This document shows positions 1 to 64,000 of a stretch of DNA of 64,000 bases, piece by piece (the first letter of the stretch is position 1; every line of letters starts with the position of its first letter). The notes beneath the pieces were generated by a model. The model was not told the origin of the DNA, searched no databases, and worked only from the letters and a program-made list of their open reading frames with translations. This DNA is from Owenia fusiformis. Lineage: Eukaryota; Annelida; Polychaeta; Sabellida; Oweniidae. The stretch lies in contig CAIIXF020000008.1 of NCBI GenBank assembly GCA_903813345.2, positions 25,898,822 to 25,962,821 of the forward strand, written 5' to 3'. The translations under genes and the position numbers were made by a program.

Positions 1-240
1 GGTTTGCTATTTCAGGGAGTTGCTATTTTTCTAGATGAAAATTCAAAACAATGGATAGTTACATGTATATGTCTAAATGTCCTCTCCTTATTATAATTTG
101 CATCTTTTTTGTTGGATTTTGATAGCAATTTTCTTTTATGCATATGGGTAATCCAACATTATAAGATTTATCTGAACAATGTCCGTAAAATGCACATGTA
201 TTATCAGGTAAATGTGCTAACTCAGAAAAACTGTTTTCAG
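1..240. repeat. Intron sequence with a dispersed-repeat fragment
   Basis: This is the intron upstream of the first visible TPR-gene exon; it ends in a good acceptor (ctgttttcag, last base 240). Its first ~35 bases (ttgctatttcagggagttgc and onward) resemble stretches at 34555-34605 and 42770-42815 in introns of the RIN gene, where the shared core is a gggagttgc/ggagttgcc block followed by ttttctag. It is an old dispersed repeat, not an exon: no frame continues the TPR protein. Confidence 0.5.
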
Positions 241-3200
241 GCCACAGAGGGCACAGCCAAACTGGTGAAAGTCCAATAGAGCATCTTGACCAAGCAGCCT
301 ATTGTTATGCAACTGCCCTGAAATACAAACCCAAGGACCCTAACCTACATGTCCAGCTAGGCCTGGTACTGGAGGAGAAGTACTTTGCTGAAGATTTACT
401 GGGATTGAAAAAAGAGGTTGAAACTTTTTCAAATTCAAAACATCATTATTAAATGTTCATATGCGCTTATACACAGGGGTCTGAGCAAGTCATATAGAAG
501 TTGATTGTTTGTTGTGTATTTTCAGGAGAATGATGACTTTCCCTCATTGAACGTGCAAGCGAAAGAAGGCTCTAGAGAGGAAGAATGTGGCGCCATCTGT
601 AAGCTACATGGCTGTGATGCTAAAGCTCCACTCTCTTTACAACTGAAAGCTATCGACAAGGAGTACCAAACACTCATCAATTCAGGCCAGAGTGAAAAGG
701 CAGACCATGTGCAGTTTCTGTTTGCTTGGAAGTCTAAACAAGCCACACAGGTTTGTTTGTACAGTGATTTGCATTATTTCTTAATAAAATTTGCATTTGT
801 TTGTACAGTAAATTGCATGATCACATCATTTTGATGCATCCCTGTATTTAGATATTAATGTATTGAATGAAATATATTCTTTGAAAAGTACATTGTATCG
901 CAAAGTTAAAGACAGCTAGAGTTGGGAGGGACATATTGACTGGGACTTTAGAGTGACTAAGGACAGATCAGTTACTGAGAACAGAGGATTGAGTGATTAA
1001 GTACTTATGAGTGAGGGGGGATATATAGTATGTCCAGAATGATTGCAGCAACATAACAAATATTATGGTATAAGCTTTCATGTGAGGAGGTTCCTTGAAT
1101 ATATTATATCTGGATCATATCTTTTAAGTAGGAAGGGCTAGCTGCTCAAAAGGCCTCAGATGATACATCATGTCTAGGACAAGCTTATCTGAAGTATATG
1201 GATGCCCTGGCACTTGATGACACCAAGGCTGTATACAACTTTCATGTGGGGAGGCTACTTGTAATGCAGGGGAATTATGACGATGCTATAGTCAGACTGG
1301 AGGTTACTCTAGGTCTTAATGCTCAACATCAGCTAGCCAGGTAACTGCAGTCATGTCATAGTATTGGTGGTGATATGAATGTGTTAAGTGAACTGTAAGG
1401 TCATATAGAAGATGAAAAGAATGTACCAAGTTGATTGAAATTTTATCTGGTGATACTTTAGGGATATAGGACCTCTGATGAAGAAGAAACGTTCAAGATA
1501 CCAGTTGAATATTCAAGGTGGCAGTCATTTCTTATGAAAAAGTGTAATCTTTGATAACTCAAATTCCAGTCGACAGTTGACTCAGAAAAATTTATAAATG
1601 ACATATCTATTAATTGTTGGTTTAAAGAAGTGTACCTGTTTTGTATATTTTCTAAGTAAAGTGAGAAACATTCCATTCTTTTTAGGTGAATACATCTTCA
1701 TCTTTTCCTCAATATATTTCCCTTATATGATATTTCTAGATCTTATCTTGGCCTGGCCCTTGCACTGAGGAAAGAAGGGGCTGGATCTAGGAGTAAAGAG
1801 GCAATAGGTTACCTACAAGAAAGTATGGAATCCCTAATTGCATTAAACACAGAGGCAGCAATGAAGCCAGAAATTTTAAGGTTTGTTGATAAAATATGAG
1901 TGTTTTTTCTGTACATGAAGATAAAACCTGAGACTAAGTTTTCTCATTTCTACATACTGTACTGCGAGTTTAACAAGTAAAATTTAAGAATAAAAAAACG
2001 CAATAGATTCCATGAGTCTGGCAATAGATGTAATATTTTGTATGTCTTTGTGTAATATGTAATATTTATGTGTTTCTTTATAGATCTGATAAATTGAGAG
2101 GGGAATCTCCTCTGGTGAACACTAATGTTTACCTGCTTCGAGGCATCATACAATTAGGTAGACTGGTCGCTCAGACTCCAGAAGTTAAAGACACTTGTAT
2201 GTCTGCAGCTGACATCTTTCACACGTAAGTTCCACATGCTAGTTTTTTTATACAAGCGTGAAGAGTCACAAGTGTTCTAGGCCACTCAAGTGCAGGGTTT
2301 TCGACTTGACCTAAGTATTCAAAATATTCACATTAGCACAACTTACACGCATATCTAGTAAAAAATTCTATTGTCTCATTTTTAATATCAATGTCAACAT
2401 AGTTTAACTTAGGACATTTACTACTGTAATAAGATTTAGTTACCTATCCAACTCTGATTTTTTACAGTGGTCCCTAAATGGTCTGTTTTTCGACGAGAAC
2501 ATTAATTTATTATTACATTGATCTTTATAGTTTCAAATTTAGAAACATGTATTTCCTATTTATGACATGACTGTTAACTTTGGACTACAGATAGGATATA
2601 TTAGACAACATAGCAATCTTTGATTCTTCAGCGCAGCATTATTTGCATCAGCCACATTCCCAACTGTTGCCAAGGGAGACACATATAAACAATTACAATG
2701 GATTCTATTGGATGCTCACTCAAACCTCCTTGAATTACTTTCTCTGAACCCCAAAGGAAATGAAAAACTAATTGCGCTACGATGTGAAAGATTATCTGCA
2801 TTTATTAAATGTTCTGCTATTCCAACAAATGAGAATATACTTGCCTTACAAGAAAAGGTAAGTACATGTATAATGAGTACTACAATGTGTTTGAATCATC
2901 TCCAGCACCAACTCATTGCATTTTTGTCACACTACTGTTTGGATATAGTCTGATAGCCCTTGAGATGGTAGTGTGTTTGCTATTATTCTTGTGATTGTGA
3001 TGGTTAAGAGGTTTTATGCCACCACCACTAGTTCTATGGTCTCCAACTTTTTGTGACGGCATTTGGCATCCGTTGGTTGGCATTTAGCATCTGTAACAAA
3101 TGGCAGGTGGTGGCAATTGGTTTGTTAATGCCTTGTTGGATAATTATGGGCATCACCAATCCAGGAAAATTTCCCATCAAATTTTCATTGCTATCTTGTT

Positions 3201-6200
3201 GGAAAAAACTAAAGTTCATTTTCATTGTCTCCTTGGTTGTGTGTCATTCATGTAATATGCCCTGTTAATTAAAGTGAAGTACATTTATTTTGCAGACCTG
3301 TCAACAACTAGTGCAGAACCAGCCATCCAGCAGTCATGCCCTCTATCTCCTGGGTAGTGCCCAACTGTCAAAGTATGATGACAACCCAGAGCAGGATGGG
3401 GCAGAGGGGCTACTCAATGATGCCAAGGCTTCATTCAGAGCTAGTCTGGGCCTGGAAGGAAAGATGGCCACTACAGATATACCATCTGAACTCATGGGTG
3501 AGTTGTTTACTACTTGTACTCATATTGTTTATGTATTATTGTTTCACATTCAAGAATTGAAATTGAAAAACAACACGTACAGTAGTACCTCAGTGGAAAA
3601 AAGGTGGTCAGCAGATATGGAAAGAAGATCAGACTTGTATATATTTCCAGATCAACAGTGGTGGAAGAAGCGACTAGAAAAAGAAAAAGAGGAACAGAAA
3701 AAAGCTACACCTGCAACTGCTACTAATAAAGGTGGACCACCCTCAAGAGGAGGAGCTGCAGGTGTAAAGGGTGGAGCTACTGCAGGAAGGGGAGGAGCTG
3801 TCAGAGGGAGGGGTGGAGCTACAACACCAGCTAGGGGTAAGTGAATGCCCAAAACTACAGAATGAGATGTAAAAAAACATACTATTTGGAAATAAGAAAT
3901 GAAAATCTGTTAATACTATGGCCTATTAACTACATAAATCACTTATCAGCTGTTGCTGTTTTGAGAGTTGAAAGACAAAAACCAACACTATAAACTTCAT
4001 GTTTCTAAACCTCAGACCAAATGTTCTATTAGAATTTTGTGAATGTGAGTGTAATGGAATAAATCTTAATATTTAATGAAGGACCCACGGTCCTATGCTC
4101 ACACAGTTTGGAACCTTCAGAGGAATTTATATCCTGACTTTCAAACAAAAATATTGATTTGGATTTGTAGTCTCGAACTTTGAAAAACTTAGATAGCATA
4201 GTTATGTGACCTAGTTTGATGACCTTTGACCTTGAAAATTTTACTTATTCAGAGCTCAGTAAGGTCTTTTGTGATTAAGCTGACCAAAATTTACATCCAA
4301 AAATCAATTTGAAAAATCAACTTTTTTGACCTTTCGAAGGTCACTGAAGGTCAAGTAAAGGTCAGATCCTAAAACTAATGTCAGATTTGAACTCCTGGCA
4401 ACTTGTAGATGATTTTCAAAAAAAAAATTGGTCAAATTGAAGCAAGTTGAAAAATAACTTATTTTTACTGTTTTTTTACGTCAAATATTTCAAAAACGGT
4501 AAAAATTTGATGCTGACATATATTGAGAAATATGTAAGGAATGCTTAAATCTATTAATGATGTAATTTATTGCAGGAAATGATCAAGTATAAGGCAAACT
4601 TTAAGAATCTTGTCAATCACAAAACCTGCCATTGACTTTATACATGAGAAAGTTTCCTGAAAATGACTAAGTCCTACCGTAATTCCAAGAGCTTTGAAAT
4701 CTTCAGAGGACATAAGTTGCATATACACCAACTACTAAAAGTTATTTGAAAGTTCTACTTCAACAAAGTGTCTAGTATTTACAGAAAAGTTGACTTTTTG
4801 ACGTCAAAATCCGCAATTTCTCGGAAACCGGGCGAACTTGGGAAATGGCGATGATAGGTCAAATAGGCATTATGGATATGCATAAAATGAATGTGGATAT
4901 GACTCAATCCGAATAGCAGTTTTAATTTGTGCGGCCAATGTTGACGGACGGACGGACGGACCAACGGACGGACCAACGGACGGACGGACGGACGCCTGGT
5001 CAATCCCATAGGCTCACTTTGTGAGCCAAAAAGAATTAGGATCTTGCTAGATTGCTATCTAATTCCTTTACCTAAACATTTTTTGGGAATCTCACTTTCC
5101 AAAATTGCTGCCATTTTTGCTGATGATAGCCGGCTACACATTGCTGTTTTTTTCTATCCTTAATGTACTAAAAGTATGTAATGTGCCTTAAAGGTGGAAC
5201 AACTGTCCGTGGTGGACGTGGTGCAGCTGCTGCAGCTAGGGGGGCCAGAGGTGGTGCAGCTACCAGACCAGCTGCAGCTGGTAAATGAGTTTGATATTTA
5301 AACCCCATAATACAATTCCATCCACTGATATTCATATACCATATTTTACCATTGTTTCTGGACACTCTATAAACTCTGCAAAATAATTTGTATTACTATA
5401 ATGATTTCATGATTAGCTAATTCTAATATGGTCATATTCAATCATTGGATTTTCCAGGTAAAGTGTCCCCAGTCAAACCAGCTGCCAAAGCTCCCACAGG
5501 CAAAACATCATCTAGCCATGTCTGTAGTCCTGCTAAACCTACAACTCCCAGCACTGGGGCTACTAAGCCTACAACTGAACCAGAAACAGGTAGGCCATTA
5601 CTAGTAATGCCTGCATTTCTTTAGTCACACTTCATTTCAGTGTTTAACTTAACAATGCCAACACCAGGGGAAAGAAATCCCATTGAACATATCAGCAAGC
5701 AGCATATTGTGTTTATTTAATTTCAGATCTACCTGAAGAGATTTGCCATACTTGCAATATTTTATGTCTTATTATGAGCTAATTGGTAAAACATACATGT
5801 ATTTGCAGTTGAAGCCAAGGACCAGAAGGTGGGGCCAGTGAATAAAGCAACCTACCACCCAAGACTGGGCCTGGCAAGGGCACTTTCTAGATTACCTGAT
5901 AATATTGAAGAATCCCAGAAATACTATGAGCAAGTCATACACATGGCACCTGATGTAAGTAGTGTTTAAAAAGATAATACAAATTAGGATACTCTCTTCA
6001 TACCTTAAAATAATTTAAAATATGTGGGGTTCTTTGGTGTTTCTCACCAAGCTAATTTCATGTCTATTTTATTTAAGGAATAAAGACCGAGATTCTAAGA
6101 TTTATGGCAAAATATATTACAGGAAATTTTATTCTGTTCATTGTTAAAAGACAAGATTGAGGTTTTTGGCAATGGCAAAGAATCAAGGTCTTTGTTACAA

Positions 6201-7091
6201 TTCTAATATGATTAACAAACCAGAAACTATTTGCATTTATGAAAATTGTCCATTCTTTGCTGCCACTTTATGTATTTTAGTTATCAGTTTCTTCATATTC
6301 ATGGTTTCATGAAAGAATTGTTGAAAGTGATTTACCAGACATGTTACAACTAGAGATGTGAAATATGAATTTATTTTTGTGTTAGTCACTCTGCGCATAT
6401 CTGCTTATTTTCTAATGTAGATGCAATATTCATTTACTGTAAGTTGCCTCAATATTGAAATACCAACAAATACGCATGATTTTTCTTGCAGATTCATGAT
6501 GCATATGTAGAGCTTGCAAATATGCTGATGAAGAGCTCACCTCTGAAAGCTGTTGATGTCTACTGTAAATTCCCCATCCCAGAAACTCCTAGTTTTGACG
6601 ATGCATTTATCTTTGGTGAAATAGTCCAAATTTTAATGAAACATGAACAGTATGATGACCCAAGGCTTGGACCAAATATGATATCATATGGAAAAGTGTT
6701 AGGCTTAGGTAAGATGTAAACGAGGTGCACCTGTATTGTATTTACAGCCAAAGTTTTTAAACATAACTTCTAACTTTCTGAAGAAAATCACATCACATCT
6801 TTCATGTCTTTAAAAATATGACATTTGGAATCACAAACGTATTGGTTCAGAAATATTAATCAGATTTGTATTCAATGTACATTTATGAACTAGTATACTT
6901 TACATGACATTCTGTGTCTGATTTTAATGTGTGCAATTGTTTGTTTTCCAGCTGCATTAGAAAAGTATGTGGACACTTTAAGTGCAAAGTTCAAACATGA
7001 TCTATGCAAGCAGGTCTATGCAGGAATACATGGGAAACCTGTTGATGACCCAGATCTCACTACATTCTTCAAGTTCAAATGTTGGATGTGA
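241..7091 (+). CDS. TPR-repeat protein with RGG-like linker, 3' part (13 coding exons)
   Basis: The coding exons, joined by GT-AG introns with matching phases, are 241-416, 526-750, 1132-1340, 1740-1880, 2084-2224, 2632-2857, 3296-3497, 3651-3836, 5194-5280, 5458-5589, 5809-5954, 6492-6708 and 6952-7091 (TGA). They give 741 codons; the 5' end lies before the window. Seen: helical TPR-like units such as AAYCYATALKYKPKDPNLHV (exon 1), VGRLLVMQGNYDDAIVRLE (exon 3) and YYEQVIHMAPDIHDAYVELA (exons 11-12). Exons 8-10 form a charged helix (QQWWKKRLEKEKEEQKK) followed by a Gly/Arg/Ala-rich tract with GRGGA and RGGRG motifs, then a Pro/Thr/Lys-rich tract. TPR arrays are protein-protein scaffolds and RGG tracts often bind RNA or are Arg-methylated; a role here is inference. 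The C-terminal block after KAVDVYCKFPIPETPSFDDA looks conserved but I cannot name the family. Confidence 0.85.
3008..3135. repeat. Fragment of the 'GTCACCACC / GGTGGT' dispersed repeat
   Basis: In the TPR intron 2858-3295, the stretch tatgccaccaccactagttc, then a ggttgg/ggcatt-rich run and tctgtaacaaatggcaggtgg, matches the start of repeats at 41877-42260 and 58520-58640. An ORF across it (3053-3268) is not supported as coding. Confidence 0.55.
4190..5035. repeat. Dispersed repeat with GGAC microsatellite, in a TPR-gene intron
   Basis: The intron 3837-5193 is mostly one repeat. The stretch 4319-4470 (gaccttt/ggtcactgaaggtcaag, caacttgtagatgattttca, agcaagttgaaaaat) is the diverged reverse complement of 41997-42200. 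A (GGAC)n tract interrupted by CAAC lies at 4943-4995, followed by ggctcactttgtgagcc. The ORF on the minus strand here (4779-5009) only translates the microsatellite. Confidence 0.65.
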
Positions 7092-9251
7092 TGTATATAC
7101 AGTACAGTGTATTATATATGGAGAGATTAGTCTACAATGGAGACAATGAAGTTTCATTAATATGAAGATATTCTACACAAATATTTAATCAGTTTTGTCA
7201 TAAATTAGGTGAAAATATGGTGAAACCCAGAGACACATCCAATAAGAAAAATGTCTTTATTTCATACCTATGTAAGATTCTCAGTATTTGATTCTCCTTG
7301 ATAATGTTCTATCAGAACTGTTAGTGCCCATCAAGAATGGAAATCTTACACAGGAACTCATGCAAGAACCTTCATATCATATACCCACAAATGAGAGTAT
7401 TCTATAATGCTTTTGTAGGATTAGACTTATAAATGCAACCAGGTTCATATTTTAGTTTTTTAAATTATGAAAATAAAAAATGGATATTACAGTCATTTGC
7501 CGAAACATCTGGAAAACCTGTTTCAACGTCCCATCTCAGAACACTGAGTCCAAATGCTGTATGCGATTATAAATACATACATGTATTCTTATCTCATCGA
7601 ACAAAGTTCAGGGAATATAAATAACACCTCCATCCATCAGTCAGATCATCTATCTATTAGGGCGATAACTCACTGGCCCGATATTGTTTGTATTTTATGG
7701 CATATGCCCTATATGAGTACAAGTTCTGCTTGAAGGCTGATTTATTAAATGTCGATTTTCAGTATGTTTGTTACAACTTATTTATGATATCGATTTTGTT
7801 CAAATCTGAATTTAGGTCACCATTACACACAATTTTACATTTTTGTTATAACTCATGAAGTAGTGGAGTGATTTTATGTATATTTTATATGTGAATGATT
7901 ATATTTGGCTTGTGGGTAGCCATTTTGAAAAACGGCAGCCATCTTTATATTTGTTATTTTACGGTTTTTACTGTAAAAGTAGATTTTTGATACTTAATAT
8001 GTGAATACTAAGCATGACACGTTTAATGTTTTGTATGAAGGAAATAAAGAAATAAAAATGAATAAGAAAAAAATAACAAATTATCATTTGAGTAATTCAT
8101 TTTGAGTGATGATTTCTAGTAGTCTTGTCTGACGCTTATTAGATGTTTGATAGGATTTGCTACACCTTAGCATTGTTGTTATGAAGTTTGAATGGCTCTG
8201 ATTTGTTTGCATTTAAGATTCACTAAATCTTTGAACTTTTCGATCTGAGATGATTTGTTAAGGTAAAGTAATGATAGATGAGCACTGATGATCTAAAGCA
8301 TAAAATGTTATGAAATCAGTGAACTCAGTTTTGATTCAACATTGTTGACTATTCAAACACTTTTTTACTCACATGGGGAGCCTATTATATAGAATCGCCC
8401 ACTTCTCCAATCACTCATCCATGTTTCTGTCCATCTGTCTACAATTTTCACTCAAATGCGATTACTCCAATAATCGAGTAAGAAACACCTTGCTTTCGCA
8501 ACCAGGACATCCTCACAATTCAACCAAGAGGTCAAAGTTTCTTCGCTGGGGCACCAAAATATAACGTTTCTGAAACCCACCTTAATAAGATTTAAATTCA
8601 ACAGCTAAGCAAAGCAAGGGAATTATCACTCGATTAATGCAGCCGCTGGATATATTTGCTCATGACTGATTAACTTTACAGTAACCGAATGTTACTATCA
8701 ACACATGGGTAAAGCATTTGGATACAAATTTACCTTCTTGTTGATGAAGATGATGAAAATATTAAAAACTAAACAATTTCCTTTGGTGTAAGTTCATCCA
8801 TTTTTTTTATAAAAACGTAACATCAAATATTACACATTATAAATTACATTATATAATACATAGACTCGTATGTAACAAAATTTTCAATAGCCTACCTCGC
8901 TTCAAGTAAATCTGATATATTACACTAAGACTCTGTTGTGAAATAATCATTCAGTCCTTCTTTTATAAGACTTTGGTATTTAATAGCATTTTCAGTTCCT
9001 TTCTTATAAGATCTCATACACAACAATATTTTCAGCCCTGCTCTTATAAGACTGGTATTTTTTAGTGTTTTCAGTTCCTCTCATTAACAATGTATGTTTT
9101 CAGTTGCTTTCTAAACAAATATGGTTATGTTCTGTTGTTAATAGTCCAGCAACAGGCCCTTGTGAGCCCCTCCCCACTACATACCTCTCCCAAATGATGT
9201 GATTTGTTGGGGAGGAAGAGGGGTCCACAGTCTTTAAGCAAGACTATGTTG
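7092..9251. other. 3' UTR and intergenic region between convergent TPR and MEA1 genes
   Basis: No further TPR exon is seen after TGA 7089-7091. The AATAAA hexamers at 8041-8060 lie downstream of a repeat and may or may not serve the TPR gene. Around 8955-9090 there is a weak tandem repeat of ~65 bp (cttttataagact...ttttcagttcct, three diverged copies) in what would be the MEA1 3' UTR. Nothing else is recognised. Confidence 0.45.
7591..8156. repeat. Diverged copy of the ATC(C/T)CATCGAAC inverted-end repeat
   Basis: It starts atctcatcgaacaaagttca, has a CATC-rich tract (7624-7660), then gcgataactcactggcccga, and ends gatgtttgataggatttgc. The same order is present at 34916-36139 (atcccatcgaacgaagttcg, GTCC tract, gcaataactc...ggcccgattt, gttcgatgggattcgc). 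Ends are short inverted repeats. No transposase is present, so it is a non-autonomous element. Confidence 0.65.
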
Positions 9252-12200
9252 TTAGGATTTATCATCATCATTATTAGAATGTTTATTCCCACCAATTTCT
9301 GATAATTTCTTTAGCCAATTGTTCTCTGTTATATTAGAAGCCCACGGTGGAATGCTGGCAGTTGGAAGCTTAAAGCCAGACATGGCCTCTCTAATTGTAT
9401 TAGCTTTCTCTGAAAGAATAATAGTACAGGTACATGTAATCAATCCTATGTTTAGCATAATATGCTTAATGTAGAAAGGATATTATACAAATATTTTATT
9501 CTGTAGAAATACCTGCCTACACTGCCTCTTTAAATAATTAAGTTATATTTCTATAGCCAAAATAGGGAGTGTCTGATAGATGGACAATCACAGTACCCCA
9601 TTGATATTTTTGCATTAGGATATGTAAAGCAGGTTCATCCATCACTGATTGACAAAGAATGGCCACTTATCACGCTTAAAATAAACAAGATTTTAAAAAC
9701 AAGATTTAAGGATTGGAAATCCAAAATGGTCACCATAGCATTTAGCCAGAATGGTGAAAAACCATGAAGGCAAACCCCAACTCAAACCATGATCTCATGT
9801 GAAAAGGAACAATGTACGAGGGGTGATCCAAAAGTCTTGGACGTCCTGCTCTAATTTTGTTGGTTTTTGATAAAATTACTTTAAACTTTCCAATAATAAA
9901 GACCAACAACCTAACTACTTTGTGTATTCATTTCATGGTGAAATGATATATTTTATGTAGTTTTCTCGATAGTTGTTAATATAGTGACCCTGCCACCCGG
10001 AACGGTATTCACACATGGCAACTTTCAGCCTTAAATGTTGCCACTATTTGACTTGTTTTGCAAGTCTTGACCACTATCTTTTCTTAAATCTTGAATGTTA
10101 AACCATGTTAGTTTACTTCTGTTGTTACTAGGCAACCAATTAATTGTGTTTTTAATCATAATGTCACATATGACAATGGCCATATATGTCAAGTTCTAAG
10201 AAAATGACATCAGACAATCAACTCTCATTCTGGTATCATTTTTGCTCCAAGATGGCTGCTGAAATGTAGAACATGAAAGAAATCAAAGTGAAACAAAGAA
10301 TACTACAATATATTTTCACTATTATTGACCTTGAACAACTACCATATGCACGATACAGTCTAGATATGGCTCCATTTGATTTTTTTTCTTTTCTCCAAGT
10401 TGAAAGGAGGGTTGAGAGGAAATGTTTTTACTCATTGGATGAGGTTTAGAGTGGCACTCCAGCAGCATTTGTATCACATAAGCAATGACATGGCAATGGT
10501 GAAAAATGTGTTCAAATTCGTGGAAAATATGTTGAAAAGTAGATCTTAATATGTGAAGATGATGATGACAGATGACACTCAGACTGAAAATCGGAAATTC
10601 TCTCATATTATGACTGGTGTTAGGTTGTGCACCTGCACTTAAAGTATTTGCCACATTATAACAGTTGTGACGTGATTTGCTATATTCAAATACTTCGGGT
10701 AGCAAGGACCCGGTATCAAAAAATATTTAGAAAAGTAGCTAAAATATATCATTTTCACTTGAAACTAATTCACATAGTTGTTAAGATGTTGATCTTTATT
10801 ATCTGAAAGTTTCATGTAATTATATTAGAAAATAGCAAAGTTAGAGCGGGGCGTCCAAGACTTTTGGATCACCCCTCGTATAATAACCCCACCCACACCA
10901 TTCAAGAAATGAAAAGGTTTGGATTTAGACAAGTTTTCACGAAGGCCCTCATGCTCTTAGGATCAGGTTTGCACAATTCAGTCACTCCCAGTTCCATAAG
11001 CCCTTTCTTTATTAGCGTATATGGCAAGTTGTCAAGGCAACTATCAAGTCATCATGTGATTTGATTGTGATTTGAAGTAATGGTATTTCACATAATCAAT
11101 GACATCAGACACATATTGCCCCATCAGCAACTAAACGAACATTAATGATTTAAACGTCACATGTCACTGTTGATTCTAAATTAATATGTGACATCATTAA
11201 TGTGTTACATAGCCAACAACAAAACAAGCATTTAGTTTTGTTCATTGTCTTTTACAGTGGTCTTTTATGACCAGTCGAGTGGGTCAGTTTCCTCCACATA
11301 TCATTTGGCCTTTGTATTTTTCTAATGAAATATTATAAATATGAAATGTGAAGGTGATGATGCCGTCAAATGAACACTGGACAGACAGACACACGCACCT
11401 AGGCTGACAATATGGCCCCACAACATTTATGCACATTTTTGAATCCAAAGTACTTCAGTAAAAACTTGTATTCATACTTGTAAAATGGAAATGTATTTTT
11501 TCTTGTACTGTTCTCCTAGAAATCCAAAAGTATTTGACAGCTTGAGAGACTCAGTTTTTAATAAAAAAGTTTTGAAGAGAACACTTTACCTTGATCTATT
11601 GTTATATCATTCTTTGTCGGAGTATTATTCCAAAGTTCACATCTTTCCTTCTTTTCTACATCAATACTTTGCGCCTGGAAAAATGTAACAAATTTCCAAA
11701 ATCAAACACTTTCGAACCATTTGTGTGAGGAAGATTGGATTTAGTAAGTTGGATAAGAACAACAGCCAAGTAGTGACAAAATTCCTAAAACTTAATAATG
11801 AACCACATTTAATCCTCAAATAATACTAGTTTAACAGGAGCATAAATGTGAGTGGTCGAAAAAATAATTTACAGACATACAAGAGTTTCATGAAAAATGA
11901 ATGAGAAAAACTGGCAAAATTATTGGAAATTATAATTTTACCATGGAAACAAATACAAAATTCATTAAAACGGGTGATTTTGTGGCAAAAGTACCTTAGA
12001 TGTTGGTTCAGTGTTACTTGCAGTGTCTGCTAAATCAGTCTCCTCTTCTACACTGTTGTCTTTTACTTTACTTTCAATTGTCTCTATTGCACTTGTATTT
12101 TGTTCTTGTTCATTTAATACTTGACTACTGCCATTATTCTGTTGTGTTTCCACTGTACCATTATTATATGGTTCAGCTAAATCTGGAGACTGGAAAAATA

Positions 12201-12784
12201 ATGAAATACATGTACAAATGTATAATTATTTCTTCAAAGGACATAAAGGAAGCATCAAATAAGTGATTGTAAAAGACAATAGCTAAGAAACAAAACTTAG
12301 AACTTGTACTTACTTACCTGTATGTTTCTCATTTTTTCAGAAAATACCAATTAACAAAAATACAACAGTCTGCATACAATAAAAAATATTGATAAGTGTT
12401 CTAATATCTTATCAGCCTTTTATGAGATGGGATGAGGGATTTTTATGTACTAACATGGTTATTGTGTTGTTTGTACAATAAAAGCCAGTGACATTTCTGA
12501 TATTATGAAGATTCCAGTGATATTTTTCAGAATATTTATCAGACCTTCTATTTGACACACAGTGATACATCATCAGATTGCTTAAACAATTAACTGATAA
12601 TCATTTTGAAATGTTGCTCAGTCATGACATCATTAATACTCACCTGTGGTAATAGCTGATATTCATTCTCTGCCACTTCTCCTTCGTCACTATCAGAGCT
12701 ACTCACAGTCATAGAAATAGGGGGACCACTTAAACGATCTATTTCTGACTTCTTTTTTGTGGGATCATCAGGCACAGGAGCCAT
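9252..12784 (-). CDS. MEA1: Male-enhanced antigen 1 (MEA1) homologue, complete
   Basis: Coding exons on the minus strand are 12784-12644, 12189-11995, 11674-11590 and 9409-9252 (TAA 9252-9254). Phases agree (0, 0, 1), giving about 193 aa, close to vertebrate MEA1 (~185 aa). Seen: an acidic N-terminal region with SSSDSDEGEVAENEYQLLPQ, matching the MEA1 acidic-then-YQPL pattern; a Gln/Asn/Glu-rich middle; and the diagnostic C-terminal block IREAMSGFKLPTASIPPWAS...NITENNW, aligned with the family's 'TMAGVSLPAPGVPAWA...ISDAQW'. MEA1 is a small conserved protein of poorly known molecular function, first noted in testis. An acceptor at 12815-12817 just upstream of the ATG shows that a non-coding first exon exists; the best donor is GTAAGT at 13340, inside the inverted repeat described below (inference). 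The third coding intron contains a dead mariner. Confidence 0.9.
9817..10878 (+). mobile_element. Dead mariner element with intact ~43-bp TIRs
   Basis: The left end CGAGGGGTGATCCAAAAGTC and the exact reverse complement at the right end continue as TIRs for ~43 bp with a few mismatches, flanked by TA on both sides (9815-9816, 10879-10880). Inside on the plus strand, around 10335-10440, a transposase relic reads LPYARYSLDMAPFDFF, then after a frame change in an eight-T run FLFSKLKGGLRGN. This matches the mariner C-terminal 'LPHPPYSPDLAPSDFFLF' block including the last catalytic Asp. At 1.06 kb with frameshifts it cannot be autonomous. It sits in MEA1 coding intron 3. Confidence 0.88.
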
Positions 12785-13263
12785 ATCTTACAGTCATTTG
12801 TTAAATGTAGTCCACTGAAAAGGAAACAAGTGCTAAGATAAGAATTGGGAATAAAAACAGTTTTACCGAAATCAAATGTCTCCATCTAATTTATGTAGTC
12901 TGCAATCGCCTAGCATTCGTTCAGTTCAATCGTGCCTAACAGGCCCAGTACGCAACGAACGAAACTGCTAATTTAAAATTGTATTTTTAGTCTGCTTATT
13001 GCTCTATTGATTAATAAAGACCTGAAATGATGCATTCAAATAAGACCACCCCCTAAATGAAAACACTACACATAAAGTGGTGAAAAACAACAAACTAAAG
13101 TTGAAAGGTCGCAACGTTTGCTCCTTTGTTCAATTCCGAAAATCTCCAAGGGGCTACAAATGGGAAATTATTTAGATTTACATTTTATAACCTCAGAGCC
13201 TTCAGTGTCGTGTTTGGCTGAGTTCCACAATGTAACCTAGTCCGGTGGATGACATAGAACATA
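12785..13263. promoter_or_regulatory. MEA1 upstream region / putative 5' UTR intron
   Basis: Read on the minus strand, a strong acceptor (tttccttttcag, ending 12815) lies 30 nt before the MEA1 ATG. No coding sequence is seen. A 22-bp block at 12947-12968 (starting agtacgcaacgaacgaaact) recurs inverted and exact at 13684-13705. Confidence 0.45.
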
Positions 13264-14090
13264 AAGCTTTTTGCAAGGCCTGAGTGCGCCGCTAACATGC
13301 TAAATAGAAGAGTTAGCTGACGTTTGGGAGTCTGACTTACCTTCTAAAGGTTAGAACCCGAATCTTAATGAAACCATATCACCTTTGTTCCGTCAACCAT
13401 GGAGCATTTGCCACAACATCCAAGAGGTAAATCATGGATCGAGAAAATGAATGATTTCCTTGTAAGTTCCGGAAGTTTCAATACGAAAAATTACCGAACA
13501 TATGTGAAAACCGAATATTTGTTCGTTGTTTTCACGATTTACAGGTTCGTTTGTTCTTCAATGTTTTGGTCTAAATTATAAAGCATCACCAACAGGTCTT
13601 ACTCTATTAATCGACTAATACAGCAGACGGCTCATATTTCTACGTAGCATTTCATTCAGACCAATAGTGGGAGTGTAAATCACGCAGTTTCGTTCGTTGC
13701 GTACTTCACTTGAAATTGGTAATTTTAAATATTGACTACTTCACTTAGCTTGGCGGATGTAGAACATTGCTTAATATTCTTTTAATTTTCACACCAGACA
13801 TGCTTGGTTGACACGTCAACAAAGTAAAGTTCAAGGGTCAATGCGTTATTTCGTGATAACTACAACGCCTTCCCGGAAGTCAACATTGATGAAAAATGAA
13901 AAAGTCGGAAAAGTATTTACACTAATTTCTATCAAATGCTATGTTTATGCATCATCATCGACGCAACAAAGGTGATATGGTTTCATTAAAATTCGGGTTC
14001 TAACCTTTAGAAGGTAAGTCAGACTCCCAAACGTCAGCTAACTCTTCTATTTAGCATGTTAGCGGCGCACTCAGGCCTTGCAAAAAGCTT
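13264..14090. repeat. Inverted duplication / TIR element, ~130-bp arms, 827 bp
   Basis: The arms 13264-13395 and 13961-14090 are near-perfect reverse complements. The outer ends are AAGCTTTTTGCAAGGCC and GGCCTTGCAAAAAGCTT, flanked by TA (13262-13263, 14091-14092). Each arm, read outward, ends a potential exon at the same donor, CTTTAGAAG|GTAAGTC (13341/13340 minus; 14013/14014 plus). The spacer (13396-13960) has no convincing gene; its small ORF at 13399 is not recognised. The element could be a TA-targeting transposon, or an inverted duplication of the MEA1 first exon that makes a bidirectional promoter. I cannot decide between them. Confidence 0.7.
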
Positions 14091-14164
14091 TACTTGTAAG
14101 TAGATACGCGGTTACATCATTTTTTTATTTAATCCATATGAATTGGTTCCTAGAAAAAAGGCTA

Positions 14165-14730
14165 CAGTGGGGGACATAAAGAATTGCTATAGCTATGATA
14201 ATTACATGCTGTCGCACATGTAATAAATTCTTACCTCAGTGTAGTCAGTACTCTATTTTCTCCGTCCTAGTAAGTCCAAATATAGTGGAATTTGTGTCCA
14301 TAATGACAAATAAGAACTAAAAAAGTTGAAGTGGATATTCACATGTTAATGCCGACTCTTCAAATGTTGAGGTGATTTTGGAACTTGATTACGCTGCAAG
14401 GGAGAAAAGGCTCCCAGAATGCAACATGACACGTGCCATCTTTCAAAATGCCACTCTGCCATTTTGAAACCTATCACGAGTAAATAAGGTTAACTGATGT
14501 TGCATTGTGGGAGTCAATCCTCCTTGGATCACAAACATGGCGATTCATAAAAACATTCGTTCGATTTGGTAGGGCTTTATCCATCATTTGCAGGTATGAA
14601 GCTTTGGATTCATTTATTGTGCTACTTAAAGTGAACGGGAATTATTTTTCTACTTATTGGGAGAGTTTGAGACACGAAACTTAGAATTTAGCTCATTGTG
14701 ACAACTTTTGATGGTTGAGGTTTAGTTTTG
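14165..14730 (+). mobile_element. 575-bp MITE, copy A (5' part; 3' tip at 17648-17656)
   Basis: It begins TA|CAGTGGGGGACATAAAG and runs colinear with copy B (26865-27438) and, inverted, copy C (28890-29468) up to gtttagttttg. The missing end (tccaccactta, matching tcccccacttta of copy B) is found 2.9 kb away at 17648-17658, so this copy was split by a later insertion. TA flanks suggest a Tc1/mariner-type non-autonomous element. Confidence 0.85.
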
Positions 14731-17640
14731 AGCCTATGGAAAGGGGGTTTTGTCACGAAATCACGTCAGGTGGTAATACGTTTTCACGTTGCACGTTACT
14801 AATCAGAATTACTTTCACGTCCTTGATCATCAAAATATTATAATTACGTTTCACGAAGATCATTTCATTTACATTCACGTTTCACGCCAACTTACCATCC
14901 CCATTCCTGTACATGTAGACTAATGTTGCAGAATCTAATGATTATGTTTTTTGTTTGTCATCGTCAATGAAACGTTTGGGAAGCCTGACTTTCAGTTGTT
15001 TTCTTTGACTAAGCTTAGTTTGTTTAGTTTGTATCATAATACCTAAATTAAACCCAGACTCAGCGAAATCACTCTCCATTTTGCTTACAAGACTTGCAAA
15101 GTCCAGACGATGGTCACATAGTCCAGATTTCTCAGTATATCAGGTCGATCTTTCTATTCGCCGGATTGGCTTGCTATTGGTTGAATTTCTACTAAGTCGT
15201 TATTCTCGCCCAATCAAAATAGAAAAAAAGAAATTAAAATATTAAAATAACCTGATGGTATTATATTACTCGAGTCTCTAGCTTACAGCTAGACGTAACT
15301 TCATTGATTTCGTATGTACTGTGCTACACTCACCTACACGCACCTAGAATTCATTTTTAATAAATTTTATAAATATTTCTAAGAATATTAATCATATTTA
15401 GGATGAAGCGTTGCTTGTCTGGATTTAGATATTTCAAAATTTCATTTCTGAGTTTGACACATGGTGGAATTTTCTCGCTGTAGCTAAAAATGGCTTCCGG
15501 TTCTGGACGTGAATTCAATATTTGAAATTATTCTCACTTAAAGAAATCAAATATAACAATAGATTCAGACGGGGATGTGAGCTGATGTTCTTCAAATCTA
15601 TACATAAAGGTATATTTCATATTATTATGCCATATTTACTGTGCGTGTGACACAATGATTTACAATATTTATAATACTAAGGCAGCTCAATCTTCCTCCT
15701 CAAAGCCGGAATATAAAGAAGGCTTTGGACCGAAGTAAGTATTATACCTCTCTTATGTTAATCTTTAATTGTCACGTTTTGTAACTGGTGTTCTGATGTA
15801 ACAAATCAAGAAACGCGTATACCGCTACCAGTATAACTATGCTGCATGTTAAATCCCTATCTAGGCCCATTAAGCTGTCAACGCAAACATTAATGTGGTC
15901 TCATATTCCAGCAAGTTGCTGAAGTTGCTTCTCAAAGCAGAATTAGGGTTTTGGTAGAACTCAGATCTGTGTTACTGTACACAGGGAAATATATTTCATT
16001 TCTCATCTTTTAGGTTTTTGAGATAATAGTGTTATTTACCTTATTTCCCCTAGTCTCTTGACAAATTATAAATAAATAGAATGCATACTGTTAAAAAATC
16101 ATTGTTAGATTATTTAAAAGGATGAGATTTTGTTTGACTTATTTCTGAAAGATTAAGCTAATATAAAGAGTTTACAGTAATAGAAGAAACCAACTGCTTT
16201 TAAGAGAATACGTTACACTTTACATTTTAAATGTAGCAAACTTAATCATTTAATAGAACTATTTATCGAATCCATCTAAAGCCTTGGATCTATCAGTAAT
16301 TTTAATGTAGAGTACTGTGAAAGAATGCTGCTATCTCAAATATTTCCAACCGTTTTTTAAATCTATTTTGAGTGACAAATATTTCAGTAGATTGATTTCA
16401 ATAGGGGTTGATTAGAATATACGGGATAGATATCTTTGCAAACTTTTGTTGTGATCTTTATATCCTTTTCGGTTGCAAATTTTTTGTCATATTTAGACAT
16501 TTTACAAGTACTGTACATAGAGTGTGAGTTTACTGTAGGATCAGTATTATAGTACCCCACACAAGTTTTTGATAATAACTTTGACCCATGATTTGAACAT
16601 TCTCCCCTATAAGCCTACAATTTAAATTAAATCTAGCCATATGCTACACATATTACTATCGTTACATTGTTTCAATGAATATGTTAAAATTGTAGTACAT
16701 TTATGACCTGGACAACTAGATATCAAGGGCAAGTATATTTCATAAATAAAGCTTTGTTGATAGACAAAGCTTATAGCTGTCTATATACAGACTACCAATA
16801 GACTATTCAAAAAGACCATAAAGACTTACTTTAACAATCTTAATTTTGATTTTATGACATCAGATTTGTTAAAAAGGATTAATGACATCCTTGGTTCAGT
16901 TGCTTTTTTTGTTGTTATTGAAGTAAAATAAAAATAAAAAATTTCCAATGTGGAAATTGCCTCTAGTTCATGTGTGCTAAATTCAATAACAAATAGTAGA
17001 TCTCGAGTGTTCAAATCACGGGTTAAAGTTATTATCGAAAACTTGTGTGGGGTACTAGTGACTAGAAAATGTAGCATTATACACAGCTTTACATTCAATT
17101 AACACAAGACGTTTCTATGTTTATCCATTAGACATTTTAACAGTTAAGTATTCATGTTTATGCCTTATCAATGTTAAGTAGCTACACTCTTCCAAGACTC
17201 CTACTGCAGAGGTATCAGATGGCAAACAAACTGGCTTAATCACTGATGATATGGAAATTCTATACGGCTACTGTAGCGGTATACGCTGCCATAGGAGATT
17301 TCTTGATTTGAACAGAAAAGTTTAGAAATATGAACTAATTACATTTGAGTTTACAAAGTCGACAAATATCACATCACAAAAGCGAACGTAGGATCAAATG
17401 TATTCTAGACGAACGAAGTTTCATTTATTCTGAAAACGTAGCATGAAATAACGAGACTGAACGGCGTCACAGAGGTCTCATAATTCAAAATACGATGCAC
17501 GAGGCAATGTTTATTGACTTCACGATGCACGGGGTTGACTTCATGAACGTCTGCACGGGCCTGCAGGACTTGCATTTCACGTTTCTCGTTCAATCAAAAA
17601 CCACTAAAACGCTGCACGCCCGAACCATTTCCATAGCCTC
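14731..17640. mobile_element. 2.9-kb element inserted into MITE copy A
   Basis: Both junctions are visible because they split the MITE. A 7-bp duplication AGTTTTG lies at 14724-14730 and 17641-17647. The ends are loosely inverted (agcctatggaaa / tttccatagcctc). Both subterminal zones are studded with CACG/CGTG motifs: ~14745-14895 (ttcacgttgcacg, tttcacgtcc, ttcacgtttcacg) and ~17500-17620 (gatgcacgaggc, gatgcacggggt, tgcacgggcc, catttcacgtttc). Subterminal motif arrays are typical binding sites for a DNA transposase, but no transposase ORF is present, so it is non-autonomous. The superfamily is not identified. The remaining interior (15747-17390) is AT-rich with no gene. Confidence 0.75.
15266..15738. 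mobile_element. 473-bp element, copy 1, 8-bp TSD GTATTATA
   Basis: It runs from TTACTCGAGTCTCTAGC to GGACCGAAGTAA and is flanked by a perfect 8-bp duplication GTATTATA (15258-15265, 15739-15746). Copy 2 at 28338-28809 is nearly identical over its whole length, so both insertions are recent. Ends are TTACT...AGTAA; each end can form a short hairpin (ctagcttacagctag; aagccggaatat...aaggcttt). There is no ORF. An 8-bp TSD fits hAT-like, P-like or related superfamilies. Confidence 0.88.
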
Positions 17641-17690
17641 AGTTTTGTCCACCACTTAGGAAAAGAGATTTAGGGGACTCAATTTAGGCC

Positions 17691-17852
17691 GCGCCTGGAG
17701 AGCCTTAAAATTTAAGGCTCTCTAGCCAAAATGCTAAAGAGCCTTAAATTTTAAGGTTCTTTAGCATTTGGGCTAAAGAGCCTTAAATTTTAAGGCTCTT
17801 TAGCATTTTGATAGCCAATTCTGCTAGAGAGCCTTAAAGGAATTCCAGGCGA
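17691..17852. repeat. Chain of three perfect or near-perfect palindromes (foldback element)
   Basis: Three adjacent palindromes share the core GAGCCTTAAA/TTTAAGGCTC: one at ~17698-17722 and two at ~17733-17812, each bounded by GCTAAAG...CTTTAGC. An outer pair, CGCCTGG / CCAGGCG, encloses them. A partial copy lies at 26810-26862. No gene. Such foldback DNA is prone to cruciform formation and to assembly error. Confidence 0.75.
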
Positions 17853-18936
17853 CAGAAATGACGAAATATTGCTTCTGGGACAAGATCAAACGACTTTGAC
17901 ATATTCTTAATCTATACCGAACCTTTTTTGTAATTTAACAATCAGCACAAATATACATACCATATTAGCAGATATTGGACAAATTAAAAAAGAAATTTTT
18001 TTTTATCGATAAAATCACTGATTATTAAACCGGAAGTGACTTCTCTGAGGTCCGCGAAGATGAAGAAGATAACATATAAAGATTTCAGTCATTTCAACTA
18101 ACTTTGCCGTCGATTTGAATGGTTTGAAATGATCTTCTAATGCTTACTATGACTTCTATTAGTACTGTTTTGACTTCCCCACTTCATAAAAACATTATCA
18201 CTTTTTGCTCGACTCAAATTTACTTCCGGTCTACCGAGATAAATAAAATAACCTTTTCAATCCCCAGTCTAAATTTGGCTTTTTAAAGGTTCAAACATCG
18301 ATTTTGAAAAGTAAATGTTTGTTTGTTTGGTGTTCATGCATATATCGAAAATATATCGTCCCTTCACTTCTATAAGGTTCTAACTACCAATTTTGGTAAA
18401 TTTCATGTAAGATCACATTTCCCCTAAATACACCATGCTCTTTTCAAAAATGAAGGTTATAAAGTTGTATGTCAAATGTAAATAGGAGATTTCAAATGCA
18501 ATAAGGTTCTATGTCCTTCATTTGAAAAAGATAATTACTGCTATATGGTTCTATCTCTTAGCCAATCAGAACCAGAGTATTCAGTCAGGTGACCGTAGCC
18601 ATATTGAATAGAAATAAAGAAGACTAGAGTAAGTTATCTCTTCATTTTGTTTTAATTTCTTGTAAACCAGTGCATTATACATGATGTAGAATATGATTCT
18701 TTGTTAGACAGTTACTTGGCAGCAATTCATGCATGAAATATGCATTCATTTAAGAAGTTTAGTTTATATTAACATAGTAGGAAGTATTTCATGCTGGAGA
18801 TAAAACTTCTTTACATTCAATGTCATTTTTCAGATTGGAGACAGAACTATTTTACATTTGCCATCCAGTACAGGTCCAATAGCCTTAAGTATGTCCTGAC
18901 ATGCATTACATAAATTATTCTGATTTGCATTTCAGG
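17853..18936. other. Upstream region of the F-box gene
   Basis: There is no ORF of note. At ~18585-18632 a stretch ending gactagaGTAAGTT looks like a non-coding first exon with a good donor, which could join the acceptor at 18936. Between 18340 and 18560 a motif of the type aaggttcta(t/a)...tcc recurs three times; similar motifs occur in opposite orientation at 25200-25560. Confidence 0.4.
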
Positions 18937-20173
18937 ATGTTGAACGCATTACCACCAGAAGTGTTGGATTACATTTTCGGCTTTGTATAAAAAACCTCCT
19001 ACCTCATACCCACCTACCCACATACGTGGGACATGATAAAGTCTTTGAAGGGTTCAATTTTAAAGATCTTAGTTTATTAAATCTTAGTTTATGATGAATT
19101 ATAGATGCATTTGTAACGACCTTTGATAGCACTTGCTACTACATTCCAGCTGGGTTCCATTCCCACTCGGGGCATCGAATTAGGCACACTTTATTTCAAT
19201 TTCTTTATCTGGCCTGTTGGACCTATGCTCACAATCCTTAGTTATTCCCCTGGGTCGCCCTTGGGTCATAACACATAAAATGTATCCATATGCATTTATT
19301 TGTGGATCTGTCACCTGTCTAGTCATAAAATAAAGCAGGTATTGTAGAAATGTTAATAATTTGAGCTATTTTGAGATTCATAAATTTTAACATTGAACCC
19401 TTCAATGACTGTATCATTTTCCACGTAGGTGGGTAGGTGGGTATGAGGTAGGAGGTTTTTATACAAAGTCTACATTTTCCAAAAAGCTTGAAACCAAAGA
19501 TGTTCTAAATGTATCCCTCGTCTGTAAAAGATTTGAAGCCATTATTGATGGATCCAATCGACTCTTCAGATGTGTATCACTATGCAATAGTGAAATAGGG
19601 GAAAAGCAATTGCTACAGCTATCAAAACATTCTGAACAATTTGAAGAAATATATATATGTGGAGCCGTAGAAATATGTGTTGACCCCACAGATTTCGATT
19701 ATCATCTGATACAGAGCCTAACATTTAGCACAAATCTATATTATCTCATGCTGGATACCACAAGTATTTCTACATTGACATTCCTACGATTTACACCAAA
19801 TTTGAAGGTTCTGTCCATAGAGCACTGCAATAATTTGGTTAGTGATGACATTGCCTCATTGAAGTACTGCAAGAATGTAGAACAGATCCATATGTCCCAT
19901 ACTGGAATTACAGCCAGAAGTATTTTTGAACTGTGTGCTAAATGCAGATTTGGTGAACTCATAGTATTGGACTGCCAAGGAATAGAATTCATATTTTCGG
20001 AAACTCTAGCATTGACAACCATTCAGAAGGACCTTATATATTTTGGACTTTCCCTGTTTCCAACTTTTACCAGGGAAACATTTGAGGTGTTTTTTAGAAA
20101 AAGGTTTGTATCATTGTCCATGGGAAAACTTAAATGGATACTGGGTGATGATGCATACATAAATGGGGGTTGA
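18937..20173 (+). CDS. F-box / leucine-rich-repeat-like protein
   Basis: The ATG at 18937 lies just after a 3' splice site (gcatttcag). Exon 18937-18984 encodes MLNALPPEVLDYIFGF. The best continuation is an acceptor after ccaaaaag, exon 19487-20173, giving ...IFGF|LETKDVLNVSLVCKRFEAI, a textbook F-box (LPPEVL..IF..L...D.L..SLVCKRF) at residues 5-40 and a protein of ~244 aa. An in-frame alternative acceptor at 19467-19468 would add six residues. The rest has degenerate LRR-like units (FTPNLKVLSIEHCNNLVSDD, CKNVEQIHMSHTG, FGELIVLDCQGIEF). F-box proteins bind Skp1 in SCF ubiquitin ligases and LRRs bind the substrate; the substrate here is unknown. No orthologue is named. Confidence 0.8.
18981..19468. 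mobile_element. Palindromic-ended MITE forming the intron of the F-box gene
   Basis: The left arm (CTTTGTATAAAAAACCTCC, then tacctcatacccacctacc) and right arm (ggtgggtaggtgggtatgag...GGTTTTTATACAAAG) are inverted repeats of ~75 bp (18981-19062 and 19390-19468). The donor GTATAA (18985) lies inside the left arm and the likely acceptor is only 18 nt past the right arm, so almost the whole intron is this element. The interior holds no ORF. Confidence 0.85.
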
Positions 20174-20702
20174 GATAATGGGCAATTTTCAATACTATTT
20201 CAAAAAGATTTTTACAAGAGTAACCAATAATGTTTTAAAAAAAGAAGGGTTAAATATTTGATACCCATTGATTTTAGTGAATTGATGGATTTTAACCCAT
20301 GTATATTATTTATTGTACTTGTAACAATGTGGATGCACCAAGACTTACCTAGAGTTCCAATTATATAAAGGGAAATTCTAAGTAAATAAATAAATAGATA
20401 ATAAATAGAATACAGAAAACATGATCAGGTTTGAATCAAAAGCTGAATTTAGAATCGAAATTGGAATTGTTCAATGTTAATAAATCATGAACAGTGGCAA
20501 TGTGCATTACCTTCCTCCAGATAACTTCAAACACATTAACAATATATAATAATTTCATAACCGAAATACATCTACATATCCCATTTCCAATTCTTCAGCA
20601 CCTTACCAAAATATAAAATACCTAAAATATCATGTACTTAATGATACATATCTCTGCTTCGATTTCAGATTACCAGACATTGACTGGCGCCTTTTCTAGG
20701 AC
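20174..20702. other. F-box 3' UTR / upstream of the transposase-like gene
   Basis: AT-rich with no ORF. A possible 3' splice site (cttcgatttcag, ending ~20669) lies 34 nt before the ATG of the next gene, so that gene may have an upstream non-coding exon. Confidence 0.35.
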
Positions 20703-21707
20703 ATGACTGCCATGGAGCAGAGTGATGATGTAAAAACCATGGATGACCATACTTATGTTAAAACTGTTTTAAATACCAGAACCATAGATGTTCTATCTGA
20801 TAATGACAACACTAGTGAAATTGAGTGTGAAACTAATAACTCTGTTTTGGTTGACATGTTATGTCTGAATGAAAATAGTCACAAGTCAAGTGTTCATGCT
20901 AATCCTTGCAACATAACTGTTCACCAACCACAAACTCAAGTCAATTGTGATGATATTACTGTTTTTGAGTCAACAGATCAAGTCAATCCTAGCTCAAATA
21001 ATATTTCCAATCTTGGTGACAATATTATGTCTAACTCACAAAATATTGAAAATCTTGGTGACAATATTGTGTCAGGCTCAAGTAATAATGTTGATCCTGG
21101 TAACAGATTAAATACCATTTCTCAATCTGGCCTTGCAAACATCATCAATTGTGAAAATGTAAACATGTCAAATATAGGTGCTCAAAAAAAGTTGACAAGG
21201 AAACGGATGCGTAATCCCGATAAATGGGAACGAAATATCAACCAAAGACGAAGACAGCATGGTGAAGAGTACAAAAATGTAAAGGGAAATATCAGACCAG
21301 CACGGAAAGTAAAAACTAGAAAAGATTGTATGGGAAAATGCAGATTTAAATGCAGTCTCAACATAAGTAAATGTGAAAGAGAGAAAATTCACCAAGCATA
21401 CTGGAAATTAGATACAAGAGACAAAGACCATTTTCTAAACAAAACTACTAAAAAGATAGTGAAGCAAAGACATAGAACAAAAGCAGTTAAATCAAGAAGA
21501 CAGTTTACTATGCTTTATTTCTTTCCAGTGAATGACATATATGTGAGGGTCTGCAAGGAGTATTATCTTAGCACATTAGACATATCACAGAAAACTGTAA
21601 TAAATATGCATGATAGAAAATGTAATATAGATGTTAAAACTTTGCCAAGGGGAAAAAAACAAGGAATGCATTCAAAAGAACTCAACAAGTGTAAGACAAA
21701 AATATGA
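20703..21707 (+). CDS. Transposase-like protein, N-terminal part (frameshifted)
   Basis: A 334-codon frame. Residues 1-155 are acidic and Asn/Ser-rich, with NLGDNI repeated. From KLTRKRMRNPDKWERNINQR onward it is strongly basic, with a conserved-looking region: GKCRFKCS cysteines, IHQAYWKLD, FTMLYFF, VRVCKEYYLSTLDISQK. I recognise this order as the N-terminal domain of a large invertebrate family of transposase-like proteins whose C-terminal half has an RNase H-like core. The protein then breaks: the conserved continuation is in the frame of the next entry, which needs one base fewer. An A7 run at 21653-21659 is the likely site of the extra base; deleting one A joins both frames without a stop. 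Confidence 0.75.
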   Translation: MTAMEQSDDVKTMDDHTYVKTVLNTRTIDVLSDNDNTSEIECETNNSVLVDMLCLNENSHKSSVHANPCNITVHQPQTQVNCDDITVFESTDQVNPSSNNISNLGDNIMSNSQNIENLGDNIVSGSSNNVDPGNRLNTISQSGLANIINCENVNMSNIGAQKKLTRKRMRNPDKWERNINQRRRQHGEEYKNVKGNIRPARKVKTRKDCMGKCRFKCSLNISKCEREKIHQAYWKLDTRDKDHFLNKTTKKIVKQRHRTKAVKSRRQFTMLYFFPVNDIYVRVCKEYYLSTLDISQKTVINMHDRKCNIDVKTLPRGKKQGMHSKELNKCKTKI

Positions 21708-23499
21708 TGTTCGAAAACATATCGAAAGTTTTCCTGTTGTAGAGTCTCACTACTGCCGCAGTAAGTCAAAGCGAAAGTACTTAGACAGTACTCTGACAGT
21801 AAGAAAAATGTTTCGCTTGTATCAGGAAAGTATGATTAAAAGGGGTCAAGAGCCTGTGAAAGAAAACATATATAGAAACGTATTCAACGAAGAATACAAC
21901 TTAAGTTTTTTTAAGCCGAAAAAAGACCTGTGTGACCTCTGCGAGCAGTATAAAATAGAGAAAAAGAACCCACATGTAGTAAATGAAGACCTCGAGAATA
22001 AATATAAAAAACATAGAAAAGAAAAAGAGCTAACTCATGCAGAACGACAAAAGGACAGAAAAATTAACAGCAGTAAGCAAGCAACTATTTGTATGGATCT
22101 ACAGAGTGTGCTGACCTGCCCAAAAGCCAATATTAGTTCATTTTACTATAAGAGAAAACTTGGTGTCTTTAACATGACATTTTCCACACAATACATGGAT
22201 GAAAAGACAGGCACATGCTGTACATGGAATGAAAATGAGGCTGGAAGAGGTGCCAATGAGATTGCGAGTTCTGCAGTCAATGCCATAAAAACATTTGTTA
22301 CTGACACACCAGATGTAGACACTTTAAATGTTTGGTCTGACTCCTGCGTTGCACAGAATAAAAACTCAATCATGAGCATGGCCATTAAGGACATGTTGAT
22401 TCCTTTTGCAGACAGAAAACCACCATTTACAGTGAATCAGAAATTTGGGGAACACAGCCACAGTGAGATACAGGAAGTTGATGCCATGCATAGCATAATT
22501 GAGAGATCGATCAAGCCAAAGGATATATTCAGTCCAAAGGGATATGTTGATACCATTAAGGGAGCACATGAGACCAAGCCCTACAATGTTCATGAAATGA
22601 AACCAGAAGATTTTAAGGATTTCAAGAAAGCTAGTGAGCAGTTCGATTTCAGAAGTGTTCCATTCACTAAGGTTAAACAATTAACCTACAGCAGTAATGC
22701 TCCATTCTCACTGGAGTATCGCTGTGGATTTGATCAAAGTCCTATGCAGGTGTCACTGCATCGACCTACGAGAAAAAGATCACAACAAAATACACCAACC
22801 AAACATGCAGAAGCAAAGTGGCCAAAGGTCAGTAAGCTAAATTGCAAGTCACATGTGACAAAGGAGAAACGAGATGATATACGTGATATGCTCAAGTTCA
22901 TGAGCGGTGAGGATAAAGAGATAATGGCAGAGATTGCTGGACCAAAATGTATTACACAAAAGAAGAGAGTACTGGTCAAGGAACTGGAAGTAGAATATGA
23001 TGACACTAGAAGAAAAAAGAGAATAGAAAGAACAAAAATTGTAAACAAACGAAGAAGTAAAAGTTGTAAACAAAAGGAATCTCATGAGACTTTAAGAAAG
23101 AGGAACGCAGATGGACAAGGATCGGCCAAAGAACAAAGGAGTAAAAGGTGTAAACAAAATGAATCTCTGGAGACTTTAAGAAAGAGGAACGCAGACGGAA
23201 AAGGATCGGCCAAAGAACAAAGGAGTAAAAGGTGTAAACAAAATGAATCTCAGGAGACTTTAAGAAAGATGAATGCAGACGGAAAAGGATCAGCCAAAGA
23301 ACAAAGGAGTAAAAGGTGTAAACAAAAGAAATCTCAGGAAACTTCAAGAAAGAGGAACGCAGGTGGAAAAGGATCAGCCAAAGAACCAAAGAGTAAAAGG
23401 TGTAAACAAAATGAAACCCAGGAGACTACAAGAAAAGGGAACACAAACGAAAAAGGATCAGGAAAAGAATCAAAGAGTAAAAGATGCAAACAAAAGTAA
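21631..23499 (+). CDS. Transposase-like protein, DDE/RNase H-like C-terminal part
   Basis: A long open frame overlapping the previous one by 77 nt. Its first ATG is probably not a real start: residues ~22 on (VRKHIESFPVVESHYC) continue the upstream protein. Seen: a CDLCEQYK cysteine pair; TICMDLQSVL (Asp codon 22096); NVWSDSCVAQNKN (Asp 22339); and EVDAMHSIIE (Asp 22480, Glu 22501). The three acidic positions fit a DD(D/E) RNase H fold. The family resembles what is catalogued as DUF7869, from memory and not searched. No terminal repeats were found, so an old domesticated copy or a decayed transposon are both possible. The only visible lesion is the frameshift, which argues for recent inactivation, sequencing error or, less likely, +1 recoding. 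Confidence 0.75.
   Translation: MLKLCQGEKNKECIQKNSTSVRQKYDVRKHIESFPVVESHYCRSKSKRKYLDSTLTVRKMFRLYQESMIKRGQEPVKENIYRNVFNEEYNLSFFKPKKDLCDLCEQYKIEKKNPHVVNEDLENKYKKHRKEKELTHAERQKDRKINSSKQATICMDLQSVLTCPKANISSFYYKRKLGVFNMTFSTQYMDEKTGTCCTWNENEAGRGANEIASSAVNAIKTFVTDTPDVDTLNVWSDSCVAQNKNSIMSMAIKDMLIPFADRKPPFTVNQKFGEHSHSEIQEVDAMHSIIERSIKPKDIFSPKGYVDTIKGAHETKPYNVHEMKPEDFKDFKKASEQFDFRSVPFTKVKQLTYSSNAPFSLEYRCGFDQSPMQVSLHRPTRKRSQQNTPTKHAEAKWPKVSKLNCKSHVTKEKRDDIRDMLKFMSGEDKEIMAEIAGPKCITQKKRVLVKELEVEYDDTRRKKRIERTKIVNKRRSKSCKQKESHETLRKRNADGQGSAKEQRSKRCKQNESLETLRKRNADGKGSAKEQRSKRCKQNESQETLRKMNADGKGSAKEQRSKRCKQKKSQETSRKRNAGGKGSAKEPKSKRCKQNETQETTRKGNTNEKGSGKESKSKRCKQK
23047..23499 (+). repeat. 84-bp coding tandem repeat, five copies, Lys/Arg-rich
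   Basis: The C-terminus of the transposase-like protein is a 28-residue repeat with the pattern RSKRCKQNES.ETLRKRNADG, then KGSAKEQ, five times with decreasing similarity towards the end. Copies start at ~23053, 23137, 23221, 23305 and 23389. Its strong basic charge suggests DNA or RNA binding or nuclear localisation (inference). The antisense ORFs here are shadows. Confidence 0.9.
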
Positions 23500-23784
23500 T
23501 CTGCAAAAATAGAGGCTAGGAAAAATGACATTTGGTGAAATCGTCATTGCCATAACCCAAAGTATTTTTTATATATGTAATTCTTTTTTGCAAGTATAAT
23601 GTGCCATCCAAAATATTTATGTATTTTTATAAAAATTATATGTTACGTTTGTACTCTAGGCTAGATAGATCTTGTATAATGATATAAGACTAAGTTTAAT
23701 TTATACAGATATTATGTTAATGGGTAAATTATGTACCTTTCATATAAAATTTCGTAATCTTTAATTTGACTTAAACACCATCTA

Positions 23785-24026
23785 CAGAATGAGCCAAAAA
23801 ATCTCCATATTTTTATTGGGCAAGAACGTTTGAATAAGGCTTACATATCAAAAATGTTTTTGCTGGAGATATAGGAATCAATTGTGCAATTGTTCCCAAA
23901 ACATGCAAATGGCATGATTAATAATAGAACTCAGGGGTGTTTGGATGAGAGAATTTAACATGGAAATCCACAATATTTGATGGAACAATTTTACAATAAA
24001 AATATGGACGTTTTTGGCTCACCCTG
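23785..24026. mobile_element. 242-bp MITE with CAGRRTGAGCCAAAAA ends
   Basis: The left end CAGAATGAGCCAAAAAATCT and right end (tttttggctcaccctg) are inverted over ~33 bp, including ccatatttttattg / caataaaaatatgg. The terminal motif is close to the CAGGGTGGGCCAAAAA end of the DD37D mariner at 38578, so it may be a related non-autonomous derivative. TA precedes the left end; the right flank is not a clean TA. Confidence 0.75.
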
Positions 24027-26170
24027 AAGTACACATAAAGTAATGTGAAGAAACTTAATCTTAGAATTAGTAATCTTGGTTTGTAACAGAAAAACCTGGA
24101 AGGATTCACTTTATCTAACATGCCTAAGGAATATTTCTGATGCAAGGGTCTTACAGTCAAGGGAAAAATCAGAGAAAATGTATTTTTCCCTGTTGTTGAA
24201 AGAAATCTCAGGTATTTCTTACCAATTTCAATTTTCAAGGGATTTTATCAAAGAATATTTGTCAGCTCTTTGTAATGCTCACATGCTGTATTTGAAATAC
24301 ATTACTTTCACTTCAAATTGAACCACCGAAGGAAAAGTTCAGGAAATATTTTTCAATTGAAAGTAATTGACTTACAACATGAAGGTTTCAGGAAGACCAA
24401 ATCTTGCAATATCACGGGACATGTTAGTCTAAAATCTGAAAATGTTTTTCTTAAATGTGTAGAACTTTTTTGTTACTGGAAATACTATGTCCTACATGTA
24501 ATATACATTTGCGTTCATTGATATCATATGCAATTCTTAATTTTGATTAATTATCTTGGATAATATTCCAGATTCACAACTATGTGTTTTACAAATATTA
24601 GCAGTTTACATTTACAGGTTAATATTCTATTAATTATTTTCTAATTGAAGTTGGTTCCTTTATAATCTATTTTGGTCTTAAAGTTATCCCAATTAATTCC
24701 ATCAATTAGTTCACCATTTGCATAACAAAATTGCTTTTCCCATGTATCTATCATTAACCACTTTTTACTCTTAAAATGTCAAAGAAAAATCACAGCTCTT
24801 GTTATTTTTATGTAATTTTTATGCATGTCATAGTTTATTTTGAAATACAATTTATTTTTATAATAAAACATCACTTAATTATTTTTTGAAAAATTTGTTG
24901 GGTTCAATATTTATTGAATTGTACTCCTTGTAGTTTATGAAGCTGTTCATAAATCATCTATTTCGTTAAAAGAGGTTACCCTTCACAATAGTGTGACTTT
25001 CTTCTTAAAAGATAGCTTTATCGAATTGACTAGACTCTTTATTCCCAGGTAATAAAAGGTTTTACAAAATCATTTTTTGAATAGCCTAAAACATTGGTAT
25101 TTCTTGCTATCCTGAACAATAATAATTCTTCTTGACTGATTGAGGCTTAAAGACTTTTTATTCTGTTTTTACAATGATATACGAACCTTAATGTTTGGTT
25201 TGCGTTTTCTCAAATATGATATAAGTGGACATAGGACCTTATAGTAACAGAGGGACACTGTATTCCATGGTAATGAAACGTTCTATCTCCATCAAATGAA
25301 CCGATCGTTGCGTTACAGATGCAAAAGGTTCTATCTCCAAAAGCATTTTTTTTAAAAAATTGCCTTAAACATTGGCATTTCTTGCCATCCTGATCAGGAA
25401 TGATTCTTCTTGGCTATATGATGCATAAGCATCCATGTCAACATTCTACTTTACTGTATCACAAAGATAGAGGAACCTAAATGTTTGTTCTCCATTTTCT
25501 CAAATATAGTACAATTGGACATAGAACCTTTTAAAACTAGAGGGACGATATGTCTCTGGTTCACCAGAGAAGGTGTAAGACCAGGCAATGACGTATATAG
25601 CCAGTAAAATGTTATTTTTACCATTTTATTCACTATAAATCGCAACGTCCGTTTAGTAAAGATTTTGATGTATAGACATTTATTGATGGATTGGAGGCTA
25701 GGATAAAAATGTTGTTGTTGTGTTGCACAAGCCGCTGTTTCCTCGACAGTTCACCTCTTGTACTGTAAATTTTCTTTGTGCTGTCTCATGTGCTTAAATT
25801 CTGAGGAAGATGCAAAAATATCTCGTCACGTGAAGAATTCTAAAATCAGCATTGAAATCTAATGGGCAATAGATTTGGAAGTGTATTCTGTGATGTCCCT
25901 GCATTCACGATAAACTGCGTCAAGATGTGCTGATCTAGAAGAAACAAGATCCTTTTTCATCCCCAGGTCTTCATCATACTTTTTGCCATCTTAAAATGGG
26001 ATTCCCAGTATTCTCGTGACTATAGCAAAGCCGATACAAGTGATTAATTTCATTAAACATTGATGATTGAGCGATGGAGCAAGCCCAAGAATTCTAGAAA
26101 AAATTGTGTACATAATTTCCGGACATCAGAGAACCGGGCGGAGAACAAACTTCCGGCTTGTTATTCAAAA
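24027..26170. other. Gene-free AT-rich region with a diverged tandem duplication
   Basis: No ORF is convincing. A ~290-bp segment is duplicated in tandem with strong divergence: 25060-25262 (cattggtatttcttgctatc, ggacataggacctta, agagggacac) and 25350-25550 (cattggcatttcttgccatc, ggacatagaacctttt, agagggacga). Confidence 0.5.
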
Positions 26171-26176
26171 TAAAAA

Positions 26177-26655
26177 GTGCTCCATCGGGGAATCGAACCC
26201 ACGCCGCAGAAGTGAAAAGCGAGCGCCCTAAGGGGAGGCATCAAAAGTTCAATGTCTGATAGGAAACTAAATAAATCTAGTTTTGAGTTGGACCCCCTCC
26301 CTCCCCCTCAAAACTAAATACAATGAAAGTTGATCGCGGACTTTTCACATGTTTTTAGGACTTTTATGGGGCAGTACTATAACTATTTATGATTCTTAAA
26401 ACATGTGCCAACAATAATAGGCATAATATTCCATGTTGCATGCATCTTGGTGAAGAAGGCATCTGGTGAAGTCTTTATTTTCAAACCATTCCAAGGTATT
26501 TTGAGTCGAAATTGCAAAAAATTTAAATGTTGAAATTTGTCGGATAGCAAACTGAAATAGCTTTGACCCCCTCCCCCCCAAACTAGATTTATTTAGTTTT
26601 CTATCAGACATTGATCTTTTGATGCCTCCCCTAACCACTATACCAGAGTGTTTTT
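26177..26655 (-). pseudogene. tRNA-like sequence (tRNA pseudogene or SINE head) split by a MITE
   Basis: Read on the minus strand with the MITE removed: A box TGGTATAGTGGTTA (~26645-26632), then GGGCGCTCGCTTTTCAC, B box GGTTCGATTCC (~26200-26188), ggagcac end and a T-run. The A and B boxes fit Pol III internal promoter consensus and the D-arm and TTTTCAC loop recall tRNA-Glu(TTC). The T-stem and acceptor pairing are imperfect, so it is a pseudogene or a tRNA-derived SINE, not a working tRNA. Confidence 0.7.
26232..26631. mobile_element. PIF/Harbinger-type MITE, 400 bp, TSD TAA
   Basis: TIRs of ~52 bp start GGGGAGGCATCAAAAG and end cttttgatgcctcccc, with 3-bp duplications TAA at 26229-26231 and 26632-26634. 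Removing the element and one TAA restores GTGGTTAGGGCGCTC, an uninterrupted tRNA D-arm region, which independently confirms the boundaries. A 3-bp TAA/TTA target and GGG ends are typical of PIF/Harbinger. The minus ORF inside (26396-26638) is a shadow. Confidence 0.88.
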
Positions 26656-26809
26656 ACATGATAGGGGTTATTTTTTGCAAGTCTAGATATACACGTGTGA
26701 AATTTTTAAGTGGCATTCTGGGTTGAAAAACTTTCGAGAGTGTTGTTTTATTGTTTAGATGACGAAAACTTCAATAAAAAACAATATAAACACGGATTAT
26801 AAACACAAA

Positions 26810-26862
26810 GGCTCTCTAGCCAAAACGCTATGTTCACAGCTAAATAGCCTTAAATTTTAAGG
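26810..26862. repeat. Partial copy of the GAGCCTTAAA foldback repeat
   Basis: aaggctctctagccaaaacg and tagccttaaattttaagg match parts of 17691-17852. It directly abuts the TA of MITE copy B. Confidence 0.65.
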
Positions 26863-26864
26863 TA

Positions 26865-27438
26865 CAGTGGGGGGCATAAAGAATTACAAAACCTATGAAA
26901 ATTACATGTTGTCGCATATGTAATAAATTCTTACCTCAGTGTATTCAGTGCTCTATTTTCTCCGTCATAGTAAGTCCAGATATAGTGGAATTTGTGTCCA
27001 TAATGACAAATAAGAACTTAAAAATTTGATGTGGAATTCACATGTTAATGCCGACTCTTCAAATGTTGAGGTGATTTTGGAGCCAGATTACGCCACAATG
27101 TGGGTTGGCTCCCAGAATGCAACATGACACGTGTCAGCTTTCAAAATGCCATTCCGCCGTTTTGAAATACGTCACGAATAAATAAGGTTACTTGATGTTG
27201 CATTCTGGGAGTCAATCCTCCTTGGATCACAAACATGGCGATTCATGGAAACATTAGTCCGATTTGATAGGGATTTATCCATCATTTGCAGGTATGAGGC
27301 TTTGGATTCATTTATTGTGCTACTTAAAGTGGATGGGAATTTTTTTTCTACCACTTGGGAGAGTTTGAGACATGAAACTTAGAATTTAGCTCATTGTGAC
27401 AACTTTTGAGGGTTGAGATTTATTTTTGTCCCCCACTT
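26865..27438 (+). mobile_element. 575-bp MITE, copy B (complete)
   Basis: Starts TA|CAGTGGGGGGCATAAAG and ends TTTTTGTCCCCCACTT|TA, so the ends are short inverted repeats with TA on both sides. It is colinear with copies A and C. The small minus ORF 27172-27354 is non-coding. Confidence 0.88.
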
Positions 27439-27440
27439 TA

Positions 27441-28329
27441 GACTAGACTACTCCAGACACTTCGCTCAATTTATACCTGATAAAATTAGACTCTTACCTA
27501 AATTGTTAGGACACCGATCAAATCAAATTATTCCATACATCTATAGACAGATGTATCATTGTAGGCTATATGAATAGAAAAGAGATAATGATAATCGTCA
27601 GTTAGATGCATTCGGTGTTTTTATTTTTTTCTGTATTTTTTGATACTTCCGGATTTAACTGCGCATGCGTAATTTCAATTATCAGTGTAAAATTCGGATA
27701 ACTCGTCTAAACAATTGGGCTAAAATAAAATAATCCGAATAGGATCTTACAAATCTTACAAAAGTAATGCAGAATTGAAAATAAGAAGTACAAATTTGTA
27801 AAATATATTGATTTCTGTTGAGTATTTGACTAAACACATGAACTTCCTTTAAAACTGTTATCCGCTAATTACACTTTATGACCAATCATCGAAAGTTGTT
27901 TTACTTTTCGGTTCTTGTTAGTCGTCTGCTCACGTAAATAAAGTATGTTTCGACCTAGAGCGAGTTTTGTTCGTTAGCTGAAGTATTTTTGAGACAGCAT
28001 GGATATCTTCATTACGCATTAAATGGATCTAGGCTAGGTATGTATACGTATGAACTTTGATTTTCCAATCTATTTCAAATAGAGGTCAGACAAGTGCTGC
28101 ACTCCAGGCCCACCCCCAAATCAAAACAATTTGCCTCCAACTAAGCTTAGCCTAGTCTAAAAATAACTATTTACTATTTTTATAAGCATCATGTCAGAAA
28201 GTGAATTACAAAATTTAGGAGGTCGATCTACAGTTCTCTAATATCATCATATTTTCTAAAAGGTAAGTTTTGAAATCATGAATATTATTATTTAGTGGCA
28301 TGGGCTTCTCTTGATTGTAGCAGAGACAT
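27441..28329. other. Unassigned region between MITE copies B and C
   Basis: No gene recognised. It contains a tgcgcatgcg palindrome (~27660-27669) and is otherwise AT-rich. Nothing resembles the splice or coding signals of the neighbouring genes. Confidence 0.3.
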
Positions 28330-28337
28330 ATGTCTCT

Positions 28338-28809
28338 TTACTCGAGTCTCTAGCTTACAGCTAGACGAAACTTCATTGATTTCGTATGTACTGTGCTACA
28401 CGCACCTACACGCACCTAGAACTCATTTTTAATAAATTTTATAAATATTTTTAAGAATATTAATCATATTTAGGATGAAGCGTTGCTTGTCTGGATTTAG
28501 ATATTTCAAAATTTCATTTCGGAGTTTTGACACATGGTGAAATTTTCTCGCTGTAGCTAAAAATGGCTTCCGGTTCTGGACGTGAATAACATTTGAAATT
28601 ATTCTCGCTTAAAGAAATCAAATATAACAATAGATTCAGACGGGGATGTGAGCTGATGTTCTTCAAATCTATACATAAAGGTATATTTCATATTATTATG
28701 CCATATTTACTGTGCGTGTGACACAATGATTTACAATATTTATAATACTAAGGCAGCTCAATCTTCCTCCTCAAAGCCGGAATATAGAGAAGGCTTTGGA
28801 CCGAAGTAA
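28338..28809. mobile_element. 473-bp element, copy 2, 8-bp TSD ATGTCTCT
   Basis: Nearly identical to 15266-15738, TTACTCGAG to CCGAAGTAA, flanked by a perfect ATGTCTCT duplication (28330-28337, 28810-28817). Two copies with different perfect TSDs fix the element ends exactly. Confidence 0.9.
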
Positions 28810-28889
28810 ATGTCTCTGATTGTAGGAAGTTCCGTTGCCTTCCTTATTTCAGTCAGGTTCACATTCAGAGGCTTCAGCGTGATCTTCTA

Positions 28890-29468
28890 AAGTGGGGAAC
28901 AAAAATAAACCTCAACCACCAAAAGTTGTCACAATGAGCTGAATTCTAAGTTTCGTGTCGCAAACTCTTCCAAGCGGTAGAAAAATAATTTCCGTTCACT
29001 TTAAGTAGAATAATAAAGGAATCCAAAGCTTCATACCTGCAAATGATAGATAAATCCCTACCAAATCGAACAAATGTTTTCATGAATTGCCATGTTTGTG
29101 ATCCAAGGAGGATTGTCTCCCAGAATGCAACATCAGTTAACCTTATTTACTTGTGACAGGTTTCAAAATGGTGGGACAGCATTTTGAAAGCTGGCACATG
29201 TCATGTTGCATTCTGGGAGCCAATCCTCCTTGCAGCATAATCGGGCTCCAAAATTACCTCAACATTTGAGGAGTCAGCATTAACATGTGAATATCCACTT
29301 CAAATTTTTATTTCCTATTTGTCATTATGGACACAAATTCCACTATATTTGGACTTAATAGGACGGAGAAAATAGAGCACTGAATACACTGAGGTAAGAA
29401 TTTATAACATGTGCGACAGCATGTAATTTTAATAGCTAATAGTAATTCTTTATGTTCCCCATGCACTG
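28890..29468 (-). mobile_element. 575-bp MITE, copy C (inverted)
   Basis: TA|AAGTGGGGAACAAAAATAA ... CTTTATGTTCCCCATGCACTG|TA: the reverse complement of copies A and B over its full length, with TA flanks. A 4-bp insertion (tgca) lies near its original 5' end. Copies B and C form an inverted pair ~1.45 kb apart. Confidence 0.88.
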
Positions 29469-31490
29469 TAAATCATGCAGCCAGATATATTGTATCTGTA
29501 AATGTTTCCTACAGCCCATTTCACTGTTTAATTTCGTCAGTAGAACCCCAAAAAATCAGAAGACCATTGTGCAATTATATATGGAAAAGTATATTCATAT
29601 TGTACATGAACGGCATTTGTATATTTCAGATTATTTAGTTTTTTGTGCAGTGATCTCCCCAGGATTTTGTCATAGCAGGGGGGATTTTTAAACAAGTTTC
29701 TCTGCTCGTTTCACTCGCATGATTTTTGGGTCAATTTTTGCTTGTACTTCAGCAGCTCCCACAGGGTTACTTTTTCTTCACTTGCAAAATGTAAATTGTA
29801 AATGCAAAATGTAAATTAACACCAAATCTCATTTAGAAAAATACCACATGATAATATGGTTGTAGTGTTCACTGTTCAGTTTCCTTAAAGCCTCCTGTCC
29901 CTGCATCTTCTGGGATGCATGTCAAACCACCTCCCCCATGCTGCCTCAAAATCAAAGACTTCTTCCCTTGGCCCTTTCATGATTATATTGAGGACCATTG
30001 GTGGGTGAAGTAAGCAGGGGGAGAAACCAGGGAGGGGGATGAAACAAGCGGGGGGGGGGCAGGGGGGGGGGGTAAATTGAGTGAGCAGGGGTGAGCGCCA
30101 TGTAATTAGATTCTTGGGAGAACCCAGTTGTGCAACACGCCTATGCCCTCTAGTATATAAAATAATTTCAGCCATGTTAATCCTTTTGAAAATACTATGG
30201 CAGAGAAGCATCAAAATATAAGAGGTCACATACTTTATAAGCCAAATTAGAAGCAATCCAAGATGTCATTTATGTACAATAGGAATAAATTTTTCCATAT
30301 ATTATTGCACAATGATCTTTTGATTTCTTATTTTTTAGGTTTTACTGACGAAATAAAACAATGGCTACATTATTATATATCATATATCATTGAAATCGAT
30401 TTGTTGTATCATAGGTATCAGCACTCCCCATGTAGCACTCATCCTCTGTTATCCATTCTGAGACTTATAGTCTTGCGAGGATTGAATTGCACCCTACATT
30501 ATAATGTCGAAAAATAAATGAAGCTGCAGTAGCTATGCATATTTTTCTTAGCTCAGTCGATTCTAAGCACCACCAGAAATGTTCTCCAAGTTGAGGCACT
30601 GAATAGAAAGAGCATATGAAGAAAATAACTTTAAGACAATGAAGAAAATTAACATGAAGAAAATAACTTTTAGACAATTTTTCAACAAACTAGGGAAATG
30701 AAGTCCAGAAAAAAGAACTTTGGGCCAAAATCACTTGAAAAGTGCTCAGAATGGTGAAAAACTGCATGATTTTGGGAGAATTTTTAGCTAGGGGTAGTAG
30801 GGTTTTATAACCCCTCTTGCCCTTTAACTCTAAAGCCTAAGTTTGCCCCATCTACAAATTTTGCCTTGGTAAGCCCTTGAATAGATATTCAAAAGAGATT
30901 GAGTAGGGGATAGCTAAAGATGAAGCCACAAAACAGATGAAGCCACTCAATGTTTTTATGATTTGACTTTGAAGATTTGTCATATTGTTTTTAAGGCGAC
31001 TATATAACATGCATAGAACCATATAGTAAAATTGTTCAATTTTAACAAAGTAACAAATCTTACAAATGGACTAAGTACTAAAGATTATATTATTATTGGA
31101 TGCTTGGTGGCCTTACAAGATAAACTGCTTATCTTTCTAGGGCAATTGGCCATGGCACAATTCTTCAATTTATAGATCATCTTAAGAATTTGCCTCAAGA
31201 GTTGCAAACAGCCAAAAAATAAGAATTGGAATGCCAGTTAACAAAGTGGATATAATTGGTACATATATGATACTAACAAGTTCTACATGAATGCAAACAA
31301 ATGATAATTTTTTTTATGTAGGAAAAAGAGAAAATCCAAAAATAGAAAGGAGAGATATAGAAAGAAAATATAGATAATGCATCAATCATGGAATAACATC
31401 CATTTGAAAAGATCAACATCAACTGTATTAAACTATGACTTGGATGCCAGATAATGAGTAACCATGCAAATAAAAAACATGGAAATGTGA
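29469..31490. other. Gene-free region with a hAT-like end fragment and poly-G tract
   Basis: At 29648 cagtgatctccccaggattt is the same motif that ends the element at 63541 in the other orientation, so it is a transposon end. G-rich low complexity (up to 12 G in a row) lies at 30035-30072; the 123-aa minus ORF across it is an artefact. A short tandem repeat (atgaagaaaataactt, ~43-bp period) lies at ~30615-30680. Confidence 0.45.
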
Positions 31491-31716
31491 AGGGCTCTCA
31501 CTAGGCTTTTAGACTGTGGCGCAGCACCACACTCTATTTAGCTCCCACCACAACCTATTGGCAAATCATGATTGTTCCCAAACTCTGAACTCAACTGAAT
31601 ACATAATAATAGCATGTAAAAAGGATAAAATATAACATAAAGATGATTTATCAAGATGGAACGGTGATGCTAAAGATGTTTCCACCTCACCCTAAATATT
31701 TCCTGGTGAGAGCCCT
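31491..31716. mobile_element. Small element with AGGGCTCTCACTAGG inverted ends
   Basis: The left end AGGGCTCTCACTAGG and right end CCTGGTGAGAGCCCT are inverted repeats 226 bp apart. A CAGGG/AGGGCTC-type end is hAT-like, but I see no clean 8-bp duplication. Confidence 0.5.
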
Positions 31717-33358
31717 GAAGTAAGTAAGGTGCCAAGTTTTTCAGTTAGGTCAAGGAGAATGTCTTGTTTCTGGTCATTGGGTTTGGGGCAAAGGCCTAAT
31801 TTTTAAGATGATGCATTTAGGAGCAAAATGATATTCCAAGATATTGAAGAGTAATGATGAAAAACTTACTTTAAGAATTCACATACAGATTTCACAGATT
31901 TTACTTGTTGGTCATTTTAGGCTTATTTAAAAAAAATAGCTCAGGCTGTATAGGTTTTTCCCCTATTTTGAATTTAAATAAGATGATCACTTGACATCTT
32001 GCTTTTTATGTGAATCTTTATTACGAGTCAATAACCCTTTTGACTGGGTGTCTTTTTTATAAGGGATTTTATTTACACTTTTTTTCATGATGCCTTTACC
32101 TACTTGAGTTCTCAGTATTTCTCTAATAATATCTGGAGTGTTATACAGTACCTGAAGTTCTGAACATATTGAATAAGTGAAGATAGCTGCTAGTGAAAAC
32201 GTTTTTTCAGTGTACAGGTAAATGTTTGAGGTAAGTACTGAACATTCACATATTTTCCCTAATTACCAGTTTATTGTAATGGGGTCCATGGGCAATGCTA
32301 ATGGTATCACTTGGTTTTAAACATTGATAAAGTAAACCTATATATTAAGTTATAAGCACAACATTAAAAGGACACTTAATAACTTTTGGATAGTATTAAG
32401 AATAGTTAGCCTTTTGAAAGAATGACAACAAAAAATGGACATACAAGTAGTATCGTCAGTCTGTAAATTGCTTTATGTTAAACTATACAGTATTTATACT
32501 ATGCTTAGTTCATTTCCGTTTTGTTCGTAGACCAATATTAAAGATGACTATAATGGCATTCCAGTACACAGGGTTCTTGTTTTGATTTTGATGGTTGAAA
32601 TGTTAAGGGAGCACTCCATTCTTAACAGTGAATATAGTTCTGAGTAGGAATACTTGCTGTTACAATTGGTAATTTGGTTTCCTGTATTTCTGGAGATGGC
32701 AGAGTGATTTTCTGGACTGAAGAGCAGAATAATTTTCTGAAACAGGTAGTTTTATGGTGGTATCTCTCTAGGTTAATTTATCTCAAAATCCATGTAGTTA
32801 CGGTATCATTATCTTATAATGGCAATCTAGACAAGACTGTAATGAACACTGGGAAATGTTTGAAAATAATATGACTAAGTATAATTGATTGAGTCCATCC
32901 AAATTATGTATTTATATAAAATAAAAAACGTATAACCTAAATACTGAACACTTGTCAAATCATTGCTCCTTTATGCTGCAGGATTGAGCCATCTATTGCC
33001 AGTGTACATATTTACTACCTTAAGTTCACAATATTTTTCTAGATGCATCACATCATTGGGTTTCAAGAAAGCCCATGGTCACATTTGGCCATCCTTGGCC
33101 TAAGGGTATTTCAATTCTTTCCATAATTGAGGGATAAATGAAGCCCTTTGAATGAAGGATGACATTTGGCATGTATAATGATATATACTGTACATGTCTT
33201 ACATTGGGTTTAACATAGTACAAACAAAACAAAAATGTATGTTGTAATTATACATGACCGTATTGATGATCTCATTTTCGATTCATGTCTGTAATTATGT
33301 CTATGAAATGATACAAGATTAACTTTTTACTTAATACAACGCATGCATATTTCAGAGG
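31717..33358. other. Upstream region of RIN, with a dispersed repeat
   Basis: No coding exon seen. The first RIN coding exon has an acceptor at its start, so a 5' non-coding exon must lie upstream, not located. The stretch 32685-32870 (gagatggcagagtgattttc, ttatctcaaaatccatgt, acaagact...aacactggga) is repeated at 50885-51040. The stretch 32948-33025 (cttgtcaaatcattgctcct) is repeated at 37795-37865. Confidence 0.45.
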
Positions 33359-36300
33359 ATGGAAGTGAAGGCCGACACCAAAGTTGTGTCATCTGTGTTA
33401 GGCTCAAAGGCATCAGTATTAGCCCCTGTAACCCAGGATACAAAGCTCATCAAGTCAAGCTATATGAACGTAAGTCATCGTATTTTTTACATTCAGTCAT
33501 GGTTATAATTATATATTGAATGTATTTTGTAATCATCCTTTACCACTTGGATTGATATTCAAAAGTGGCAGTGTATCATATTGTGGCTTCAGTAGACCTA
33601 TAGTACTTTTATCTCTGTCTTGCAATACAGTGAAACCTGTCTTAGTGAACACTTCTCTTTAGTGAACACCTGCTTCTAGTGGACACTCTTCCTCAGCACA
33701 TACTCTACTGACTTCTAAATAAATTACCATCCCAGTCGTGAACTCCTCCCAACTCTGAACACTTTTTCCTGGCAAAAAAATGTTCAATATACTGTATACA
33801 GGTTTTACTGTACATGTGAAACAACCATGAAATACCTAGTACTTTGGAATTTTTGGAAAAATTAAATCTTATTTATGAAAAAAATCTCAATAAATGCTGA
33901 CATGTTCAGTTCAATTAAGCTCTCAATTTGAATTTAAAAAATGAAAAAATGATCTATATGTTCCTCTTATATTATTTACACTTATCTTAACTCAAGTCTA
34001 AATTTTTAAACTTTACTTTTTGCATTAAAATAATTTGTAAGATCAAATAGAAGTTAGAATTCATATCCTATGAACCATGCAATGGTCTGTTGTTCGTTGT
34101 CATAAATATGGAATATAGATCATTTCTGTTGAAATAATGACCTTATCCTATGAAAGTGAAGATAAATGTTTTAATTTTATAGTGCATGTTAAAGGGAATT
34201 TAATGTTCTCTCTACAGTCACCAAATATTTAATCTTAATTTAGGATGTGAATATTAAACTTGAACAATTGAGAAGATGAAAAACAGCCAGTCATAGAATC
34301 ATTAGAAAATTCCCATCATTTTGAAATAAGTTGTTGAGTTGTACAAATATTGATTGGTTTTGTACAATGATTGTGAAAAGTACAATATTCAGGATGAAAT
34401 TGTGGTATGATTAAATGGATGTGGTCTTCCTCATATTGTAATAAATTACCAGCTTTACTGGTCATGCTAACCCTTAACTGCAATGCGTATTGTCATTGTA
34501 AGTCATCCTTTGTTTTCCACTTCAAAGAGATGAGTGGTTCTATTAAATAAGTTTTGTTTGTTGGGATTTGCTAATCCAGGGAGTTGCTGTTTTTCTAGTC
34601 AACCATTTCTTGATTTCTCTTTTCTGTATCCCTCTCCATTTAGTTTTAAACCTCAAATTGTAATCTAATCCTGTATTCGCAAATACAACTACAGACTACT
34701 GGCTGCGAGTGTGACCTCCAATTTATAGGTAATTTGCATAAAATATACTCATCAGTTTTGAAGTTGAAATAACAAACAACCCTTTTATGGACGAACTGTG
34801 ACCAGTGATCACATGACTTTTTATGCCACTGTAAGTATTGATTATGATTAAGCCGCTCGATTGAATTAGTGACTAGATCGTATAGCTGCACAAATAGGCA
34901 GATTAATCAGTTATTATCCCATCGAACGAAGTTCGGAGGGATATAGGGAACGCCTCCGTCCGTCCGTCCGTCCGTACGTCCGTCCGTCCGTCCGTCCGGG
35001 CAATAACTCAAATACCGTTGGCCCGATTTTATTCATATTTTGTATACATATACCCTATGGGGTTAGAAGTTCTGCTCGAAAGCCGATTTTCAAAATGGCC
35101 GCTCATTTCAAAATGGCGGCCATTTTAGTGCCGATTTTACAGTAATTTAGGTGCAATATGTAAAACTGTAATAGCAATATGTTTTAAATGTAAAAAAAAT
35201 TATATAGGACATTAATAAAGCTAGAAATGTAGATATTAAAAAAGCACATGGCAGCCATCTTGAAAAATGGCGGCCTTTTCTCGTTATTTTACGATTTTTG
35301 CTGTAACTCCAAAAGTAGTGGAGCGATTTTGTTCATATTTGGTATGTGAATACTATAAGCATGGCACACTGTCTAATGACACTTTTGGTAGAAGGCGGCC
35401 ATTTTGAAAAATGGCGGACATTTTGAAAAATGGCCGCCATTTTAACTTATTTTACTAAAACTCGAAAAGTAGTGGAGCGATTTTGTTCATATTTGGTATG
35501 TGAATACGTATAAGCATGGCACACTGTCTAATGACACTTTTGGTAGAGGGCGGTCATTTTTGAAAATGGCCGCCATTTTAACGTATTTTACTATAACTCG
35601 AAAAGTAGTGGAGCGATTTTGTTCATATTCGGTATGTGAATACTGTAAGCATGGCACACTGTCTAATGACACTTTTGGTAGAAGGCGGCCATTTTGAAAA
35701 ATGGCGGACATTTTGAAAAATGGCTGCCATTTTAACTTATTTTACTATAACTCGAAAAGTAGTGGAGCGATTTTGTTCATATTTGGTTAGTGAATACGTA
35801 TAAGCATGGCACACTGTCTAATGAAACTTTTGGTAGAAGGCGGCCATTTTTCAAAATGGCCGCCATTTTAATGTATTTTACTATAACTCGAAAAGTAGTG
35901 GAGCGATTTTGTTCATATTTGGTATGTGAATACTAAAAGCATGGCACACTGTCTAATGAGACTTTTAGTAGAAGGCGGCCATTTTTCAAAATGGCCACCA
36001 TTTTAACGTATTTTATTTTAACTCGAAAAGTAGTAGAGCGATTTTGTTCATATTTGGTATGTGAATATTATAAGCATGGCACACTGTCTAATGACACTTT
36101 TGGTAGAAGGTGCCCCTTTTGAAAAATGTTCGATGGGATTCGCTACGCTTTGGCGTTGCCGTTGTTCTGGTTTAGGTCAGGGATTGGGTTTATTATTCAT
36201 ATTTAAATGAGTTAGCCATCATCCATCCATTCGTGTTTTTTTTTTGTTCATTCGAATGGGCGGTAATTCAAGTTCTGTATGGATGGATTTAATTTTTATA

Positions 36301-39300
36301 AGCTCATGGCTTAAGGCCATAGGACCTCTGCTCAAGAGGGAATTTTCAAAATGGCCACTCATTTCAAAATGGTGGCCAGTTTTTGTAAAGTGTAATCTTT
36401 AATAATTCAAGTCCAGAGACAAGTTTGAAAGTATGAACATCAGCCTTAAATTAGGTAAGTCATCACTCACAAATTACCAAATTATACAAAAAAACTTAAT
36501 TAGAGTGATTTATTTTTTCTCTATTCTCAATATTTTAACACTTTCTAGATTCCCATCCTGCATGATGACACTCAAACTCAGCAAACTGAGCCAGGCAGCC
36601 AATCAGATATAAAGCCAGTTTTTTATTTCTTTTAGAAATTACAGAACTGCCAATTCAAGAACTCCTCTGGTCATGTGACCATACTGATAAACTAATTTAA
36701 GGACCAATCAGATGGCATATTGATTTCCTCAGTTTATTCAAGTTTCAGATAATTAATTTCAGACAGCACAATTGCAAAATTAGCACATAAAGTGGTGTAT
36801 TTGCGGCTTCTTCATTGGTAAGTAGATAGGTGAATGATGTGGAATGTTCAACTTACAAAAAGTCCAGGGGTCTTGATTGTGCTTTCCTGTTGCAGCATCC
36901 CTCTTTATTCAAATTACTCAAATACAAGTTATTAGATTTGGTTCAAATTTTGTAGGCTGATAAGAAGCCTTATATGGAGAAAGAATTTCTTAAATGGTGT
37001 AATGAGAGTTGATCAAAAAGAGCTGTTTTTCTATTTATTCTATTTATATACAGATTATTAATATCAATTTTGCTTAATGAGGTGTCTGCTTAGTGTTATG
37101 TACAACTATGCTGCAAATCATGTATGTTTCTTTTTCATCATGTAAGTCTGCTGAATGGTGCCATTTTGCAAATAGTGTTTATTATGATGCCAGTGGTACC
37201 TCTGATAAGTATTCAGACAGACAGCAAGCATATGGTTGGGATTAACTGTTGGATGAACTAAATCTGGATGTTAGTACATGTATTAGAAATATCAGGTCAT
37301 TCATTGATCTTACATTTTATTTTTGAGGATTTCTTGGGATATTCCTTCTTTAGTCTGTCTTTAATAAAATACAAGTACTAGAAATATTAGAAGTCTGAGT
37401 AAATGGCTTGACATATTTGATTATGGTCAGTGCAGTATAAAAGCTAAGGTAGTTGTATACCCTGATGCCTAAAGATAACCTTATGATAAAGTGTATACAG
37501 AATGAATATTTTTATGTTAAATGACCAATACATGATTATTCTTCATAATCAAACAAAACAGTTGATGCCACGGACTTCATGTTTTACTTAAAGTAAGAAA
37601 ATTTTTTGATCCCCCATGTTAAAGAGTAAGAAAGTAGGGGATTAAGAGGCTGTATTATCTCAAAAACTGAAAGACAGGATTTTTTATTTTTGCACACTGG
37701 AAAGTTTAGAATTTTAAGTAGTTTTTTTACCGTTGCTCTCCGAAAAAAATATAATTTTTCAATTATATTCATGATTTATTTGTCCTCAGTTCAACACTCG
37801 TCAAATCATTGCTCCTATGCTATAGCATGGCGCCATCTATTTTTAGTATATACAACTACCTTAAATATGTAAAATCAATTATTCTATGCTGGTGTCTTAT
37901 GGAGAAAGGACCTCTGCTCATCAAGAATTTTTCCCGTCATACTGTTTGACAGATTGGTTTCAAACTTCCAGGGATTCTTTGTGTAAAATTCTAAAACTGA
38001 TTAGTTTCTGGGGCATTCTGGGTTAATGTTAAGGCAACCATTTAGGATTTTCCGTCTTAAAACCATATCTGTAAAGTTTTGTCTACGTTTTTTTCCAGTG
38101 GAACCATTCGACAGATTGATTTCAAATATTTAAGGATATTTCTTTGTTTGTAAATCTACAACTGATAAGTTTTTGGGCATTCAGGCTAAATGTTAAGGTG
38201 GCTATTCTGGATTTTCCAATATAGAATCTTGTTTGTGATGTCTTGTCTACAAGTATTAGTGTTTCAAGATGAATTGTTAGATAGATTGATTTCAAATGTT
38301 CAGGGATATTTCTTGGTATGAAAATTTAGAACTGTTTTTGAATGTTCTTTATAAATGTTAAGGCAGCCATTTTGGACTTTCAGTTTCAAATCTGTCTTTA
38401 CATTCAAGTTCACCCAGTGTCTTGTTTTGTCATTAATAAGGAATGAGAAGGGAGAAAAAGAAAGCAAACATGAATTTGAATATCATACGTAATCCAAGAT
38501 AATTACCTAGGTGTCAGTAGGTAGTTACAAGTTGCACAGGAAAAATAAAACAAACTTCCTCTTGAAGTTGAATTATACAGGGTGGGCCAAAAAAAAGTTC
38601 ACCCTTTTTCATTTTAATCTAATTTTCTTATTTTTGATGCAATGCCTCTAAAAATTGATATGTATATAGCGCAGACTTTTCTGTACATGTTGTTAGGATT
38701 TGAGTGAAATTTATGCAACAGTGTTGTCATGACACCTAAAATATATTTATGGTGTGTCATGAAAAAACAAGAAAATGCAGCAAACTCCTCGAGTCGAGGT
38801 CTCCAAGTCAAAAAATGCCTGACCCTCTCATATCTGTTGATTATCCCTGTTTATAACTGATTCAAGAGCGTGGCACTGAACGAACCTATATGCCTATTTG
38901 TTATTTGTTTAGTTGTTGGTTGGGTAACATGTTAATGACGTCACAAATGCGAAGAATCTTTAAACCAATCAGTGAAGTCTATATTAATTGTTTGTTTAGT
39001 TGTTGATGTGGCAATACGTGTCTGACGTCACGGGTGATTGCATCATATTCCAGTCACGCCATTTTACGACATTGCATAATTTTAGCTGATTTTGGCTTCA
39101 TTTCACTTTATTTAAAAGACTTTTAAAAATATATCAATAAGTCAGTATTTTTCCTTATAAATATTAATATTTGAATTTGAGGTCAAAGTCCGAACATTTG
39201 ATCAACTGATTGAAATCACATTTTAAAGAGGTGAAGAAGTGAATAATTACAGGAGCAAACGTGATCAATGGTTCGAGGTCTCCTCTCCCGCGAAGTAGGA

Positions 39301-42300
39301 GCGTAGCGATACCAGGTATTATGTAGAATTTAATAACTTATTCATTTGTAATTATATCATAAGTGTATTACATAAAACCATCAAATTATTATCAATATTG
39401 TGAATGTAAAAATGAGGAAAATTGGATAAAACCATGGATTTTCAGTAACTTGTTGACCAACTCATCTATGGTAGTATCGGGTGTTTATAAGAGTACTTAA
39501 TTGTTTAAAGAGGTGTTTATCATCAACTCTGACTATTAATTAACACTCTACTTTGTAATATTTTGCATTAACTGACATAAAAATTATATTTACCATGATA
39601 ACGGTATATAGACAGAGTGCTAAAAAAGTCCTTATTAAAGGATATGAATCGCATCAATCCTAACTACATATTCCAACAAGATGGGGCTCCCTCGCACACA
39701 TCTAAAGCGACAATGGAGTTCTCGCATGCCAATGCACCTGATTTTATCCCCCCTGACTTATGGTCCCCAAATAGCCCTGATCTCAATGTTATGGATTATT
39801 TTGTGTGGGGTGAACTAGAAAAACATGTTCATAGTGTTCCCATCCATTCAGTTCAAGAACTCCAACAAAGAATAACTTTATGTTGGGAACAATTATCACA
39901 ACAATCAATTAACGCGGCAATAAATAAATGGCGTCATAGACTAAAACTGGTTGTGCAGGAACAAGGAGGACATATTGAACATTTACTTTAAAAACAAAAC
40001 AGCCAAAGACACACCTAATGTTATATATCGACCTTGTTTAGAAATGTCTCAGTTATCTACATATCAATTTTTTAAGGGATTGCATCAAAAATAAAAAAAT
40101 GAGATTAAAATGAAAAAGGGTGAACTTTCTTTTGGCCCACCCTGTAGATGAAGTATTTCAATTTTCTTATATACCTTTTTGAATTATGATATTTAAAAAT
40201 ATGTATAATTTAAAATATGTTCAGTATCTGTAAGTATCAGTATTATAAGACTGTTATGAAGTTAATTTTTAACAAAATAGACATGAGAAGTATTTACATG
40301 TATAAGTGTCACACATTTTGTCATAAAATATCGCTCTTTGTAACAGAGGCTGGTAGTGCCATGTATGAATTAACAATTGCTTCCCTTTTCAAATATTCCA
40401 TCAAAATGTTGTATAATATGAGTGTGGGGGAGAATGCTAAAGTTACAAAGTCCCATCGGGGCTAAGAATTGTTGCTCTCTATGAATTGTAATCATTTTTG
40501 TGGTCATTATGTTTCACTCAACATAGCATCATACTGGTTTAAGATTTATAGCCAATCATTATGACATATATTATGTTAGCTATGATAGTAGTGATTGCAA
40601 GCTGTTAGGCAGACAGTGTTGTGATATGAAATGAACTTGATAATGTTTGTATACTAACAGAACTTATATTACTAGTAGTACAGTAGTATCTTTTAAACAA
40701 ATCAAGCCCCCCCCCACTAAATATGCAAATCTTTTACTCATTAAGTATAGTTATGAACATCGCAATATTTGTTAGTTATATCATGAAACCCTTCATCATT
40801 TCCATCTAAAATAGTATGTATTACTGTGAAATGTTGGCACTTTGGTCAGAAAATATATCTATTTTACATTTATTAGGTGTTTTTTAGTTTGACCCTCAGG
40901 TATTGTATTCTTGGGTTGATTATCATTAAATTTGAGGTTTCTCTAAAATATGACTTTATTATTCTCAAGTGAGACATTTTAGAGTAGATTCCGAATATTA
41001 TATCATTTTTCTGATTTGAGCCTCAGAGAATCGAAAATGGCTCCCTGATGGAGGAATGTGCAGTAATTTGATCACTTCAAAGTAGGGATGGGACGGTTCG
41101 TTTCGGTTCGGTTCGGTTCGGTTTTTCGGATCATCAGCCGTCGGTTCGGTTTTTTCGGTTCGGTTCATTTATTTTAAGGATTTGTATTGATTGACATGAT
41201 TAGCTGCTTTGTCTCTGACTTCACTGCTGACTGTCACCTTCTTTTAATACAACCAATAAAATAACTAATTTATAATCTTCATTTCTTTTGGGAAAACGGG
41301 AATTTGAGATCCAGACGCCATATTTGAATGTATTGTGGGTGCGCACAAAATAATACCCTATATCGAACCTGCGCAAATATAAATTTGCGCAAATCTTTGT
41401 ATCAATTATGCCAAGTTATAACAATATTTTATAGATGAAATTTTATGTTATAGTATTTCATGAACAATACATATTATCTAGAATACGCGACTAAAGAATA
41501 TAGTACCAGGGACCACATGATTGATTACCGAGGGATACGAATACGCGGATACGAAACAAATCTAGTAAACGAGTGAGCTAGCAACAGACAAGACAGACAA
41601 GGTAGGGACTAGGAATATCAAAAATGTTGCTGTAAAACAGTGTTTTTAACTGTTTTATTGATACTTGACCAATGAAATATTAATCCGAAAACGATCCGAA
41701 AAGCTGATCCGAAAGTAGGGCCGTGATCCGAAAACCGATCCGAAGGCTATGAACCGCGGTTTTTCGGTATTTCGGTTATCCGTCCCACCCCTACTTCAAA
41801 GTATGGCTATTACTAATATCGAAGATATTTTTACTTTTTAGTAGACTATAACTATTTCATCATTTTATTATGTCACCACCGAAAAGTGGTGACATATTGC
41901 TATGGTCTCCTTTTTTGTAATGGCGGTTGGTGGTTGGCAATCGGCAGGTAGTGGTTGGTGATTGGTGATCGGTGGGTGGCGTCTGTAACAAATTCAAGGT
42001 AAAAAATTGTATTTTTTCAACTTGCTTCTAATTGACCAATTTGTTTTTCAAAATCATCTACAAGTTCTCAAAAGTTCAAATTTGATTATAGATTTGACCT
42101 TCAATGACATTCTCATGGTCAAAAAATAGTTGACCTTCAGTGACCTTCTCAAGGTCAAAAACGTTTTTTTTCTAAATCATCTACAAGTTCTAAGAAATTC
42201 AAATCTGACTTATGATTGAACTAATGAGATTGTGAGCAACTAGGTGGTGACATTTTGTCATGTTAATGCCTTGTTTATCAGTATATGTTTACAGTACTTT

Positions 42301-45300
42301 GGAATTTCTAAAACAACCACCTAATCCAGGAATTATCAATTATAATAGACAAGATGCAAGTAGAAATGACCTTGATTTTTGTCATTAAAAATTTTAATCA
42401 AAGTGATATCATATTTGAAACCTACATATAAATTTACATCTATATTGTGGTTTTAAAGTTGTTTACCAACATTGAAATTTTCATTCTCTTTTAAAATGTG
42501 ACTTCTAGGTAAGGGAAGATTCCCCTCAGAGCCCATGTTATAAAATCACGAAAAATGAAATATTTTCTTCTGTTGGTCAGTTAAAATTTTCTTTCACTGG
42601 ATATTTCCAATTGTTTAACTCCAAAAGGTTATATGACCCAAATTAGCCACCTGGTGGTTAAACTTTTAGATACAAATTACTGGCACCTAGACATCCTTAA
42701 AGCATAGCTGTATGTTATTCAACCATCATATATTGCACTGTGATATATTTCTGATTTATGAATAATTTGTTTGTTGGGATTTGCCACTCTATGGAGTTGC
42801 CATTTTCTAGTTAACACCATTGTTCTGGGCACCTATACTTTCCTCATTTTGGAGAAATCAGCTTTTTGTACATATAATGTTACATCATCCATGATCATAA
42901 TTACCATGTGAGTCAACTGAATTGACACTTCTACGGCCTCGTGATTTTTATTTCTCTCATGAAATACTGTTGGCAAGATCTTGTTAGATCTTAGACACAA
43001 TGCCCTATGGGAAATTGAAGTTTTGCTCAAACATGATTTTCAAATGCTTTGATCAGTTTAGTATACAATCTTACATATTCTTGTTATAAAAATGAAATGT
43101 TATCAAAGTTTTACTGCAAGTACTTATTTATAGTCAAACATCCATTTTTGAAAAAAGTTTCATTATAATTTAAAGTGAATAAAACAAAAACAAACCAGGG
43201 TTTAGTCATGAGCCTTGTTCAGGCATCCATCCCTCTATAGATTTATCTTTATTTGCAAGAACAAAAATAATATGAGCACAGATTCCTGAAAAGACTAAGC
43301 CATCAAATGAAGACGTGCCATTTGCACTTGCAAGAGTTAAAAGAATATTGTCAGAATATTGCATTTATGTGTAAGTTTGCACAAGGTAACTTATGATATT
43401 TTGTTAAAGTATAGAATCAAGGCATATATTTTCATATGCTTATGGTAAAGGTATGCTGAAATATACATATCAAATATAAACAGTTTGTTCATAATGAAAT
43501 GACCCTCTAAAAAGATTTCAAAAGGGTCTGGATTTTCAGTCCAGTTAGCATGGAACCATTCGAATCTTAGAGAAATAAAGAGTGCAGGTATAGAGTTATT
43601 ACTCCGATGAATATATTTGAAAAGCAAGAGAATTCTGATTTCTTTTTTCTTTTTAGAAAAAATACAATGGCTATAAGGGTATATCTATATTATATTCAAG
43701 ATAAGTCACTATAATCATTTTGGAATAGAACCAAGAAAAAAAGTTAGGGGTGAAATTACTCACAGGTTTTACAATTGTAAAATTTACACAGGAGTCTAAA
43801 ACCCGGATTTAGATTTTAATAATCTTATTTTCACAATAATTATATGTGGTACAAGGTTGCGATGAACAATACATTGAGATTTTACACTTAATCTGTAAGG
43901 TCTCCAAGTGTATAAATCTATTGTGAGCTCAATAAAATATATCTTTTGCCAATATAACAGATTACCTCACAAATCAAATGTGATTTAATTTTTCTACTTT
44001 GAAGTATAAGGAAAAGGCAGTCATTTTCACCTTTAGAACTAACTAAACGTTTCACTTTAGTTTTATATTGATATTGATTTATATTTTTTCATATTTGAAG
44101 GCAAATGTTTGATTTTGATCTAACTATTGCAGTAAGTATAATTTGATTATTCATAAGGGAGGCAATTCATTAGATTTGAAAGTAATTTTAAATGTGTAAT
44201 GTTTTCTTTCTATTGTCATGTAAAATATATTTTTATTTCTTTAAGTTCATAAAGGATATTTCATGAGAACAGGTTTGGATGGTTAGGCAGTAGCATTATC
44301 ATCCACATTCATAAAACCATGTTTAAAATATTTAATCGATAAATTGAAATTCTGAAAGACACTTTGTGGAGAATACAGTGCAGGAGACTTAGACCTAGAC
44401 TCAGTCCCATCTAAAGGGCTAGAATGTAGGTGCAGGGGTTTCATTAGCAGCAGGGAACAGGTGATTTTCACCAGTTGTCTTCACAAAATCACCTGTTTTT
44501 AGGGACTTTTCAACTATTTCATGTTAAATTTATGATTTCTATTAATTTTGCAAGTTGTTTTCATTTATTTAGCCTGTTGTGAGAAATTCTAGTGAAATGT
44601 ATGACATAAGATGGCAACATTATTTTGCACCCTATACAAAAAATATTTCTTTGCTACTGACACATTTTGCTTAATGTACATTCAGTGTAAATTATTAATC
44701 AAAAGACATCAGTACGAAAGAAATATTTTTTGTATAAGGTGCATATGTTGCCATTTTTTGTTAGAAGAATATTTGAGCCCCTTTTACTTTAAAATACATT
44801 TATGTGATGGGTTGGACTAATATAGGCCGCAGAAGATTTTGTGCTGTAATTTCTCAAATTCATAATTGGCCAAATTTTTACTGTTGAAATCACTGACAGA
44901 GATGGGATGACTGCCACTTTTGCCCCCCTCCCCCACTGAGTTATTTTAAGGTCTCCACTGTACTGTATAATACAAGATGCCAAAACAAAAGTATGCTTGA
45001 GTTTTGTAACAGATAAATGACATATATTTTGACTTTCTGTCAATATTATTTGTCCCACATATCATTCACATGGCAAGGATCACAAGGGACAAACAACAGA
45101 ACATCCTGAAATAGTTTTTCATAGGGCTCAGAAAATTTGACTGTAAAATAGTCAAAAGTACATGCAGTGCCTTATAATACTGGTTATTGGATTTGGTTCA
45201 AATCTTATAGGTTGATGTCTTATAGGCATAGGACCTTTGCTCAAGAAGGAATTTTCAACATGGATATTCAATTAAAAAGCCAGACATTCTTTGTAAAAGC

Positions 45301-48300
45301 TAAAACGTAAAAGTCACTGAACAGAATTTTTCAATTTTCTGGAAATCTGCCTTATCTTAGAACCTGACACAGGCATTTTCTGATCACCAATGACTTTTTG
45401 AAGTGAATGAATTGTTCCAACATATTTTGTTGGTTACTTTTTTTGAAGTACACAAGAATTTTTCCTTATAGCTTTTTAAACATTCTATTTTACATAACAT
45501 TTTTCTCTCTTCTATTGAATATGAATTCTCTATACCTCGTCATTATTCATACTTTATTGATATCCTATTGGATATAGAGAAGCGGTTCTAGGCCTCAAAA
45601 TCATGCAGTTTTTCACAATTTTGATTCTGACTATTATCGGTAAAAGCTGGCTTCAGGCCTGGGTTCATCTGTCTGTCCATTTGTCCATTCACCGAAGTCC
45701 ATCTATTGATATGTCTGGATGTAATATGGAAACAGGACCTCTACTCTACAATTCTTGTTCAATTTCTCAAAAGGAGGAAATGAAATCTACCTTTGCCTCA
45801 TCTGTTTTTACTTTCCTGGTTAATGTTGTTCCTTGAATCTGTAGAAGTTATTTCAAGGAATCTGTCTACAACACATAGCATAATCTCTCAAATTAAACCT
45901 TTCAGCTACATTTAACATATCCTAGTTATGAGAGTGATGATTGTTCTTCTATTTAAGTAAATGTGCTGTTAATGGTAAACCATTGACAGATTCTTAATAT
46001 TGTAATTTTCTTCATGTACTTTACTGATTTTTAAAGTACTAGGGATGTGAGTTTAACATAAAATTGTAGTTTTTTATTTCATTCTACCTCAAAAGTACTA
46101 CCCAAAAACACTCACAAATATATAATTATGATATAGTGAGGAATTATGTCATGCAGACTGTGTGTCACTTATAGTAGAATATCAGTCATGCACGGAAATA
46201 CGATTTCCTCTTAAACATCTAAATGTTTCTGTATTTTCAGTTGCTGAACAGTATTGCCAATGACCTTGACTTTTTACTGAATGACCTTTGTAAAACATTC
46301 CCACAATCACAGAATGGGCCAGGTGAAAAGTCTAACCCAAGGTTAGTAAATAAACATCAGAAAATAGATAAATTTTTATTCTTATTTATTTAAGATAAAA
46401 GGGCACGAATGTTTATAAGTTTTTTATTTGTTAGGTACCCTTGTACATATACAATTGTATTGAACAAAATTAATGTTAAAATAAACTTTTTATTGTTTAT
46501 TTTTAATGCTATAATATCCCAAATTTAGTTAAAGTGATATCATATTTGAAATCCTCAAATAGAATTACTGTTTGTCTGTCAACATTAGGTCGCAATAATA
46601 ATAGACAACTTTCATTTAAATCAAATACATGTACATGTAATATCACATTTTGATTACATTGGGTAAGGCTACAACGGTGGTTCAAACTTTACACGAGGCC
46701 TTTAACTTTTAAACTGTTTTTTTTTGAAAATTTGATTTCGAGGTTAAGTAGACTTTGCTATGAAATCATAAGTGAAAAGTCAAATGCCTTTTTTATTTAA
46801 CAGAAATTAATATCGTACCAAAACAAATTAGATCACAATTGGTTTAGAATTACTTTCTTTTTGCTCTGTCATTATATATGTTACCCAAGTTAGCCACACA
46901 GTGGTGAAACTTTTAACATTATAGGCATCTAGTAGACTATTGGTAACAATTTAACAAAAGTAAAAATAGAAAATGTGTAAATTTTAATTCTTAAATGAGA
47001 AATTGAATAGAGTACTCTAAAGTAAGTATTGTCCTGTCTCTAATCATGTATTTGTGGTTTAGGCGCCAATCCTTCTTTCATTTGTTGCGAAAATGAATTA
47101 TTTTCATCTAATTCTATTCATATATACTCAATCAGATCCTGTATATGATAAAGAAAAAACAATCAATTGATAATAGAGAATATATATGTATTTCTCTTGA
47201 CATTTAACAGTCGATTGTTGACATGCACCGTTTAAAGGTTGACTTTAACTTCCTATTTTATTTTTGAAAGAACATGGGAGTGATCATTTGCTAATGTCAT
47301 ACAAATATAGTCTACCAATCACTCTAGCCTATCCCTCAATATAAATGTCACGTTAAACTTTTATTGGTTAACCTAATGAAAGAAGGTATTTATTTAGGAA
47401 CTTCACAAAGAAAAAAGTTTGTGGAATGGCAGTCATCGTACAATATTGGGAAAATTTCTTATTTGTGTACATTTTTAAGAAAATGAGATGTGGTTTTTAA
47501 AAAATTTGGACGGGTTAATCATTACCACTTAAAACCATTCATTTCAACTATTTAATACAACACTCACAGGTATTTAGTTGAGCAGGATGCATTACAAAAC
47601 TAGAAAAAAATATGTTATACGGTAAGAAAATTTTTGTTTTATTTTGTGTTATTAAAGAACAGTATAGAATAAAACAATATCAAATAATATTTGTAGTTTA
47701 TATTATTTATAGTTTAATCAAATAGACATGTAGTTATTTTTCATGATTATCGAATTGGGAGTTCTTGAGTATAAACCTTGTATCGTTAGCTTAGCTATAT
47801 TTATATTCTCTAATGGGAATGTCATATTTTCATTGTTTATGATTTTAATGTCAATAATTATGAGATGGATTATATTATATCATTAGTAGCAGACAGTTTC
47901 ATAGAGTTGAAAGTATAGTCTGGGAATATAAGGTCTTGAATCAAGTTCAATCAAAACTCTGCTATGAAAAGAAGAAAGTCGGTGCAAACAAAAATTATAG
48001 GTAGCAGTCAATAAAATGTACCCTAAGTTTCTGTCAATAAAGAAGGTCTAGCACTCAGACGTTCTTTTCAGATATCAAGTAGGCAAATAAAATGAACATT
48101 TTTTACACACTTCAGATCAATTTATTAATGAAAAGGTGAATAAGATTAGTTAATAAGATACATTTGTATAGGTTTTTTTAAATGTTATGCTTGCAAAATA
48201 TTTATTTGCATTTTCTTTTTCATAGCTTGTTCACATTATGTTTTGAATAAGTGACCTTTACCTACTCTATACAATATACATGTCCTGTAATGTCTATGAT

Positions 48301-51300
48301 TGAGTTGAAATAGTACTTTACCTCATTGATTAGTTATTCTATTTCAAAGTTCACACAGCTATTGGCAACTTTAAAGTTAATAGTCTTGAAATAAGTCATT
48401 AAAGTGCATCTTGCTGTTTCTTTTTGTCCATCTGTCTGTCCGTCCGTCTGTCTGTCTGTTAAACTACCATCCATCCAACATTTCCAACATTCAAACAAAC
48501 ATTCGTCTGAACTAATGATCTTATTAATTTTGTCAAACTTTACACTTTTGGTCCCTGACCTTTCGGAGAATTAAGAAATCAGCTTTTTATTTTCAAAATA
48601 TCACATTTTTGACAATATAATATAGGAGTATATATCATATCTATCAAATCAGAGAATATCTATTGATGATGAGATGGTTATTTGACCTGCTTTTGCCTCT
48701 GCACCTGTAATGATGAAAAAGTCAAAGAAGTTTTCAAAACCTAAACCTTCAAGCAAACCAAATTTTTATTAATAACTTTTGAATAGACAATTTTGCATAA
48801 GGAATATCCATGTAACCCCACAGATGATGCAATTTTTGTTTTTATGTTCTGAGTTGGATTTGCTGGTTTCCATTACAAACCTCTTTTTGTATCTATACCA
48901 TTGACTAAAGCTGATCAATATTGATTGTTTTTTTGCATTTCATTTAAGGACATGTCCTTGGAAACACAAAATAAGAATCTGTTCCACTTATTTTTTTTGT
49001 TTTTATATATTGTTCATCTCCATACATCAGTGTTAGTTAAGGATTTGGTATTTCATAAATAAAAGTAATGATATTTGATTCAATTTGTTGAGTTGGATTA
49101 ATTCTAAGAAATCATTTAAGGTGAAGTTCATCTCTTTTTCAGGTCTGATATTTCATATTGACTTAAATGAGATAAAAAAGTTGATATTAAAAGCAAGATA
49201 TGGGTCAATCATTGAAAAAACAACCATTGGCACTGTAACCCCAGTCATGCTTCCACAACCGCCTAGTCCATTATTGGTAGGTTCATATACCAATGGTGGT
49301 ATTAGAGTTTGATTTTCTGTAACTACTTTAAATACCTGTGGTATAATCTATACAATTTTAACAATACTATTCAACCCAGTAAGACTTTATAAAAATGATA
49401 TTTAATATTTAATGTTGATTTATAATCAATATGATATATATTTGAATGAGCCTGTTGTGTAGAGAATAGATAATTTGTCCATTAGTTCAGGTTAAAGGTA
49501 AACTGGAAATTTTCTAGGTATAAATACCGAAGGAATTACCCAGATTACCTAGCTGTGTCATATGATTTCTTTTAGCCAATCAAATATGTAGATTTGTATA
49601 GCAGGTCAACAGGACTTGTCTGGCATAGAAACAGACTGAGATAAATAATTTCAAAAGATTAATGAGAGATGGTTTCATGTTGATATGTGTTGTAGCTGTT
49701 GTTACATTTGTATTACGTGTCTAGCAAGTGTAGTTAGCAGGGAAGATAGCAGAGCTTATCACAGAAACTGAACAGCAAATGCAGTACACCAACAGACATA
49801 TAAACTACTGCAAATGTGCACATTTTTTCGAATCAGAGAAAGTTTTAAATGATTTACTCTGCACTTGATGGAATTCTTTCTCAAAATCTGTAGTGGATTT
49901 TATAGGCATATGTTTCACACATGAGAGGAAAGTCATCACAATTGTCGTACCTTCTTAGAAGGAAAACAAACACCTAATGGATATGAAACTTATATAACTT
50001 TTAAAATCACTTTCCTATTATGTTCTACAGTACATGGATGGAATATTTACTGGATTTTATTAACTATTTCGCTGGAATGACCTTTCTACTGTTTAGAAAG
50101 GAATGTAAAACCATGATGTACTTAGTTAATTGGAATATATGGACATGAAGTACATGGATTGGGCATATATCACATATACATACTCGTAGGTCTTTAGATA
50201 ATAGGGAGTTTAAGCTTGCTTATAAAATCGAAATGCCAATCTTTATGTATGACCAAACACCCATACAAATGCATCGCTTAAATATTTGCCATTCACAATT
50301 AGGTTGTGAAAAACATTGCAAGCTTAAACTCCCTAATATCTTGATTGAGTTAGTTTTGAACAAAGATACATAAACTTTTATTACATGCTATTGTGTATTG
50401 TTTTCACAATGTTTGGAATTTGCACAGAAGTTCAGTAAGAATTTTGATCATTTAGACCTGAGGCTTTTAGACTTTGGAACCATTACTTAAAACTGACATT
50501 TGGGGTAACAATATGCTTTCAGTTGATTTGGAAGACTCATTCTCTTCCTCCAATTCATAATAACATTATCATAAATATTCATATTGATTTGAATTGTATA
50601 ATAAACATAATATTCTTTCCCATTTAAGCCTTCCATCCATCCATCCATCCATCCAATATCTGTCTGTTCATACATATGTCCGATAACGTTAAGAATATAG
50701 TTTGGAGTATTGATACTACTGGTTTCTTTGGTTAATTTAGTTTCCTGTATAAAAACTTTTCTCCTTTTCTGGCCTGTTGCAGCGTCATCTAGTGTTAAAT
50801 AAATGAATCAATTTTTATTCCCGATAGGATAAGTACTAATCCAGCAGGAAACATTTCCAAGTTTGGTTAGAAACAGAATTTATAGAGATGGCAGAGTGAT
50901 TTTCGAGACTATGTAAAGCAGAATAAGCTTTTTGGTGGTAGCCTTTTTCAGGTTCATTTATCTCAAAATCCATGTTGTCACCGAATCAATATCTTGTAAC
51001 GGTAAAGTAGACAAGACTTTAATTAACACTGGGAACTGATTCGCTGAGCTGTGCCTGTAAACATGTTATGAATGAAATGTTATAATGGTCCTGAATGGGA
51101 TTGTTAATTACAAGCTTGACCCTAATATTGAATGAGCACTGACTGATGTCAAAACGAAAGTTGTTTTAGTCCAGGTTTTACAGATTTTAGGTTTTGAAGA
51201 GAACCAAGCCAAAACTCAGGAACTGTTGGGATTTACATGAGTATGATTAGTCCTTTTATGTTATACTAGGAAGGTCTTGAGATCCCCAAAAGATTCAAAA

Positions 51301-54300
51301 TGGTTGCCATTTTTATTGTTGAAAACTCATTTAAACTGTTTAAACTTGATAACTATTACATCAATTTGCATTAAGTGTTTGAATACATACAAGTAAGGTT
51401 GTGAAGTTCAAAGATAAGTCAAGATGGCTGTCAATTTTGAGCCATAAATCACAGAGTTTATTGTTTTGGTTTGCATTTAAATTTGATTTTGATGTTACAT
51501 ATAAATTCTTGAATTATAATTTGAATTCACAGAATTACTTTGTTTTACTGTAAATATAAATGCCTCACAATGGTGAAATTAATTGGCTGTCAGTTTGACT
51601 GAAACCACTACACCATGTGAGCCCAGTAGTATGTTACTTTTTTAATCTTGAAAAGTAATGGAGGGATTTTGTTGATCTGATATTTTGTTGGTCCAAATAT
51701 AGACACAATATACATCACATATCTTTTGACATTTCAACAAATATGTCAGTCTCTTATGAAAATTTTGGAAACTTCTCTTGCCACCATTAGGTTATATTTA
51801 CAAAGATCATAATATTGAACTATTGTATTACATGGCTGATTTTATTTCAGTGAGGGGGCGCTACTGGACCAGTATTTTGGGGAAGATGATGATGCGGATG
51901 ATGAGTCTGAACCTGAAACGCCCACTCAGGTAAATTATCTTGTTTCTTATGTAACATATGAGACTGATAATGGACCAGGTCAATACTTCCTTAAACTCAA
52001 AGTTGATTCTTGTAAGATTTAAAAACTAGAAAATACAATGTCTGGAGTTCAGTGATTCTTATCTTCTTGAATTTGATATTAAAATATTTGAAAGTGTTCA
52101 AATATGGTTTACGATAAGAACAGTGCATTTTAAAGTTGAACACATAATTTTTGTATAGAGATATGTTCCCCACAAGTGTTACCTTACAAACCTTTTCATT
52201 TAGAAACTGAGTTCATTTGGGAAATGCATATATCTTACTCTGAAGAGGGGTACTCACTTTAAATTTACTTAAAAGGAATGTTCAAATGATCTCCAAATGC
52301 TTAAGACTTTTAAAAACAGTTTAAAAACATAAGAAGGCATTTCAAAACTGAGTGTAGGGTCTAAGTTGCTATAAATGTCAATGTAATTTACAGTGTTTTC
52401 ATAATTAAACCAACACTTCATGTACTGTATGTGCAAATGTTAAGTGCATTTCATCAAAAAGTTACAGTGACACACATAGCATATGTACACAAAAGTGAAG
52501 TCGCTGATAAAGTCAGGATATAGTTCTCATTGGGTAGCTGCCATATGAAGACAAGATAGCTTCCTTTCCTTTGTGACCACAAGGGAATCATTACCACCTC
52601 TTCTTTTATGAAGGCAGACAAGGCCTATCATTACTTTCTTTGTGAAGTCAAGGGATTAAAAGATATCCCAAACCATGGGCTTTCAATCTAGTTGAAAGCC
52701 CATGCCCAAACCATACAAAATGTGCTGACATTGTAGTAACATATAATGAAGAAAAAAGAAACATCAAACTGTACTAAGTATGCTGAAAATATGCTAGGTA
52801 CTTTGAATCACAGGTTTGCATCATATACAATTACTACTGCATAACCTTTAAAAGGGATGATCAACTAAAAGGTTCAACATATGATATCACTCTCATTGCA
52901 AAATAGAGTATACATAAACATATTGTACTCTACAGTCTAGGTTTTAGCACTAATTAAATTAATTAAACCAATCTAGAACGAGTAGTATATCCAAATATTT
53001 TCTCTGTTTATATTGCTTGTACTACTAATTTCACTAATGTCATGTTTTGGATTTAAGAATAGAAAATGATATAAAGAAATCTATGAAGGACTGCCATTTT
53101 GCATTTTCAATTCAAGAATGGTTGGATCAGTAACTTGTTAACATTATCATTATAGAAGAAAAGATTCAATCCTTTCTGGAATTTCTTCTTGAAAAATCAT
53201 AAAACATCATTACCTTCCATGTTCATCTTTTATATTTTGTTTACTATTACTTTTCCTTCAGTCTATGATTAAGATCTGCTTGTTTTTAGAATAGGATGGT
53301 TTGAGAACTAGTTTGGTATGGTTTGGGGGTAACCACCCACTTTGCAAGGGGCTTCGATCAGACAAATTCATATGGTTGTTTCATTACATGATGGGCCATG
53401 AAAGTGTCATCTTCATTATATTTGGAACCAACTTTAATAACTATTCACTAATGATACTTTGCTGTATAAAATGAGAACATGTTAAATAAGAACATTTAGC
53501 CTGCAGTTGGAATGATAATGGTATGTGTATAACATGTTGTATTTACACAAGTTGACATCCTATTAATCAAACAACATGACATGCAAAACACATGTATGGC
53601 CAATTGGAGTATTTAGATAGGAAAATTGTTCATGGAGAAAATGATTTAATTGCCGTTTAAATATTATGAAAATATATAAGAGCAGTTTTCATTTCTGGAA
53701 CTGATACTGCTTACAAGGTGAGGAATTTTTCAAGCTTTGATATTTACACAAAAGAAGGTTTGAGAAGTTGTATAACTTGCTATATTTTGTTACTGTTAAA
53801 GTTCTGTCTAATCAGTTGTCACTATCACACACTATCACTTGATGTAACAGGTGCATTGATCTCCATGTTTGATGTTATCAAATGAATTATGAATTAGATA
53901 AGTTTTGCTGATTGTGACTAAGTGATATCCACAGTAAAATATTTTTATTTCTTCAAAACTGGTGTATATAATATTTTCATTAACTCAAACAAAATTTGAG
54001 TAGGGATATAGAAATGCCATTTGTTCATCTATCTAACATTGTACACCTTTCTGTTGATAACACAAATACATGAACATGGGTTGACAGATTTGGTTCAAAT
54101 TTGTATGCTGATACCTTAAATGGGCATTAGGACTTGAGCATGAGAAGGAATTTCCAATATTGCAGAGCAGTTTAAAATGGCTGTCATTTTTCATTAAAGA
54201 TGTAACATTTAATAACACCAATACCATTTGTTTGATTTGGTTCAAATTCTGAAGGCTGATGCCTAAGGACAAAGAATGTCTGTTAAATAAATAATTTTCA

Positions 54301-57300
54301 AGATGGTTGTTTAGGAAAAGATGACCACCATTTTTATGGAAAAGTTAAATATTTTTGATTGTTGTCCAAATTCTATAGGCTGATGTTTTAGGATTTTTGA
54401 TTTGATATAAATGTGTTTTTTTTCAATAAACTGTTTTTTGCATCTTCAACCAGGTGATGACATTTTGTCATATTAATCATGGTGTAATTATTATAATTTC
54501 AGAGTCTTTCGGGGGTCGGTGGATCTGATATCCTTACCCCAAACCCAAGGATCAATGTGCCTGAGGGGGGTATCACTAACATTGAAAGGCTAGTCCGTAC
54601 CCACCCTATTTGGTACCTGCCCATGTGCAGTAGAGCTGGAGCTGTTAATCTGCTGCAAAATAAACCAGTAGGGGTGAGTCTGTTTGTTCATTTTATTATG
54701 TCCCAACCAAAAAATCTGGAGTCATATTGTCACCTAGTATATAAAAATCAGAGAAAGTTTGAAATACCTTTCAGAATTCTTCCCTTCATATAGGTAGTGT
54801 CCTGAATTCTTGTCACGGATTGATTTGAAATTTTCAGGAATGTATCTTAGTATGGATATCCAGAACTGATTGTTTTTCTTTTAGATAAGGCTTGTTTTAT
54901 AAAAAAAGCATTTTGAATTAGTACGCAATGTCTTGAAATATTCACCTGTAACTTGCAACCCATTTAACAATACATGTATGACCATTGACCACTCCTGTAT
55001 AAGTGATATGTATGGTGTACATAATGAATCATTGTGTAATTTACATGTTCACATTCATTCCAATTTTTGATGAATTTAGTTATTCTGTGTGGTATCTATG
55101 CTCATTCCACTTGTTAACATATTGATGAATCGTATATTTCAGACGTTTCTTGTTCGACAGTCCAGTAAGCTAGACACGATGGCACTGTCACTACGGCAAC
55201 CACCGGAAACTGGTCAGATTGTGGAGCATTACCTCATAGAGCACACACCAGAGGGCCTCAGAATAGAGGGATCTTTCCACCTATTCCAAGCAATACCTTT
55301 GCTCATTGATCACTATTGCCAGAATTTGTAAGTTTAATGTAAAAAGTAATGAATTTAAACTGTTAACATCAATTTTAGTATCAGGTCATTTAATCTTGAA
55401 GGAAGGAATTTTCAGTTTTCATGATATGCTCCGTTCCATTTTCTTCCAGGGATGAGCTCCCCTGCAAGCTTGTACTGCCCCCAAGTATAGCAAATGCTTG
55501 CGGATACAGTGAACTGTCATCTCTGGCTCTTTTGGGGCAAGGTAATATTGACAATTTGTTGAGAAATATTCATTTCTTTTTCCTATAAAGTGGCATATTT
55601 TTATCATTTTGCTTTACAAAAGCCATCAACTTCCTTTTCTCTCGAACTCAACAAAAATAAAAACAAAACTATTTTTAATGAACCCAAGTTGACCTATATT
55701 GAATAATGCAGTTTATATTCATAATTTCAATGATTTCAACAATTATTTCTAGAAATAAGAAAATTTTATAGTTTTATCGATTTTGTCTGAAGTTAAGGTT
55801 TTCCATATGACAGTGCTATGCTGTGATGTTGTTGCCTGCCTTTAAATACCCTAGGTCAGTTTGTTATTACTGTACCGACCGCAACAACCCCTTACAGTTT
55901 GCACCCCACTCTAGTCAGGCCATTGGAATTAACTGTCCCTTGCAAACAATGTCATTGTTTTGAAGTTGGCTATTTGTTCACTTATATGTCACGTTCAAAT
56001 ATATCTGTTTGATATTTAAATTGGTAGATCTTCATATTTTAAGATTCTTGCCACTCCATTGTAAATCTTTTTAATCGTTATTTTCAGAATTTTGGAATTC
56101 CCCTCTAAGTCCTGGAAATCCTGTCGCTGAAAAACATCATAGCAAACAGCAAACAGTGCCATCTATCAACATCCAAAGCAAACAAAATACTCAAAATGTG
56201 TCAAGTCCAATATTGACTACCTTCTCGTTGGCAGAGAATGATACGAATAAATTACAAAGTGCAATTTCAAGTAACATACAACAAAGAAGTACAGGTGAAA
56301 CTTTTAATGAAGGCAATAATCTGAAATCTCTCATTGGTAATGTGGATAGTAAATCTAATGTAGCCAGCACATCACTAGAAGCTAATACAACATTTGTGAG
56401 TACAACATCTATTGCCTCTGCAACTATTGACTTAATGCAGCAACTTACTGAAATGACTACTGCAACCACTGATTTAATGCAACAAGCATCGCCACTCCCT
56501 TCAGATAAATCAGGTCAACCACAGAGTACATACTTTAGCAGCAACCTGTCTGACAAGCTAACTGATTATGAAGATATATGGCGGCAGAATACGCCTCTTA
56601 CCACACAACCAGTTACCACGACAATACAACACATAGCAACAGTAACCATAGACAGCAAGCCCGCCAGATTCTCTGGATTTTCAAATCCGAATTTTGAGCC
56701 AACAAGAAAACCACCCATTTTCCCTCAAAGGCCGCAAAGTATGCAGCCGCCAAATGTTTTCACATTTAACTTTGGTGATCAAGTCCAGGGAACCAATAAC
56801 CCTCAAATGACACGAGTCAAACAGGATTTATTAGTTAGTGTGCAACCCAGGGCAAGAAAAAATTCAAGCCCTGCATATGCTGAGCCCTATGACTCCCTAA
56901 TTGGGAAAATTGAAGGTGTTCATAATTCACCAAGTCAAGCTGTCCGTGTGAGTGGTGTTCCAGGGATTAAGAAGAGTCCATCTGATTCATCATTTAAGCC
57001 TACTGGCAACCAACTGCCCCCATCCCAAGGTCCTTCTCGTAGAGTTTCTGCCCCAGTCAGGCCTCAGAAGCCTACTGCTTTGCACCAAGGTAGGCACACC
57101 ATGCAGCCAGGAATGTGGGGAAACCAATGGCAACCTTCCCAAGGCTATCAAAGACAACCAGCTAACCAACGGGTGTCGATACAAGAAAACCAAATGCAGC
57201 AATTACAGGGTAACTATCAGCAAAACACCCAACACCCTCAACCATCTTGGCAACCAAATACAAACAGACAGTCCACGGGTTTGATAACCCAGGTACCAGT

Positions 57301-60300
57301 ATCGCGTACATATAGCCTAAACCAACCTCCTGTGGTCTCTCAGGCTCCATCTGATGCATCCAAATATAACACCTTCCCACAGAAAGCTAAACATCAGATT
57401 CCCACTGCCATAGATGAACTTATTGACCTCACCCCTGGGGGTACAGGGCGAGCCTATCAGGATACCTTGGGCACTCACACTCTGGGGAAGTTCCCCACCC
57501 AGCCTCAGAGAGACTCCTTAGCAGAAACACAAATTCCTGTAAAGGCCCTTGAAATTCATAAACCAACCAAAGCATTATTACTAGAAAATCAAGATCGCTT
57601 TTCTGCCTATGATAACGTATCTGGATTAGTTCGAAGTAATACAATGTGCACTACTGGAAGTATTAAAACTGTATTTGAGCAACCCTGGGATAGCTCATTA
57701 TGGGATGCCTTATTAACAATGGATAGAACTACACACTCTGAACAACCTAGTAGTGACCATCATAGTGATATCTATGTGTCAGCTAGTGAACAAAATTGGC
57801 CAAATTCAATGCCAATGGACGACATTGGGATCCATGATGCAGAAACTCCACGAATCAGCTCAATGTGTCCATCTATTGACTCCAGGTGCAATGAAACTTT
57901 CGATAGCATGAGTGTAAACTCTGAACATATTTTCGATTTAGAACTTAGTAAGGAAGTAACAATGTCTGAACAAACTCAACAGAAGCCATCAGTTTCTGAT
58001 ACTCCAAAGGAAAGTAGCCAGGGAGTGGAGCTGAACAGTCGCCTCTCAATAGCATCAGATCAATCAATTGATAACAAAACACCTGTTAAGCAAATCAAAG
58101 ACTTAAACAGTAGTAGCACATCTATCTCAACTGAGTATGAAAACAACATGCTCAATGAGAAGAAGAAGAACAGGCTAAGTGTAATAAGTGGCAACTTTAA
58201 GGATATGATCCTCCCATTGTTATCCACACCCAGGTTGATCAGTCTAAAAACAAGAAATCGGGAACCAGGCGTGAGAATCAGAGACTATATATCAAAGTAA
58301 GTATGCCATAGTAAATAGAAAACAGTTATTTCAAAGTATTGATTCTTTGTCATCTGGTTGCAGAATTCCGATTTCAACAATTAGGATTTTTGAGTATTCA
58401 AAAGTGTGCTTATGGACCATTTCCTTCATAATAATATTTGATGTGAGTCATCTATTCAAGTGACTTTCTAAATATCTCAGACTTTGAAAAATATCCTTAT
58501 TTAAGTGGCATGGTTAATTTATAATGTCACCACCAGAAGTGGTGCTCTATTGTTATAAGTTTTATAAGGTTCGGTGGTTGGTGTTTGGTGTCTGTAACAA
58601 ATGGCAGGTGAGGATATTTTGCATGGTAATGCCTTGTCTTGTATATACTGGTACATGTACTGTATATTTGATTTGAATCTTTATTCTAAAAATCAAGAGC
58701 TAAGTTTCTGTTGTTTAAATAGACTTGCAGTAGACAAAAAGACTACTTTTGGTAGTACAGTGGAGAACTTCATTCAGTGTACAAGAGACAGCACGGAGAC
58801 TAACCCTAGTGTCGTGGTGAGGAACATACGCCAGTTTATGAATGGGATTAAGAACTACTTGGTGAAACATGGGGAAGGTCAGCTAGAGGAGGTCATTGAG
58901 AGGGAAAGAACAAAGGTGAGTTAACTGTAGTAGTCTGGCCACCATAGTAGGAAAACGTGATGTATTATACAGGATTTTAAGCTTAAAACGTATTTTCTTC
59001 ATACAATATTGCTTACTTTTATTTGAGCAGTCATTTTGACTTGATTCTGATTTCAAATCACACATATATGAAAATTTTACTAGATTTTAAGTTGCAAGCA
59101 AATTCATGTGATAAGTTGATAAGCCTGGTTATGATTTATATGATGATGTATGAATTTATTCTTTTATTTAAGTTGAAATCTGATGAGTTTCTGAACATTG
59201 ATGTTCTCTTAGAGGGTGCCCTACATCGCTGTGTAGTTAAGCCACTTAAAGATCACATTTACAGACTTTACAACAGTGATTACAACAAGTAAGTTACTTA
59301 TCACAACCACATTACAACAACCCTCTTAGAGGGTGCCCTACATTGCTGTATAATTTCCTGTTGCAACTTTCAGATGTCTTATTTGTGAATTTTTAACACC
59401 ATACCATTAACTAGCTACCAATATGCAACTTTCAATGCATAGAATATATAAGTATGTAATGGTTGAATAACTATTGAAATCAAATCACTTTTCTCCTAAT
59501 AATATAAAAACTCCTCTTTCTTTTTTCCTTTGATTCGAGCCGCAGATAAATGATAGGGCATCTGGATTCATTCCCCTTCAATATACAAATTGAATATGAA
59601 ATAAGCAAAAAAGCAACAAATTTGTTGGCCTACCCTGTCTTTTACATCAGTGTATTATTTTCAGGAATGGTAATTTGTCCCTGATGTCAGCCAATATTAA
59701 CTTTGCTAAAAGTAAGACTGCTGAGGAGATAGGTGTTAAGGTAAGGAATATTATGCAACTGCTTTTTGGCAGTATATAGAATGTTTTACGATGACAAGTG
59801 GACAACTATTTAGAAATACCTCTACACTTGTGCAATGAATCCTGCTCAAATAGTGCAGGACTATATACATGAATACAGGTTGCTGGCATGTGTAATTGGT
59901 TCAGATAATATGATTTCAAAAAAAACATTTCCATGTTTTACCAAATTGCTAAGGCTATTTACTCTATTCATAGATGAAAAGTGAAATTTCAATATAAAAT
60001 ACAATTAATTCTCTTAAGCATGCACTATATATTGTGCATGTAGTGTTGCCCTCTGAACTTGCTCCGAAACACAATTTCCATTTCTGTAGGAAAATCAGTA
60101 CTTGTATTTATGTACAAATTATATTTTTGTTTCTAGGCAGGTCTCAACCCACCCCCTCCCAGCACAATGGACGTGATAAAACATTTCTTCAGTAAAATGC
60201 AACGAGCCTATTCTCCAGTGAAGAAATTGGAAAATCTTCTTGGTGCAACATCTGCAATATACAACAATGTAGGTTATCTTGTGGTAATATATTATAATAC

Positions 60301-63300
60301 TGTACTTACATATTTGCTACTCAATTCTGTTCAATTATAAATAATTCTCAGATATTCTGTACAAGGAACAGTTCTTATTCTTAGATATTCTGTACAATGG
60401 ACATTGGACATTCCGTGGAATGATGATTTCTCATTCTTAATGTATATCATACATAATACTATAAGAGTCCCTTGTATAGTGTTTAGGCTGTTAATGAATA
60501 TAAACTTATTCTAGACTTTAACATTGTAGGTGCAAGAAAATAACAGTGGAAGACAGGCATCATCAATGGGAGCAGATGGTAAGATATTACACAATAAACA
60601 AAAAAATTATAGGCTAGGCCAAACCAAATCTGTGTTCTTACCAACCCCCTATTCGACAGTATGATAAATGTACATATTTCTTATGTATTAATGGATTTGT
60701 GTCCTACTTCATAGACTTACCTGAAAGGCACTTCATTTTTTATTTTGTAAAATAAAAGTGAATATTTAAAAACAACTAGGATTGAGAATAATTTTGAATG
60801 TTGCCCTTTGTGCTGATTGTTTTATACGGTGTTATTTTAGATTTCCTGCCTATGTTCATCTATGTGCTAGTCCAGTGTGGTATGGTAATGGCTGAGGTGG
60901 AGGCTGACTACATGTGGGGTCTCCTGCACCCATCTGTCCTGAATGGGGAGGGGGGCTACTACCTAACTACCCTTAGTAGTGCAGTTCATGTCCTGAAGAA
61001 CTTCCATGAAACTGCAAGCAGCCAACCTGCTTCTCTAGAGGTAACTAATACTCCCAAGCTCTTCTCTATTGTTAGTAAGAAAATGCTGCTTGAATCCAAA
61101 TTATTGCAATATTTGTGAAGAGTAGACATTACAGACAATATAAATCTTCTATAATACATTCCATTGCAATGGTATATTTCAGTTGATCAAAGCCAGGAGT
61201 AACACGCTTACAGAGCAGCAGGGATTCATCCGCGTGGCCATGCCTGATGAGTTCAATGCATGTTAATCATTAAAGTTATTTCATTCAATTGCAATGGTAT
61301 ATTTCAGTTGAGCAAAGCCAGGAGTAACACGCTTACAGAGCAGCAGGGATTCATCCGTGTGGCCATGCCTGATGAGTTCAATGCATGTTAATCATTAAAG
61401 TTATTTCATTCAATTGCAATGGTATATTTCAGTTGAGCAAAGCCAGGAGTAACACGCTTACAGAGCAGATGGGATTCATCCGCGTGGCCATGCCTGATGA
61501 GTTCAATGCATGTTAATCATTAAAGTTATTTCATTCAATTGCAATGGTATATTTCAGTTTAGCAAAACCAGGAGCAACACGCTTACAGAGCAGCAGGGAT
61601 TCATCCGCGTGGCCATGCCTGATGAGTTCAATGCATGTTAATCATTAAAGTTATTTCATTCAATTGCAATGGTATATTTCAGTTGAGCAAAGCCAGGAGT
61701 AACACGCTTACAGAGCAGCAGGGATTCATCCGCGTGGCCATGCCTGATGAGTTCAATGCATGTTAATCATTATAGTTATTTCATTCAATTGTAATGGTAT
61801 ATTTCAGTTGAGCAAAGCCAGGAGTAACACGCTTACAGAGCAGCAGGGATTCATCCGTGTGGCCATGCCTGATGAGTTCAATGCATGTTAATCATTAAAG
61901 TTATTTCATTCAATTGCAATGGTATATTTCAGTTGATCAAAGCCAGGAGTAATACGCTTACAGAGCAGCAGGGATTCATCCGTGTGGCCATGCCAGATGA
62001 GTTCAATACATGTTAATCATTATATTTTAGTTATTTCATTCCATTGATTTTATGTACTGGTATGTTTCAGTTGAGCAAAGCCAGGAGTAACACGCTTACA
62101 GAGCAGCAGGGATTCATCCGCGTGGCCATGCCTGATGAGTTCAATGCATGTTAATCATTAAAGTTATTTCATTCAATTGCAATGGTATATTTCAGTTGAG
62201 CAAAGCCAGGAGTAACACGCTTACAGAGCAGCAGGGATTCATCCGCGTGGCCATGCCTGATGAGTTCAATGCATGTTAATCATTAAAGTTATTTCATTCA
62301 ATTGCAATGGTATATTTCAGTTGAGCAAAACCAGGAGTAACACGCTTACAGAGCAGCAGGGATTCATCCGCGTGGCCATGCCTGATGAGTTCAATGCATG
62401 TTAATCATTAAAGTTATTTCATTCAATTGCAATGGTATATTTCAGTTGAGCAAAGCCAGGAGTAACACGCTTACAGAGCAGCAGGGATTCATCCGCGTGG
62501 CCATGCCTGATGAGTTCAATGCATGTTAATCATTAAAGTTATTTCATTCAATTGTAATGGTATATTTCAGTTGAGCAAAACCAGGAGTAACACGCTTACA
62601 GAGCAGCAGGGATTCATCCGTTTGGCCATGCCTGATGAGTTCAATGCATGTTAATCATTAAAGTTATTTCATTCAATTGCAATGGTATATTTCAGTTGAG
62701 CAAAGCCAGGAGTAACACGCTTACAGAGCAGATGGGATTCATCCGCGTGGCCATGCCTGATGAGTTCAATGCATGTTAATCATTAAAGTTATTTCATTCA
62801 ATTGCAATGGTATATTTCAGTTTAGCAAAACCAGGAGCAACACGCTTACAGAGCAGCAGGGATTCATCCGCGTGGCCATGCCTGATGAGTTCAATGCATG
62901 TTAATCATTAAAGTTATTTCATTCAATTGCAATGGTATATTTCAGTTGAGCAAAACCAGGAGCAACACGCTTACAGAGCAGCAGGGATTCATCCGCGTGG
63001 CCATGCCTGATGAGTTCAATACATGTTAATCATTAAAGTTATTTCATTCAATTGCAATGGTATATTTCAGTTGAGCAAAGCCAGGAGTAACACGCTTACA
63101 GAGCAGCAGGGATTCATCCGCGTGGCCATGCCTGATGAGTTCAATGCATGTTAATCATTATAGTTATTTCATTCCATTGCAATGGTATATTTCAGTTGAG
63201 CAAAGCCAGGAGCAACACACTTACAGAGCAGCAGGGGTTCATCCGTGTTGCCATGCCTGATGAGTTCAATGACAGCATCAAGACTAAGACTCTCCCTGTA

Positions 63301-63328
63301 AGACCAAACATGACAACCAAAGAAGTCT
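33359..63328 (+). CDS. RIN: RIN/Sprint-type Ras and Rab interactor (SH2-VPS9-RA), 3' end beyond window
   Basis: Coding exons, all phase-consistent: 33359-33469, 46241-46341, 51851-51929, 54503-54673, 55143-55327, 55450-55541, 56088-58296, 58723-58915, 59173-59288, 59665-59740, 60137-60268, 60530-60578, 60841-61040, 63196-63328; 1282 codons so far. Residues ~134-226 are an SH2 domain (HPIWYLPMCSRAGAVNLL; FLVRQSSK with the phosphate-binding Arg at ~159; GSFHLF). Residues ~247-982 are one 2.2-kb exon, Gln/Pro/Ser/Thr-rich, likely disordered. From ~983 is the RIN homology region (NIRQFMNGIKNYLVKHGEG, SDEFLNIDVLLEGALHRCVV), then VPS9 (ADDFLPMFIYVLVQCGM..., GEGGYYLTTLSSAVHVLKNF), whose Asp and Tyr drive Rab5 nucleotide exchange. 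The last exon starts the RA domain (KTLPVRPNMTTKEVC). RIN proteins couple Ras and phosphotyrosine signals to Rab5 and endocytosis. The paralogue cannot be assigned; invertebrates usually have one (Sprint). Confidence 0.95.
33628..33810. mobile_element. pogo/Tc1-like MITE, 183 bp, TA target
   Basis: CAGTGAAACCTGTCTTAGTG at the left and tacaggttttactg at the right are inverted ends flanked by TA (33626-33627, 33811-33812). The internal agtgaacac/agtggacac repeats are typical of Tigger/pogo-like ends. It lies in RIN intron 1. Confidence 0.8.
33813..34915. other. RIN intron 1, unassigned segment
   Basis: AT-rich, with no exon. A fragment tttgttgggatttgctaatc...ggagttgc (34555-34605) is shared with 42770-42815 and with the start of the window. 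Confidence 0.4.
34916..36139. repeat. ATCCCATCGAAC element with six internal tandem units
   Basis: The ends ATCCCATCGAAC and GTTCGATGGGAT are exact inverted repeats. A (GTCC)n tract lies at 34957-34998. Inside, a unit beginning aaaagtagtggagcgatttt repeats at 35311, 35465, 35601, 35755, 35891 and 36026, with spacing mostly alternating 154 and 136 bp. Each unit carries ggcggccattttgaaaaatg-type self-complementary motifs. Its small ORFs are repeat translations. A diverged copy without the amplified units is at 7591-8156. Confidence 0.8.
36140..38575. repeat. RIN intron 1, mosaic of old dispersed repeats
   Basis: Stretches at 36290-36420, 37890-38400, 45190-45300 and 54080-54290 share gatttggttcaaat...ataggacctttgctcaagaa...aatggc motifs. 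At 37795-37865 a block repeats 32948-33025. No coding exon. Confidence 0.5.
38578..40144 (+). mobile_element. DD37D mariner-like element, ~95-bp TIRs
   Basis: The left end CAGGGTGGGCCAAAAAAAAG and right end (cttttggcccaccctg) are inverted for ~95 bp, with TA on both sides (38576-38577, 40145-40146). The C-terminal third of a transposase is open at 39617-39991. The segment 38790-39610 is not a transposase N-terminus; it holds two ~88-bp direct repeats, each with tgacgtca (38936-38943, 39021-39028). The element is thus internally rearranged. It lies in RIN intron 1. Confidence 0.9.
39617..39991 (+). pseudogene. Mariner (DD37D, maT-like) transposase, C-terminal fragment
   Basis: A 124-codon frame in the same orientation as the element. 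It contains YIFQQDGAPSHTSKAT, with the second catalytic Asp, and WSPNSPDLNVMDYFVWGELE. Counting from QQD to the Asp of VMD gives 37 intervening residues, the spacing of the DD37D (maT) mariner clade. The N-terminal HTH domains and first catalytic Asp are absent, so it is not a working transposase. The stop is followed closely by the 3' TIR. Confidence 0.88.
40147..41082. other. RIN intron 1, unassigned
   Basis: AT-rich; the ORF at 40217 has no recognisable content. A C-run lies at ~40709. Confidence 0.3.
41083..41793. mobile_element. hAT MITE, 711 bp, 8-bp TSD CTTCAAAG
   Basis: TIRs TAGGGATGGGACGG / CCGTCCCACCCCTA, flanked by a perfect 8-bp duplication CTTCAAAG (41075-41082, 41794-41801). 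Subterminal zones are packed with ggttcg/cggttc and ccgaaa motifs. Eight-bp TSD plus TAGGG ends is the hAT signature. No ORF. Confidence 0.9.
41875..42265. repeat. 'TGTCACCACC' dispersed repeat, fullest copy
   Basis: It starts tatgtcaccaccgaaaagtg, has a ggttggtggttgg-rich zone, tctgtaacaaattcaaggta, ttgaccttc...ttctcaaggtc motifs, and ends ggtggtgacattttgtcatg, ttaatgccttg. Fragments of the family lie at 3008-3135, 4319-4470 (inverted), 54450-54480 and 58520-58640. Confidence 0.7.
42266..44607. other. RIN intron 1, unassigned
   Basis: No exon. A fragment of the window-start repeat lies at 42770-42815. A short hairpin lies at ~44457-44503 (acaggtgatttt ... aaaatcacctgt). Confidence 0.35.
44608..44758. 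mobile_element. Foldback element, ~45-bp arms, 150 bp
   Basis: The left arm (atggcaacattattttgcac then acaaaaaatatttcttt) and right arm (aaagaaatattttttgtata then tgcatatgttgccat) are inverted. The loop is ~55 bp. It would form one long hairpin; no ORF. Confidence 0.75.
44759..46240. other. RIN intron 1, 3' end
   Basis: Contains a cataggacctttgctcaaga dispersed repeat (45190-45300). The intron ends with a clear pyrimidine tract and acceptor gtattttcag at 46240. Confidence 0.4.
46342..51850. other. RIN intron 2
   Basis: A 5.5-kb AT-rich intron. It contains microsatellites (tctgtccgtccgtctgtctg at ~48432-48458; ccatccatcc at ~50630-50655), a foldback element (50203-50338) and a copy (50885-51040) of the repeat seen at 32685-32870. 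No extra exon is supported. Confidence 0.5.
50203..50338. mobile_element. Small foldback MITE, AGGGAGTTTAAGCTTGC ends
   Basis: AGGGAGTTTAAGCTTGC at the left and GCAAGCTTAAACTCCCT at the right are exact inverted repeats ~135 bp apart, each flanked by AAT. Confidence 0.75.
51930..54502. other. RIN intron 3
   Basis: No exon seen. It contains a near-perfect hairpin (52675-52705) and, at 54080-54290, a gatttggttcaaat-type dispersed repeat. Confidence 0.45.
52675..52705. repeat. Perfect hairpin, 12-bp stem
   Basis: atgggctttcaa / ttgaaagcccat separated by a few bases (tctag). An isolated palindrome in RIN intron 3; no poly-T terminator logic applies in this genome. Confidence 0.7.
58520..58640. 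repeat. Fragment of the 'TGTCACCACC' dispersed repeat
   Basis: taatgtcaccaccagaagtg, cggtggttggtgtttggtgt, ctgtaacaaatggcaggtga and ggtaatgccttg match 41875-42265. It lies 80 bp before RIN exon 8. The ORF starting at 58601 merges this with the real exon. Confidence 0.65.
59323..59353 (+). repeat. Fragment duplicate of RIN exon 9 inside the next intron
   Basis: ctcttagagggtgccctaca at 59323 repeats 59206 of exon 9 exactly, then drifts (ttgctgtataatt versus tcgctgtgtagtt). It has no splice sites of its own. It is a ~31-bp local direct duplication 117 bp downstream of its source. Confidence 0.8.
61183..63195 (+). repeat. Array of 16 partial-exon units (mostly 125 bp) before the last RIN exon
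   Basis: Exon-like starts, each right after tatatttcag or tatgtttcag, lie at 61183, 61308, 61433, 61558, 61683, 61808, 61933, 62071, 62196, 62321, 62446, 62571, 62696, 62821, 62946 and 63071; the full exon starts at 63196. Spacing is 125 bp, once 138. Each unit is intron end + acceptor + the exon's first 75 nt (ending DEFN), then gcatgttaatcatta(a/t)ag. Spliced from the exon ending at 61040 (phase 0), any unit reads (L/F)(S/I)KARSNTLTEQQG...MPDEFN-AC-stop. Units 3 and 13 share gagcagatggg and units 4 and 14 share tttagcaaaaccaggagc, so a 10-unit block (1263 bp) was itself duplicated. Most units have ATTAAA right after the stop; units at 61683, 61933 and 63071 have ATTATA. Confidence 0.95.
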
Positions 63329-63379
63329 GTAAGTTAGGTTTTAGAAAATCATTAAAGCAAATGGGCGCACCACCTACCT

Positions 63380-63541
63380 GAGATTTTGATAATCAGCTTG
63401 CACCCACCTGAAAATTCATTTGCACCCACTTGAAAATGAGAAAAATCATGAAAAATGAGCATATTTTGACCAATTTCAGTGTGAATTTTGAAAATGAGAA
63501 TTTTGCACCCACTTGAGGAAAAATCCTGGGGAGATCACTGG
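63380..63541. mobile_element. Element fragment ending in a hAT-like CAGTGATCTCCCC end
   Basis: A repeated phrase (ttgcacccac(c/t)tgaaaat) occurs three times, ending at aaaatcctggggagatcact. The terminal motif also occurs at 29648. It lies directly after the RIN exon donor at 63329 and makes the reading-through ORF end at 63381 irrelevant. Confidence 0.6.
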
Positions 63542-63575
63542 ATTTGATTATCAAATCATTGTTTCATCGATCAAC

Positions 63576-64000
63576 GTTAATTGTATTGTATTGTATTGTA
63601 AAATTTTATTAAAGTGTCATGGGTTATATAATAAATACATGTATAAAACAATTACATCATGTATAAAATATCACTAAAATATACAATTATACAATTAACC
63701 CCAGACCGATAACGGCCTATAGGACACTGGGGACATTACCTAAACAGGTGATGTTCCCTAATCTTCAGCATTTGGCCACAGGCTTTTGCCACATATATAA
63801 AAATCCTATCATCGGACATCAATTTATTGAATTTATCATTGTCAGAAAATTCCTGAAAGCCTGGAATTTTATTTGCTACCTTTGAAAACAAATCATTTCT
63901 GGAATTGGAGTAAAATTGACATTTTAACAAAAAATGATGTTCATCCTCTATGGCATTGGCATTACAAAGGGTACAAAGTCTTTCCGGGACTGACAAACGT
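63576..64000 (-). mobile_element. Non-LTR retrotransposon (LINE) 3' end
   Basis: On the minus strand, an ORF entering from beyond the window ends at 63736 and encodes SVPERLCTLCNANAIEDEHH, then FLLKCQFYSNSRNDLF. The C-x2-C...H...C cluster and the 'IEDE.HFLL.C..Y...R' pattern are typical of the C-terminus of LINE ORF2 proteins. A ~155-nt 3' UTR follows, closing in a (TTGTA)n tract (63580-63600 on the plus strand), a usual LINE tail. Only the 3' end is in the window; the clade is not determined. Confidence 0.8.

Follow-up and report, generated by a model that had tools for sequence, protein, structure and literature searches.

In Drosophila, the alternative 3' exons of lola and mod(mdg4) encode different domains and are used. 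The locus described here, in a 64,000-nt stretch of DNA from the annelid Owenia fusiformis (the window), likewise has one common 5' part facing many candidate terminal exons, but all of its copies encode nearly the same truncated end. A second known layout is that of tandem exon duplication and mutually exclusive arrays of the Dscam1 type, with head-to-tail exon copies and their acceptors between constant exons (PMC9013439, PMC5224494, both as far as drawn on here). Among the invertebrate cases of mutually exclusive splicing covered by the cited part of PMC5224494, most arose from recombination engaging the upstream intron. The array in this gene shares the head-to-tail order and the position between constant exons. 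In contrast to Dscam1-type arrays, just the first 76 nt of an exon were copied, without a donor, and the units are nearly identical, so that no diversity is gained. Each copy stops: a TAA was found in 16/16 units, and unit 2, the one unit scored, had no good donor, which sets the locus apart from an array of mutually exclusive exons.

Intronic polyadenylation at skipped terminal exons, as described in the cited part of a human atlas (PMC5928244), involves a small intronic exon with an acceptor, a stop codon and AUUAAA. The units have this layout, with ATTAAA in 13/16, and would likewise truncate the protein. Unlike a typical skipped terminal exon, the units are present in 16 successive copies near the 3' end of the gene, and their cleavage and use are putative. 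With a 125-bp unit, about 17 copies, a repeated two-unit block and a single locus, the array also resembles an intronic minisatellite or VNTR. It differs from a plain one in that its unit spans an intron/exon edge, which gives every copy an acceptor and coding sequence. Among the papers listed by our literature search, covered mostly by title and the opening of the abstract, none described a repeat array across an exon edge comparable to this one.

The RIN gene and the array of units

RIN-type domains were matched in order by Pfam: SH2 (2.1e-06), RIN1-like (2e-17), VPS9 (4e-24), and RA (4.1e-10), where the SH2 and RIN1-like matches refer to single frames and not to the joined gene model. With all four domains matched, the host gene of the array is a member of the RIN family (Ras and Rab interactor), as the initial annotation had proposed. 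When joined, the six coding exons that run from VPS9 to the stop codon form an open frame, with GT-AG edges at 5/5 introns. The RA match in this joined C-terminal part covers profile positions 2-81 of 93. No retrocopy or paralogue that might reveal used junctions was seen, as a search of the assembly with the VPS9 exon (68 aa) gave a single match at E <= 0.001. A comparison with solved structures gave six distinct VPS9 relatives, none of them spanning the RA part, and no RNA family reached its gathering score within the 64-kb window. Elsewhere in the window, an open frame at 19409-20173 matched F-box (0.0001) and, weakly, a leucine-rich repeat. The features of the RIN gene and the array are collected in Table 1.

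Table 1. Positions of the RIN gene features and of the repeat units (window coordinates unless L005 is named).
Feature	Position	Strand	Remarks
SH2 frame of RIN gene	55080..55331	+	SH2 Pfam match on single frame; position is that of the frame
RIN1-like frames of RIN gene	58598..59292 (58598-58924, 58987-59292)	+	RIN1-like matches; positions are those of the frames
Two open upstream VPS9 exons	60137..60578 (60137-60268, 60530-60578)	+	Open frame
VPS9 exon facing the array	60841..61040	+	Ends in phase 0; donor GAG|GTAACT; VPS9 Pfam 4.3e-13
Unique intron ahead of unit 1	61041..61182	+	142 nt; final 26 nt the same as before the true exon
Array of 16 tandem units	61183..63195	+	15 x 125 bp; unit 7 of 138 bp
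Units 3-4	61433..61682	+	Identical to units 13-14 (62696-62945)
Unit 7, divergent	61933..62070	+	138 bp; ATTATA and inserted bases; acceptor region of unit 8 altered
True first RA exon	63196..63328	+	133 nt; donor TCT|GTAAGT
AATCATTAAAG 11-mer	63347..63357	+	18 nt into the intron behind the true exon; same 11-mer in 13 units
Last RA exons	4952-5026 and 5758-5885 of L005 (stretch just past the 3' end of the window)		Joined to the RIN C-terminal part

Tandem Repeats Finder reported a repeat at 61157-63271 with a period of 125, 16.8 copies, 95% matches and a score of 3840, which was the top score among the 23 rows that it gave for the window. The 16 units have their exon-like starts at 61183, 61308 and so on to 63071, followed by 63196 (the true exon), and the start-to-start spacing is 125 throughout, except for unit 7 (138). 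Each unit consists of 76 nt of exon start, a 23-nt junction filler containing TAA and usually ATTAAA, and about 26 nt of intron end with the acceptor. From the exon ending at 61040, the frame is open in 16/16 units through 25 codons and two extra codons, which encode AC (TC in units 7 and 15), up to the TAA. Two bases past the stop, 13/16 units read ATTAAA and units 5, 7, and 16 read ATTATA. These results confirmed what the initial annotation had read in the array, namely 16 units in which a 3' splice site is followed by 25 codons in frame, two further codons and TAA, usually with ATTAAA close behind, as well as the phase 0 of the exon ending at 61040, from which every unit reads on in frame. 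Its claim that RA is reached only through the 17th start agrees with the sequence, in which 63196 is the sole start among the 17 with a complete exon and a donor behind it. The intron at 61041..61182 is probably the original one. Searching the 498-Mb assembly, as far as it was accessible, with the unit gave 17 matches among the best-scoring candidates, all at the RIN locus, and no copy elsewhere was among these candidates.

To describe the product of a unit, its peptide was placed on the joined C-terminal part, in which the RA match begins at residue 140. The unit peptide corresponds to residues 128-152 and carries the initial 13 residues of the RA match. In the predicted product ending in a unit, the VPS9 match is complete and an RA match is absent. 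The annotated RIN protein ending after VPS9 and lacking RA is therefore right in its predicted loss of RA, whereas the cut falls 13 residues inside RA and not cleanly between the domains.

Variation among the units and origin of the array

Among the 16 units, 11/76 exon positions were variable. The 10/75 variable codon positions comprise six amino-acid-changing ones (two within one codon) and four silent ones. Compared with a neutral mix, the ratio of changing to silent positions gave P=0.20 (0.15 with the double change counted once), and P=0.61 without the two silent variants common to the true exon. The 25 codons thus show no significant constraint, on few changes. Leaving aside unit 7, the 15 units of regular length had 9/76 variable sites in the exon part and 3/49 in the tail (P=0.36), which gives no indication of lower variability in the exon part. 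Neighbouring units of these 15 were no closer than others, with a mean of 3.2 differences at offset 1 vs 2.9 over all pairs, a point against the minisatellite reading given below. Ten random changes would create no new stop with a probability of 0.74. Since the codon mix does not differ from neutral, most sets of ten changes would bring no stop and the exon part is no less variable than the tail, copies of such a young age can be expected to retain frame, stop and AG. Young, homogenised copies would show a retained frame and splice signals even in the absence of selection. A truncation device, for its part, does not require its peptide to be constrained. The annotation had also held that splice signals and frame are preserved in every copy. 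The AG and the frame are present in 16/16 units. The acceptors of units 1-7 and 9-16 match that of the true exon in their final 15-26 nt, and the acceptor of unit 8, whose region is altered, does so over 6 nt.

A point against such selection-free copies is that the five consensus differences between the units and the true exon are all silent (P=0.0008 if neither side is constrained). Three of these (positions 24, 42, and 54) are fixed in 16/16 units (P=0.014), and the other two vary within the array. Tested against the within-array variation, the silent differences gave Fisher P values from 0.02 to 0.20, depending on how shared variants were counted. The silent differences are most easily explained if the majority of them arose in the true exon, which is under constraint. 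Alternatively, the first copy may at one time have functioned as an exon.

The junction filler was compared with the flanking DNA. AATCATTAAAG occurs 14 times in the window vs 0.18 expected, with 13 of these occurrences in the array and the remaining one in the intron behind the true exon. The 23-nt filler, with <=2 mismatches, had 15 matches in the array and 2 elsewhere, and the reversed control had none. The best match found for it near the gene, with the intron 11-mer, was equalled by 17/1216 control pieces and 69/20000 shuffles, and by this wider control the match is only moderately unlikely. The shared 11-mer is suggestive of a filler taken from the intron downstream, in which case the first copy may have comprised an entire exon including its donor. 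Units 7 and 16 weaken this idea, since they look older in that they keep a flank-like C at position 105, and they read ATTATA. The ATTAAA of the other units may be derived, and it looks like one hexamer carried along with the repeat.

Unit 1 adjoins the unique upstream intron and the true exon holds the downstream part, as in an ordinary tandem duplication. The identity of units 3-4 with units 13-14 points to exchange in blocks. Arrays with a period >= 40 were present in 8/14 sampled 10-kb stretches of the assembly and arrays with >= 10 copies in 3/14, and since arrays are so many in this genome, some would be expected to cross an exon edge.

We consider it likely that the array is a young minisatellite that by chance straddles the intron/exon edge where the first RA exon begins, and that its units are decoy acceptors without a good donor. 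A segment comprising the end of the intron together with the exon's first 76 nt would have been duplicated with the 23-nt junction, leaving the copy without the rest of the exon and its donor. The array would then have grown to 16 copies by unequal exchange or conversion. The structure and one repeated two-unit block are the directly visible parts of this history, while its mechanism and the order of its events are inferred. Selection for the array would be needed at no step. The array is probably ordinary in origin, by repeat growth, and unusual in place.

Other repeats were also observed. Almost the entire sampled stretch L019 (G000:C11:10000001-10010000) is taken up by a degenerate tandem repeat, whose periods are 70, 140, and 210 bp. 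Arrays of a 135-bp unit at 35296-36128 of the window and at L005:9366-10000 are alike by eye and opposite in orientation, and are perhaps members of a dispersed repeat family. At 23048-23502 of the window, an 84-bp (28-codon) repeat with 5.4 copies is in frame with a 622-aa open frame (21631-23499), lies at its lysine/arginine-rich end, and this frame has no Pfam match.

Acceptor choice and rival explanations

By a weight score for donor sites, three donors of the RIN gene scored 4.9, 8.0, and 12.9, while none of the 8 GT sites in unit 2, the unit that was scored, exceeded 2.73. The lowest value, 4.9, is that of the true RA exon's own donor and is reached by about 7-11% of the GTs in the window. 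This donor is weak, so exon definition there may be poor. The donor at 61040 lies 142 nt from unit 1 and 2155 nt from the true exon, and the intron behind the true exon is 5623 nt long and contains long minus-strand retroelement frames. According to the cited part of PMC9225289, the nearer acceptor wins if introns are short, this preference is reduced with long introns, and a short upstream intron with a long downstream one behaves as the short case. From this rule, as cited, some use of unit 1 is therefore predicted, which speaks against an array that is entirely silent. With unit 1 so near the donor, interference of the units with the gene would be expected.

The retroelement frames in the 5623-nt intron lie at L005:3-4574 on the minus strand, are 1098 and 425 aa long, and match reverse transcriptase (2.3e-36) and endonuclease (2.3e-05) in Pfam. 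The element runs on into 63736-63999 of the window, an end that has no Pfam match and was taken as its continuation. A DDE_3 transposase-like fragment was found at 39602-39991 of the window (E 0.001, below the curated cut-off).

If the array is a minisatellite over the exon edge, each unit would be a decoy, with a 3' splice site nearly as in the true exon and no good donor behind it. Full-length RIN would be made mostly via exon definition at the 17th start, and use of a unit would be a loss. Splicing to a unit would give either a protein cut 13 residues into RA or, when the exon runs to the true donor, a 2146-nt exon with an early stop, whose mRNA would likely be degraded.

The units, chiefly unit 1, might instead act as poison acceptors that are frequently chosen, with the exon extending to the true donor, so that mRNA decay would lower RIN output, a possibility that we regard as unlikely though worth keeping in mind. 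An internal exon of 2 kb is poorly defined, and the exons past the array are still open, so the full-length protein is presumably still made, both of which argue against frequent use of this kind. In its favor, a TAA is present in every unit, the acceptor of unit 1 has 26 nt in common with the true acceptor, and the proximity rule, as given in the cited part of PMC9225289, applies to acceptors of like strength behind a short upstream intron. The initial annotation had taken the units as functional alternative terminal exons, spliced in and polyadenylated at ATTAAA, which would yield a stable RIN without RA at a share set by copy number. The recurrence of acceptor, frame and stop in all units and of ATTAAA in 13, together with a product that keeps VPS9 whole and loses the RA match, agrees with that proposal, and AAUAAA or AUUAAA accompanies 84% of skipped-terminal-exon events in the cited part of the human atlas (PMC5928244). 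But this preservation is expected at the age of the array, ATTAAA is missing from 3/16 units and is common in the AT-rich window (116 matches over the two strands vs 158 expected, with the array contributing 13), and the unit peptide bears a stray start of RA. Furthermore, the human skipped terminal exons in that part of PMC5928244 mostly use 5' sites and much longer introns, while the intron holding the array is near the end of the gene. Taken together, we judge functional terminal exons to be improbable.

Even less to be expected is a splice and polyadenylation buffer tuned by copy number, in which 16 decoys would compete with the true RA exon and the length of the array would set the ratio of Ras-insensitive to Ras-responsive RIN. 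The RA domain is present in RIN proteins and RIN1 was discovered as a binder of activated Ras (PMC8963869, in the part cited); known RIN biology supplies a motive for a tunable buffer only in outline. An assembly error, with a real copy number far smaller or larger, was also considered, as near-identical 125-bp copies are prone to mis-assembly and units 3-4 recur exactly as units 13-14. The units carry distinct variants, one of them is 138 bp long, and the contig measures 39 Mb, and we think such an error very improbable.

As a point against the minisatellite that we favor, the presence of 16 copies within a gene of open exons could mean that a truncated form is tolerated or useful. Because a single donor in this native gene is confronted with 17 acceptors that are almost the same, the locus is a natural experiment on how the spliceosome chooses between proximity across the intron and exon definition. 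If unit 1 is used, the array would be a strong brake on the link between Ras and Rab5; if the array is ignored, exon definition would beat sixteen nearer acceptors. The locus also illustrates that repeat growth over an exon edge can make many would-be exons at once.
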